From Hericium rajendrae (Eukaryota; Basidiomycota; Agaricomycetes; Russulales; Hericiaceae), in contig CM065891.1 in NCBI GenBank assembly GCA_033439255.1, forward strand, positions 744,001 to 808,000: DNA of 64,000 bases. The letters are read 5' to 3'. This document shows positions 1-64,000 of this stretch, piece after piece. The first letter of the stretch is position 1; every line of letters starts with the position of its first letter. Made by a program: the position numbers and the translations under genes. Under the pieces are notes generated by a model. It worked only from the letters and a program-made list of their open reading frames with translations. It was not told the DNA's origin and did not search any database.

Positions 1-234
1 TGTTTGCTCGCTAGAAGCACAACTGATTGTCGTACCCAGCCTGGAAGGAGCCGCAGAGACGACGATGCAAACCAGGCTGAGCCTCGGCGCTGGTACGCCG
101 TTGCCAGAGGCCGCCGCCGTGGTCTCTTCCGGTCCTGGGACGAGGTCGCCCCCCTCGTGCTTGGGTACCCCAATGCCGACCACAAGTCCTTCCGTTCTCG
201 CGCCCAGGCCGAGGACTGGCTCGCGCGCCATTAG
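1..234 (+). CDS. 3' end of a gene with an RNase H1 N-terminal (hybrid-binding) domain
   Basis: The frame is open from the window edge to a TAG at 232-234. The last ~50 residues (RWYAVARGRRRGLFRSWDEV, then VLGYPNADHKSF and a final EDWLARH) match the RNase H1 N-terminal domain (Cauli_VI, PF01693), with its WYAV...G...G.. and W.E..P.V.GY.....K.F motifs. The family binds RNA/DNA hybrids or dsRNA. In basidiomycetes it often sits alone in proteins of unknown role. No RNase H catalytic domain follows because the stop comes straight after this domain. The 5' part lies outside the window and no ATG is visible here, so the full architecture is unknown. The domain call is firm; the function of the whole protein is not. 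Confidence 0.7.
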   Translation, partial: CLLARSTTDCRTQPGRSRRDDDANQAEPRRWYAVARGRRRGLFRSWDEVAPLVLGYPNADHKSFRSRAQAEDWLARH

Positions 235-896
235 GGTTTCCGTCGATGACACTGGCTTCGGGGCGGGGCCAGTTCTTTTCTTGGTAATCGGACTATCGTT
301 CATGGACTTCTTCCTGTTGTTGACGGACTTCTTCTTGTCATCACGGCCGCAATTGGCGCGCCGTCTACTTTACATATCCGTTGTTTGTGATTCCGGCCCG
401 CATCTCGTGATCTCGTCGCTCGATCTGTTCCCATGTCCTCGTACTTGTTACCTCGTGTTTGCTCGAAAAACCCTTGCCCTGCTGCTTGCTACCTATGATG
501 CATTGTAGTTATTGTTACCCAAGTACTGTTACTGAAATGAAAAACCGTGACCGCCCCTCTTAGTCTTGTGTGCCCGTGTAATATGATCAAGCTCAGTTGA
601 ACTGGTTAACCTGTCAATGGACTGCTGCGCAGAACGTGACCTACGGCCCGGGCGGGACGTGACCTCGAAATTCCGTCCGCTCACTGCTATAGACTCTATA
701 AGTCACATTAATTCCTGAAAATAATCATGAACATTCTTGAATGCTGCCCCAACCCGTCCATTAAATTTTGATAGCTGTTGACTATGAGATTGCTTTGGAA
801 TGGTCTAAGTACGATGTAGGAGTCTTAATACGTCGACTTCAGCCACACGCGTCGGGCAACTGCCCTGAATGGCATGCCTTCCTGTATCCCCTTGCC
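235..896. other. Intergenic, no gene seen
   Basis: About 660 bp separate the RNase H1-domain gene from the next gene. Short open frames exist but have no recognisable domain or splice pattern. The first ~300 bp are pyrimidine-rich and probably 3' untranslated sequence. Confidence 0.5.
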
Positions 897-1600
897 ATGA
901 CCTACTACGAAAAGTAAGCACCGTCTCCCATCCAAAACCGTGTCAATGACAGCTCTCGCAGTCACAGGGAGAGTAGAAAAGAGTATCAGCGGCGTTATCA
1001 AGCGCGGAATCACCGTCGTAAGGTGGGTAAAGCAGCTGAGGCCAGAGATGCTGCCCGCAGAGCTGCGCTCGTTGGCTTGCCTGGTGGCGATATTACAAGG
1101 TGAGCAACTTTATTTACTTCTAAGAGATCAACTCTAATTCTGACCATTGCAGTAACCTTATGATCTCGCATAGGGGAATCATCGATCCCGCCCGTACAGT
1201 TGATATGGCCGCCGCCGAAAGTGCCCACTGGGGACAAATAATTGAATGGCGTGAGGGGTTGAAGGATCAGCATTCTAACTGGAAGGACGAGCTCAAGATC
1301 CGCTTGGAAGAGCAGCAGCGCGCTCTCCTGCAGACCCGGAGCATGCTCATTGGTGACGCACAGGTGTTGCATGGTCTGCGTCGTCTAATTGCGGCCTACC
1401 ATCAGGAGATCGAGCTTTGTGATATGCCCGAGGTAGTCTATCGAACTTTGGCAGAAACCCGTGAGCTCATCTGGTGCGGCGCATGGTATGACTCAATTTA
1501 TATTCTGCGATGTTTGGCTAATATCTGCACAGTGTGCACCGGCCTTTATTCAGGCGCTCCTACGAATTCTAAGAGTCGCGCGTACGAATCCCCGAGATAA
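897..1600 (+). CDS. Hypothetical protein with basic N-terminus
   Basis: Unrecognised gene. Exons 897-913, 968-1099 and 1153 onward join in frame through two introns with good GT/AG ends. They give a start MTYYEKESRKEYQRRYQARN followed by an Arg/Lys/Ala-rich helix, then a mainly helical acidic region (EWREGLKDQHSNWKDELKIR). Without further splicing the frame stops at 1600. An alternative 47-nt intron (1486-1532) would extend it to 1721 with an unconvincing hydrophobic tail. Basic YQRRY...R.R helices of this kind open many basidiomycete hypothetical proteins and suggest nucleic-acid contact, but that is inference. The last exon is the least certain part. Confidence 0.45.
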
Positions 1601-1964
1601 CGATCATGTTATCTATCTATCTTTTCTTAGTATTTCTTGCACGGCACCGCGCTTTGATACCTTACCCGTACCCATGCTCGCGCTATGCGGGGCACCACTC
1701 ATACAGCTTTGGAGTCTATAAATTAGGATGATCTCCATTCAACAATCATATTGAAAAGTAGCTTCTCGATTGAATACCAGTGAGGAGAAGTGAACACTGT
1801 CGTCGGAAACAGATACTTACAAGACTATGATTCGAGACCGTAACACATGAACACGTAAAGTAGCTTTGTCATCGTGATTTACGGTCACCTGCCCTTGGGC
1901 TGGCTTGAGCTATCAACAAACTTCCGTTTAAGCGCCGACTGCATCCAATCCTCTACTCCGCACC

Positions 1965-4900
1965 ATGGCAGGCAAACGCAAGCGCGACAAAGGCGTACAA
2001 ATCGTTCCCATGGTCGCGCGGAAGAATTCAAGTACCATCACCACGGATGAAGCTTCCGCATCCACCAGTCTTCATCGTCATGTCACTCTCAACGTCTCCC
2101 AGCAGAGGCACCGGGGACCAAATCACCAAACCTCGTTCCATCGCAATGTCGAGGAACCTCCAACAGAGACGCCGACGTCTACCCCCGACGATTCATCTGA
2201 CTTTCGTGAAGATGCCGGAGGATGGGATGCCAGAGATGACGATGTCATCATCTGTGGTCCGCCCTCACAGCGTCAGAAGCGTGACCGCGTAAGTCACCTC
2301 CAAGCTAATTTACGGTGGTCATGAATAATTTGTTTCTGGTAGGTTAATCCCATCAACGAGTGGATCGCCTTCCAGGACACCTACCTCGACGAGCTGTTAC
2401 GGCATGACGGCCTCGGCGCATTCGACGAACCTCCATTATGCTCTCAGTGCCAAGAAAGACACGGTCATGTACGATGTACCGACTGCGTTGGTGGTCGAAT
2501 GCTCTGCGCCCAATGCATCGTCGATTCACACAAGACATTGCCCTTGCACCGTGTGCAGGTAAGTCGGCAATATTTTCGATCGTGCAACCACTGAAAGTCA
2601 ACGCACGTATATTAAAGGTCTGGCAAGACGGATTATTTAACCGATACTCACTGAAGGAAGCTGGCCTGCGCTTACAGCTAGGCCATGATGGCCGCACATG
2701 CCCATATCCACGTGTACGCGAGGGCACTCTGACCGTCATAGACGTGTCAGGATTTCATGAAGTTGCGATTAATTATTGCGGGTGCGAAGTCCTCGGGTCC
2801 TCGCATGCCTGCGTCCAACTCCTTCGCGCGCGCTGGTTTCCAGCCACGGTTGATCGCCCTCGAACAGCGATCTCATTCGCTGCCTTGCGCATGTTCCACA
2901 AGCTGAATTTGCAGGGCAAATTGAATGCGTACGATTTTTATCACGGGCTGTCGTCTATAAACGACGGGACAGGGCTTTATCACCCTCTGGTGAGCACTGA
3001 TATGCTCCTGCTTTAACTACGACTCATTTGTACTGCAGGATCGTTATAAAGAGTTCCTCCGTGCCGTACGCATGTACCGTCTATTGCTCATGGCCAAGAG
3101 AGGTGGGCGAGGTCATGACCCGACTGGCTTCCAAGGCACAAGCCCAGGAGAGCTGGTGGTCGAGTGTCCACGGTGTCCACATCCCGGACGCAACTTACCC
3201 GAAGGCTGGGAGAATGCCCCAGATGGTATCAAGTAAGATTGTTTATCTCTGCATGGTTAAGTTGCTCATCGGCGCATGCATTTAGGTGGATGTATTGTCT
3301 CCTTCTGGCGGTTGACGCCAACTTCAAGTTGAAGTTGAAGAAGAAAAAGGACAAGCAGGTGGAGCTCGCCTCCGGTTGGGCGTACTTTGTCGAAGAAACG
3401 AAATTTCAGAAATACTTGCAGGTTCACGTTGGCGAACCCGAGGTAAGTTGTCATATCATAATTCTTATCTTGTACATGTCTCAAAGTTGTGCCAGATGAA
3501 GCATTGTGACTCAAACCATTCGGCAATAGACCACGCAAATGTGCCGGCTCAAAAACGTTTTGTTGTGTCCGGCGTCGGCGCCGTCATCTGCTCGCGACAC
3601 TGTTACTACCGCAAGCACGGCGTTGTCGACCTGCAGCGCGGAGAGCGGTGAGTTTTTTCCACTGGGGATGACAATCAATGTGCTGATATTGGTATTTTAG
3701 CTTCGCGAACATGGATTACGCCTTGTTATCGACGCTTGTGATCACCGGGGCATTTATTCTGCAGCTGCTCATCTCCTACGACATCGCATGTTCGTTTATG
3801 GTTCACTTCTTCCGGCGTCTGCTATCTCTCCCCGACTACCTTACTTTCGACTTCGGCCTCCTAAAAATCCGATGGGCTGTCCCAAAATTCCATCTACTTG
3901 CGCACGGGGACAAGTGTCAAGGCCCGTTCTCTTTGAATTATATGCGCGGCGCAGCTCGGACAAGCGGAGAGAGCATTGAGAGCGGCTGGGCGATGACGAA
4001 CCCGGCGGCACTTAGCACGCGTGAAATGTCAGCAGCTGGGCGGCATGAGGTGCTTAATGACGTCTTCGGGGCCATCAACTGGCAGAAGACAACAAAAATA
4101 AGTACGTGATTGTGTATTGTATATGGCAATGTGAGACTGATGAGGACTTCGACAGGAATTGCGCTGCACAAGGCCCTCGAAGGCGCTATCGACGAGTTAG
4201 AGACGCAGCGAGCCAATTTTGATGACCTCAACGACACCGTGCCGGAACAGTATACAAACAAGTGGGACCAGATGGTCCTCGACTATGAGCGCTCTGCGGC
4301 TCATCCGAATCCGTACGAGGAGAAGCAAAAAAGTGAGTCTCATCATGTTGTTTGATTGCTGCAGGTCACTAACCAATGTCTAGGTACATCGATGGCAGAC
4401 ATGCGCCAAGAACTGCAGAGGGAAGAGGAGGAAGAAGCCGGCCGAGGCATCCTACCGCCGCACGAAATGACAGCAAGCGTTTTCTTGACGGTTGGGTTGG
4501 ACCTCGAGGAACAGCAGTAAGTGAGAACTCCCCTCTACTGGGCCCGTGCTGACAACAATTCTTAGGCGCGTAATTCGAGCCCGCACCAAGAACTTATTGA
4601 CGACAAGTGAAAAGAGGGCGAATCTTGGCGAGAAGCGCGGTGTCCTGCGTAATCGCATCGCAGTCTGGCGGCGAGTGCAGGCCATCTATATGCCTTGTGT
4701 CGTGCAGCTGCTTGATGGCGACACCGGTCGCACCGATGGTGACGGGGACGAGGGGCACGACAATAAACCAGAGTTCGCCAAGCTCTGGTTACCATCGGAC
4801 CTTATGGGTCAGTACCGCGAATCTCCCGGCATGCCGGAGCTCTTGAAGAAGGAAGCACGTCTGCGCGAAGGTCAAGCTGACGACGCCTTGCACCATGTCC

Positions 4901-5842
4901 GGCGCCAGATCCGCGTCCGTATGGGTCTCCTGCGCTACAAAAGTAAGCATGTCAATGGGCCGGGTCAGAAGGCGAATACCCGGGCGCGGTCGCAGATCAA
5001 TGCTCTGTCCGAGAAGCTCAGTCGCTACGTTTGGCGCTACCGAACCGCCTACAAGGTTCTCAGCAACGTCAACCCGGAAGGCAGCTGGAACATACGTCTG
5101 CAAGAACTGAAGAACGAAGATGTCAGAGCTCCCACATCGCAGGAGGAAGGGCTTGGACGCGGTCGACGTGAGTTGTCGTGGATATGGCGAGTCCAGCAGC
5201 ACGACGCGCGGGATCTGCCAAGTGGAGAGGCCGCGTCGGACGATGAAGTCCACGAAAGTAAGTGATTTACAAATTGTTCTTTATGCTTGTTTACCCATAT
5301 TGCCATCCTTTGCAGGCATGCGAGTCGAATGGGCGAGCAGTCGTGCTTCAGTGCGGCGATGGGAGGAGGAAGTTGCCCTTCTGCAGGAGGAGATGCGCAG
5401 GACCATTGCGTTCTTCGAGTTCAAGGAACGCGAGTGGAATTCCAGGATCGGGAGCCGTAATAATGCAACATGCGACGTCGGGAGCCGCGACAATGCAAGA
5501 CGCGACGTGAGATCGGGGCTCGATGCATACGCTCGCCGTCAAGCAGCCATGTACGGCCTCTTCGCCCTTTCGTGTGTAGCCAGGTGGGAGCGACTACTAG
5601 CCAAACACAACTTGCCAGTTGTATGGGATCCGTCACGGTACGATTTTTTGGCGTGGCAAGTTCGCGAGGAAGCGAGAAGTAACGATGAGGATGCTGAGGA
5701 TGATGAGGAGGACGGCAGCGGCAGCGGTGGAGATGATAGCGACGACGAGGCTGTTGCTGATAACCCAGCTGCAAGTGAGGAGATGCCTGATCTCAGTCCT
5801 TTCCCCGCCGAGGAGGCCTTCTTTGCTGCTGACCATCCGTAG
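1965..5842 (+). CDS. Intact KDZ-family DDE transposase with CxC2 cysteine cluster
   Basis: Eleven exons (1965-2288, 2343-2558, 2618-2989, 3039-3232, 3286-3442, 3496-3647, 3701-4101, 4156-4332, 4384-4516, 4566-5257, 5316-5842) join without a stop into 1114 residues. After a disordered N-terminus comes a CxC2-type cluster (CSQCQERHGHVRCTDC, then MLCAQCIVDSHK and a LFNRYSL segment), the hallmark fused to KDZ (Kyakuja-Dileera-Zisupton) transposases. The core follows: LLAVDANFKLKLK (first catalytic Asp), GVGAVICSRH, QRGERFANMDYAL, ISYDIACS, then SGESIESGWAMTN (likely catalytic Glu). Coiled-coil regions and an acidic tail end the protein. KDZ elements are DNA transposons amplified in Agaricomycetes; Iyer and colleagues (2014) linked some to TET/JBP genes, but no TET/JBP domain was recognised here. 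The open frame implies recent activity. Terminal repeats were not located. Confidence 0.92.
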
Positions 5843-6588
5843 TTCAATCTCGCCCACAATTATTATCTTCTTGCACTCCATACGAGTACTCATTATGATT
5901 TTCAGACTGTGCTGTACACTTGTATTGTGTACTTACTGCTATTTACTCCATCCATGACTCGAAAAGCACCAGAGTGTATGACTTCAACGAAAATTTCGCT
6001 AAGTCAGTCTCGGGAAGTACCGGGCCTTTGACGCCGGTCTTAGAAACGACTTCAACACTCGCGATTTTGTCCAAGTCGGATGCCGAGGACATGCCGAGGA
6101 CATGCCGACGGCATGTCCTCGGAGCTAGGCCCCGGATCTCGGAATTGCCATTTTTGACATAAGGCTATCGTGCGGATCACGAATCTACTGTTATCAGCGA
6201 TTTATAAGCCAGATCTCGCATCGGGAGAAGATCAGCCTATTAATAGCACCATGCCAGCTGCTAATATCCGGGTAATGCCGGTTTTATTAAGCTAATAACA
6301 ATTATAATCGTGAGAAAAACATCGGTTTAATAGTGCTATCACACAAAGGCAGCAGGTGTGGGAACATTTGCCTTTAAACAGCTAACAGAGTTGCTTTATT
6401 AACATAGGCTTATTAGCGCTCTTAGCCATGATAGCTATTGTCGTTACATGGCTTTGCTTAATGTAATAGTGTTTAGTACTATAAAGTAAGTACCTACAGT
6501 TGCACTCAGATTTTACCTTCACCAATCGTATAGGCCCTGACAAGATCGCCTGGGGCGACTTTGTTTCTTCCTGGTTTTCCCCTTTAGA
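5843..6588. other. Intergenic, AT-rich 3' flank of the KDZ gene
   Basis: About 750 bp without a gene. It contains a perfect hairpin (6094-6122). From ~6230 on, AT-rich sequence with scattered TTATTAG, ATAGCTAT and similar words may be decayed transposon ends. It ends at the GA target duplication of the next element. Confidence 0.5.
6094..6122. repeat. Perfect 14-bp inverted repeat (hairpin)
   Basis: CCGAGGACATGCCG at 6094-6107 and CGGCATGTCCTCGG at 6109-6122 are exact reverse complements separated by one base. The left arm is itself preceded by a second direct copy of TGCCGAGGACA. It lies ~250 bp after the KDZ stop codon and may be part of that element's 3' subterminal region. Confidence 0.8.
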
Positions 6589-7880
6589 CATCAGGAAAAT
6601 GTAGAGGTACTACATAGCTCTATCAGAGTTATATAGAGTTCCTAGGACCATAGCATTGCCCTTTACTCCATAGCCTATATAGTCAAGGGAGGATGCTATA
6701 TAGTGCTATAAAGATCAAGAGAGATGCTATGAAGTGCTATCATAACTATCATAGCTGACTATACAGCTATAATAGGATACATAGCTATAGAAGCTATGAA
6801 AGCTATATCATTGATGTAAGCTATATTTACAAGATAGACTTGACACATCTATACAAGCAATAGACTCTATTTACACTATTCAATCTATAATTAGACAACA
6901 AACAGAATTTTATATATTTAATCAAAGATCACATCAACAATCTAAAGTCAATCATATTATGAATCAAAACATATCTTCATTTCTTTACTCTACTTAACTA
7001 CAACACAAGAAAACTACTAAACATTACATAAAAGGTACAAATTTTTAAATACACTACAAAAAGATAAACATTAGCTAAAGTCATTAGCCAAAGTCAATAC
7101 AAAAGATTATAAAACAAACTTACCCAAGATGACAAAAAAGCGAAAATCTAGTAAGCATACATACATTAGTAAATGATATAACAACTGAAGACTACAAGAC
7201 AAACTTACCAAAGTATTAAAAAAGCGAAAATCTGTTGAGATAGTACTAAGTATCAGTATAAGAATATAAGAAAGAAAGCAATAGCAGCCTTACCTTAAGG
7301 ATGACGAGCAGAGATAACGACGAGCAGACAAACGACGAGCAGACAACGACGAGCAAACAACGACGAATGAAGATGATGACGTGGCAGTAGAGATTGTGGT
7401 GGTTGAGAAGAGAGAGACGACGCGCGTCGCGCGTGCCTTATAAGGCTGAGCCCGGACGTGCCCGGTCGGAGCCACAAATGTGGCTGCCGGGCGCTGCCGA
7501 GAGCCGCGAGAAAGGCTAGGAATTAGACTTGGTTAAGTTGACTTCCCGGCTCGCGAGCGTACTGTCCGTTAGGTATCCAGTTAGCTCATTGATTTTGGTC
7601 TTACGATTAGTATATAGAAGCTCCCTTTTTTCTGGATTTATCACGATTTTATTTGACTTTCTGACGTCGAAGAAAGCTGGGCTCGCGTCAAGTGCTCTGT
7701 GGCTGAGGGACTTCAGCACGACTTTCTCACTTTCCTCTCTCCACTCTCGCCTTCCTTCGCTCAACCTCGCTCAACACACGGCGCAAGGCGTCGATCGACA
7801 CTCCGATGGGCTAGTAGACGCAGCGAGGGCCATGTAAGGTAAGTAATTACAATGTTCTTTGTATTTTCGGTACTAACAAA

Positions 7881-7914
7881 GCGAGTATCGCTCATTTACA
7901 CGAGCGATACTCGC
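7881..7914. repeat. Perfect 13-bp hairpin inside element copy 1
   Basis: GCGAGTATCGCTC (7881-7893) pairs exactly with GAGCGATACTCGC (7902-7914) across an 8-nt loop. It follows a donor-like GGTAAGTAAT and a branch-site-like TACTAAC by a few bases. The same hairpin occurs in copy 2 at 24788-24819 with a compensating base-pair change. Confidence 0.85.
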
Positions 7915-8018
7915 GTATCTGTCTTCGGGCCCCCCACACCACGACCACGACCCCACCGCGCCCACCACATCTCTTCGACAACGCCACCGACGCACCATCG
8001 CCCACCTCATCGAGCCTC

Positions 8019-8032
8019 GTTGCTGTGGCAAC
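8019..8032. promoter_or_regulatory. X-box-like palindrome (RFX site) in element copy 1
   Basis: GTTGCTGTGGCAAC matches the RFX X-box consensus (GTNRCC/RGYAAC half-sites) with one mismatch to a perfect palindrome. It lies ~105 bp after the hairpin, at the start of the GC-rich core, and is followed by GGG. Equivalent sites occur at 13638-13651 and 25076-25089. Binding by a fungal RFX protein is inference. Confidence 0.55.
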
Positions 8033-9489
8033 GGGGCTCGAGCAAACGTCATGCAGCACGACACGCGTGACGGTCCAGCAGTCCGTGCACGCCTGCGTAT
8101 GGCCCCACACCGTCAACAACGCGCCAGCGCACAGCGTTGACAGCGCAGGCAAGCCCGCGACTGTTCGTCCGGACACGGGCGCCGCGGCGCCTCCGCTTGC
8201 CTGCCCACGCTTGCGCCTCCCACTGCCTGCGCACGGTCCCTGGCAGTCCGCCCGCGCTCGCATGCGTGCTCACCCTGCGCGACTCCGCACGTACTGCCTC
8301 ACTAACCCCCGATTGGCACGCCTGTACTCACGCACGCCCCCGAGTGCCCAATGGCACCCGCGCACGACGGCCGCACGTATGGCCCTGTCATCGCGCGCAT
8401 GGCCCCACCATCGCGTGCATGGCCCCACCGTTGCATGCAGGGCCCTGCAGTCGCATGCGTGCCCGGCTGTCGCGCGGATGGCCACGCGCGCTGGCCGTCG
8501 GCGCACGCCCTCCGTGCTTCATGCACGCCCTCGCTGTCGCGTGTGCCCTGCGTGCGACTCGAGCATGGCCTGGTCGTCGGGCACGGCCTCCATGCATTGC
8601 GCACGTCCGCTCTCGCTCGTGTGGTCCCCTCGACGTGCACGGCCCTCCGGTTTCGCGCGCGACGTCGCCATGTCGTGCACGGCCTTCATGCACGGCTCAC
8701 GCACCCCGCACATACCCCTGCCGACTCGCGCGTACTCCTGCCGGCTCGAGCCTGTCCCCGCTGTCCCGGCATTGCCCTTACCACCGGTGGAGACCTTTGC
8801 TGAGTCGCGCACGGCCCTCGCATTTCGGTTATGTCATGCACAGCCGTTGTGCCTCACGCATGGCTGCACCGTAATGTGTAAAGTCCATGCGCCTTGTGTA
8901 CATGTAGCAATTATGTCTTTACTTTGTGTTGTAGCTACAATCTTCCTTAATAGGATTAAATATATGATTTTTGTCATGCTTTCAAACGTGCAATATGAAA
9001 TTTTTGACTGGATGGTTATGGGGTCTATCTCACTTAATATAGGGGCCATAGGATCCATAGGGACCATAGCAAACCAATAAGTTTATATAGCAATCATAGC
9101 TCCCCCTCAGAAGTATATAGCACTATATAGTTTTCACCTACTGCTATAAAAGCTATGATAGGTCTCATAGCCTTACATAGCTAAGAAGGGTAGCTACATA
9201 GACCTCATAGCACTCTGATAGGACACATAACCCAACACTGGGCTATGTAGAATTTCAATTTCCCTGATGGATTCACACAGGTTCAGACTTCAAGATGGGC
9301 TCCCATTCGGCAGGAGCAACGATACAGTAGGACTCGGCGTCCCAATTACGAGCGACCTATAGTAAAAAGCCGGGCCTAAGGCCCGGGCAACACAAAACGT
9401 ATGCGACAACTTCCACGACGACAAAACAAGATAGCAAATTTAAAAGGGGAGGGTCTTTCCCTTCCCGCGCAAAGCGACAGCCCCGCTCG

Positions 9490-11388
9490 TCAGGAGTCAG
9501 CCGGCACGACTTCCTCTGACGCGGCCACCTCAGCGACAGGAGCCGCCGTCGGCTCCAACGGCTCACCAGGACCCTCGACCGAAGGAACGGGGGACTCCCT
9601 CGCAAGCGGGCGCGAAGACGGACCCGCAGTGGGACTCGCCGCAGCCTCCTCCTCTGCGTCGCTAGCGGCGTCTGCAGGCTCGTCCTTGGCGACCTTGCCC
9701 TCTTCATCTGCCTCCACTGCGATATACTCGCTGCGCGTGCCCGTATAGAGGGCCATGACGAGCCTCTCGACAGCGAGGATCTGGCCGTGGTTCGACATGC
9801 GTTGGAGGTACAAACCGACAAGCTGCCACTCGGTCTCCACGAGCAGGGTGCAGCGGAGTGACGAATCGCACGGAATGCACGCGTAGGGGTCGACGTAGTC
9901 CCAGGCCCCTGGACGGAAGCCGTCGGAGACCGGGAACGGAAGGCGAGATGCGAGCGCCTCGAACGGGGCTGTAGGACGGTCACCCGGTCAGCAAACGCGT
10001 AGCAACAGTGGGGTAGCGACTTACGGAGCGCGCCCACGGAGTCTGGTATCCCCGGTAAGACCACGGGGGAGTCGACCACCTGGTCGCGACCAGAAGAAGC
10101 CGCGGCGGCGCACGCGGCAACGGGATCCACGACGGGCGCACCCATCCACGTCAGATGCGCGTTGAGGTCAACGCAGGCGAGGCAGGAAGTGCGCTTCTCG
10201 CTGCACTCGCAGCATCGCTCGTGCTTCGCGCGCCCGACGTTCTTCGCAGGGAGGACCCGGCGGAGGCACTCCTTGCCCTCGTTGATGCACGCGGTGCACC
10301 ACTGCTCGGGCAGGCACTACGCAAACAGAAAATTAGCGTCGAGCACAGGTGGAGGAGATGGGTACTTACCGGACCCCACTTCTCATCGGGCTCCTTGGCC
10401 TTGGCCTTCCCTTTCCCCTCGTTCGCAGCGACGGCGCCAGCCAGCCCCGTACGCGCCCTCTTCGCCGGCGGGGGCACTTCGACAATCTCGTCCCCCGCCT
10501 CCTCCTCCTCGACAGGTGCTACGGCCTTGTGCTTGGCCGCACGGGTCGCGGCGGACACTGGAGCGTCCAGAGCTGGGTCTACGTCCCGCTCGGCGGACGC
10601 GTCTACGACACCGGTGGCGGTCAACAGGGCGGCGACTTTGAGGCGGTCTTGCTCACCAGTCTGCGAACGGGGCGGCGATGGAGCCTGTGGGGTCTCGTTG
10701 GTTGGCGCGGCCGCCCTTTTGCCCTTAGGGGGCCCTGTCTTGCGCGTTGAAACGGGCATGACCTGCGCGGGCCCCTTGCCCTTGGGTGTCGCGGCTGCGA
10801 GCGGGGTGTTGTCGTTGCTCTCCTCGAGCTCGTCGGTCTCCCAGTCCTCTGTCTCGGTCGGGTCTTCGGGGGGCTCGAAGACGTCGAGCACCTTGGCACC
10901 CCACTTGCAGTCGGACTTCAGCTCGAGGCGGCTGAAGACTACACGGGCGTCGGCGATCCCGCGACGGAAGAAATCATTGTCGAGGTGGGTCGAATTCGAC
11001 CTCAAGAGAGGGCCCTGTCAGGAGTGGTGGTCAGCGGGGACGGAAGCAAAACGTGCGCCGGCGGACTCACCAAGCAACTGGCAACCTGGGTGATCCACTC
11101 TGCCCAGACATTGCCGGGGTCGCCTTCGCGCGGGTGGCCTGACCCGAAGAGGCGTTTGAGAGCCTGAATACCCTTGGGGTGGTTGTCGACGTACGCGCGA
11201 GCCATGGGAGACGAGGTGCTGAGGAGCGAGTCACCTCGCAACTCAGTGTTCATAAGGACTCCGCGACAAGACGGAAGCGCCTGGCAAATTGCCTCCGGAG
11301 AAGCCCCTGCGTACAGGTAGCTTCGCAGCTTCGCGCAGAAGCCTGCGACGCGGGCACCCGGCCAAAACAGTTGTCGCTTCGGACTCAA
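9490..11388 (-). CDS. Hypothetical cysteine-cluster protein, four exons
   Basis: On the minus strand, exons 11388-11071, 11014-10370, 10316-10025 and 9968-9490 join in frame to ~577 residues. The N-terminal part (RSYLYAGASPEAICQ, NVWAEWITQVASCL) is ordered. A long low-complexity Lys/Pro/Ala region follows with a likely nuclear signal (PPPAKRART). Then comes a compact Cys cluster, WCTACINEGKECL ... CCECSEKRTSCLAC, reminiscent of a small zinc-binding module. The C-terminus is Ala/Glu/Pro-rich. The first in-frame ATG is 11251-11253, but clearly coding sequence continues upstream to a stop at ~11389, so an unfound 5' exon is likely. The type is common in basidiomycete accessory DNA; function unknown. 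Confidence 0.6.
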
Positions 11389-11558
11389 TCAGGATCTCAG
11401 GCCCCGATTGGCGCCCATTTGTCATTTCAGCCGCGTCTCGCGAACAGGAAGCCTATTCGGCGACGGGCAAGTCCCACAGACAGCATAGTGTGCCTTGGCA
11501 CCAGAATAGTTCAATTGAGCGGCGAGGCATGCTCGCCACCGGCGTACATCGTACTATA

Positions 11559-12297
11559 CTAATCCGCGGCCCCTCCTGCGACCCTGTCGCGGGCACCCTC
11601 CTTGTCTGCTCGGTAGGGCGGAAGCCGCAGCAGCTCGGCCAAGTCGAGTGCCTCCGCCACTAGGCGGTGCATCGTCTCTAGCTCATGCAGATCCTCGCTC
11701 ACCTCTCCCCCGGCGTCTTCCCACGGCAGCTCCGGCGCGGAGACCGCTTGATGCAGCCTGGCGAACAACGGCTCCAGAGCTCGCTTGCAGGCCTCCGCGT
11801 CTATGACGTCATACTGGTACTTGTGGCAGGTGATATCGATTTCCTCCAGGGCCACCGCGCAGCGCGTCTCCCACAGCTCGGACTCGGCCACAGACAGGCG
11901 GTCCGCAGCATCTACCTGATGGTGCTCCAGGGAATTGAGCCACTCGCGCTTCAGCGACGGCATGAGGTACCAACCCCAGTCGAGCCAACGGCGGACTTTC
12001 CCGGACGCGCGGGCGGCCTCGGACAGGAAGTGGTCCGACATCTGCGTGATGTCATCCTGCAGACCCACGTCGATGGCGCCAGCGTAGCGCTGGTAGTCCT
12101 TCTGGAGTCCCGAGAATTAGCAGGTACGCAACAACGCCGCAAGCGAGCTTGGATGTACTACGGCGACCATGAGGTCTCGACCCCAGATCTCGCGTTCCCG
12201 GATGACCGCGTCACGCTTGGACAGCGTGGATGCATCGAGCAGGGTCCACGAGCGCTCTGCAAGGAGCAGGTCACTTTCTGGCGGAAGACTTGATCAA
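11559..12297 (-). pseudogene. Decayed helical hypothetical gene
   Basis: One minus-strand frame is coding-like from ~12297 to the stop at 11559, interrupted once by a TAA near 12120. The upstream part reads LLLAERSWTLLDASTLSKRD and WGRDLMVAVVHPSSLAALL. The downstream part reads DHFLSEAARASGKVRRWLDW, GWYLMPSLKREWL and a long amphipathic, acidic C-terminus. No start codon was found. A 26-nt GT-AG stretch covers the stop but is too short for a normal intron. It lies just upstream of, and in the same direction as, the Cys-cluster gene (9490-11388), so the two may be parts of one accessory unit. Function unknown. Confidence 0.45.
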
Positions 12298-12299
12298 GG

Positions 12300-12900
12300 A
12301 AGGTGTTCATCAGGACAAGACTGCCGGGCACGAAGATGGCTCGGAGTTGAGTGCCCTCCCGGGGCGTAGATGCCTTTTATAGGCTCGCTGCAGCACACCC
12401 GCCCAGGGCGCCATCGCACAATCGGCTTCACGCATGCCCACGTCCGAATCCCTCGTGGGGCTCCAGATTAGACTACGGAGAGTCTAAATTTTCAGTTAGG
12501 GGGAGAATGATGCGCCCTTTAGTGCGCCTTGCAATGGCATTGCCCACTCCCCGCCTCCTTGCCCATCCCGCTTCACTTCACCTCAGCCGCACCAAGTCCG
12601 CCCACCGCGACGTTGCTCCCCGCACAGGACAAGCGCCCCCACGGGTTCAGGACCGACCGGGTCGGACTAAAGCCGGTGTCCCGTGGTCCGATGCACCGAA
12701 CGGGCCGGAGATCAACCGGCCGGACGAGTCAGCGGCACAGGAACAGAAGTGCGCCCAGAGAACCAGCCGGCTCAATCAACGCGCCCTCGAACGCCCACAC
12801 GCCCCCAGATCACGAGCGGCGCCCGCGACAGTGCGCTACTGACGTCATCCCAGCCATTCCAGCTCGACGCGCCCGCCGTTCCCGACGCACGCCCCGGGCG
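12300..12900. other. Intergenic, no supported gene
   Basis: GC-rich sequence with overlapping open frames in several phases, none with recognisable similarity or splice structure. A short AT-rich island lies at ~12465-12510. It leads into the GC-rich core of the third element copy. Confidence 0.4.
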
Positions 12901-15087
12901 ACGTTGTAAGGCGGCACCTTTGATTCGTTCGTACCACGCGCATGCCCTCTGCCCTGCACGGGCCGAGCCGCAACGACTCCACTCGCCAAGGGACCCGGAG
13001 CAGGCAGGATCAGGAAGGAATTGGAGATTGGGTCGGTCAGCGGGAGGTTGTCGTAGGAAGTCGCGCCGGGCCGCCTGAGGCGGCCTTGCCCATTTGTACT
13101 GTAGCTACTGACTTAGAGAATCAGAACGGAATCTGCCTTTTTCCCCTCAGAGCTCAGATCTCACAAAGCCCGCCGTTTGACGTTCTCACCCCAGCCTCTA
13201 AGCACGTCTCAGACGTAGCTCTTCTCACTTTCTCGTGTCGCTCATCATATTCGTCGTACTCGTCGCCGCGCCGTTATCTACAAGCCGTATCACCTAAGAC
13301 CCGTGAGTCTTGTCGTACCGTCATCGTCCCTAGCAGAGCCGCATCGGAAGTCGCCCGCGCGCAGCAAGCTCGCCCTCCACGGCCTTGCTCCCCTACCCGT
13401 AGTACGATCACCCGTCAGCTACACGCCTCGGCGCTCCCCTCTTGAGATACTTGGTCCCCTCGCACCCCCCGGTACTCTGTTGGTTTTGGTTTTGGCTGCC
13501 ACCTCCATTCCCAGGGTCCACACATCAACGAACCCGGCCGCATGCGCGCAAGCTCGACAGCTCGACAGCTCGCACTTCAACCCCCCATGCCAACACTCAC
13601 GCCGACGACCACGACTGCAACGGCATCGTCGCGCCTCATTGCCGTGGCAACGGGATGGGACACGTTGTCTGCCGGGCCTCCCGGGTCCTCGCAGCCACCC
13701 AATGTCCCGCGCATGCCCTCAACAGGGTGTGCGGGTCCACCACCTCAACACCTCCACGCACCAGCACGTCCCCGCCGTCGACCACCAGTTTGCGGCCACA
13801 ACACGTGGCACCCACGGACGGCCAAGCCAGCGCGTGCATGCATTCCCATGCGCAATCATGCATGGCGACGCACGGACGCAAGCCCGCGCAATGCCCCGAT
13901 GCCCCCGCCCCGCGCCCACGTCCCGAGCCCGCCATGGCTATCTCCCCGACACCCTAGCCGCCGTCGCCACCGCCGCACCTCGTTGCTACGGCAATGCGGT
14001 GTGACTCTAGGTGCCTTTCCCGCCCACTGCACCCCGTGCACGCTCACAACGACCACGCGCACCTTCAACACGCTCGCGTACGACCCCTCACGTGAGCTGG
14101 ATGCACCAGCATGCCCCACGCCATCGACAACATGCTCGCGGACACGAGACATGGCCGTGCGTGCGCGAATGGCCTCGCCAGCACACGCACGCACTTCCGC
14201 ATGCGAGCCTGCAGCCACGCACATCCACGCAGACCCGGGCACAGCCACGCACGGCACGCAAACCCGCGCGAGATCGCGATTGCGTGCATGCACCCCGGAC
14301 GGCCTCTTCAACGTGCGTACGCCGTCCCGCACGCGAGTGCATGACCACGCTCGGCCCAGCGAGCGAGCGAGGACCGAGGCCTCAATTGCCGGCATGCATA
14401 CCCCCGAGGCGTGCACGTACACACTCCCACGCGAGCGCGCGGCCGCGCACATCCACGCGAGTGCACGCACGGCGCGCATGCTCGCATCACGCATGCCTGC
14501 TCACGCACGTCGCGGAAGGTGCGCACTGTGCACTGCCGACCCACGCAATGGCATGCCCGATAGTGCGCACTTACCCGCACGAGTGCCTGTCCGTGCTCGC
14601 TCGTGCGCCGGACACGTGCACCTGCCCGATGCCTTCGGCCTACTCGCACAAGTTCTCGCTTACCCGTACCCGTGCACGGCCGTACTCCTGCGCGAATTGC
14701 CCCTGATTGCTTACGACAGCTGTCTGCTATGCTGTCCTGGCCCCAGACTTGCTACCTACTAGGTGGTTAGTGTAGTACTGTTATGTATGTTAGTGTATCT
14801 TGAATATAAGATTTTGTTTTTGCTTCAATGTCTTGAGTGCCTAGCTAGCTGACAATAGTGAGTATAGTAGTCATATTCTCCCTTGGTAAGTATCATAGTC
14901 CTATGTATATGACACCCCTAGCTATAGAGGCTATGACACCCTATGTATTTAACACTTCATTCTATGGAGGCCATCATAGACCCCATAGCTCTGCATAGCT
15001 GCATAGTTCAACTTCATAGCCCCTATAGCTCACTGATAGGATCCATAATAGGACTTGCTGCTATATAAAAATCCTTTTTCTCAGATG
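12900..15087 (+). mobile_element. Right part of CATC-TIR element, copy 3 (left arm missing)
   Basis: The right boundary is clear: an AT-rich arm with CTATAG/CATAGC words (~14870-15075) ending CTCAGATG at 15087; on the other strand this reads CATCTGAGAAAAAGGATTTT, the family terminus. Upstream is a GC-rich, low-complexity core (~13300-14760) like those of copies 1 and 2, with X-box-like palindromes at 13638-13651 and, weaker, at ~13983. The AT-rich left arm is absent, so the start given is approximate. A CATC followed by GTACTATA after TA at 11545-11558 might be a deleted left end (TA also follows the right end), which would make this copy carry the decayed gene at 11559-12297; this is weak. 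No protein is recognisable in the core. Confidence 0.5.
13638..13651. promoter_or_regulatory. X-box-like palindrome in element copy 3
   Basis: ATTGCCGTGGCAAC is a near-perfect palindrome matching the RFX X-box, followed by GGG as in the other copies. A diverged second version, GTTGCTACGGCAAT, lies ~345 bp downstream. Confidence 0.5.
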
Positions 15088-15161
15088 TAGAACAAACCAC
15101 TTATGGATTATGGAACTACGGCGAAGACAGGCATATCAAAATTCAAGTCAGAGTATCGTAG

Positions 15162-16652
15162 CTATAGTAGAGCCCGAATGGCATGTTTGATGATGAGAAG
15201 AGTGAGTACAAATACACAGACTATGACTGCCACGCCGATGGCAACAAGCAGGATGATCAAGTCATACTGCACCCACCAATTAGCACATCGTAGGATCACG
15301 GACTCATGACCATGAACTAGCTGAACTGGTCTGTCATGAAGTACTACCTCTGTTCCTTCATGGCGGTCCGACGGCTCCGAGGACCTGACCCGCCCCTCCA
15401 TGAGCTGGTTGATGAGCCGATCAGTTGAGTCCTGGTGGCGGGCAATACAGCTCTCTAAGGCAGTAAACTGCCTGGAAAGGAGATTAAACAAGCCAGATAG
15501 TTGCGCGATCATGTTCTGATTAGCCGAGGCGATATCCTCAGCCTTTTGGAACTTGTCCGCAAAGCCCGAGACAGTGCGATGGTCGTGGCTCAGCATGTCA
15601 TTGATAGCGCGAAGAGAGCCTAGGATATTGGAGACGGTCTGATGGTCGCTGCTTAGCACATCCTTGACAGCGTGAAGAGCACATAGGATATCCCCATACT
15701 GAGACAGCTATTCGCAGACATGTCAGTCAAGTTATAGATATTTACAGAAATCAGCTTACCATGTTCGTCTCGGCAGATTCGGATACTGACAACTGGGAGA
15801 TGAAGTTGTCCAAAGGCTCCACGTCCGTTGTGATGCTCATGGGGGAGTCGACTCTGACTGTGGCCTATCAACATGTGTCATCAGTTGGCAGAGGCGAACA
15901 GAGGAAAAGAGCGAGGGCTTACCGTCAATGAGTCCGATATCGTCATTAGTGGACTGGAGGCAGTTGAAGGAGGCATAGCAACAACTCCCGAGTCTCGTTG
16001 AATCTTCATACTCTGATTGTTAGAGAGAATGCAACCGAGTCCTGGGAGACTCACTGAGGCCACTGCTCCCTGTGAACTATCTAAGGATCCTTGATTGTCA
16101 TGAAGGATGTTGTCAACTTGATCATCAATTCCCTAAGACAGAGCATTAATACCAACGGAGAAGATGGTAAGAGAAAAACATTACCTGAGCGATGTTGGTG
16201 ATCACTGAGAGGGTCTGCTCCAAGCTCTCCGAGTTCGTGGAGATGGCTGCCTGTAAGCTGTGCACATCAGGCTGTTCCAAGGCGCCTTGAAACTCCATCC
16301 CCTAGGAAGCATGAGTACCAAGGAAAACCTGTTAAGAACGACATTACCTGAGCGATGCTGGTGATTGCTGAGACAGTCTGCTCCGAGAGCTCGGATTTCG
16401 TGGAGATGGCTGTCTTTGAGGTGTGCACGCCGGGCTTTTCTGAGTCGTCTTGGACCTCGACTCCCTGAGAGGTATAAGTACAAAAGGAAAACCATTATGA
16501 AAAAAAATTACCTGAGCGACGCTCGTGACTGCCGAGACAGTCTGCTCCGAGGTTTCGGAGGGGATGGAGGTAGTCGCCTCTGAGATGTGCACTTTGGGAA
16601 GCTCTGGGTCGGTAGTTGCGTTCATCGCATAATCGCTAGCATTGTTCGACAT
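15162..16652 (-). CDS. Single-pass membrane protein with a tandemly triplicated exon
   Basis: Unrecognised gene read from ATG at 16652 to the stop at 15162; the splice sites inspected are phase 0. Exon 1 ends in a segment homologous to exon 2 (16464-16348) and exon 3 (16301-16185), each of the latter exactly 117 nt (39 residues). The shared pattern is H...AISTxSExxEQTxSxITxIAQ, and the introns after them all start GTAAT. Later exons give a Ser/Asp-rich linker, coiled-coil-prone repeats (SSDHQTVSNILGSLRAINDM, then SHDHRTVSGFADKFQK) and a C-terminal hydrophobic span of ~25 residues (LIILLVAIGVAVIVCVFVLT) followed by KHAIRALL. The topology suggests a tail-anchored or single-pass protein with a cytosolic coiled coil. 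A 42-nt in-frame segment near 16040-16080 may be a retained or spliced intron. Confidence 0.7.
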
Positions 16653-18911
16653 TGCGGTGGAGAGGGGGTGTGGGAGTAGGGTAGAAGGGGCTTCGAAGGA
16701 CTTTCAGGCCTTGAACAATGGATTTGAGCCTTGATGGGAATGCGCACACTGATATCCGGAGATCTACGAGATAAATTCGTCACCTTGACATGCGACAAAC
16801 ACGATGGAAAGTCAAGTCTTGCCTTGTGCTGCATTCACCGCGAGCCTGGAATCGGCTTCACTCTGCACTGCATGGTGTATATACCCTTACGACGTGAACC
16901 ATCGGAAGGCTGGAAATGCCATGTTCTGCTCGGGAGAGAAGATTTGGCATTTGAGAGCTGGATATGGACATGCTGGTCCGAGTTTCCGTGTGGGCGCAGG
17001 CACGAGTGAACGAACAAAGGCGACAGTATCTGGACGAAAAACATGCATCAAAATTATGGTGATCTAATATGAAATCGAGGAAGTCTGATGCACATAGCTC
17101 CTCAAACACGAGTACTACAACAGTCCACCATACCCTGAGCTGGTGTTGAATGAAGAGCCAGGAGGTCCAGCGTCGGTCCAGTTTTGCACGAGTTAAGAAT
17201 GTGCCACCGCATTCGGCAAGAGAGCCTGATATCGTGAGATGAGCCGCGTCACGGCTACAGTCCGATTGTTAGCTGATGATTGGGAAAATGCAGATTGGGA
17301 ATGGGACTGATCTTCATTCAGTAGCTGACGACGCTGGAGGGCTGCATAGCGCTGCCCATATCTGAGCTCTTGATGCATCAAGACGGTGGACCCATATGAG
17401 TACACAAGTCCCCCAGAACCATGCCCAGCACGTGGGATCAAGACATCGAGGACCTGGGTCTGGCGCCAAGTACGTCCTGTTATCCATCCCGAGTCGATGA
17501 GCCAAGCTCTGGTCTTGTACATTACTTATCTGTTCTGGCAGTTCAGCAAAGCGTGATGGTTGCTGAAGCCTAGGAACGCTTATGGAAGACATCTTTCGTG
17601 ATCTCGTCTGTCTTTCACTAACCTCGTCCGTCTTTCGTGATCTCAACTCCGTCGTTGTATCGAACACGGCTATTCATGTTTACAAGTTACGATTGTCCGG
17701 ACGCCCGCCACATTGCACCTAGATAGTGGGCCCAGTCAGTCACTCAGGCTGGGAGCCCACTTGAAGTAACGCATGTTCCCGTGGATGTCGGTGAGTGGTA
17801 ACATATCCTGGCATCGGGCTTTTCGGATATGAAGAGAATTTTTAGACATGACGTATTAACGTCGTGAGATATTATGTCCTGATTTCCAGACATCCCAACA
17901 CAAGTCCATTGTGCTCAAGTATTTGCGCAACGGTACCCATACCGCATCCTTTGTAAGTGTTCCCTTTAATGGGTTGGTCTTGGGAGTAACGGCGACATTG
18001 TCAGTGCTTTCTCATGTCACAATCGCACCCCATGGACGAGCAGTTTGGAGACGGCCTCACTCTGGCCTTAGCAGAGCTATGCGGTCGCCATTCCCAGGCC
18101 AATGTAAGGTGAGATTGTGTTGCGCGTCACGGTTCTTTTGCGAGCACATCTGCTTATATTTTGCAAAGTAGTTACCTTGTGCTGTTTATGATGGTGCTAG
18201 ATACATGTCCGAGGAATTTCTCCCTGATAGCACCCGGGCAATAACCAGTCCATTGCCAACTTTCTTTGTTTTGATACTGTGTTGCCAATTGCAGTCGCAT
18301 GATCCATTTTTTCGTGCGCTCTATAGCGAAATTTATTTATCTCAATTGGCAATGCTAACATACGGGCTCCAAGAGTACCATAGTAAGCGAATTTAAGACG
18401 GCAAAGCTAACGTGCTCGGTATGTAACAAAACAGAAGAATATTAGTGATGTTGTTCATGGTACTACAATGGACTGGTCATGTGACCTGCGGAATCATGGC
18501 ATGCGAAATTGGTCATACGCAGGGTCCTGGCTGCCGCAGGCCGAAAAAAATGGAGGGAAGGGAGGGTCCCAGCGCCGCCGCCGGGGGCTGGGAAGGGTCG
18601 GTCCATGGGCTGAGGTCCGCTTCGTACCTACCCTGTGTCGTAACCACTGCACGATCTGATGGCGCTCAAGCGCCCATCCGACTTTCAGGCTCGCCGCTTC
18701 GCGCCCATGCCCGAATGTCTGGGACATCGTAAGGGATTCGACATGAAATCGACAACTTTCCATAGCGTCTGCCTCGCCTCTCGCGCGATTGCCGATTTTA
18801 GACACGACTCCGTCTTTGCCTCCGCGGAGAGTTAATAGTGCATAGGGAGAGGGGCTTCAATTCAAGTGCTCCCTTCTTCAGACCATTACCATCGAGCTCA
18901 CTTCGTAAAAT
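16653..18911. other. Intergenic, ~2.2 kb without a supported gene
   Basis: Short open frames on both strands show no domain, codon pattern or splice chain I can support. The section next to 16652 is the promoter side of the exon-repeat membrane gene; the section before 18912 is the promoter of the following gene. Confidence 0.45.
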
Positions 18912-19698
18912 ATGCAGTCTATCGACACCATCAACGCCGCCCACCATAAGTATCATGAAGATAACTTCACCATATGGAACCCTGGACTCACGGCTCCACC
19001 CTCCACTGCTCATTTCGCCACCTGCCTCGACAAGCAGCCCACGCGCCTTTACTCCGAGCATCGCCCCGGTTACGTTGACACCAAGGGCGTCCAAGCGGAG
19101 AAGCCCGCCATCATCATCAAAATGAAGGCGAGCCTCCAAAGCGAGCCCGGTTTCTACTTCACCTTCGATGGTGACAGGTATGAGCCGGGCTTCGAGTCCG
19201 AGGCCGGGGAGCAGCGCATGCACGCGTGCTGCTGGCTGGGTCCCCCTACGGAGACAGGCATCGAGAATGCCATTTGGAGGCGAGGCCTGAAGCGCTTGAA
19301 GCAGATCGGCGACGAGAACGGTTGCGCGACCTCCGAGCTCGTGCAAGGAGACCCCGACAAAGTCGTAGGAGGTGCGAGAGATCTGGACTTGCTCCAGATC
19401 TACTGGATGCCGTCCTTCGTTGCAAAGGCGGTATGCTAAGCCATCTGCATGTTTACTGGTTGCTGCTGACGTTTGGCTATTTTTCTAGGATGTGAAAGGG
19501 ACCGGCAAGAGTCCCATGTCTCACATGCCCGTTTTCGACATGAACGAGCGCCGCCGCCCCTTCGAGACCCTTGACGACGTCCCGTTTGGGTCGCAGGTTC
19601 GGGTTCGCTTCACATTTGAAAGCGGGCGCCCCGCGTATAGTGACGAGTCGTGTCCCGAGATCGCAGCCGCTCGTTTGCTCGCTCTGCACATCTTGTGA
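18912..19698 (+). CDS. Hypothetical protein, two exons
   Basis: Exon 1 (18912-19430) and exon 2 (19489-19698) are joined by a 58-nt GT-AG intron and give 242 residues starting MQSIDTINAAHHKYHEDNFT. The composition is that of a folded soluble protein: alternating strands (PAIIIKMKASL, FYFTFDG), two Cys-Cys pairs around HACCWLG, and a C-terminal VPFGSQVRVRFTFESGRPAY. The latter has the look of a beta-barrel or nucleic-acid-binding fold, but no family was recognised. No signal peptide or membrane span is visible. It lies ~440 bp upstream of a transposase gene on the same strand and might be a passenger or accessory gene of that element; this is inference. Confidence 0.6.
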
Positions 19699-20135
19699 GC
19701 GCGTGACTGCGAGAAGGAACAGACCGTGCTTATTCGTTCGAAGGCCCGTGTCTCAAGTTATCATTTATCTTTCTTGTGCCATACTAAATACACAAAAAAA
19801 GCTCTCAAGTCTCGCAGAGTTAACTTGTAGGAATAGCTACTGTACGTGTTAAGTTTCTCGAGTTCTCGATCCTGTATGAATAGTGCCTCGCGTATCAGCC
19901 CATGTCCGTCGATTAGCCCATGTATTTACCGAAGTGTCAGCCATCTCGAAGAGAAAATGTGAAGAGAAAAAAGTATCTCCATTGTTTCTAGCCGAGACGT
20001 ATCACCCAGAACCTATGTATCATAGCTGCGACGCGAAGCAACACACTGCCCGCTCACCCGCTGTCAGCCAGGTCTCCTATCCACTCCCTTTTTGCTTCCA
20101 CCATCTTCCCTCCTCCCTCGTCCTTCAGAGCGACC
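19699..20135. other. Intergenic, promoter side of the second transposase
   Basis: About 440 bp with no gene. The last ~60 bp before the ATG at 20136 are pyrimidine-rich, as is common at basidiomycete transcription starts. Confidence 0.4.
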
Positions 20136-23100
20136 ATGTCGACCTTCGATCCCGTTGTCGTCCGCGCCATCCTCCGCAATCGGCTGCCTTCCGGAAAGCG
20201 AGAGGAATTTGATGCCGACTGGAACCAGATGGTATGTCAGCTTTATTCGGCGGCAGCGCTGGCACAGGTTACGACGCGTTCACGGTTGACGTGTCCACGC
20301 GGCGCAGTGCAGCGCACTCGACTCGACTGTCACTGATGCCGTTCCCAGGTGAAGAGCAAGGTCACCGCCTGGCAGAAGAACCGCAAAAAAGAATTATCTA
20401 CAACAGAGCAACTTGAGTGGGAGGCGAATGTCGTGAAGTACGTGGACTACGTACAGAACCTCACGATGCCGTCTTCGTCTGGGAAGCCAGCCTCATTCCT
20501 CCAACGACGTACCTCTCTATGGTCCCCATTTTCTGCCCCCCACTTACCGTGACTGCACGGCGCATCAGAAAACGCCGACTATCAAACCTGCGACTGCTTA
20601 CCTCAAACCATTATACACAGTCCATCCCTATTATTTCCCTGAGCTCCTCATGTGTCCGGTCTGCCACTCGACTAATGTAGGGTCAGAAGGCTGGACCACG
20701 AAGGGCCATCGCAAGATTCATGGCGTGAGTCAAGAGGAATTCGCCATCAGAATTCAGCTGCGTTGGACGCGGCCTGCAAAGCTGCACACAAAGAAGCGCG
20801 CAAGCGAAACCAGGGGCGCCTGAAGAAGGAAAGGGAGATCGAGCCCACCTTCTGCTTTGCCACGACGAACACGGTCTTGTGGGAGGACTGGGAGTTTTGG
20901 GCCATACCCCGTATGTCATTCTTGTGCTGCATTGATGCTTGTTGTTGCTGATGCGCTTCGTCAGGCGGCGTTCCAATCTTCTTCAAGTGCTGTGGCGTCA
21001 CACGAGAGCTGCTCGACTTGATCATCGAGTGCCGGCCTTCGACAACGTCAAGTGGCCTGGCAGAGAACATACGACGTAAGTCTAAGCACCTCAATAGACA
21101 TATGAGGTACTCACCAATTTGTTAGAGCTTCATCTCCTTGAGCATCAGAAGGCTCACTTGGACTACTTGGATACTTACCGGAGCAAGCACGGCTCCTTTT
21201 TCGACTACCAGAAACTCTATCCATTCCCTGATCCATTCGAAAAATCAATCGGAGGTGCATCGATCTCAGACGAGATCATCTCTGAAGTATTTTTGGAGTT
21301 CAACGCAAGGTCGCGCCAGTCAGAATCGGAGTCGTACATGCGCACGCTCTTCGGTAAGTGCTTCCGCCTCGTCAAGGACATGCAGTCACTCACCAATCTA
21401 TTGAAGGAATTTGCTTATCCATGGATGCTACCTTCAAAGTAGTAGACAAAGCCGTCACCGTCGATAGCAAGTGCAAGCGGACCACGGTGATGCGGGGTGG
21501 TATCATAAGCCTTATCAACGAGTTCACTGAGATACTCAATTGGGTGAGTGGGTGCCATACCTCGCATATCATGCAGCACTGATTCGCGTTCACAGACGAT
21601 GTGTCAGACTCAGCGCAACGCAGAGATGACACAGATTCTCGCGGGTTATGCTCGACGGTGCGAGGAACTCCTCGTCGACCTGCCCGAGATCGTGGTCGTC
21701 GATAATTGCTGCCACTTCCGAAGCGCAATCCTGCAGTCCCTCCCAAATGCACAAATTGTCCTCGACACCTACCATCTCATGACGAGGTAAGCAACCCCCA
21801 GTATCTCGAGCATCTAGAGCTGTGACTCACCTCAGCCCTATTGATCACAGGTATCTTGCGGCGGTCGTGAACGGTCTGAGGAATCCGCACCGTTCTGCTG
21901 TCGCGCATGACATTGTGGATGCAATCTTGAAGGCGTGCGCTACGAAGAACAGCCCCGCTGAGTACTGGAGCAAAGAGGAGCAGGCAACGAAGCTGGAGGA
22001 AGCGTACGAAAAGTGGGTCAGGAAGGGAACCGTCTGGTCGGCTGCTGCACAAAAGGTAAGCACTTCTGATGTCCCACATGACTGTGTTCTGATCTTTCTG
22101 ATCTTTTTGATGCTGATGGCAGGTACACGAGGACCAGCTCGCACATGTCAAGAAGGGCTGCCTGTCGCGCTGCAGGCAGGACATTCGCACCGATGGCAGC
22201 CGTATTGAAGGCACTAACAAACACTGGAATTCGATCATGCGCTCGCACCCGAGTGGGGTCGAGCTGTTTACTGCGCTCGCTCATGACTTCGTGCACCGCC
22301 GCAACATGCGAATTGGATACAGCGCGCGCGTCGAGGGTCAGCGTCCTGTAACAAAGCGGGACGCTTTCCTTTCTTCGACACATGGCTCTCATCATGTGCA
22401 CTTTGCAGATCATATCGCGAAGCAATGGAACATGCTGCTCGCTCAGGTCGAGCGCCGGTGCAACCCCAATACCGAGTTGGCAGATCGGCCTCGGCTGCCC
22501 ATCGTGAACAGCGGCGAGAGATTTGGTCTCGTTTCCTCGGAGCATGCGAAGACGTTCGGTGGATTGCTTGAGGACCAGGTAAAGAAACTCAAGACTGATC
22601 CTCCGACAAAGGAGGAGTTGCTAGAAGTGCCAGTGGACCTCGTCGAGCTCGCCGAGCGAGAAGACCCGGATGAACACGAGCCCAGGAACGCTGCGATCCT
22701 GCGCTCGATGCACATTGATCCTGCCCTTCGACTTGTCCCGCAATGGGATGCACCCACCATTTCCCAACCATCAGCATCTATTTTGGTCTCCGGAGGCCCA
22801 GATGAGGCCGGTGAATCACAGCCGGAAATCTGCGTGAGTGTGCAAATTTTCTTGTCCTCGTGATGAGTGTTATGACGCTTGTTTTTCCGCAGGATCTCAC
22901 GGGCAATTCGTCCTTCGATGTCGCTCACAACCAGTCTGCTGATACGCAGGAGCCTATTGACCTCACAGCAGATGCATCTTCAGATGCTCCCTCCCGGACG
23001 CTGCCAGATTCTCCCCCTGCCTCACCTTTTGATGCTCACTCTTCGGCGCCGGAGACTGCCTGTGCAACACGGCCGTCGCTGAAGCGCAAACGTCTGGAGT

Positions 23101-24787
23101 CTGACAAGCCCGCATCTGATGGGGGATCGGCGAATGGCAGCGACGGCGCCGGTGATGGTGGCAGCAGCGGCGGCAATCCCGTCAACGGCAGCGGCAATGG
23201 CGGCAGCAACGGCGGTAGCAGCGGCGCGCAGATAGAACCCCAGGCAAAGCGACCGCGCCTGCCAGCAAAAGATAAAGGCAAGAAGGCGGTTTCTACAGTA
23301 AGTTCCTCATTTTTGATCTATACATGCTACAGTTGAGGTCACTAATCACTCCACAGATCAAGACCAAGATTGCTGTACCTGGTGGAGGCAGCAAGGTTGG
23401 CCCCCGGATTGATGCATTCTTTCAGCCATATAAGCCTGCCAATCAAGCAACAGCAGCACTTTCTGCGGCACAAGCATCTTCCGCAGAGGACTCAACGACT
23501 GCCACAGACAATGCAAGCACCGCCCCATTGCCCGCAGAACATCAGGAAAATGTAGAGGTACTATATAGTCCTATCAGAGTTATATAGAGTTCCTAGGGCC
23601 ATAGCATTGCCCTTTACTCCATAGCCTATATAGCTAAGGAGAGATGCTATATAGTGCTATAGAGCTCAAGAGGGATACTATGAAGTGCTATCATAGCTAT
23701 CATAGCTAACTATGAAGCTATTATAGGATGCCTAGCTATTGAATCTATCAGAGCTATATTATCTATTTATACTATACTCAATATGTAAACTTAACACATC
23801 TATCAAAGCAATAAAATCTATCAGAACTATCAGAATCATGATTTAGCTATAAAGCAAATTTTATATTTACTATTTACTTCAAACAGATTGAAAAGATCAC
23901 ATCAAGAGATGATAGCACAGAATTTGATCAAATTAGATTATATTAAATCAATCTAAATTTACTACAACATTTGATAAGTAACTACAAATTATACATTACA
24001 GACACTAGAACATTATCAAGTCAATTAAAGAGATATATTTGATGAAAGAGTAACAACACTTACATAGATTATAACAAAAAAAAAAAACAAAAAAAAAGCA
24101 AAAACATAATCTATAAGATCAAGGAAGTCAACAAGACATTCTAAAGCTTACCAAGACTATACAAAAAGTGTTAGTCTAAAGATATAAGATAAGTATAAAC
24201 TAGCAAACATGAAAGACAAAGGCTTACCGAACACCGAGCAAAGAAAGACAGAGTTGAGAGAAAATCCGGAGGGAGGGAGAAAGTGGTGGTTGAAGAGAGA
24301 AAGAGAACGCGCGTCGCGCGAGCCTTATATACCTGAGCGCGGACGTGCCCGGTCGGAGCCACAAAGTGGCTGCGCGCGCGGCCGTGTGTCGCGAGAAAGG
24401 CTAGGTATTATTAGACTTTACCAGCTGAACTTGACTGTCCGTAGATGTACTGTACATTATATACCTGTGTAGCTCATTCATTGTACTGCTATAGACCGTC
24501 TTTTTGCCTGTTTGGCTTTTTCCTGAATTTAATGGGTTTTTTGTTGATTTGTTGAGTCTCGAAAATCATACGCTCGCACGTTCGGTGGCTGAAGTAGTCA
24601 GGGCATCGAGACTTGTTCGTTTGCTCATCCGTCTCACTCTCCATCTCCCTGCTTCATCTCTGCTTCCCTCTTGCTTCCTCTTTCTTATCTCTCTCGTCAG
24701 ACTGGAAGGAAGGGCGAGTTTCTCGGGATTCGGAGACTTTCAGGTGAGTAGACATCTGTTTCTTTCTTACTCATTTGTTCTAATAAT

Positions 24788-24819
24788 GAGAGTATCGCTC
24801 GGTATCGAGCGATACTCTC
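24788..24819. repeat. Perfect 14-bp hairpin inside element copy 2
   Basis: GAGAGTATCGCTCG (24788-24801) pairs exactly with CGAGCGATACTCTC (24806-24819) around a 4-nt loop. Relative to copy 1, a C-G pair has become A-T on both arms and the loop differs. Confidence 0.85.
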
Positions 24820-25075
24820 GATTTTCATCGTCCCTCGACACTGCACGACACCCGCGCACCTTCAACACGTCACACCCTCGCGCACCGTCCGCGCCCTCGA
24901 CAACGCCGCCCTAGCCCGTCGACAACCCCGGTTATACGACACATCGCCCCCGAGCTCCGTCGCGACTCACGCGCAGCCTCAATAACTCGCGCATGCCCCA
25001 TACCATTCCCACACCCTTCGATCACCCACCCGCCCTCGACGTCGTGCGACGTTATGCGTACGGCCCGTCGCGTCC

Positions 25076-25089
25076 GTTGCCATGGCAAC
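25076..25089. promoter_or_regulatory. Perfect X-box palindrome (RFX site) in element copy 2
   Basis: GTTGCCATGGCAAC is a perfect 14-bp palindrome and an exact RFX X-box. It is followed by GGG like the sites in copies 1 and 3, and lies at a similar place near the start of the GC-rich core. Confidence 0.6.
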
Positions 25090-27829
25090 GGGCACGAACG
25101 ACTCCATCCCGCGCGTGGCCAGACACCTCGCGCGCGGCCCTGGCATGACTGCAACACCCCGCACCCATGCGCGCAAAGCTTACTTTGCGTACGCATGCCG
25201 TACCGTTGTACCCGTTCTCGCGTGCATGCCGGTGCCCGCCAACACGCGGCCAAAGCCCCACCAAAACTCGCCCGCCTGCCCGCACACACGATACCCACGC
25301 ACGCGCGCACACGACGCTGGCTGCCCGCCCATAGCCACGTCACTGTGCGGCCATCTGCGACACGAGGCGTAAGGCTCGAGAAGTCGTGCACGACGTCGGC
25401 TGCCTGCGCAGGCCGAGCTATTGTGCGTGCGGCCTCTCATGTGCGCGGCTCGACACTGCGCGCACTCCCCGCCACGTCTGCACCCTCCTCGCCATATCCT
25501 CGCCCTCTGCACCACGTCAGCGCCCTTCGAACCACGCCTGCACACTCCTCGCCGCCTTCAACGCCGTCTACGCCGCGCCAGTGCCCTCTGCACTGCGCCC
25601 GCGCACTCCCCGCCGCATCTGCTCAGTCCCCGCCGTCTCCACACTTTCGCGCGGTCATTCCGCCATTCGCGCGGTCATCCCGCCAATCGCGCGGTCATCC
25701 CGCCAATCGCGCGGTCATCCCGCCATACGCGCCGTGTCACTGCTGTTCGCACGGTGTCAATGCCGTCCGCGTCATGTCAATGCCGTCCGCGCCGTCTCTG
25801 CGCATTCCGCGCCGCCTACCCGCCTTCCGCTGCACTCGCACGTCATCACCATCTGCGCGCGAACATAACGCGCGGACGGGTTCTGGCAGCCCCCCTCAAG
25901 GCAGCAGCCCGTGCGTGACCCCGCCATCACAGGTGCTGACGCCATGCACACAATGTCAGCACCGCGCGTGCGACGTCAGTAACCCATGCATATGATGCGC
26001 ACGGCCGCGATCTACATGCACACTACCTAGATTATATATTTAATTATGACTAGTTTTAGTAGTTGGACCCTTTGTATCAATGGTACGACTTTGATCCAAT
26101 AAAATTAAAAATTTTGGCTTGTGATTATGGAGTCTACCATGCCTGACATAGGGCTCATAGCATCCATAGCAAGCCTATAATGGTACATAGCTCTGATAGT
26201 GATGGCTCACAGGTACATAGGTCTATATACCTTCTGCCTGCTGCTATGAAGGCTATGATAATGTGCATAGCTCTACATAGGTACAAGGATGGCTATATAG
26301 ACCTCATAGCACTATGTTAGAACACATACTTTAGTACTGAGCTATATAAATTTCTAATTTTTCAGATGAAAAGCCGCTCGCACTCGCATCATTGCACGGC
26401 AAGGAGGTTGCTCCATGCCCCATTCCGATCCTCGAGCTCGAGGGGCTTACGCGCTCGGAGCGCTTTCGCTCCGTGCTCACTGGTATTCATGCGCACTCGA
26501 CGAGGATCGAGGGTGACATTGAATTTTACCTATTCATGGATATGCGCGAGGAGAAGAAGTGGGCGACGTTCACGATGACGTCGCACATGTGGATCAGCGC
26601 AACTGCAGAATACAACAGACGCCTACGTGCAAAGAACGACACGAAGGGTCTGAGGACTATCAACAAGCACCCGGATGCCCTCATCTCAAGGCTTTCCCAG
26701 ATCGAGAAGGCCATTAAGAAGAGGATTGAGGACAATGATTACAAAGGTAAGCTTCGGCTCTACTTTTCTCTTTACTTATCACTCATTGCGCTACTTTACA
26801 GCTCACAGGACCGGTTTGCCAAGCGAGTTCTGGGAGAGACATTGTGCCCTCATACCGCTCATGTCGCCTGCCATGAAAACGGTAAGTCTCCCTACCCGAG
26901 AGCCTGCGCGCCAGTGCGGCACATCTGACTTGGTCTCGCCGTTGCAGCGCAAGGTCCAGACGTGCAGCCGCTGCAAGACCGTCAAGTATCCGGGCCCCAC
27001 TGGCTCACCCGAGAACCACAAGCTCAAGTGCTGTTCGGACGGCGTGCGGATTGCAGATGACAAGGATGCGCCGCCGCCGTGGCCCCAGCCGAGTGGAATT
27101 TACAAGGATGGAACTCATTTCAATGCCGCCGCGTTCCTTGATACGGTGCGCGACGTCTACGAGCGGATTGTCGTCGATGGCCAGAATCCACTCGACTTGC
27201 CGACCGACCTCATCAACTTTGCGCTCACACTGGATGAGCATCTCGTCAAGGCACACACCGAGGAGTGCATCCTCTTCAAGCTGTGGCAGGGCCTCGAGAT
27301 TGACGGGCCGCCGCTCGACGACCGCATAACCTACGTCGCCGGGCAGCGGTTTCTCGTCATCGACCCACTCGTCCTCGTAACGGGCGCTGCCGCCGGGATG
27401 CTTGCTGCGGCGATGCGCACGCGTGCGAATGCACGCATTGCGGGCATGGGCATGGGTGCAACGAGCGCGGATGTTGGTATGGCGGGCGCGGGTGCAAGCA
27501 CGAGCGCAGGCGCTGGCATGACAAGCGTGGGTGCAGGGGCAACAGGTGCGGGTTCAAGCACCGTGGCCACTGGCATGCCCAGTGCACGGGCGAGCACGAC
27601 CATCGCGGGCATCATCGCGAGTATGGGCACGACGAGCACGGGCACGAGCAGCGCGGGTGGGATCACAACGAGCAGCACCGGCGTGTGGGCCACGCGTGTG
27701 GGTGTGAGTTCGGGCGCGAGCGTGAGCGCAGATGTAGGCACGACAGGCACACGCCCGACGAATGCGGCGAACACGCGCGGGGGCACAACGAGCGCAGACA
27801 CGAGCGCAGGTACGGGGCGCGGGCATTGA

Positions 27830-28284
27830 CATTCGGAAGCAGACTCAATGGGCTTAAAGGACGGGGAGGGGTGATCCAACACACGCTCACATAGTCAGTT
27901 ATCTTCTTTTCTTCGACTTTCTCTTCGATTGCGGGGCTCCGTGATGCCCCCACATCTTGTCGTACTACATTACATTCATCTAATTCAATTCTATGGTTCT
28001 TGCTACCTACCCGAGTGGTTGAGAACGGGGGACGGCGCCGGGGACGTGGATCGTGGATCGCGCGACGCGCGCCAGGCGAGGACGTTCGACTTAGTCGCTG
28101 GAGCCCGGGGTTGGTGCCAGATCTTGCGGGAGGGGACCAGATCCAAAAAGGTCACGTGACGACTGCGGCACGTGAAAGAAATCGGTGAAAAAACGGTCGC
28201 TCTCGCTCAGGAGGACGGTCGACCGTTTTCGACCGTTTGGATCCTGCGTATGACGAAGCTGCCTCATGGCATCGTCCCCACAGT
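27830..28284. other. Intergenic, no gene seen
   Basis: About 450 bp between the transposase stop and an oxidoreductase fragment. It includes a GACCGTTTTCGACCGTTT direct repeat near 28220-28240. No gene is supported. Confidence 0.4.
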
Positions 28285-28788
28285 GTCGGCCCGCTGTCGT
28301 CCGTATCCGCGACATCCGCACGTCTCTACGAGGAGTGCAAGCTTGTCGAAGATGACCACAAGCCGACGGGCGAGACGAGGCCGAACCTATATCCCGACCA
28401 GTGGGCCTTCACGGGCACCCTCCGCGACTCGGGCGCCATTCTGACCTTTAGCTTGCGCTCGGGCGGGACGTCGACGAAGGAGACGGACAAGGCGCGCCCG
28501 ACGCTGGTGTGGCTGATCGAGGGCGAGGAGGGCCATATCCGCATCGAGAGCACGGCGACCATTGGGTCCGGCGTTCACATCGCGGCGACGCATAAGGTTA
28601 TTTTGAATGGCGAGGAAGTAAGCGTCACTGATCATGAGCTGGGAAACACCGGGCAGGCATGGCTGGAGTTCGCGAAGGGCGAAAAGGGGCGCTACCCCAC
28701 ATTCGACGATGCGGTGGTCGTCCACAAACATATTGATGCCATTGAGCGCAGCGCGAAGGAGGGACGTACAGTTAAGATCGAGATCTGA
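28285..28788 (+). pseudogene. Broken-off last exon of a Gal80-like Gfo/Idh/MocA oxidoreductase
   Basis: The frame from VGPLSSVSATSARLYEECKL to the stop at 28788 is closely similar to exon 4 of the three complete genes at 47.4-52.9 kb. It has the same landmarks: PTGETRP, DQWAFTG, RDSGAILT, DKARPTLVWLIEGEEGHIR, KVILNGEEV, TDHELGNTG and AIERSAKEG. The Rossmann half, exons 1-3 and the start of exon 4 are missing, and no ATG opens the frame. It is on the opposite strand from the main cluster and ~19 kb from it. It resembles the copy at 51638-52930 most (WAFTG, IAATHK). It is a dispersed partial duplicate and presumably not functional. Confidence 0.85.
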
Positions 28789-29075
28789 GGAGTCCTGGCT
28801 GAATCGTATCTGTATCACGTATCGGAGGGAGTTACTTTTGTTGTAAGGTTTGTTCGAATCAGCACTTCTAAAGTCCAGTGTCGGATCGTCTTGAGAGCAG
28901 ACTGTCGACTTTGAACGAAAATTCGAGATGAAAAATTAAAATGCAGGACGCGATGGTGACGGCGCGTGTCACGATACGAGTACGCGTCGGTCACCCTGCA
29001 GCGTGACGAGATTCTTTGGATTGTCGCGCGTACGCCCTCAGCTTGTCTTCCTCATTTTCCGAGTTTCTGCTCAAC

Positions 29076-31206
29076 ATGTCGTCGAGTATTGAACTCATCA
29101 ACCCGAAGGCGGAGAGTGTGCGGAGAGCGGCTGCGCTGCAGGTATGGCTTGCATGCTTTGTGGTGCTCCAGATGCTCATATCTGCAGGTCAACACCAATG
29201 GAGCTATGGGCCTCGCGAATGTGGTGAAAAGTAACCTCGGTGCGTCTTCACATCGAATGCTAGAGTGTGCCAGTAATGGAATGTTGTGTGTAGGCCCACG
29301 AGGGACGCTGAAAATGCTGGTCGATGGCGCAGGCCAGATCAAAATGACGAAGGACGGAAAGGTCCTCCTCTCCGAGATGCAGATCCAGAACCCCACGGCA
29401 GCCATGATCGCGCGGACAGCGGTCGCACAGGATGACCAAGTCGGTGATGGAACGACGTCGGTTGTGCTGCTTGTCGGAGAGCTGCTGAAGCAGGCCGATC
29501 GGTACATCTCCGAGGGCGTGCACCCGACGGTCATCGGTGAAGGGTTTGACATTGCGACGAAGGCAGCGCTTGAGGTACATATTGCTCGGCTTGCGATTGC
29601 CGGGCCTCGCTGAGACATGACATGCAGTTCTTGGACACGTTCAAGCAGCCCTCGAAGCTGGACCGAGCGACGTTGGTCAATGTCGCACATACGTCACTCG
29701 CAACGAAATTGAACGCCGCGCTCGCCGAGCAACTGTCAGAGTCCGTTGTCGACGCCGTGTTGGCAATCCGCCCCCCGGAAGCAGCCAAAGGTCACCCCTT
29801 TCACCGTGGAGAACGGTACTCATGCTGAACATATCTTTGTGCAGACGCGCAGGATCAGTACCGGGAGCCGATAGACCTGCACATGGTCGAGATCATGAAG
29901 ATGCTGCATCGCACTGCATCGGAGACCCAGCTTGTGCGTGGGCTGGTGCTCGATCACGGTGCGCGGCATCCAGACATGCCGAAGCGCGTCGAGAACGCCT
30001 ACATCTTGACGCTCAACGTCAGTCTGGAATACGAGAAGACGTGCGTCCAGACGCCCTCCCGCTCCGTGTTCGCCGGTAACTCATGATGTGCGTGCTGCAG
30101 GGAGGTCAACTCGAGCTTCTTCTACTCGTCGGCCGAGCAGCGCGAGAAGCTGGTCGAGGCCGAGCGGAAGTTCACGGACGAGAAGGTGAAGAAGATCGTG
30201 GAGCTCAAAAACCTGGTGTGCGATCAGGCCGTCGACTCGAAGGAGAAGAAGAAAAACTTCGTGGTCATCAACCAAAAGGGCATCGATCCGCTCAGCCTGG
30301 ACATCCTCGCGAAGAACGGCATCCTCGCGCTCCGCCGCGCAAAGCGACGGAACATGGAGCGGTGCGTACTGTCCCTCATATCCGCGATCTCCGCAATTCG
30401 CTGAGCATCTGGGCGTATGCAGGCTGCAACTGGTCTGCGGCGGTGCCGCGCAGAACTCGGTCGATGAGCTGACGCCGGACGTGCTCGGCTGGGCGGGGCT
30501 CGTGTACGAGCAGACGCTCGGCGACGACAAGTACACGTTCATCGACGAGGTGAAGGACCCGCGGAGCGTGACGCTGCTCATCAAGGGCCCGAACCAGCAC
30601 ACGCAGCAGCAGATCCTGGACGCGCTGCGCGACGGCCTGCGCGCGGTCAAGAACGCGCTCGAGGACGGCACGCTCGTGCCGGGCGCGGGCGCGTTCGAGG
30701 TCGCCGCGGCGGCGCACCTCGGCGGCGCCGCGAAGCGCTTGGCGAAGGGACGCGTCAAGATGGGCGTGCAGGCGTTTGCGGACGCGCTGCTCGTGATCCC
30801 GAAGACGCTCGCGCAGAACGGCGGGTTCGATGTCCAGGACGTCGTCGTCGCGCTCCAGGTGCGTTCCGTCTTTCGCGCGCGGCTGACGCTGACGTTTATC
30901 TGATCCGTGACATAGGACGAGCAGGCGGCGGGCAACACGGTGGGCATCGATCTGGAGACGGGCGAGCCGTTCGATCCGACGGTCCAGGGCATCTGGGACA
31001 ACTACCGCGTGAAGCGCCAGATGCTGCACTCCGCGTACGTGCCGCGTTCTTTCCCATCCTCCCGCGTTCCCGCGCGTGCGCGTGTTTTCATTTCCGCGTG
31101 CTGACTGTGCTGGCACTGCAGATCTGTCATCGCCGTCAACCTGCTCTCGACGGACGAGATTCTGCGCGCGGGGCGCAGCTCGCTGAAGCCGGAGGGGCAG
31201 CAGTAG
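29076..31206 (+). CDS. CCT6: T-complex chaperonin CCT6 (zeta subunit)
   Basis: Nine exons (29076-29141, 29188-29239, 29294-29574, 29628-29790, 29845-30040, 30101-30361, 30423-30858, 30916-31034, 31122-31206) give 552 residues, the normal length for the family. Group II chaperonin signatures are clear: [11 protein letters not shown] near residue 40, the ATP-binding GDGTTS near 91, [15 protein letters not shown] in the apical domain, [33 protein letters not shown] and the C-terminal [15 protein letters not shown]. The subunit is zeta rather than another CCT paralogue because of the LNPKAE-like start ([10 protein letters not shown]) and [14 protein letters not shown]. It acts in the cytosolic eight-subunit TRiC/CCT ring that folds actin, tubulin and WD40 proteins. 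Intron 4 has an atypical GTCACC donor. Confidence 0.97.
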
Positions 31207-32925
31207 GCGAGGCAGCGGTCGTTCCTCATACTCGAAATTGTTACGGCAACGCATGGCGGGGCTGATGTACGCTACGGTGCGGTGGTGCATGCATATCATA
31301 GAAGTAAAGCAAGTTAAAGTTGGAAGGACGTCCGTTTGCGGCGTGCCACTGATGCGTCAAGTCTCCAGCTTCACGGTCAGTCTTCATCAATGACCTTGGC
31401 GAGGCAGACACCGAGCGTGTCCAATTGTGCCTCGCCCGGGCCACAGGGCATGGGTGCCCCACCTGATCAAGACATTGATTCTTTCTTTCACGATCGAGAA
31501 TTGGTCCATATAGACCATGCTCAATTATAGGACAGAAAGCGATGCGTGCCGCGTGCGCCTGAACCCTCGTTCGCGGCAAGGCAGGGTGCCTCCCCTTGGC
31601 AATGCCCTTGATCCACGAAAAGCTTACTCCAAAGATAGCCCCCAAGCTGTACTCGAGTGTCCGAGTCAGCCTGCCTGACCCAGATACCGTCGATGACTTT
31701 GCAGGCGTGCGTGGGCACCTGTGGACACGTAGAATGTATGCGCTCATCCGAGCGATTCATCGATCGTCGGGCATGTCCACCCCCGAATTCCGAATGGCAG
31801 AACACGAAGCTGAGCCTCAGTGTGCTCCCTCTCTGGCAGACACAGCAGATCCGTGCGGTTCAGTTGTAATTGATATTGTGGTCTGTTCATTTCTGATCGA
31901 AGGCCTCAATAACGTCAATGTCGACATGGAGGCGGCTGCTGAGCCTTCGATCCACTGGTCTCCATGGCATTGAACAGCTAGTTCAATATGGGCCTAGTTG
32001 ATCATCTCCAACTCTAAGTATGCGCATGCTCCACGGTTCGATATCTCATCCATCCGGTCAGAGAACTCCTCAACTCAAATCGATCGCACATTGTTGCCTT
32101 GCAACAGCGTTGGCTGGAGATAACAAATATGGACGGCAACCGTTTTCGAGGACGTTCGAGGACTGGAGGTACAGATTTGGACATTTTCATATATTTTTTA
32201 ATCGCAGGCTCTCTCCTCGTGCGCATAAGAATAGGGTATCCTTCTCTAATCGTCCTGCACGATCTTCTCTTTTTGCTTCAATTTATTTTGTATTGGGATG
32301 CACTGCCGTGCCTACACTATCTCTGCCTGACTAGTAGCTGTGGAGTGGTGGGGCGTGAAGTGCCGTGCCTGTCGTCCAAAAATCATTCAAATCACTGCCC
32401 AGGCGGACATCCGTCATTTCGAAGGAACTGAACGGTTCTCCGTGCAATACGCACGTCCGCACGGGAACGACGCCCCCGCCGCGTCCCGCAACAGAATCAC
32501 CCACCAATCAAACAAATTTCCATCGATAACTTGCGCTCGACTGCAATCCCTTGGCAACGATCAACGCATTGCCGAGCACGTATGCAACTATATATACAAT
32601 AATACGGGTACGCCAACACTCAGAACGAAGCAAGCGGCCCGCGCGACGCCCGTCTCCCCGCAGCGCCAATAAACTCTGATCTAAAGTAACTTATCCGATA
32701 CGTATTAGACTGATATGGGATAGCGCGGACGGAGGGCAGGCATAGCTATATGTGTGGTGGGGCGGTGGTATGTGGTGATGCGGCGTGTGGGGACAGCGAG
32801 CAGAGCAGGGGCAGAGCGGCGTAGGAGTACAGAGGGGTGGGTGTGAGTGCGGTTGGGATGGATACAATACACCGGTCGGATGGTCGGAACGGGGAGTGTG
32901 AAAGGGAGGAAGGCAGGGGCGTGCG
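31207..32925. other. Intergenic, ~1.7 kb without a supported gene
   Basis: Open frames up to ~170 codons occur on both strands but none has similarity, a convincing start or a splice chain. The region after 32160 is AT-richer. It holds the 3' ends of the convergent CCT6 and Cys-rich genes. Confidence 0.45.
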
Positions 32926-33400
32926 CTAGCGCCGGCCGGGGCCGCGATACCAGTAGTGGCACTCGTTGCAGTAGTCGGGCGTGGAGGCTGTTACGCACTC
33001 GGACTTGTCTGGGCCGAGGAACTGCAGGTCGTGTGAGCGCTGTCTGGAGATGAGAAAACGAGGGCGGCGCACCTTGTCGCAGAGACATTGGGGACAGTGC
33101 TCGGGGTGCTTGACGGAGTAGAAGCAATAGCGATTGCCGCAGTCGAACTTCCGGAGCTTCCGGGTCTGTGATGGGCATTGTGGTGAGCGTCTGTCTTGAC
33201 AGGGACGGTGTGCATTTTGATGGAGAGGAATGAAACTTACAACAACGTAGTGCTGGAATGGTGGGTGACGTCAGTGATGCACAGGGCCGCAATGCGGAAG
33301 GACGTACCCCGCAGCCGTACTTGGTGCCTTCGCTACAGGTCAGAGGTCAGAGGGAGCGGAACGAAAGGCGGGGGGACGCCTACGTCTCAAGCTGGCACAT
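32926..33400 (-). CDS. Tiny cysteine-rich protein, probably zinc-binding, with a 12-nt microexon
   Basis: Five exons on the minus strand (33400-33384, 33332-33308, 33252-33241, 33165-33073, 33021-32926) encode 80 residues: MCQLETEGTKYGCGHYVV, then KFDCGNRYCFYSVKHPEHCP, QCLCDK, and a tail with SECVTASTPDYCNEC. About eleven Cys and several His make Zn-finger-like knuckles. Basidiomycetes have many short proteins of this layout (MC...YGCGH......FDCG...C..S..H...C..C...C); their role is unknown. Exon 3 is only 12 nt (HYVV). The last intron is 51 nt, so splicing and retention are both in frame. A CTATAAAG box lies at 33564-33571, ~165 bp upstream of the start. Confidence 0.65.
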
Positions 33401-34153
33401 GTTAGAAATAGAGGTGTTCGGGTGCGATGTGTCTAGTAGTAAATAGACTTTAGGAGTGTGTTCCTGAGTGATATAGGGCAAATCGGGCTCACTATGAGAA
33501 GGGTAGCGAGTCAACTAGTCAAAGGTTGGATAGGGGATTGGAAGAGGAGGCGGAACACGACCGCTTTATAGTAGGACCGGGGGGGCGTCGCAGACAAAGG
33601 GTTGTGTGTGGCTCAAGCAGATGACAGAACAAAGACGGATTTGATATCCGGGTGATAGTAGACAGGTGGATTATAAGGCTGTAGCATAGGACGAGAATCG
33701 GGTGATGAAGACGAGACGGAGGGCAGCGGCCTCGTCACCGGATCTGGAGACAAGGAACAATCGGATGGGCGATTGATAACACCGCAGAACGTTGTCGAGA
33801 TGGATGTAGGGCGATGAAAGCAACGATAGGGCCACAGCACGCCGGTCACAGGGGGTAAGGCGGCACAGCTGCGGAGCTTGTCCGCCTCCACGAATCTCCC
33901 GTCACCTTGCACGCCTATTCGAAACAATCTCACCAAGACACAGCGATGGCGAGACAACGCCAGGCGGCAACGAGACAGGCTATTTTGTGAGAGAACAAAC
34001 GTTGTGAACCGGAGATGATTCGGCTGTCTCAAGCCCTTCGGCACTTCGGCCCGCGCCGCGGAGCCCCAATTCCATCAGCCAAACACGGGCCAAACAACGC
34101 CCGTTGCCCGACGTCACACGCGTCCATCCTCGCCGTCGCCAACAGCGACCGCG
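33401..34153. other. Divergent promoter region
   Basis: Shared upstream region of the minus-strand Cys-rich gene and the plus-strand syntaxin gene. A 143-codon minus-strand open frame (33613-34044) has no recognisable content and is not called. Confidence 0.45.
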
Positions 34154-35642
34154 ATGTCCTCGGCGCAGGCTTCCTCGTCTACCGCACCTATCACACGCTC
34201 CCGCACCCTCCTCTTTCGTTCATATCGCGACTCGAGTGCGCGTACCTCCCGCTTCGGCCGCGCGCGGCAGTATGAGGACTCGTTCAATCCCGATGACGAG
34301 CACGAGGGCCTCATCAGCACCGACGCCGGCCCCCACATCTCGCTCGATGTAGAGCTACCACCCAAATGGTCTGTCGTCACATCACACTCCCATCTCCGAC
34401 GTGCTGAATGGGCTGCAGGGTAGACCTTTCCGAGCAGGTCGAAGACATCCTCGCCGGCGCACAAACAAAGAGTGCGTGTTCTCCCGTCCTCGCCTTCCAT
34501 GCATCAGTTGATCGTGGTGCCAGCTTCTTGGCTGAAACTTTCCCTTGTTCTTCCCACCAGTTGCTGCCTTGGACAAACTCCATGCAAAACACGTCCTTCC
34601 CGGCTTTGCGGACCGAACACATGAGGAGCGCGAGATTGAAGCCGCGACCACCGACATCACCAAGGTGCGCATCTGACCCCTTGCACCGAACTCATCATTT
34701 ACCTTTGTCGTGTGTGTTTCAGGATTTTCGCCAGTGCCAGACCCTGATCCAGCGCGTCGGCGCTGCAGCGGAGCAGCCGCACGCCTTCCCTCCGTCCAGC
34801 TCTGATCGTACACACAACTATGCGCTGGCAGCGAAGAATGTGCAGCGCGGCCTCGCCGCCAAGGTGCAGGACCTCAGCGCGACGTTTCGGAAAAAGCAGC
34901 GCGTGTACATGGAGAGTACGTGTACTTCGCACCCCCTCGTGCGCCGCCACTGACGCCAGCGCGTTCCCGTGTGCAGAGCTCCAAGGTCATGCGATAAAGA
35001 ACCAGGACCTCCTGGTCGCCTCGGGCGTCACGTCGCTCAAGGGCTCCGAGGGCCTTTCCGCCGTCGACGAGGATGTGGAGGCGGCAGTAAGTCGACCCGC
35101 ATCATTTGCCCGCACGCGCTCATGCTCCGCCCGCAGTCGAGAAGCCAGCTTACCGCCCAGGAGCTGCGCGAGATCGAGCCCGACCTGCGCTCGCGCGACC
35201 GCGAGCTGACCGAGATTGCCAAGTCGATCGGCACCCTCGCCGAGCTCTTCAAGGACCTGTCCGCGCTCGTCATCGATCAGGGCACGCTCCTCGACAGTGT
35301 CGAGTACAACATCGAGCAGACCGCCGTCCAGATCGGCGAGGCCGTCAAAGAGCTGGACACCGCCACCCGGTGCGTCACGCCCCTCCTGACATCCGTCGGC
35401 GCCATGCTGATTGCGATCGCAGATATCAGAAGAACACGGGGCGGCGGAAGTGCATCTTCCTGCTCCTGCTGATCATCGTCGGCCTCATCCTCGTGCTTAT
35501 CTTCAAGCCGCGATGGAGCGCCGCCGCGCCACCGCCGCCCCTTCCTTCGGGAAGCGCCTCGCCCGATGTGGTCGATGCGGGCGCATTCACCGCGCCCATC
35601 CGATACGCGCAGCCGGTGTTCGCCCGGCGGGGGCCACCATGA
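34154..35642 (+). CDS. TLG2: t-SNARE Tlg2 / syntaxin-16
   Basis: Seven exons (34154-34368, 34419-34471, 34561-34664, 34723-34915, 34977-35086, 35137-35369, 35423-35642) give 375 residues. The N-terminal RSRTLLFRSYRDS is the short peptide by which Tlg2/STX16 binds the SM protein Vps45. An Habc-type helical region follows. The Qa-SNARE motif (about residues 243-305) reads REIEPDLRSRDRELTEIAKS, with the central ionic-layer Gln in FKDLSALVIDQGTLLDSV, then YNIEQTAVQ. It is followed by RYQKNTGRRKC and a single transmembrane anchor (CIFLLLLIIVGLILVLIF). A Pro/Ser-rich luminal tail of ~45 residues is longer than in yeast. The protein acts in fusion of endosome-derived vesicles with the trans-Golgi network. 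Confidence 0.95.
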
Positions 35643-37195
35643 CGCGATACACATCTCATCGACGTCCATCTCGGGTGCATAAGGCTTCTAGTATCTCTAT
35701 CTACATTACGTGTAACATCCCTGGATTAATCGCACACGTATACCCTGTTCGCGTCCGGGCGTGCCTGCGGGCGTGATTTGCTTTAGGACCGCGATGTGCT
35801 GAGAAAGGCCGAGGAGAAGCTCGCGCTATTGCAAACGCCAGGCGAAGAGAAGCAAGGTGGGGGCCCCGCACTGTCTGCGCCCGAGGGTGCAGGGTAGGCA
35901 GGCTTCGAGTTCTTTTCCCCGCATACGAATGCGGCTGGGAATCGTGAGGGAAGTGGACATATATGTCATGCGCGGGTGGGGTGCTCGGCGATCGATGGGT
36001 CGCTCGGATGGGCGAGGGGATGTGCGCATGCGTGCATGCCGAGTAAGTAATCGACCGCGAGGAATCGATGTCTGCGTTTGTAGATGGGCTTAGGTTGTGT
36101 TTCCCATGGCTACAGGATGACCGTCTTCCGTCGGAAGTCTGCGACATAGGGCAAGTGGATTCCTTGAGCTGAATGTCTGAATCTCAGTACCAAGCCAACT
36201 GAATCGCGAGGCATTGCGCCATAAAAAGACATTCAGACGGTTTCGCGAAGTTGATATCGAGGTCAAGTGAGATTGTCATCGCCTGTGCCCGTCTGTGGTC
36301 GAATTGCAAGGCCGACCCGTAAAATTTACTGTTAGTGCTCACGGGCCACCGCGAGGCGGAGTAATCAACAGCTATAGGATCGATGAGTGACTATCTTCCT
36401 GACTGAGCATTTTCGGGTGGATGGAATCGGTGAGATCCTGCGTCGAGGAAGATGCTTAGGCCGCTAGTGAACCCATTTATAACGTAGCCCAAGCACGAAG
36501 GAAATTAAAGCATTTAAAGGAACGGCGCACGGGATAGTCGGACGCGGGATGTCCTATATATTCGATGTACATGTCGCGAGTGGTCGTCCTGCATGAAACA
36601 GCCTGCGATTCGAAAATAAGTGGTGAATTTACATACAGATCTGTACTGTCTTCAGTTCAGTTGTTCACCTCGCCCTGGGACAGTCTTACAGATGAAGGGA
36701 TCCCGATACACGATGGTTGAGTATGCATCTAAGTACTCTGCCTTAGGGAGAATAGACAGTCTGCGACCGGAAAGCAGCCCTCGATCCTATCAACATCCCC
36801 AGTTGTTGCAGTCACTCACGGGCAGGACGACCGCCGGCAGCCCGGCAGAGGCCTTCCAAGCGAGTGAGGGAATTTCACAGGTGGATTTGAGGCTAGATGT
36901 TAGCGAATAGGAAGCACTTCATTGTGTTGCCCAATCCCATGAAGACAATTTTGACGGCTCTAAACCGTCTTCAAGTTGATGTTGTAGTAGAGGGCTACAA
37001 TCGGAGGTTGAAAGACTACGACACGTTTGTAAGGCGACTACAACCATTTTGTAGACTTTACTTAGGGCCGATTTACGCCGAGATCTAGTCGGACCTAGGT
37101 TGACTAATCGCATTTCGTAGATTTCATCCAAGCACCCTTGGGTCTCACTCTCATCGTCATCCCCGCTTTGCGTGCAGCAACTCACATCCTGCACC
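35643..37195. other. Intergenic, ~1.55 kb without a supported gene
   Basis: Contains the 3' side of TLG2 and the promoter of NAR1. Open frames on either strand are short, mutually overlapping and featureless. Confidence 0.45.
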
Positions 37196-39118
37196 ATGGC
37201 GTTCTCTGGTGCTTTGGTATGTGATACAGTAGAAAATGAAAGAAGCGTTGCTAAGAACAATAATTTCCACTCGCAGACGCTCACAGATCTAAACGATTAC
37301 ATCACACCCTCCCAAGCATGCATCAAGCCTGTCGAGCAGACGAATAAATCGAAGAAAGTAGAGGAGCCGGGTGCAGCTACAGTATGTATTCTGCATAGTT
37401 GCAGGTTTGAATGGCATAATAATTCACTGGGCAGACCGAAATTCGGATAGACTCGAAAGGCTCGTACTATGAAGTGTCGAAGGACAGCGGAGCGTCTGCG
37501 CAGAAGCTCCAGACGGCCGATATCAGTCTGAATGACTGTCTGGCCTGCAGGTGCGCATTCTGTGGGTAGCCATCATAAACTTAATGAACTTATGTCGCTC
37601 GCAGTGGCTGCATCACCTCCGCCGAATCCGTCCTCATTACCCTTCAATCGCACACGGAAGTCCTCTCCTTTCTCGCCGCTAATCCGCCACCACCCTCGCC
37701 AGAACACAAGATACCCGTCATCTCCATCGCCCCGCAGAGCCTTGCATCCCTTGCCGCATCCCTCGCTACCACTTCTTCCGCACCCGTGCCGCTACTGCAG
37801 ACCGTCCTCGAGCGCGTGCGTGCGTTCTGCATGCACGAGCTCGGCTTCGAGCACGTCTATGATACGACGTTCGCGCGACACCTCGCGCTACTAGAGCACA
37901 TACAAGAGTTCGAGGAACGGCAGCGCGGTGAGGCCAAACTGCCAATGCTTGCGAGCGCATGCCCGGGGTGGATATGCTACGCCGAGAAGACACACGCAGA
38001 GATGCTGCCCTTCATCGCGCGGACGAAGAGCCCGCAGCAGGTAATGGGCACGCTCGTGAAGGAGTGGCTCGGCGCGCAGTGGGGAAAGCGGTACGCTCAC
38101 ACTCCCATAACCCCATACCTCCGAACTGACGAGACACAGGCCGAACGAGATATACCACGTCGCAGTCATGCCATGCTACGACAAGAAGCTCGAGGCCTCG
38201 CGCCAGGACTTCTACAACGACCTCTTCGCGACACGCGACGTCGACTGCGTGCTCACGACCACCGAGCTCGAGCGCCTCATGCGCGAGAAGGGCTGGGACC
38301 TCGCCGCGCCGCCGCCCACACCCGCCGTCCCCTCCCCGCCTCCAGAGCAGACCATCCCAGACCTGCTCACGCACCCCGGCACCGCCTCCGGCTCGTACCT
38401 GCACACGCTGCTCGCGCACCACATCGCGTCGTCGCCCGACCCGCTCACGCTCAGCACGAAGACGGTGCGCAGCGCGGACTACGAGGAGTACACCCTCTCG
38501 CGGGAATCGGACGGCGCGCCCGTGTTCCGCGCGGCCAAGTGCTACGGCTTCCGCAACCTGCAGAACGTCGTGCGCAAGGTCGCCCGCGCCGCCGGCGTGC
38601 AAGCCGGGCGCGGCGCCGCGGGGCGCCTCGCGCAGGTGCGGAAGAAGCGCGCGGGGCCGGAGGGCGACGAGCGCGCGTACGACTACGTCGAGGTGATGGC
38701 GTGCCCGGGCGGGTGCGTGAACGGCGGCGGGCAGATGCGGCCGACGCCGGAGTGGCTGGAGGCGCACCGCGCGGAGAGCGCGGGCGCGCCGGGTGTGCTG
38801 GGGGACAATGCGCGGTGGGGCGACCGGGCGTGGACGCGCGAGGTCGAGCGGGCGTATTGGGGTGGCCAGGCGCCTGAGTTTGAGGTTGGGCTGCCGACGC
38901 CGCCTGTGTCGCCTGGTGCGGAGCGCGAGGCGGATCGGCTGGCGGGGAGGGTGTTGGTGGAGCTGTGTGCGCCGGAGGAGCGGGGCGCGAAGGGGAAGGA
39001 TGAGGTGCGGTGGGGGGCTGTTATGGACGTGAAGGCGGAGGAGAGGAGAGGGGCGTTGTTCAGGACTGAATACAGGGCGGTGGAGAGCGAGGTTATCGGA
39101 CTGGCGGTGAAGTGGTAG
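37196..39118 (+). CDS. NAR1: Cytosolic Fe-S cluster assembly factor Nar1 (iron-only hydrogenase-like)
   Basis: Five exons (37196-37216, 37277-37381, 37435-37550, 37605-38090, 38140-39118) give 568 residues. The N-terminal Fe-S ligands are present: Cys in SQACIKP (near residue 22) and the CLACSGC cluster (~76-82). The hydrogenase-like cluster ligands follow: ACPGW (~200), [16 protein letters not shown] (~250) and [13 protein letters not shown] (~430), the last in the order typical of Nar1/CIAO3 (NARFL). Nar1 links early and late steps of cytosolic Fe-S protein biogenesis and has no hydrogenase activity. The region between ~residue 270 and 300 is a Pro-rich insertion; the C-terminus (~460-520) is also extended. 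The 3' half is markedly GC-rich. Confidence 0.96.
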
Positions 39119-39512
39119 ACGTGGCTCATACATGGTTGGTATCATACATGACTGGTAACGGAGATTAGATTAGGTTTGCAGATACCTCTCCGCATGCGTA
39201 GGACTGGTGTGGACTCGCAGAAAATGTTATAGGATGTATGTTAGCTCATCGACATCTTCGGACAAGGAACGAATTCACTACGATGTCCTTTCCTTAACAC
39301 AGACTGGATTTGCCGCTAGTAACTCGGTCTCTATTCTCAAGTAGAAAGCCTTGGATGAAGACACGAGAGAATTAAACGTACATACATGTGCGATACATGA
39401 CACCGTCTTGTGGTAATACTATCTCAGTGACTCGTCTAGACAGGGACAGCTCACCAATCTGGATCTGGATCATTATAACATCTACTTCCACGCACGAGTT
39501 CCCTGTCTCGAT
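39119..39512. other. Convergent intergenic region
   Basis: About 390 bp of shared 3' flank between the NAR1 and F-box genes. Nothing else is seen. Confidence 0.5.
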
Positions 39513-41320
39513 CTACCATTTATCTTTTTTCCAGACCAGTTGCTCTGATAGCTCCGAATATTCTTTGTGCGGTTGAGGTTTTACAATCAAACCACCCTCG
39601 TAGAGTTCTATAGCTCCAACAAATGGCCGAATCCGCGCCATGACGCTACGTTCCGACGCGCTGTGCTGAATAGCCAGACTCTGAATGGGGCGCCCGCATG
39701 CGAAGCGGTTCTCAAGGAGTTGCATCATCGCAAGAGTAGTCGGAAATTGCGGATCTACGAGATCGTTCTCAATCCAAATGGTCTCCAGAACTGGAGCACG
39801 GCATGGGTTCCTCGTGTCAGGATTCACCGGAGACAGGGCTGACAAGATGAGGTCTTCACACGCATAGCCTGTGGGTTGGATGCGGAGAGACGTTAAGCAT
39901 GGCATCTGGTCAAAGAGGGAGGTCCAACATTCGAGCGAACCCCTGTATGTTGCCGTCACGATGAAGCTAATTATGGGGGTTAATTTCAGCAAGAACGGTT
40001 CCAACGGCAGTCCATCCGGTGTGAGCCCTGCGAGATTATGATCATCCAGGACGGTCAAAGGATACAACGTATGCAGCTTGTAGCGAATCCATGTTTTGTT
40101 GTTTGATGTTGACGCTGTCAATTCGTATTCATCTAAACCAAGAAACAGGATAGAAAAATTCTGCAAAGGCAGGATTGGCTGATCGACATGGCTGTCGACT
40201 GGAAGGGTGGCGCTATGCTGCGCAGAGATGTCATAGGACCTTGAACAATCAGGTAAAGTTAGAATGCATTGTTCAAAACACCTGCATTGATCGAGACAAC
40301 CTGCGATGTGGAGTATTCGAAGGCGCATCAGTTCAACGCGATGCTGAATAGCGTCAAATTCGTCAGATTCACCAGAATCCGAGCCCATATTGTCCATGCC
40401 AGTACGCGGCAGAGAGTACCCCACCCACTCCAATGACAGAGTCGCCAGATCGGGAAGGCCAGCCAAAGTATGGAGGAAGTTGATTAGATCGTCCACATGT
40501 ACACGTGAAAGGATAATGGTCTGAAGGCCAGGCCGAATGTATTGTGTGGCTTCAGGTATTTGATGTAATGTCAGGGACTTTAGATTCGGCATAGCACCAT
40601 CAAAAATCCCGGAAAAATCCTTGTAAATATTGCCCCCCAGAGCCCAGCTCAGGTCTATTAAAGACAATTTGATGAGATGAGGCGGAGCAAAGGGAAATAT
40701 GTGGTGAATATGCATCATATAATTCTCCACTTGCTCTGCGTCGATGTCAAGCACTAAGCTAAAAGCGCGAAGCTTCCCGCAAAGGAGGTGCATAGGGATC
40801 CACCGCAGCGATATTTCCGGAGTTTTTGTGTCCGAGCTGGTGACGGCTTCTACGTCGAGAGGGAAACGTTGTGATCGATTCCAAAGAATGCCAGCCCACT
40901 TCTCGTCGTCCGGGAATCGGTAGACTGACCAGAGAGATGGTGTGCGTAGCGTGAGCTGCCTCCAATGCCGGCATACTCGAGCAATCTGCATCATGGGCAC
41001 CCCACGGCCTACAAAATCGAAGACGCGCACGAGCAGTTCGTAGGGTAGTCGATTAATGGTTTTCCATTGGTTCACGACTTTGGAAAGCTCAGATAGCGCA
41101 TGATAGAGATGCATTTCAATCTTGAGCATCTGTGAATTGACACTGTTAGCTGCGTTACATAGCTCATCGCGCGCGATGACGAGAGTGAGCTGAGACGTAC
41201 AATCTCCGTGTTCGATGAATTGCAACTACTGAGGAGAAAGATCGACAGATTTTCTGTGATCAATTCGTCTACATCCTCGACCATTGACAGCAGAGAAGTG
41301 ATTGTGCGGTTCAACGTCAT
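39513..41320 (-). CDS. F-box protein with degenerate LRR region
   Basis: Two minus-strand exons (41320-41201, 41129-39513; a 71-nt intron) give 578 residues beginning MTLNRTITSLLSMVEDVDEL. A helical lead (residues ~40-60) precedes the F-box near residue 62: INRLPYELLVRVFDFV, then VCRHWRQLTLRTPSLWS. The rest shows irregular leucine-rich segments (LIKLSLIDLSW, LKSLTLHQIP, LATLSLEWVG, LTSLRIQPTG). This is the layout of the lineage-expanded F-box proteins of Agaricomycetes: the F-box binds Skp1 in an SCF ubiquitin ligase and the LRR part chooses the target. The substrate cannot be inferred. The ATG at 41318-41320 is the first in frame. Confidence 0.85.
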
Positions 41321-41329
41321 GGCAAGCAA

Positions 41330-43205
41330 GCTGAAAAAGTGAAACGGTCAGATATTCTTTGTTTGATCTTTTGTGGCACGGTTGTGGTGGATAGAACTCA
41401 CCAGATATCGCAAAGAACAAGATCGGACAACGTGAAACTGGGTGGTGTGTAGAGAGTGTAGAGTCGCTAGGGCTCGCAAGAGACGAGTCAGTCAGGATGT
41501 TAGGTAGCAGATAGAATCCAGATACAGGATTAGGATACCATCGACATTTAACCTAGCCTCGAACCCAGGCCGTCGGTGCAGCTGAGCCCGAATTGCCCGG
41601 CTGCTTTTCGTCGGAGTCGTTAGCAGCCGGTGATGACAGTGTGATGACTTTCTGATTGTCTATCGCGCAATCTGCAGGCTCCGTGAAGTATGTCATCGCC
41701 TTCCATGCCTTGTAGCTAGTCCACTACGGAATCTATACTCTGTGGACACATGATCTTTCAGCGCGCTATCATGTGCATGAGATGTTACGCTACTGATTCT
41801 CTCCGTAGAAACCCTGCAGGATGTGTGGAATAAGTTGGCCAACGACGCACGCAGGCAATCACTCACCCGTATTGCTGCTGTAGTGATCGGACAGCTCTCC
41901 AGGGTCATCGACGAAAGTAACACTACAGGTCTATTCGGAGATACAGCCTACAATCCTTGGCTGGTAGTAGAGTCAATGAGTAGTCAATGCTTCATAGAGA
42001 GCTCGATCCTCGCCAGCCCGACGTTCTGCAAGGACCGGTATTTGCCGAGCCGCCGGCAGCTGGCTCGACCGATGTCGGCCACCTTCAACGTTCCACCTTC
42101 AACGGTCGTCCGACTCGGCTCATATCTCTAGACTCATCGACTTGCTCAATGTTCTTGTCTGTGAGATGCAGAAAATCTCAGTATGTGGAGTCTTTTTGCT
42201 TATCACGACTGAGTCCGTACTCAGGAACCTGTCGACTCTCCGGGGTGCCGCATTCACGCCGGGCCATGCAAACGCCACGATTCCGCGCCTTTAGCAGATT
42301 CAAAGCGGACGTTGCAAGCACGACCCATATGCTTGAAGTAAGTATAACAAGTCTCTTCCTGGATCTCTGAGTGCCGGAGGTGTGACGAAGATTGAGAGCT
42401 AAGCGCTAAGTGCTAAGCACATAGGTCAACTAAGCCTTGGAGCATCGACAGTGGACAGCAGGAATTCCATGCAACAACACAAGGCCGATTCTCCAAGCTT
42501 CAGCGCCTCAGCTTCAGCGACGATCCTCCGGGCACAGTTACGATCTTCGATTATGTACCGTCAGCCAGGATGTCATATTAGCTTATGGGCAATGCTTCTT
42601 CAGCGGCCTCTATTTTCCTGCTATTCACGATGGTCTCTCCAGTTTACAATTATCATCTTACGCATAGTGACCAATCACTTTCTAAGTGCACACGGCGAAT
42701 CTACAGCGAGGCTTAGCAAGGCACACTGAGTACATGTAATCGGCCTGACATCAGGCGCTTTCGAGGAAACGCAGGTGAGACCAAGGCCTCTATGTTCGAG
42801 TAACTTATCTGACAGATCATATCACCGCAGATTCAGTCGCGCTATCATTATCCAAGGCCGTCATCCTCTCCGACTTTGGCGATGGTTGACGGTGCTGGTC
42901 AAAAGCTTCGCTCACGAAGAATCTACTTAGAAAGGTAAGCCCACTAGAGCCGCAGCTAAGGCCGCAAAGAGCGTTCATGTATCGGTGTGAATAAGCTGCA
43001 GAATATGTGTAGCTTATTGATCCACGGGGTTGACACAGGATCAAGCGCGTCTGGTTGCTGTCTCGCTCTCAATATGACTCCCGATCATCGCGAGAATTTG
43101 TGCAGAAGCAGCGGTATAAAGCCACCCGTGACTGAAGTAACAATTCTGCATCAATCTACCAGCGACTTTCGAGACGGTTTCTATAAGTCCTGCACCTCTT
43201 AAGGA
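41330..43205. other. Intergenic; upstream block of the first OYE gene
   Basis: No gene supported in ~1.9 kb. Part of it is repeated, diverged, upstream of the second OYE gene. GACCGGTATTTGCCGAG (~42034) corresponds to GACCGGCATTTGCCGAG (~44772), and TTCAGCGCCTCAGCTTCAGC (~42500) has a similar counterpart near 45009. A TATAAAG box lies ~90 bp before the OYE start. Confidence 0.5.
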
Positions 43206-44502
43206 ATGGCCACTAAAACTACGACACCTAGACTCTTCACTCCCATCCAGGTCGGCGACCTGACCTTAGCGCACCGCGTTGTACTTGCGCCGCTCACGCG
43301 CCTCCGTAACACCGCGGCACACGTCCCCACTGAGCTCGGCGTGGAGCATTATACGCAACGTGCAAGTGAGCCTGGGTCTTTACTTATCACTGAAGCGACC
43401 GCCGTCGCTGCTAAAGCGGGCGGAATTCCTCATGTCCCTGGCATCTGGAACGAGTCGCAAATCGCAGCCTGGAAGAAGGTGAGTAGCGTGTCATCTTCTC
43501 TCTGAAAACGTATTGACCCGAATGGAATCACAGATTGTTGACTCTGTCCACGCCAAGGGATCCTACATTTTCATGCAGCTCTGGGCGATGGGCCGCGCCG
43601 CAGATCCCGATGTATTGAAAGCCGAAGATCCTACCTTCCCATACGTCTCTGCATCACCCTTCCCTTATGGAAAACACACTCCACGCGCACTCACGAAGGA
43701 CGAAATCCGCGAGTATGTTGAGCTTTTCAGGGTATCGGCGCATAACGCGGTGCATGGTGCCGGGTTCGATGGAGTCGAGATCCATGGTGCCAATGGGTAC
43801 CTGGTGCACCAGTTCCTCGCACAAGCGACGAATTTCCGTGATGATGAGTACGGCGGCAGCCTCGATAACAGGATCAGGTTCGCAATGGAAGTCGTGGAGG
43901 CCATCGTAAATGCCGTCGGGCAGAAGAAAACCGCGCTGCGGATAAGTCCATTCTTCACTCTTTACGGTGCGTCCTACCGTCTCGCTCTTCCGCTCGTCAC
44001 CGCAAATACTGATTTCACCTACGCAGACATTGAGGAGAAAGACCCATATCCAATCTTCTCTCACCTCGTTACGCGCTTGCGCGAGCGTTTTCCGGATCTT
44101 GCTTACATCCACTCTGTCGAACCGCGTATGGAAGGCCTGAACGATATTTTCCAAGAAGCTACTTCTGATGTCGGGAAGGGAAACGACTTCCTCCGTGAGA
44201 TCTGGTCACCGCGGCCGTTCATCATCGCGGGCGGGTACAACAAGCAAACAGCGCTGCTTGACGCGGACAAGTACGAGCATGACCTCGTGGCTGTCGGCCG
44301 GTATTATCTCGCAAATGTGAGTTCTGCGTGCGATTGATGAGGATTCTCGAGTTGACAAAAATCCATGTCCTAGCCTGATCTCGTGAGGAGGATTAAGGAA
44401 GACCGTCCCCTCAACCAGTACGATCGGGCCACTTTCTATGCTGTCTTGGAGCCGAAGGGCTACATCGACTATCCCAGTGTCGAGCAGATACTTCCGAACT
44501 AG
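43206..44502 (+). CDS. Old Yellow Enzyme-type FMN ene-reductase, copy 1
   Basis: Four exons (43206-43478, 43534-43966, 44027-44316, 44374-44502) give 374 residues, normal for the family. Landmarks in order: LFTPIQVGDLTLAHRVVLAP and LTRLRN (FMN site), HYTQRASEPGSLLITEAT, MQLWAMGR (the Trp of OYE1 QLW), GFDGVEIHGANGYLVHQFL with the His/Asn pair that binds the ligand oxyanion, TNFRDDEYGGSLDNR, and PFIIAGGYNKQTA (FMN phosphate). OYEs reduce activated C=C bonds with NADPH and in fungi serve detoxification or secondary metabolism; the natural substrate here is unknown. It is followed on the same strand by a duplicate, then by a Gal80-like gene array. TATA box at ~43114. Confidence 0.93.
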
Positions 44503-45735
44503 AGTTTACTTCCTCGTGGTGTACTAAACTTAGAATGATTCGTCGAGGCCTAGTCAATGTTGAGTTGTGTGTCCAGGCTGTTCTCAGTAATTAAGTTTCT
44601 TTCTTTCGGCCACAAGCAAGCAGCTTGAAATTTTCAGCCTAGAAATGTTTTCTGTCCATCATTGGCCATTCCGATAGGAAATTTGATTGAGTATGTAAGT
44701 AAGGCCTTACGCTTCACAGAGCTCAAAATCAATCGTGAGGTTCTGCCAACCAGCGAGCGCCAGAAGCGAGGACCGGCATTTGCCGAGTCGTTCGACATGC
44801 TCGAGAGACATCGGCCCTCGCCTTCAACGTTTCCACAAATCCACAAATCCAACAACGGTCATCTCAGTCTGTAATTCTGCACTCATTGGCTCGTTGACTG
44901 CTTTTGTATGTGGGTTGCAGGGTATTCAAGCATCCTGAACTCTTCCTTTGTCTCTACCGGTCAAGCTTTGGACGCAGAAACCTGACGCCAATTTTCCAAG
45001 TTCGGCGCTTCAGCGTCAGCTTCAACGACGACGACCGACAGCTCGAGGCAGATTCAAAATTCGTGTAGACGAGAACAATTTGCGTTATCTGACACTGTGA
45101 TGATGCCAGCTATTGGATTGATAATGCCTTCCAGCATCTGTATTGTCATCCATCGTCGTCGGACTCGGAGCGCTCAGATCCAAAGGCATGTTCTTGGATT
45201 TCAATCCCTTCTAGCGTCATCAAACTTCGCTGGACATTCAGATCCACAGATATCTGCATCGTGATCCTATAAGCACCTTATGCCGGTGTAATATTCACTC
45301 TGACATCAGTCGTTCTCGACGACGAAACATCTCATCAACTGCACCGCGCTAGGACGTGCCGATCCCATCTTATCCGACAGAATTTGAATAACGAACCTAA
45401 TATGCACTGGTTGGCGGCATCATTCGAGGAGTTCGATGAGGAAGACCCCTCTTTGCCAGGCAGAACGAGCGTAATGATGCAGGGCCTCTCTGTTCCAAAG
45501 GGAGCGACTAATACAGGTGCTGTCACCTTTGTTGCTACTTAGTAAGTTGCAGGATGCGTTCTGCTTACTGATCCACATTCCACGAATAGGATCGGATACG
45601 TCTGCAATCGTCACGAGAAAATGTGTAGCAGGAGGGTTATAAAACCTCCCAAGGCTGGCGATAACCATTCTGCATTACCAACGACTTCCTAGACAACTTC
45701 CACAGGTCCCGCAGAACATAATTTCTTCCGACAAC
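44503..45735. other. Intergenic; upstream block of the second OYE gene
   Basis: About 1.2 kb with no gene. It carries diverged repeats of the region upstream of the first OYE gene, and a TTATAAAACC box at 45637-45646 set in an imperfect palindrome (GGAGGGTTATAAAACCTCC). Confidence 0.5.
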
Positions 45736-47053
45736 ATGGGCATCATGACTACCACACCCAGACTACTCACTCCCATTCGTGTCGGCGACCTAACATTGGC
45801 ACACCGCGTCGTACACGCGCCGCTCACGCGCCTTCGCAACGACGCGGCGCATGTCCCTACTGAGCTCGGCTTGCAGTATTATTCGCAACGCGCGAGTGAG
45901 CCTGGCTCGTTGCTCATCACCGAGGGAACTCTCGTTGCGGCCAAGGCGGCCGGGATCCCGCATACACCTGGTATTTAGAACGAGGCGCAAATCGCGGCCT
46001 GGAAGAAGGTCAGTAGCACCATATGATCCTTGTACTGGAGCCGCGAAGCCCGTCGCTGACCAGACGCGGCGACACAGATTGTTGATGCTGTGCATGCTAA
46101 AGGCTCTTACATCTTCCTGCAGCTCGGAGCCACGGGTCGTGTTGCGAACCCTGCCGTGCTGCAGTCCGAAGATCCCTCCTTCCATTACGTCTCCGCCTCG
46201 CCCATTCCCCTTCCTCAGGGAGAGAACACTCCGCGTGCTCTCACCAAGGACGAGATCCATGAGTACGCCGAGCTTTTCGCGACGTCTGCCTACAACGGAG
46301 TACATCGCGCTGGGTTTGACGGTGTCGAGATTCATGGTGGAAATGGAGGCTTGGTTCACCAGTTCTTGGCGAGCGCGACGAACGTCCGCGAGGACGAGTA
46401 CGGCGGCAGCGTCGAGAACAGGGCTACATTTGCATTGGAAATTGTGGACGCGATCGTGAAGACCGTCGGACAGAAGAAGACCGCGTTAAGGATGAGTCCG
46501 TTCTTTTCTCTTTATGGTGCGCTTTTACTGTCTACCTTATGATTCATCTCGCTCCAAATATGATCCTGCTTGCACAGGCATGGAGGAGAAGGACCCGTAT
46601 CCGCTCTACTCCCATCTCGTCACCCGCCTGCGCGAGCTTTTCCCGGACCTTGCTTACATACATTCCATTGAGCCGCGCATGGAGGGCCTAAGCGACACAT
46701 TCCAAGAGGCCACGCCCGATGTCGGGAGGGGCAATGACTTCCTTCGCGATATATGGGCGCCGCGCCCGTTCGTCGTCGCAGGCGGATACAGCAAAGAGAC
46801 GGCGCTACTCGATGCAGAGAAGTATGAATGTGATCTTGTGTCTATTGGCAGGCAATATCTTGCCAATGTGTGTCATCTTACACGGCAGTTGCTGTTATCA
46901 TGCTGATCAGCTTTCGCTCTTTAGCCCGACCTTGTGAGGAGGATCAGAGAAGACCTTCCTTTGAATCAGTACGACCGATCGACATTCTACGCTCCTTTGG
47001 AGCCAAAGGGCTACATCGACTATCCCAGTGTGGATCAGGGGCTCGCGAACTAG
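45736..47053 (+). pseudogene. Old Yellow Enzyme copy 2 with an in-frame stop
   Basis: Same four-exon structure as copy 1 (45736-46008, 46078-46516, 46578-46867, 46925-47053), and the rest of the frame is intact with all splice sites. However, the codon equal to Trp in copy 1 IWNESQ is TAG (45976-45978), ending the protein after 80 residues. Other changes also touch function: the Trp of MQLW is Gly (LQLGATGR). The His/Asn pair in EIHGGNGGLVHQF and the FMN motifs persist. The single stop in an otherwise clean frame points to recent loss, an allele, stop read-through or a sequencing error. A TATA box is retained. Confidence 0.8.
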
Positions 47054-47415
47054 AGTCCAGCCCTTCTCTCGATCATAGTACATTTAGAGCGGTTTTATGT
47101 CAAGACTTAGCAGATGATTCATGTGTTGTTGCCCATGTAATCCACCCCCAATTTTCTTGCACGTCTTGTCTCGTCACTATCATGACTGCTTCGGCATAGA
47201 TGAACACTATCTTGCATGCTCATACCCTCACTCCAATTGTCATCGTTGCACTACCGAACAATACTCTCCGGATGCCAACTCGCCCACCAAGACATTGTCA
47301 AACGATCTGTGCCTGCGGCCACCTCTTGTCACTTCAAGTCCTCGAAAAAATTATATCGCTACAGCATATTTGATGCATGACACATATACTAGGGATACGA
47401 TCGAGACGAGACTGG

Positions 47416-48704
47416 TCAAATATCGATCTTGACTACACGCCCCTCCTTCGCGCTACGCTCGACAGCGTCAACCTGCTTGTAAAGATCCACAGCATCATCG
47501 AACGTCGGATACTGCCCCTTGTCGCCCTTTGCAAACTCGACCCACGCCAGTCCAGGATTCCCCAGCTCATGATCGGTGATATTCACTTCCTCGCCATTCA
47601 AAATGACCTTCGCCGTGAAGGCATGTAGGGCCGCTCCAAAAACGCCTGTGCTCTCCACACGGATATGTCCCTCTTCACCCTCGATCAGCCAGACCAGCGT
47701 CGGACGTGCTTTATCCGTCTCCTTCGTCGCTGTTCCCCCGGAGCGCCAGCTCGCGGTGAGAATAGCGCCGGAGTCACGAAGGATACCGGTGAGGCCCCAC
47801 TGGTCTGGAATCACGTTCGGTCTCGTCTCGCCCGTCGGCTGGAAGTCGTCTCCGACGAGTTTGCTCTCCTTGAAAAGCTGTGCAGACGTCGCGGATACCG
47901 AGGACAAGGGGCCAAGAGCATATGTGATAGTACTCAAGTTATGGCCCACGAAGATGCTGAGCAGTGTCGCGCCTGCGCGAAGACATCAGCACGGTACTCG
48001 GTAAGATCTGGGACAAGTGGCATACCATTACTCGGGTCCAAGGCGTAGTCATCTGCTAATCCATTGAAGGGCACCCAGCCGGGGATCTCCGCAGGCTTGG
48101 CTCCAATCTAGAACAATAGTGAGCAAAGTGGATCTTAGAGCAGAATTGTTATGAGAAGAAATACCCAATTCACTGAAAGAACGCGCCCTATCTTGCCTGA
48201 TGAAACCCAGTCTTTGACCTACAGGTGAAATGAGTTCGAGACAGAGGCCGCGATCTGACGATCGCTCACCTTGTTAACGAGCGGCGACTGCCAGGATTGC
48301 AAGCCGATCAAAGTCCGCACGCCCTTCTGTTTCGCCGCTTCCGCGAGCTCAATACTCTCCTGGAGGTTGCGCCCCAGTGGCCATTCCACAAATACGTCTT
48401 TGCCTGCCGCGATAGCAGGAACAACTGCGGCCTTGTGCTGCGGTGTCTTGACCGAAATGGCGACAAGGTCGACGTCAGGGTCGTTGGCGATCGCCTCGGT
48501 GCTGCCGTGGTACGGTTTCACGGGGCGGGAGAATAAGCCGCTGTACTTCTCAGCGGAAGCCTGCGCGGACTCTGGCGAACTGGTCGAGACTGCTGTCAGC
48601 ACGTACTGATCCAAAAGTGGTTCCTTCAACAAGGGTGGGGCGAGGCTAATCGACGCCCAACCTCTGCTGGAAAGACCGACGAAACCGATTCTTATGGGGG
48701 CCAT
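47416..48704 (-). CDS. Gal80-like Gfo/Idh/MocA family protein, tandem copy A
   Basis: Four minus-strand exons (48704-48270, 48218-48165, 48107-48026, 47972-47416) give 375 residues. The Rossmann half begins MAPIRIGFVGLSSRGWASIS with a GxxGxxxRG-type turn, then DPDVDLVAISVKTPQH. The usual Gfo/Idh/MocA EKP motif reads FVEWPLGRNL: the catalytic Lys is replaced by Trp, as in yeast Gal80 (VEWAL). Exon 2 encodes VKDWVSSGKIGRVLSVNW; exon 4 encodes the C-terminal sheet domain. Loss of the Lys suggests a sensor or regulatory protein, or an enzyme with altered chemistry. It is first of three head-to-tail copies. A TATA box (CTATAAAAG, minus strand, 48796-48805) and a 22-bp repeat array lie upstream. 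Confidence 0.9.
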
Positions 48705-48795
48705 TGATGTACCAGAGCAAGAATTGGGTGAGAATTGCGAAGTGGTTGTGAATGGAGGTTTGAGAATGGTCTTGTTCGTTTGCTCATGGCGTGTA

Positions 48796-48805
48796 CTTTT
48801 ATAGG
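48796..48805 (-). promoter_or_regulatory. TATA box of Gal80-like copy A
   Basis: CCTATAAAAG on the minus strand, ~95 bp upstream of the ATG. The same box occurs at the same distance in copies B (50737-50746) and C (53034-53043). Confidence 0.6.
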
Positions 48806-48846
48806 CGGTCAAACGGCGCCCAATGAGCGCTCCTCCACCGGTACCC

Positions 48847-48934
48847 ACTGAGCACTCACTGGGTGCCTATTGAGCGCTCATTGGGTGCCTACTAAGCGCT
48901 CACTGGGTGCCCACCGAGCGCTCAGTGAATACTT
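48847..48934. repeat. Four 22-bp tandem repeats in the copy A promoter
   Basis: Units at 48847-48868, 48869-48890, 48891-48912 and 48913-48934 follow the pattern ACTGAGCGCTCACTGGGTGC plus two bases. Each carries a (near-)palindromic TGAGCGCTCA core. A further isolated core (ATGAGCGCT) lies at ~48821. The array ends ~40 bp from the TATA box and was not found in the promoters of copies B or C. Confidence 0.8.
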
Positions 48935-49359
48935 AGTCTCAAGTGACAGATGTAGGTTGATATGGTCTGTACAGCTTCATATGAGCGTCGAGTCCCCAGA
49001 AGCAAGACCCCGTGGCTTACACTCTCGTTACATTTTTATGCGATGGCGTGGACGACGTTCAATCAGCAGTCGGTCTCATGTCAGATGCTGGCAACGTCAA
49101 ACTTCCCAGGAGACACCCGAGCTGTCTTTATTGCCGGTCTATAGGCCTATTTGTAGGTCACCTTCATGGTTTGCTATAATCGTGATTAGTTTCGTAGTCC
49201 TGTAATCCACCACTTGCCTCGAAGAATGGTTCTGCTTGAGTCGCCATGGGCTATAGCCGAGATGTAAAGCGAGCGTCTGCAAAACATCTTGCTCTCGGAA
49301 ATTTTAAGGGCAGCCACAAACCGCCCACAAAAAGGATAGGAAAAAACAAGACCGGACTT
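48935..49359. other. Intergenic between Gal80-like copies A and B
   Basis: No gene. 48940-49145 is similar to 51139-51350, the matching position upstream of copy B; a shared stretch is TACAGCTTCATATGAG. The duplication unit therefore includes the upstream region. Confidence 0.6.
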
Positions 49360-50650
49360 TCAAATATCGATCCTAACCCTACGCCCCTCCTTCGCACTAC
49401 GTTCGACGGCATCAACCTGCTTGTAAAGATCTACAGCATCATCGAACGTCGGATAGTGCCCCTTCTCGCCCTTAGCGAATTCCAGCCATGCTAGACCAGT
49501 ATTGCCCAGCTCATGATCAGTGATGCTCACTTCCTCCCCGTTCAAAATGACCTTGTGTACCGCGGCGACGTGTGGGGCCGTTCCGAGAACAGCTGTGCTC
49601 TCCACACGGATATGCCCCTCTTCACCCTCGATCAGCCAGACCAGCGTCGGGCGTGCTTTGTCCATCTCCTTTGTTGCGGTTCCTCCAGAGCGCCAGCTCG
49701 CGGTCAGAATAGCGCCAGAGTCGCGAAGGATACCGGTGAGGCCCCACTGGTCCGGAAGCACGTTCGGCCTCGTCTCGCCCGTCGGCTGGCGATCATTCCC
49801 AACGATCTTGCTTTCTTTGAAAAGCTGCGCGGACATCGCGGATACGGAGGACAAGGGGCCAAGAGCATATGTGATAGCGTTCAAGTTATGGCCCACGAAG
49901 ATGCTGAGCAGCGTCGCGCCTGCGTGAGCACGTCAGCATGTACTTGTGAAGGTCTGGGACAAGCGGCACACCATTTTTCGGGTCTAAGGCGTAGTCATCT
50001 GCTAATCCATTGAAGGGTACCCAGTAGGCGATCTCCGTAGGCTTGGCCCCGATCTAGGTCGACAGTGAGCAAACTGGGTCTTACAGCAGGCTTGCCATGA
50101 GAAGAGATACCCAGTTCACTGAAAGAACACGTCCTATCTTGCCTGACGAAACCCAATCCTTGACCTACGTATAGAATGAGGTTGAGACAGACGCCGCTAA
50201 GTGTTCACCGCCTACCTTGTTGAGAATTGGTGATTGCCAGGACTGCAAGCCAATCAGCGTCCGCACGCCCTTCTGCCTCGCAGCCTCTGCGAGCTCAATA
50301 CTCTCCTGGAGGTTACGCCCCAGCGGCCACTCCACAAACACATCCTTTCCTGCCGCGATAGCAGGAACAACTGCCGCCTTGTGCTGCGGCGTCTTAACCG
50401 AGATCGCGACGAGGTCCACGTCAGGGTCGTTGGCGATCGCCTCGGTGCTGCCGTGGTACGGTTTCACGGGGCGCGAGAGCAGGCCGCTATACTTCTCAGC
50501 GGAAGCCTGCGCGGACTCGGGCGAACTGGTCGAGACTGCTGTCAGCGCGTACTGATCCAAAAGTGGTTCTTTCAGCAAGGGCGGAGCGAGGTTGGTCGAC
50601 GCCCAGCCTCTGCTGGAAAGCCCGACGAAACCGACTTTAATCGGGGCCAT
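49360..50650 (-). CDS. Gal80-like Gfo/Idh/MocA family protein, tandem copy B
   Basis: Same four-exon architecture as copy A and open throughout, from MAPIKVGFVGLSSRGWASTN (ATG at 50648-50650) to the stop at 49360. Exon 2 (VKDWVSSGKIGRVLSVNW) and exon 3 (IGAKPTEIAYWVPFNGLADD) were re-read through their splice sites. The EWP replacement of EKP is kept. It is closest to copy A over exon 1 and exon 4, which suggests the A/B split is the latest duplication. Minus-strand TATA box at 50737-50746. Protein role as for copy A: ligand-sensing regulator or atypical dehydrogenase. Confidence 0.9.
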
Positions 50651-50746
50651 TGATATGATATAGCGAAAACTGAGGGTTACGAAGTGGATGTTAATGAGGG
50701 CCTGAGAATCATCCTGTTCATTCGCTCATGTCGCTGCTTTTATAGG

Positions 50747-51637
50747 GATTGTGTCAGTTTCGGACTATCCCAACGTAGGAAGCTTACAGATACGATAGAG
50801 CTAATCAAAGCAATTCTGTTGCTGACTACGATAGGGGCCCTGCTTGAGTCTACTCTTGAACGATAATCTAGAGAATTGATACAACCTGGTCGATGAGTAT
50901 GCGAAGGCGCGATCCGGAATCAATTTTGGCGTCAACTCACTCCAAACTCATGCTGACTACGTGCACAAACGCCCACCCAGAACGATTAATCATCAATAGT
51001 CCAGTACGCAATGCGACATCCCGATCACGTCTGCATTCGAAGCCGATCTAATTCATAACAATATTATGTGAGAGAATGTGGCTCTGCGTTGGGAAGTCGA
51101 GCTTGTACCGTTTGAGCTTCGACATCGGAGCTCAGTACAGGTGACAACTGACAGATGTCACACGGTCCGTACAGCTTCATATGAGGATCGAGGGCTAAAA
51201 AAATTAAATATCGTGGCTTTCGCTCCTTAGTGATATATGCGATTACATGGACGATATTCAATCCGCAGTCGGAAGTCGGATGCCGGCGATATTTCGAACT
51301 TTTCAAGAGGCGGCCGAGCTGGCTTGACTGCCAGCTTCTCCATATACGTCTCTACACGAGAGATGCGGGTTTTATGCCGATAGAGTGTCGGCCTTCCACC
51401 GTCAGGGCAAACCGATCACTTACCTATAACCCTAATGAGGCGCTTTCATAGTTTGCCGTAATTTCATACTAGTGATTTCGGAGTGTTGTAACTCACCACC
51501 TTCGGAATGGTCCTGTTTAAGTCATCTCGGGGCCATGGCCTAGGTGTAAATCGTGCGTAAGAGAACATCTTGATTATACTGACTCTGGAAAGTTTCAACG
51601 GGATGCCAAAGAGTAGGATAAAACAAAACCGAACTTC
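50747..51637. other. Intergenic between Gal80-like copies B and C
   Basis: No gene. It contains the duplicated upstream block (51139-51350) shared with 48940-49145. Confidence 0.55.
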
Positions 51638-52930
51638 TCAAATATCAACGTTAACCCTATGCCCCTCCTTCGCACTGCGCTCGATCGCATCGAGATGCTT
51701 GTAGAGATCCACGGCGTCATCGAACGTCGGATAATTCCCCTTCTCGCCCTTCGCAAACTCGACCCACGCCAGCCCCGTATTCCCCAGCTCATGATCAGTG
51801 ATGGCCACTTCCTCGCCGTTCAAAATGACCTTGTGCGTCGCGGCAATTTGAGGGCCAGCCCCGAACAGGTGCGTGCTCTCCACGCGGATATGCCCCTCCT
51901 CGCCCTCGATCAGCCAGACCAGCGTCGGGCGCGCCTTGTCCGTCTCCTTCGTCGCGGTCCCGCCGGTGCGGAAGCTCGCGGTCAGGATGGCGCCCGAGTC
52001 GCGCAGGATGCCCGTGAACGCCCACTGGTCGGGAGTCAGGCTCGGCGCCGTCTCGCCCGTCGGGTGGTTGTCGGCTCCGACGAACTTGGTCTCCTTGAAA
52101 AGCTGCGCGGACGTCGCGGATACAGAGGACACAGGACCGAGGGCGTATATGATATTACTCAGAGAATGGCCGACGGGTATGGAAAGGAACGTTGCGCCTG
52201 CGTAGTCAAGCCAGATCAGTCCTAAGCAAGGTCTCTGAAAAGCGTCCCACCATTTTTCGGGTCTAAACTATAGTCGTCGGCTAACCCATTATGGAAGGGC
52301 ACCCAGACGGGGACTTCTGCAGGCTTGGCTCCAATCTAGGTCGGCAAAGATGAGTAAACTCTCAGAACATGCTTGTCGTGAAAAGACGCACCCAATTCAC
52401 AGAGAGGACGCGGCCTATCTTGCCTGACGACACCCATTCTTTCACCTATAACTTGAGTGAGATCGAGAGCAGGCCGAAAGCTCACCATCACTCACCTTGT
52501 TTGTGAGGGGCGTCTGCCATGACTGCAAGCCAATGAAAGTCCGCACGCCCTTCTGCTTCGCAGCTTCCGCGAGCTCGATACTCTCCTGGAGGTTACGTCC
52601 CAGAGGCCACTCCACAAACACATCCTTGCCTGCCGTGATAGCAGGAATCAGCGCCGCCTTGTGCTGCGGCGTCTTGACTGAGACCGCAACGAGGTCGACG
52701 TCGGGGTCGTTGGCGATCGACTCGGTGCTGCCGTGGTACGGTCTCACGGGGCGCGAGAACAGGTCGCCGTACTTCTTCGCGGAAGCCCGTGCGGACTCGG
52801 GCGAACTGGTCGACACGGCTGTGAGCGTGTATTGATCTGACAGCGGTGCCTTCAGCAAAGGCGGCGCGAGATTCGTCGACGCCCAACCCCTGCTGGAGAG
52901 TCCGACGAAGCCGATCCTGATAGGGGCCAT
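51638..52930 (-). CDS. Gal80-like Gfo/Idh/MocA family protein, tandem copy C
   Basis: Four exons, open from the ATG at 52928-52930 (MAPIRIGFVGLSSRGWASTN) to the stop at 51638. Exon 2 reads VKEWVSSGKIGRVLSVNW; exon 3 has one extra residue (WVPFHNGLADDYSLDPKNG). It is the most diverged of the three (IPVGHSLSNIIYALGPVSS) but keeps the FVEWPLGRNL signature and all splice sites. The two broken family fragments (28285-28788 and 62185-62512) resemble this copy at the positions compared. Minus-strand TATA-like box at 53034-53043. Confidence 0.9.
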
Positions 52931-53940
52931 GAGTGTAGATGCGGTAAAGCTTGGATAAATATCCTATGAAGCCAGGTGTGAATATGAATGAGGAGCTGTG
53001 AATTGTCCAGTCAGTAGGGTACCGACGTCGCTGATTTTATAGGCATTCCGTCAGATAGGCATTCTGCCAGCTTCGAGCCATCTTGACATCAAACTCACAA
53101 ATGTAGGGAAGCAAATTTAGACCTCGTTAAGGGGATCGCCGAGCGCCGACTACGACGCGTGTCCTGTCAACCCTGCTTATGTCCGCCCGGCTTATGATCT
53201 AGAGAATGGAGCATATAACTGTCAATGCAATGACGAAGGTGCGATCTGTAATCAAGTTGACTTCCACTCACTTAAGCCCATGCCGGATGCGTACGCAACT
53301 ATCGAGCCGGGGTCTGGTCGATGTGCCTGTGGATAGTCAGTACGACTCCGTGACGCAGTTTCTGAATGACGCCTTCATTCGAAGTGTGTCTTCTAGTATA
53401 CAGAACGGCTCGGGGAAGTGTATGGGAGAGGGTCTGTGCCCATTGAAGCCGACCATCCAAAATCGACACGTGCGACGGCGGCAGTTGTCATTCCGTGCGG
53501 CCTCGTGAGAGTAGAGTTCTCATAGCTACACTAGGTTGCATCCGACGGGATCTATAATGGGACACAAAGTCAGCACATGAGCTCCTCAAAAATCGAAACA
53601 GTATACGGGCATACATTTTGCGGCTTCAGGACGGAACAATTATCAGTGCGCCAATTGAAAGATACATCGAAAGAGTGCCTGAGCTTTGAACACGCACCGC
53701 CGGTACGACTTCGCAGCTCTGTAATCTGTAACGCACCATCGGGCGGTAGAAATTCGAATCGTCTTGGATAGCCTGTGAAAGCATCACAGCACATCTTGTC
53801 CATGATCGTTCCAAACAACTCAAACGCAACCCACACTTCCAAAACCACAAGACCCAATTTCCGCGACGCCTGAATCCAAACGCATGGGTATCCCAAGTCC
53901 GATATGAAAACGTCCTGTACAAGCCACCTGTCCATTCCGA
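52931..53940. other. Intergenic, ~1 kb without a supported gene
   Basis: Promoter of Gal80-like copy C on the left and the 3' flank of the PL14-like gene on the right. No convincing gene. Confidence 0.45.
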
Positions 53941-55279
53941 CTACAACATGAATATTGCACCGAGCAGTGCGCAGACCGCATATATCCACAGATTCATCGA
54001 AACGCGCGGCGCGCCGTTGGGCGCCGTTAAGTTCGATGGCGCCGTGCCGGCGAAGACCTGGAAGTTGCGGAAGTAGGTGTGCATCGTGGAGTTTGGTGCC
54101 CAAGAATCGTCGCCGCCTGTAAATGGCATTAAAAGTTACGCTTGGCTTTATTCTACATCGATGGACAGTGCTCACCACCGAAGAAAGTTCTGGAGAAGAC
54201 GAAATTCGCATGAATGGAGATTAAAAAAGGTTATGATGTCAACTTACGAGATGTACAGGCCGGCCGTGTAAACGGCGTCGCTGGTGCGGATCTGGACGTC
54301 ATTCTTGGTCAATGCCTGCTGGTCATTGTTGCTGAGAGAGTAAGCGCCATATTCTTGCTCAGCCATTGTCTCTCAATTCAAATTGCAACTCAACTTACTA
54401 GAGTGTGATTTGGCCGTTGGCGACATTGGGAGGGTTGTTGAGCCGCACGACGAGTGAAATGCGCTGCCATCTGGACGGAAAATAAACAATTGGAAGGATT
54501 CGAGATGGAACTTTCCCTTACTGTGCGGGGGAGAAAGCGAAGGACCCGCGGTCAATGCTAATACCGTCTGTATCATCACATATCACGCCGTCGCTCTTCG
54601 TGATGCTTCTCTTGCTATTTGGGCAGATACCATCTGTGCGAGGTACATATGCATAGACTGTTCACCAAAGTACGTCAACGTAGTTCGACACAAAACCAAA
54701 GACGCACATACCTTCCCCCTGTCCTGCGGTCCGCCACATCAACCTTGTGCTGAAACAATTCGTGCCATTGGCTTGGTTGCCACCAGAGCACCCATCGAGT
54801 TCCGGGCCGCCGCGGAGCCCAGGCAGCTTGCCGCCTTTCACCCACTGGTATCCCTGGTCGAAAGCAATCTCGTACGTCACAAGCATGGCCTCGAACGGCT
54901 GCGAGCTGCTGCTGTTGAACATCGACACCATCTGCGTACCGCCCTGGTTGCCTGCGGAAAACGAGCCTGCGGGATACGTGACCTGCAAAACGGGGCCAGA
55001 TGCGTTCTGCGAGCCTGGCGCAGGTGCATTCGGGAAGGGATCCGCGACGAAATCGACGAACGACGCCCCGTTCTCAATTTTGTTCCTGTTGAGATTCCAA
55101 TTCGAGGTGATGAAAGATTGGGTGTCGGAGTTGCTCATCGTCGCGGTGGGGAATGGGATGGCCGTGCTGGTGGTCAGAGAGTACTGAGCCGCGATGGCCG
55201 AGGCGGGCGTGCTGGATGCAGCATTTACTTGGAGAAAGAGAGGGATAAGGAGCGATGAAAGAAGGATTATTCGTGCCAT
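53941..55279 (-). CDS. Secreted PL14-like (polysaccharide lyase 14 domain) protein, probably GPI-anchored
   Basis: Six minus-strand exons (55279-54712, 54657-54522, 54470-54399, 54331-54248, 54189-54176, 54116-53941) give 349 residues. A signal peptide (MARIILLSSLLIPLFLQVNA) is followed by a Ser/Thr-rich linker. The beta-jelly-roll domain carries VLQVTYPAGSFS, YEIAFDQGYQWVKGGKLPGL, RGG and LDGCSGG, the conserved face of fungal polysaccharide lyase family 14-like proteins, then WQRISLVVRLN and FFGGGDDSWAPN. The last ~20 residues are hydrophobic (LWIYAVCALLGAIFML) after a small-residue stretch, typical of a GPI signal. PL14 enzymes cleave uronic-acid polymers by beta-elimination; which polymer this one uses is unknown. 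Exon 5 is only 14 nt. Confidence 0.85.
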
Positions 55280-55883
55280 AGCCAATTGGTGGATTGCTGT
55301 GTGCGTGCGGCTAAGCACCCTGCTGTTACACACGGTGGTAGTGATGATGAGGTTCTTATAAAGACGTTCTCGAAAGCGACACTATGGTATTAAGGTTCCG
55401 GACCTTTCGTCTGTAGAAGTGCAAGCTTGCAAATCAGGTAGATCGTCTGAAGCAAAGTAGTGAGTGAAGCATGGCCTGGGCGTGAACTGTCTGTTAGCAC
55501 AGCCTGAGCGTAGGATGGCGGTCACTTTCGCCACACATTGCTACATTTGGCGCACGATCATCGCAAAAAGAAACATTTTCTTTGTTTTCGGAGCTTGTTG
55601 GTGGCATTTCAGTACTCAAACTTTCTTCGACCACAACTTCGTTGAAGACTTGTCAGTCACAACATCGTCCCCAGATATATTATCCTGCAGTCCTGGCTGA
55701 TCTCTGCGCCAATTGACTTCATGATGAGGTACGTCTGTCGCTACTCTATTGCTCTTGAAGCTGACCTTCAACCGTCTGCTGTGATGGACAATTTGTAGCG
55801 CGGCGGAGTACTGGGCTACTGCCGGACATAGGCGTTTCGTCCAGTTGGCAATTCCAACCACGAGCGGCCCCGGAACCCAGGAC
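55280..55883. other. Divergent promoter region
   Basis: Shared upstream region of the PL14-like gene and the plus-strand F-box gene. No separate gene. A short upstream exon of the F-box gene could lie here. Confidence 0.4.
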
Positions 55884-57482
55884 ATGCGTCGGCTGCTGGA
55901 AGAAGAGCTCGAGGCAGTCCATCTACTCACATGCACCATGCGAAGGCGCAACAACGCACTCGCTCCCATCTCCACACTGCCCGCTGACATCTTGACCCAC
56001 GTGTTCTTGTTGCTTGCGAAAGATGTGGACGCTACACCAGATCCTAAAGCCAGACTCGGATGGGTCGTGGTCACTCACGTCTGCCATTACTGGCGTACTG
56101 TTGCTCTCGAACGTCCTACCCTGTGGTCGGAGATCCCCTTCGAGATGGGCATTGAGTGGGCGGAGGAATACCTGCGACGAGCTCGAGGAGCACCATTGAT
56201 CATCAGCACGTCTTTGGACACTTATTCCGGGGATGTTGCCGAAATGGTTTCTCAACATCTACATCACATTCGACATCTTCGTGTCTCTGGAGTTGCTACA
56301 AGGTTGGACAAAATCTCGGCATCCCTCGCTTCATCCTCCCCACTCTTAGAAGCCGTATCCCTTGTCAGAAAGGGGGCAGGCATCACCATACCTACCAATC
56401 TCTTCGCCGGCCATGCCCCTCGACTTCGTGATGCTAAACTACATGGTTTCACTATTCGTTGGCCAAGCGTGGCAGCTTTCACTAGCCTCACTGCCCTCAG
56501 CGTCACGTCTTCAAATGAACACCCACTCTCTGCTCAGTTGACTTCTCTTCTTGAGTATGAGCAGTTTTTATCTGCACTCGCAAACCTGGTAGCACTCGAG
56601 GTGCTCCAGTTGCAGTACGATGCATTTCCATCACCGCCGAGCATCGATTTCCGATCTACAGCCGTGCCCTTCGTCTCTCTCCCAAGGCTTTCAGAATTGT
56701 ACCTCTGCACCGACGTCGTCTCCTTCGTGGTTACGATGAGACATCTCTTAGTGCCCGACAATACCAGGTACAAGGTCCACATTCAGTTGTCCGAAGACTT
56801 GACGGAAGCGAGATCCGGATTCAATATGATTGTCCCATGGCTGACGCTGAAGGTTACCAAACACCTACCCTCGATTCACTCCCTTTCTATAGGAATGCTT
56901 TGGGACGGATTCTCCATTAGTCTATGGGATTTCTGGACCCCGATACCTTCCGATGTCTCTGACAACTTCAGGATAAAGTGCAAGCCCGTATTTTCCCTGA
57001 ATCTCAAGCAAAACATGCCACATGATGTTTCAGATGATATATGCTCTCTCTGCTCGTTGTTTGACCTACAGAATCTGCGGCAGCTATCCTTCACCATGCT
57101 GCCTACCGAAGGTGGCTCATGGACATCCCAGCACTGGTTCAACCTACTTCGACAAAGTCGCACAATAACGGACGTACACCTTACGAATGCCTGCGTTGCT
57201 TCATTCTGTGATGCACTCGGGGAGCAGCATGAGGACGAGGTGCAGACAGGCCGGCCGACACACCTGTTGCCCTCACTCGCAACCCTGCTACTCAAGCACG
57301 GCGGATATGGAAATGAAAATTCACCATTTTGGGAGCATCTGCGCGACGTGCTGCGAGTTCGGAAGCAGGCCGCACCAGTGCAGACATTGAGCATCGCATA
57401 CAGCTGGATCACATCCGACGCTGTAGAACGATTCAAGAGCGTTGTACCCGACGTTATCTGGGACGGACAGACACGTCCATAA
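55884..57482 (+). CDS. F-box/LRR-type protein, single exon
   Basis: One long frame, first ATG at 55884 (MRRLLEEELEAVHLLTCTMR), 532 residues to the stop at 57482. Coding-like sequence extends ~13 codons further upstream without an ATG, so a short 5' exon is possible. The F-box is early: ALAPISTLPADILTHVFLLL, then VVVTHVCHYWRTVALERPTL and WSEIPF. A degenerate leucine-rich half follows (ALEVLQLQYDAF, LPRLSELYLCTDV, LPSIHSLSIGMLW, NLRQLSFTMLP) and the tail reads SWITSDAVERFKSVVPDVIW. It is predicted to be a substrate receptor of an SCF ubiquitin ligase. Its helix-F-box-LRR plan is shared with the gene at 39513-41320, but the two are not close relatives. Confidence 0.85.
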   Translation: MRRLLEEELEAVHLLTCTMRRRNNALAPISTLPADILTHVFLLLAKDVDATPDPKARLGWVVVTHVCHYWRTVALERPTLWSEIPFEMGIEWAEEYLRRARGAPLIISTSLDTYSGDVAEMVSQHLHHIRHLRVSGVATRLDKISASLASSSPLLEAVSLVRKGAGITIPTNLFAGHAPRLRDAKLHGFTIRWPSVAAFTSLTALSVTSSNEHPLSAQLTSLLEYEQFLSALANLVALEVLQLQYDAFPSPPSIDFRSTAVPFVSLPRLSELYLCTDVVSFVVTMRHLLVPDNTRYKVHIQLSEDLTEARSGFNMIVPWLTLKVTKHLPSIHSLSIGMLWDGFSISLWDFWTPIPSDVSDNFRIKCKPVFSLNLKQNMPHDVSDDICSLCSLFDLQNLRQLSFTMLPTEGGSWTSQHWFNLLRQSRTITDVHLTNACVASFCDALGEQHEDEVQTGRPTHLLPSLATLLLKHGGYGNENSPFWEHLRDVLRVRKQAAPVQTLSIAYSWITSDAVERFKSVVPDVIWDGQTRP

Positions 57483-58337
57483 TCGCGGTTAGTTAATCAT
57501 TTTACTCCCCAATCCCGACTTCTGGCTGAATCCTCGCGCCGAAAAATCAGACTTATTCTCCCGACTCTCGGATCGCACGCTCGCTCATTCATCTGCAGTA
57601 TATTGACCAACATCAACGAGCCAAACATTCCGAATAACATCCATGTTTTCTGTTTATCTTTCAGGATACGTCCAACGTCGAGCAAACCCGATTCGCGTAG
57701 GTGGCCCCGAGAGAAGAACACGAGTAGCAAGCAGCATGAGAGAGCTGCCGCGCGGTCATACTACAAATATTTCCTGCCATCTCCTATCCAACTACAGCGT
57801 CGTCACCATTCCGAGTAGCATGCAGGTTACAAGACCCACGGGCTCGATGAGACGAGCGGAAAGTTGTTGGCGTTGCGAAGCAGGTGAAGTGTGATTGCAA
57901 AATGAAGTAGAATCCAATTTGACGATCCACTCTTGAATTTAACGCTATCGAATAAATCAGACGCATACGATTGCCCTGTTTAACGCCTTATGATGTGCTT
58001 CCCGACGATTGTTAACTTGCCGTACCAAGCTTAGTCGAGTCGAGAGAAAGGCAGCTCAGTCGGCTTGACGCGACGTCAGGAAGTCTACGTCTACAAACGA
58101 TAGCGTAAGGAAGTGTAGTCGACTACAAAATCGAGTTGGTAAGATCAGGGTGCTCGGCTACAGCCGAACGATGGATGCTTGTGGGCGCCAAATTCCGCGT
58201 TTGCTTCCAACGACTCGATATTTTCGAACAAATCTACCGTGACTGGTATAAGACGGCCGTGCATATAATTCATCGAAGTTGGTCAAGTCGTTCTCTACTC
58301 TTCCCAAGTATCATCCTCCATCTCTCACCCACTCATT
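57483..58337. other. Intergenic with a perfect palindrome
   Basis: No gene in ~850 bp. A perfect 14-bp palindrome, TGTAGTCGACTACA, lies at 58114-58127, and a CATATAATTC TATA-like box at ~58262 precedes the next gene by ~75 bp. Confidence 0.5.
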
Positions 58338-59008
58338 ATGGCAGACGACCCGACCGTAGATGGACCTTCTCTCGACAATGTTAATCCCACTGCTCAACCC
58401 TCCAGTTATCCTGATTTGGCACAGGCGATTGACAGTCTCGCGCAAACGATGAGTAGGGCGTTACAGGGTGCGAATGTCGTCGTGGATGTGCAACAGCTCC
58501 GTACAATCTTGCAAGCCCTTCAGCAGACGAACCATCTCCTCAACCAGCTGATTCAACAGGGCAGCGAGAGAGACCAGGAGATGAAACAGCGCATGGACTC
58601 TATCGAGAATAATGTGGCGGAGCTGCGCTCCAACTCCAACTGGGAGTACGTGTGTCACCTTATACTCTCTGCACTCTGTCAACCTCCTATTTCTCAGACA
58701 CACGACATCCTTCGCCAGGACCATGAACGCGACCAGGACGGACGTCATCGAGCCCGTCCCCCCAAAGCCGGGCTTACCCGCCTACGATCCGGAAATCTTC
58801 CCTCGGACCGTCGGCCAGATGTCGCGGCTCACTGGTACGCGGGCTCTCCTGACTTGCGGGTCGGCACGTGTAGCTAACGACAACGAAAGAGGCTGAATGC
58901 GACGAGCTGGCGGCTTCGTGGGGTATTCGATTCGGGCCGCGCAATGTTTCTGTTTCGATGAAGCGCGAGAAGATCGGGTATTTCATCGGTCAACCTTATT
59001 CTGACTGA
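58338..59008 (+). CDS. Short coiled-coil protein with a C-terminal FP..V..M domain
   Basis: Three exons (58338-58645, 58698-58834, 58890-59008) give 187 residues. The first ~100 form a coiled coil (LAQAIDSLAQTMSRAL, VVDVQQLRTILQALQQTNHL, then MKQRMDSIENNVAELR). After a proline linker comes a small domain: AYDPEIFPRTVGQMSRLTEAECDELAASWGI. The gene at 60732-61837 has the same plan and the same first splice context (tryptophan, then GA before the donor), so they are diverged paralogues. Small proteins ending in FP.TV..L..LT..QCD.L...YG... are common in basidiomycetes; their role is unknown. Confidence 0.7.
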
Positions 59009-59249
59009 TATCTCGTCGTTCGCTGTATGCCCTCAGCCCTGCCCCGCACTATGTCGAGCGGTGCCAATTTGACTATAGAGAACTCGAATACCGGATAGGG
59101 TGCCCTTTCTCTCCCAGCCCGATCGAAGCTCAGTGCCCAGCATCTCACTTAATTCTTACGACCTGTGTACATCAGCACCGGGCGAGGAGTGCGCGCCTGT
59201 TCCCGTCAAGGCTTTCGCAGCAAATTCAGATGACTGACCAAAGCCTTCT

Positions 59250-60690
59250 TTCGCTCAGCTGAGTGCACTTTACGTTCCCGTCAGTGGCCGAAAATGGGAA
59301 ATGATGTCCGAGACCTCGGCATTGATGCGCTTGGACGTTCTCATCTTCTGCTAGCCTCGTGGATGTCAAAGCGCGATCTGTGGAGATCTCGTGAGCGGTC
59401 GTTGCGGAAAATGAGCGCGTCTAGACGGAGGAAATAGCTCATTCTTCTCGAAAAGGAATTCTGTGCTCCTCCTACCATCCTTCTCTTCTTTTCTCGCTCC
59501 CAGTATGGGCTGGCCGCAGTGCCGGCGAGGAAGGACTCTACGCGATATCAGATGCGTAGCCATATTGTGCAAGGTGCTTTGACGTGAGTACGTCCCACTC
59601 ACCGTTTTCTTTTATCTTGGTATTGGCCCCGAGCTGAACTCTATCTAAGCAAACACAAGCTGCCTCAAGTGCACAGCCCTCGCAGGAGTACGTACTGATC
59701 TTCATATTCCCCTTTTTAACATGTTGACCTCGAATCACACAGACTCGAGGGCGTGTTTTTCAGGACAATGCTGCAGTTGTACCAGACAGGCGTCTGTCCG
59801 GTAACCACAATCAAGGTTGCGCAATTGAGGTACCCAAGTTGTTCTGGCCGACATGGGGACAAGTAACTGACAGCAACGACAGAAGCCGAAGGCCACTATG
59901 TAATCTAGCGGCCAAAGCGTCCCGAGACGAAGCACAAAGTGCGTACACTTCTTAATTCCGATCGCACTGACCTGTTTAGCTGTCGCTTTTTACACGTAAT
60001 GAATGCTGTCCCAACTCATTCTCGTGCCCTGTTCTGCACGTTGCATCTTTGAACGTCTTCATTGGCATTTGGCGAATAGCTGTCGTATTCATCATTGCAA
60101 TTAGTATTGTCCTATTGTCGTTGCTTCAGCGTCAAAGCACTGCGTTTCGTCCGCCGACTTCGCCCCGAGGTCACCATTAAGCATCATCTGCAAAATTATT
60201 AACCGCTATTGAAGTACGTACCGATGCGTCTGCCGACTCGTCCAGTTCCGTAGATTCACATCCTCATCGGCTGTGAAATACAAAGCTCAATCGAAGAAGG
60301 GGACCTAATTAAGGCCAGCGATCTGGCGTTGATATGCCCCGATGTCTATGCTTGAGCACTGTGAGCCTCATGGAACGTCAAAGCGTAGTCTTCAGTGATC
60401 TCATGAGTGGTCGTTGCGGTGATGAATGAGCGAGCTCAGGGCCTTCGGCTGGCGGCTGAACCATTTGCCGCGTAATCATTGTTCTCAAGAAAGATTTCTG
60501 TACCCATGTCATTGTTCTCGTCCGGATGAGAATGCGGAAGGACAATAAGCGACGAAGAAATGACCGTCAGTGGGCCTGCGTGGACTTGATAGATGTGGCT
60601 GTGTCAATAAACAAAGCGGGCGTCTATTCCTCAGTTCGACTTGACCAAAGCCACCACCTCTCGCGCACATATAAGCCCAGCACACCAGGT
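59250..60690. repeat. Segmental duplication, copy 1
   Basis: About 1.44 kb without a supported gene, similar along its length to ~62515-63980. Shared stretches include GGGAAATGATGTCCGAG and TTCTGCTAGCCTCGTGGATG near the left end, and GATAGATGTGGCTGTGTC and TTGACCAAAGCCACCA near the right end. It ends at a CACATATAAGC TATA-like box (~60667) that serves the next coiled-coil gene. Within the unit a diverged internal repeat pairs ~59318-59427 with ~60331-60445. Confidence 0.7.
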
Positions 60691-60731
60691 ATCCCTTGAA
60701 TTCATCAACATCCGATTCCGCATTTGCTAAC

Positions 60732-61837
60732 ATGATGGATCAGGACGATTTTCCTCCCCCTCCCCCTCCGCAAGAAGCCCCAGACGTCTTCGCAGAACCT
60801 GCCCTTCCCCTTCCCAATTTCAACCACGCTGCTCACTTGCTGAACAACCTATCCCATACTCACAATCTAACCTCTGTCGTCATGGGTATAATGGCTAATC
60901 TCCAACAAGAGCTTTCGGTCAGCTGCCAAGGCCTCGCTGCACATATGCAGCACGTCCCGAACATACCTGCCGTCGCGAATGCGAATCAGTTAGCCTTTAT
61001 CGCACAAGGCATCCAAGGGCTGAACAATCGTTTCGATGGACTCGAGAACCGGTTCACTGCCGTTGAAAATCGTTTAACTCGCGTTGAAGAGCGTCTGGAC
61101 CAGGGGCAGCAGAGGCACCAGGAGATCAACCAGCGTTTGGACCAGGTCAACCAGCGTTCGGACCAGGTCAACCAGCGTTTGGACCAGGTCAACCAGCGTT
61201 TGGACCAGGTGATCACGCAGGAGAACCAGAGGAACCACGACATCAACCGGCGTTTGGATCAGATGGCTGCGCAGGTTCACGACGTCGATCGGCGTTTCGA
61301 TGCTGTTATTGAGCGTCTCGACAATGTCGAAGGAGGTCTTGCCGATGCCGCTCGGCGGCATACCACTGCCAATCGGAAGGTGACCGACAAGCTGACCAAC
61401 GTTAACAACAACATAACCAACCTAGACCGCGACATAACTACTCTAGGCGACAAACTCAGCTGGGAGTATGTGTCATCGCTTGTCCTCTCCATTTCGCTTA
61501 CTGAACCTGTCCATTCTCAGGCATCAGACTGCCAATACGAGGCTGCTGAACAGCATGACTCCCCTAGGTCCATACCGCGTCATCCCGCACAAGCCAGGCC
61601 GCCATGATTACGGCCGTCGAGACTTTCCGACGGACCTTTCTAAAGTCCACGAGATGAACAGTATGCTCGCAATTTTTCTCACAGCGATATGCATTTAACG
61701 AAACAATAGATGCTCAATGCGGTAGACTGGCCACTGCATGGGACATCGATCTCGATCATTTGAACCAGCTCGACAATACCGAACAGCTTAACGCTCGGAA
61801 GAGATGTATTGCGCGTTTTATGGGACTCACCCTTTGA
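60732..61837 (+). CDS. Coiled-coil protein with heptad minisatellite
   Basis: Three exons (60732-61465, 61521-61660, 61710-61837) give 333 residues starting MMDQDDFPPPPPPQEAPDVF. After a helical region, residues ~95-245 are a long coiled coil made of seven-residue units (NQRLDQV-like), four of them encoded by near-identical 21-bp repeats (61128-61211). The C-terminal domain (GPYRVIPHKPGRHDYGRRDF, PTDLSKVHEMN, CGRLATAWDID) matches the layout of the paralogue at 58338-59008. A TATA-like box lies ~60 bp upstream. The long coiled coil suggests self-association; no function is known. Confidence 0.7.
61128..61211 (+). repeat. Four 21-bp coding tandem repeats
   Basis: Unit CAACCAGCGTTTGGACCAGG plus T, repeated four times with one or two base changes. 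Each unit encodes one coiled-coil heptad (N-Q-R-L/S-D-Q-V). Confidence 0.85.
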
Positions 61838-62184
61838 TCTAATGATATGTATCTCGCCATCCCCCTTGATTTCTACAATGCTCTCGCATATTTACTTGCT
61901 ATAACATCATTCGGCGCACCGCTTTCTTTATTTTTTTATACCTGCATTTTCCGTATATCCTGTAGCTAAGCTCTCAGCCATGTTTGTTCTCGTTGCAATC
62001 TACTTCGCTCTCACTGTCTTCATTTCCGTGTTGCGTCGCTTCGCCATCTGCCAACTCGCATCTGAAGACATCAAAGTGGCTCTGTGGATGCGCTCTAGTA
62101 CTTCACTTTGCTGGCCTCGCGCTTCACTAAAGCCTGATCGGCGCAAATGCTGGGAACGGACTGAGACCGTAATTCTAAGATATT

Positions 62185-62512
62185 GACCTTGGCCGTCTAC
62201 CGGTACCCCTCCTTTGCATCGCACTCATGGCATCGAGATTCTCGTGGGTATCTGCCGCCTCATCGAACACCGGGTAGCGCGCCTTCTCGCCCGTCGCGAA
62301 CTCAAGCCATGCGCGCCCGACATTCTCCAGCTCGTCCGTTCATTAGGACCTTACGTCACGCCACGATTGGAAGGCCGACGCCAGACATGTGTGCTCTCCA
62401 CGCGGGCTCCCGGGCATCACCCTCTTCAGTCAGACCAGCATCGGGAGCGCCAGGTCGCAGTCGGAATGGTAGCCGAGTCGCCGTGCACGCCAGGCAAGTA
62501 CGTCTGGTTGGT
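62185..62512 (-). pseudogene. Decayed fragment of the Gal80-like gene, last exon
   Basis: The nucleotide sequence follows the 3' end of the Gal80-like exon 4 (compare 51650-52030) on the minus strand. Matches include the C-terminal part, the region for TLVWLIEGEEGHIRVEST (here GTGCTCTCCACGCGGG) and the segment before it, ending near CGTCTGG where the segmental duplication begins. Several length changes destroy the frame. A 320-codon plus-strand frame runs through it by chance. It is a dispersed relic of the 47.4-52.9 kb cluster. Confidence 0.7.
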
Positions 62513-63984
62513 CACTTGCTCTCGCTCAGCTGAGTGCGCTTTCCGTTTCCATCGGTGGCCAAACATGGGAAATGATGTCCGAGGCTTTGACATTGATGCG
62601 CTTCGACGTTCTCATCTTCTGCTAGCCTCGTGGATGTCAAAACGCGACCTGCGGAGATCTCTTGAACGGCCGTTGCGAGAAACAAGCGCGCTCAGGGACT
62701 CGGAGGAAGTAGCGCGCTTGCAGTTGTTCTTCTCGAAACGGAACTCCGTGCTCCTCTTATTGTTCTTTGTTCTTTTCTCGCTGCCGGCCATAGCGCCTGC
62801 GAGGAAGGACTCTAAGCGATATCAGATGCATAGCCGTACTGTGCAAGATGCTTTGAAGCCGGTACGTCCTACTCACCATTCTCTTCCGTCTTGGTATTCG
62901 TCTCAAGCTGGACTTTTTCTTAGGAAACGTAGGCGGCTTCAGTTCAAGCGCGCAGACCTCGCGGGAGTATGTATCGATCTTCATATTCCTTTCTTCTACA
63001 TGTTGACCTCGAACCACTCAGACTCGAGGCTGTGTTTGTTAGGACAAATTCAAGATCATCTCACCAAAACGGAATATCATGCATACCAGACAGGCGTCTC
63101 TTCGACTACCCCAGCCAGGCTTATGGCTGCGCAGGTTGGTACGCGAGCTGTTCTGGCCGACTATCGGGACATGTAGCCGACAAAAGCGACAGATGGCAAG
63201 TACAACCGGGCAATCTATCAGCCAAAGCTTCTCTCGAGACGAAACACAGGATGCTTGCGTTGGTTCCGATCGCACTGACCTGTTTAGCTTTGCCTTTGAC
63301 ATGTAAAAAATGCTATCCTAACTCGTTCTCGTGCCCGATCCCACACGTTGCTTCCTTGAATGTCGTTCGCATTTTGCGCATAGCTGCCGTACTTATCACC
63401 ACAATTAATACTGTCCTGTTTTCGTTGCTTTAGCATCGAAGCATTGCATTTTGTCTGCCGGCTTTGTCCCGAGACCACCATCAAAGCAATCTGATTCCAT
63501 GGGTATCACCGTCTGCAAAACTATCAGACGCTATGTAATGAAGTACGTACCAATGCGTCTGCCGACTCGTCCAGCTTCGCGGAGCTTACGTCCTCATCGG
63601 CGGTGGAATACAAAGCTCAATCGAAGAGAGAGGGATAATTAAGACCGAGAATTCGGCGTTGATGCGCTTTGATGTCCATGCTTCTGTGAAGTCTTCAGTG
63701 ATTCCGTGGACGGTACGCACCGGTCATTGCGGCGACGAAAGAGCGAGATCAGGGTCTTCGGCTGGGCTCGTGTTTTCTTGTTCTCGAAAAAGATTTCTGT
63801 ACCCATGCTATTGTTCTCGTCGGAAAAGCGACAGAGAAATGATCGTCAGACGCGTGGGCTTGATAGATGTGGCTGTGTCAATAAACAAGGCGGGCGGCTA
63901 TTGCTCCGTTCGACTTGACCAAAGCCACCATCTGCTCGCACATATAACGCGCAGATTCCAGGTATGTCTTGTCCATTCACCAAA
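62513..63984. repeat. Segmental duplication, copy 2
   Basis: Counterpart of 59250-60690, offset by ~3.27 kb, and likewise without a supported gene. It ends in the same promoter-like sequence (TTGACCAAAGCCACCA, then CACATATAACGC at ~63941), so another coiled-coil paralogue probably begins just past the window end. An 11-C run lies at 63985-63995. Confidence 0.7.
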
Positions 63985-64000
63985 CCCCCCCCCCCGTTTC

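Follow-up and report, generated by a model that had tools for sequence, protein, structure and literature searches.

INTRODUCTION

Plant CACTA/EnSpm elements have CAC(TA) ends, produce 3-bp target duplications and carry subterminal repeats, and their non-autonomous derivatives are common. Ds and dSpm of maize are examples of long non-autonomous derivatives, which share both ends and subterminal repeats with the element that supplies their transposase. Helitrons possess neither terminal inverted repeats nor target duplications. Among the elements of Agaricomycotina, the closest described group is PlavakaB, which according to the sections of the published survey consulted here belongs to the CMCT clade, has CATCA..TGATG termini, generates duplications of 2 or 3 bp and encodes a Plavaka transposase with the catalytic and C2C/H motifs of the clade (Kojima, 2025; PMC12730594). 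In the same sections, PlavakaA is given TGT..ACA termini, and the duplications of the KDZ group measure 7 bp for Kyakuja and 8 bp for Zisupton (PMC12730594).

A 64,000-bp stretch of the Hericium rajendrae genome (contig CM065891.1, positions 744,001–808,000; the whole of it is hereafter called the window) had been annotated as containing apparently non-autonomous DNA elements that could not be placed in a named superfamily. The elements proved to be placeable, as their ends and duplication lengths are those of PlavakaB in the consulted part of its description, and because of this match we file them as non-autonomous PlavakaB-type elements. They are very likely non-autonomous cut-and-paste DNA transposons of this type (CMCT clade), moved by a Plavaka transposase from elsewhere.

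RESULTS

Copies in the window and their relatives

Two complete copies, W1 and W2, and the right part of a third element were recognized (Table 1), in agreement with the boundaries and the GA and AA duplications of the initial annotation. The sequence CATCAGGAAAATGTAGAG occurs in the window only at 6589 and 23540; with up to 3 mismatches allowed, these 2 matches compare with an expectation of 0.02. Identity between the left arms of W1 and W2 amounts to 94% over 100 bp, to 90% over 200 bp (the value estimated earlier) and to 83% over 300 bp. As had been noticed, the arms are filled with ATAGC/CTATA-type words. The left 300 bp hold 27 of them in W1 and 24 in W2, and the right 250 bp hold 16 and 14, respectively, compared with 0.8 per 300 bp in the 39–64 kb part of the window. 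The inverted termini described before do have CATC..GATG ends, but they are short and imperfect (13/18 bases in W1 and 11/18 in W2), and the left and right ends of the elements are asymmetric. The third element lacks its left part, and a repeat of approximately 1 kb (12508–13527) adjoins its start, while the last base of its right end at 15087 was reached by all 40 scored matches to 14760–15087 (139 candidates in the genome).

Table 1. Positions of the elements, their parts and the paralogous empty sites in the window
Feature	Position	Strand	Remarks
W1, complete element, 2681 bp, CATC..GATG ends	6589..9269	+	Duplication GA at 6587–6588 and 9270–9271
W1 left arm, conserved, rich in ATAGC/CTATA words, no CpG	6589..6888	+	Genomic matches
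W1 conserved central region, promoter-like	7389..7690	.	Putative promoter role, judged from sequence only
W1 palindrome GAGTATCGCTC-N8-GAGCGATACTC	7883..7912	.	Directly after GGTAAGT (5′ splice site-like) and CTAAC branch-like motif
W1 non-coding core, GC-rich, CpG-rich, C-skewed	7926..8821	+	125 CpG, O/E 1.18, GC 0.70
W1 right arm, ATAGC words, no CpG	9020..9269	+	Genomic matches
Empty site for the L055 element (C2:592966-595673)	9563..9873	.	311 bp versus 313 bp of joined flanks
Empty site for the L046 element	13297..13527	.	One TT here; in L046 a TT flanks the element at either end
Third element, right part only: core and right arm	13528..15087	+	Start approximate
W2, complete element, 2829 bp, CATC..GATG ends	23540..26368	+	Duplication AA at 23538–23539 and 26369–26370
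W2 palindrome, arms as in W1, loop different	24790..24817	.	
W2 GC/CpG-rich non-coding core, 20-bp tandem units	24829..26009	+	172 CpG, O/E 1.39, GC 0.67
GTTGCCATGGCAAC palindrome in W2	25076..25089	.	

The nearest copy found for W1 was a twin on another contig (G000:C12:1004030-1006710), which shows 37 differences in 2681 bp, and the core of W2 has 96% identity with a copy at G000:C17:363256-364409. Since the W1 and W2 cores do not align (40% identity overall) and the nearest copy of W1 lies on another contig, these two elements do not form a recent pair. The copies in the window fall into different subfamilies, with their closest relatives on other contigs, therefore there was no local burst. 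Consequently, the recent spread proposed before holds for some copies, such as W1 and its C12 twin, whose movement was recent, but not for the neighbours in the window. For the W1 core, capture from the host was rejected: its match rows (22/22) lie inside sister elements by coordinates. The W2 core gave one close sister match, and 14 further rows matched weakly.

Ends and target duplications in the genome

The search pattern identified 748 ends in the 46.8-Mb genome, while the reversed pattern used as control gave none. Duplications of 2 or 3 bp flank 33 of the 34 delimited elements, compared with 9.2% of 1122 cross-pairs; 2 bp were duplicated in 31 elements and 3 bp in three, one element being counted in both classes. 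The elements were delimited by the CATC pattern, thus its presence in 34/34 is partly by construction. Independently of the end pattern, however, 39 of 40 scored genomic matches to the W1 left arm (195 candidates) reached its first base, and 39 of 40 to the right arm (206 candidates) reached its last. CATCA was found at 26/34 left and 23/34 right ends and the remainder were CATCT, so the ends are broader than the CATCA published for PlavakaB. Three paralogous empty sites, belonging to the L045, L046 and L055 elements, were recognized; in each case the site is shorter than the joined flanks by exactly 2 bp, and two of the sites fall inside the window (Table 1). The description of the family as non-autonomous, with fixed CATC ends and 2-bp duplications, therefore extends to the whole genome, with the amendment that some duplications are of 3 bp.

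The non-coding interior

The palindrome GAGTATCGCTC..GAGCGATACTC is kept in 31/31 short copies, where it stands at the entry to the non-coding core of approximately 1 kb, and it is present in all 21 divergent representatives. A TATA-type motif of the central region is exact in 15/34 elements (W1 is not among them), and the GTTGCCATGGCAAC palindrome, which we take to be X-box-like, was found within 2 mismatches in 11/21 divergent representatives (shuffled sequences: mean 0.7, largest 2). As had been stated for the window, the GC-rich cores carry no recognizable protein gene: the long open frames had no Pfam match (3/3 tried), and in eight cores the longest open frames had about the length seen in simulated sequence (p from 0.03 to 0.63, W2 being borderline with 0.03). 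A coding core was rejected, as in two sister pairs the differences showed neither three-base periodicity nor an excess of synonymous changes. Even subfamilies with cores that can no longer be aligned share the conserved architecture of this interior, and the promoter-like region, the splice signals and the hairpin suggest that it would be transcribed. No description of an interior with a hairpin and a CpG-rich core was found in the accessible parts of the literature searched.

A possible though rather unlikely explanation is that the interior itself is the unit of interest, namely a spliced non-coding transcript with the hairpin and a CpG-rich exon, which would be carried by several transposon families and may aid expression or survival under methylation. 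The constancy of the palindrome in the short copies and divergent representatives points in this direction, as do its 225 perfect copies genome-wide, 22 of which share one other loop type; among the latter, locus L082 has splice-like signals and a GC-rich core as in the elements, and the 801 bp read there contain not a single ATAGC-type word. However, L082 is the one locus of this second type that was read, and the hairpin interior had no Rfam match at gathering thresholds. It should be mentioned that such a unit is compatible with non-autonomous PlavakaB-type elements, an explanation which covers mobility.

CpG distribution

The arms are almost without CpG, while the cores of the 31 short copies are CpG-rich (median O/E 1.21, range 0.83–1.47). 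Most differences between close sister copies are CpG transitions, yet their cores stay CpG-rich. The genome holds 46 TET/JBP-family matches, and none of them was seen inside the elements when match coordinates were compared with the first 100 of the 748 ends. We propose, as an unlikely and speculative reading, that the interior is a functional cassette under selection, consisting of a promoter-like region, a spliced leader, a hairpin and a core kept CpG-rich despite methylation-type decay, while CpG would have been removed from the arms to leave the transposase sites unmethylatable. Such a cassette might function as a non-coding RNA or buffer against methylation, and might have been passed between transposon families with unrelated arms.

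Plavaka genes and the search for a transposase-bearing partner

At least 132 matches to Plavaka (PF18759) were found in the genome (123 of 166 candidates scored). A Plavaka gene is contained in two loci (C2:3857472 onward and C4:1132277 downward) that have different flanks, show 99.6% identity over 7.77 kb or more and start exactly at CATCTGGAAAAAGTG, one end of this CATCTGG-ended family being reached. Downstream of the Plavaka genes in L061 and L062 there is a CATCAGGAACC end, and 401-bp elements with CATCAGGAACC-type ends show 2-bp duplications in L047, L049 and L059.

A longer relative with a transposase gene, which the initial annotation had considered worth looking for, did not emerge: none of the five longer copies read (L039, L041, L042, L079 and L080) overlaps a Plavaka match among the scored candidates, W1 and W2 contain no such match, and no copy with both ATAGC-rich arms and a Plavaka gene was found among the scored arm matches and the longer copies read. 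The five were rejected as autonomous candidates. Nested elements are present in L041 (7.8 kb) and L042 (5.7 kb), a repeat of approximately 1 kb in L080 (4.4 kb) and a 605-aa open frame without Pfam match in L079 (5.3 kb). L039 (10.1 kb) matches ordinary copies over 1992 bp on one side and 450 bp on the other, and two open frames from its extra 7.7-kb stretch had no Pfam match. The Pfam scan of the longer copies covered the open frames of L039 (two) and L079. For 11 of 120 scored arm matches, a Plavaka match was detected inward at a distance of no more than 15 kb: three of these belong to elements ending before the Plavaka match, two (L061 and L062) have another kind of Plavaka end in between, and six, with the Plavaka match 8.8–13.3 kb away, are candidate neighbourhoods for a partner (C4:1680460, C11:1844698, C10:67755, C7:2325104, C7:2315261 and C13:142923).

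These results bear on the quite improbable alternative that the elements are a lineage of their own, CMCT-like and hitherto undescribed, with a transposase similar to Plavaka in end preference alone and with an autonomous member that is absent from this genome or was missed. That no transposase-bearing copy with ATAGC arms was found would be in line with this, as would the Plavaka loci read (L059, L061–L064), which have no ATAGC-rich arms of their own and show other subterminal words or none. Against it, Plavaka genes are abundant, one family has a CATCTGG-type end, and PlavakaB, as far as the consulted sections describe it, agrees in ends, in duplication lengths and in the type of genome; the six candidate neighbourhoods may also hold a partner.

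DISCUSSION

The elements share with PlavakaB the CATCA..TGATG-type ends, the 2- or 3-bp duplications and a genome containing Plavaka transposase genes. They differ from PlavakaB, as presented in the consulted sections, in the arms with ATAGC words, the CATCT end variants, the conserved hairpin with the CpG-rich core, and the lack of a Plavaka match in W1, W2 and the five longer copies, which is expected for non-autonomous members. CACTA/EnSpm elements likewise move by cut-and-paste, fall in the same wider clade and carry subterminal repeats, whereas here the ends are CATC and the duplications mostly of 2 bp. In contrast to maize Ds and dSpm, the non-coding interior itself is conserved and a supplier with matching arms was not found. 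Membership in another known group, that is, CACTA/EnSpm, PlavakaA, KDZ (Kyakuja, Dileera, Zisupton) or Helitron, is extremely improbable: the subterminal repeats recall CACTA elements, but the ends are CATC rather than CAC or TGT..ACA, the duplications are mostly of 2 bp (31/34) and not of 7–8 bp, and inverted ends with target duplications do not fit Helitrons.

For non-autonomous PlavakaB-type elements, we suppose that a Plavaka transposase supplied from another genomic locus would recognize the CATCWGRRAAA-like ends and also the repeated ATAGC-type words of the nearly CpG-free arms, which are its putative binding sites. The element would be excised and then inserted at a 2-bp (sometimes 3-bp) staggered cut, by which the duplication would be formed. 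The elements probably borrow the enzyme to jump, and Plavaka is the candidate for moving these copies.

While the PlavakaB ends and duplications are known, the conserved non-coding interior with its hairpin and CpG-rich block is unexpected. The genome offers a large gene-less population in which the end signature published for PlavakaB occurs together with clean empty sites and closely related sister copies. Its contrast between nearly CpG-free arms and a CpG-rich core makes it possible to examine directly how transposons stay functional when cytosines are methylated.

Ends, target duplications and empty sites of the ATAGC-arm elements

The complete elements W1 and W2 and the right end of a third element (table) belong to a family found throughout the genome (G000; 46,767,965 bases, 19 contigs), of which the window is G000:C14:744001-808000. 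An end pattern (CATCWGRNAAWN, then 8–11 bases, then TAYATAG) gave 382 forward and 366 reverse matches genome-wide, 748 in all, while the reversed-pattern control gave 0. Independently of this pattern, 39/40 left-arm and 39/40 right-arm similarity matches reached the terminal base, as did all matches scored for the third right end (query, the preceding 328 bases; 40 scored out of 139 candidates). The family proposed in the initial annotation is real and its boundaries were placed correctly, including both complete copies with their duplications and the isolated right end. Within the window, CATCAGGAAAATGTAGAG occurs only at the left ends of W1 and W2 (2 matches; 0.02 expected). The left part of the third element is missing, and an approximately 1-kb repeat borders what is left.

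Thirty-four elements were delimited in the fetched loci (L051, whose right end was not found, was left out; the left end of L041n, nested in L041, and the right end of L042 had no pattern match and were positioned by eye). CATC stood at both ends in 34/34, which is partly by construction, since delimiting was pattern-based. Elements with two pattern ends carry one of each type, TAYATAG stopping at base 29 on the side called left and at base 27 on the other. The claimed 2-bp target duplications held for 31/34 elements; 3/34 had 3 bp, one element fitting both lengths, and the outer element of L042 had neither. A 2- or 3-bp duplication was present in 33/34 elements versus 9.2% of 1122 cross-paired flanks of different elements, with the reservation that L041 and L056 have flanking sequence in common and may not be independent. 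When the joined flanks of 15 elements were searched against all retrieved sequence, junction-spanning alignments were obtained for six, three of which were clean empty sites whose only gap measured exactly 2 bp (table); those of L047, L049 and L053 contained 4–12 gaps and were not relied on. The L046 insertion target is a related copy, elsewhere, of the repeat at window 12508-13527. Proteins of the window include F-box-like, flavin oxidoreductase and chaperonin; together with the many Plavaka genes of the genome, they would point to a basidiomycete.

Coordinates of elements, empty sites, associated loci and other repeats
Feature	Position	Remark
Complete element W1	window 6589-9269	target duplication GA
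Complete element W2	window 23540-26368	target duplication AA
Third element, right end	window 15087	40/40 scored genomic matches reach last base
L046 empty site	window 13297-13527	single TT
L055 empty site	window 9563-9873	one 2-bp gap
L045 empty site	locus L033	one 2-bp gap
Plavaka loci with CATCTGG ends	C2:3857472 onward (L063, L077); C4:1132277 downward (L064, L078)
TET/JBP–Plavaka proximity	the two CATCTGG loci; C2:33965, C14:67218, C4:348987, C9:549710
401-bp elements	L047:2325-2725, L049:1295-1695, L059:604-1004	CATCAGGAACCTTCAAAACTTTCTG ends, 2-bp duplications
Repeat, ~1 kb	window 12508-13527	97.5% identity with a stretch inside element L080
Three direct repeats	window 47394-52770	~2 kb apart, blocks 65-86% alike
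Inverted relative of the direct repeats	window 28286-28810
Tandem 163-bp unit	window 16172-16551	about 2.3 repeats

Probable relation to Plavaka transposons

The initial annotation assigned the elements to no named superfamily, but their ends and duplication lengths match those published for PlavakaB, families of which have, according to Kojima (2025, PMC12730594), 2- or 3-bp duplications and 5′-CATCA..TGATG-3′ termini. Other groups described there do not fit: PlavakaA has TGT..ACA termini, certain fungal EnSpm have CAC..GTG with a 3-bp duplication, and Kyakuja and Zisupton duplicate 7 and 8 bp, respectively. The ATAGC-arm elements are therefore very probably non-autonomous, PlavakaB-type transposons, and, judged from their ends, Plavaka would be the mobilising enzyme.

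The Plavaka transposase family has at least 132 matches in the genome (123 scored of 166 candidates). The two gene loci with CATCTGG ends match each other at 99.6% identity for at least 7.77 kb and start exactly at CATCTGGAAAAAGTG within different flanks; one end was reached, and ATAGC-rich arms were absent. L061 and L062, also with Plavaka genes, have a CATCAGGAACC end downstream and TCAGAT-type words. CATC ends therefore occur on Plavaka loci of this genome. The 401-bp elements in L047, L049 and L059 share this CATCAGGAACC kind of end, and a pattern for it gave 907 genome matches at up to two mismatches.

As proposed, the family appears non-autonomous: a transposase-bearing copy with ATAGC arms was not found, and none of the five longer copies read overlapped a Plavaka match (0/5). 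Two contain nested elements and one a repeat; L039 has a 7.7-kb extra stretch without Plavaka match, and a 5.3-kb element contains a 605-aa open frame (L079:1621-3438) without Pfam match, possibly captured sequence. A Plavaka match lay within 15 kb inward of 11/120 scored arm matches. In three the element's own end precedes it, and in two (L061, L062) a Plavaka end of another kind intervenes; in the remaining six it lies 8.8–13.3 kb from the arm, one of these, near L059, being partly read and without ATAGC arms. These six cases (6/120) leave the PlavakaB assignment as probable as before, because a partner there would favour it.

Tet_JBP matches numbered 46 genome-wide, 38 over the curated cut-off, and several fall into groups that agree exactly in score and frame length, as multi-copy sequences would. 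Six of eight sub-threshold matches (27.5–30.2 bits) lie 6.4–7.4 kb from Plavaka matches; the CATCTGG-end loci could represent a TET-bearing Plavaka family. At C1:5280854-5281203 a TET/JBP match is overlapped by an ATAGC-family right end (C1:5281177), which may reflect insertion of an element into a TET gene.

A conserved hairpin in the interior

The 31 copies shorter than 3.1 kb were reduced to 21 representatives of mutual identity below 70%. The left (~300 bp) and right (~250 bp) arms, a central region (W1 7389-7690) and a short block at 7839-7920 (W1 coordinates) are conserved, while most of the GC-rich core (identity ~0.3) is unalignable. The block contains a palindrome, GAGTATCGCTC, a variable loop and GAGCGATACTC, present with up to two mismatches per arm in 21/21 representatives and 31/31 copies and absent from 20 shuffle rounds; genome-wide, 225 perfect palindromes were counted (control 0; each read once per strand). 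GTAAGT/GTGAGT and CTAAC/CTAAT lie immediately upstream in 11/11 of a stricter-pattern subset (11/21 representatives), and the two window hairpins had RNA folding z-scores of −5.6 and −4.9. Another palindrome, GTTGCCRYGGCAAC, which we take to be X-box-like, occurs with up to two mismatches in 11/21 representatives (shuffle mean, 0.7).

One loop type is common to 22 palindromes. Eight of them lie in C1 and in C2 up to 2.55 Mb, the region covered by the first 100 of the 748 end matches, and none of the eight had one of these 100 ends within 2.5 kb (0/8). L082, one of the 22 loci, resembles the ATAGC-arm copies in its splice-like signals, its palindrome and its C-rich core, but contains no ATAGC-type word across its 801 bp. 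This one short locus suggests that a hairpin/core cassette may be shared between transposon families.

CpG distribution between arms and core

CpG was absent from the left 300 bp in 24/31 copies and from the right 250 bp in 30/31, and the core had a CpG O/E of 0.83–1.47 (median 1.21), GC of 0.63–0.78 and C excess in 31/31. Five pairs of copies were compared. CpG-context transitions made up 32/37, 24/28 and 19/29 differences in the three close, nearly gapless pairs, 54/104 in a more distant pair and 79/161 in a fifth pair, whose comparison was disturbed because of a nested insertion. Outgroup-polarised CpG losses exceeded gains by 13:4 (left part alone 7:2), 16:2, 18:1 and 29:1, in runs that shared copies and in which some sites could not be polarised. 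Decay of 5-methylcytosine would be expected to leave such a pattern; in PMC4352252 its signature is reported as strong in transposons of one of three basidiomycete species and weak in two. The genome has five C5-methyltransferase matches. Between subfamilies, core transversions reached 9.6% vs 0–3.7% in other parts, 6.2% vs 2.0–4.4% and 9.2% vs 2.0–5.4%, figures that misalignment may inflate; because they too are higher than elsewhere, CpG decay alone does not explain core turnover.

The puzzle is that a single element combines arms in which CpG is at its floor with a core whose CpG content is close to or higher than expected. The cheapest account would be that methylation spares the source copies, decay being confined to silenced ones; by itself this does not explain the CpG-free arms. 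The ends and mobility of these elements are of an already known kind, and the conserved hairpin and CpG-rich interior are a new variant of it.
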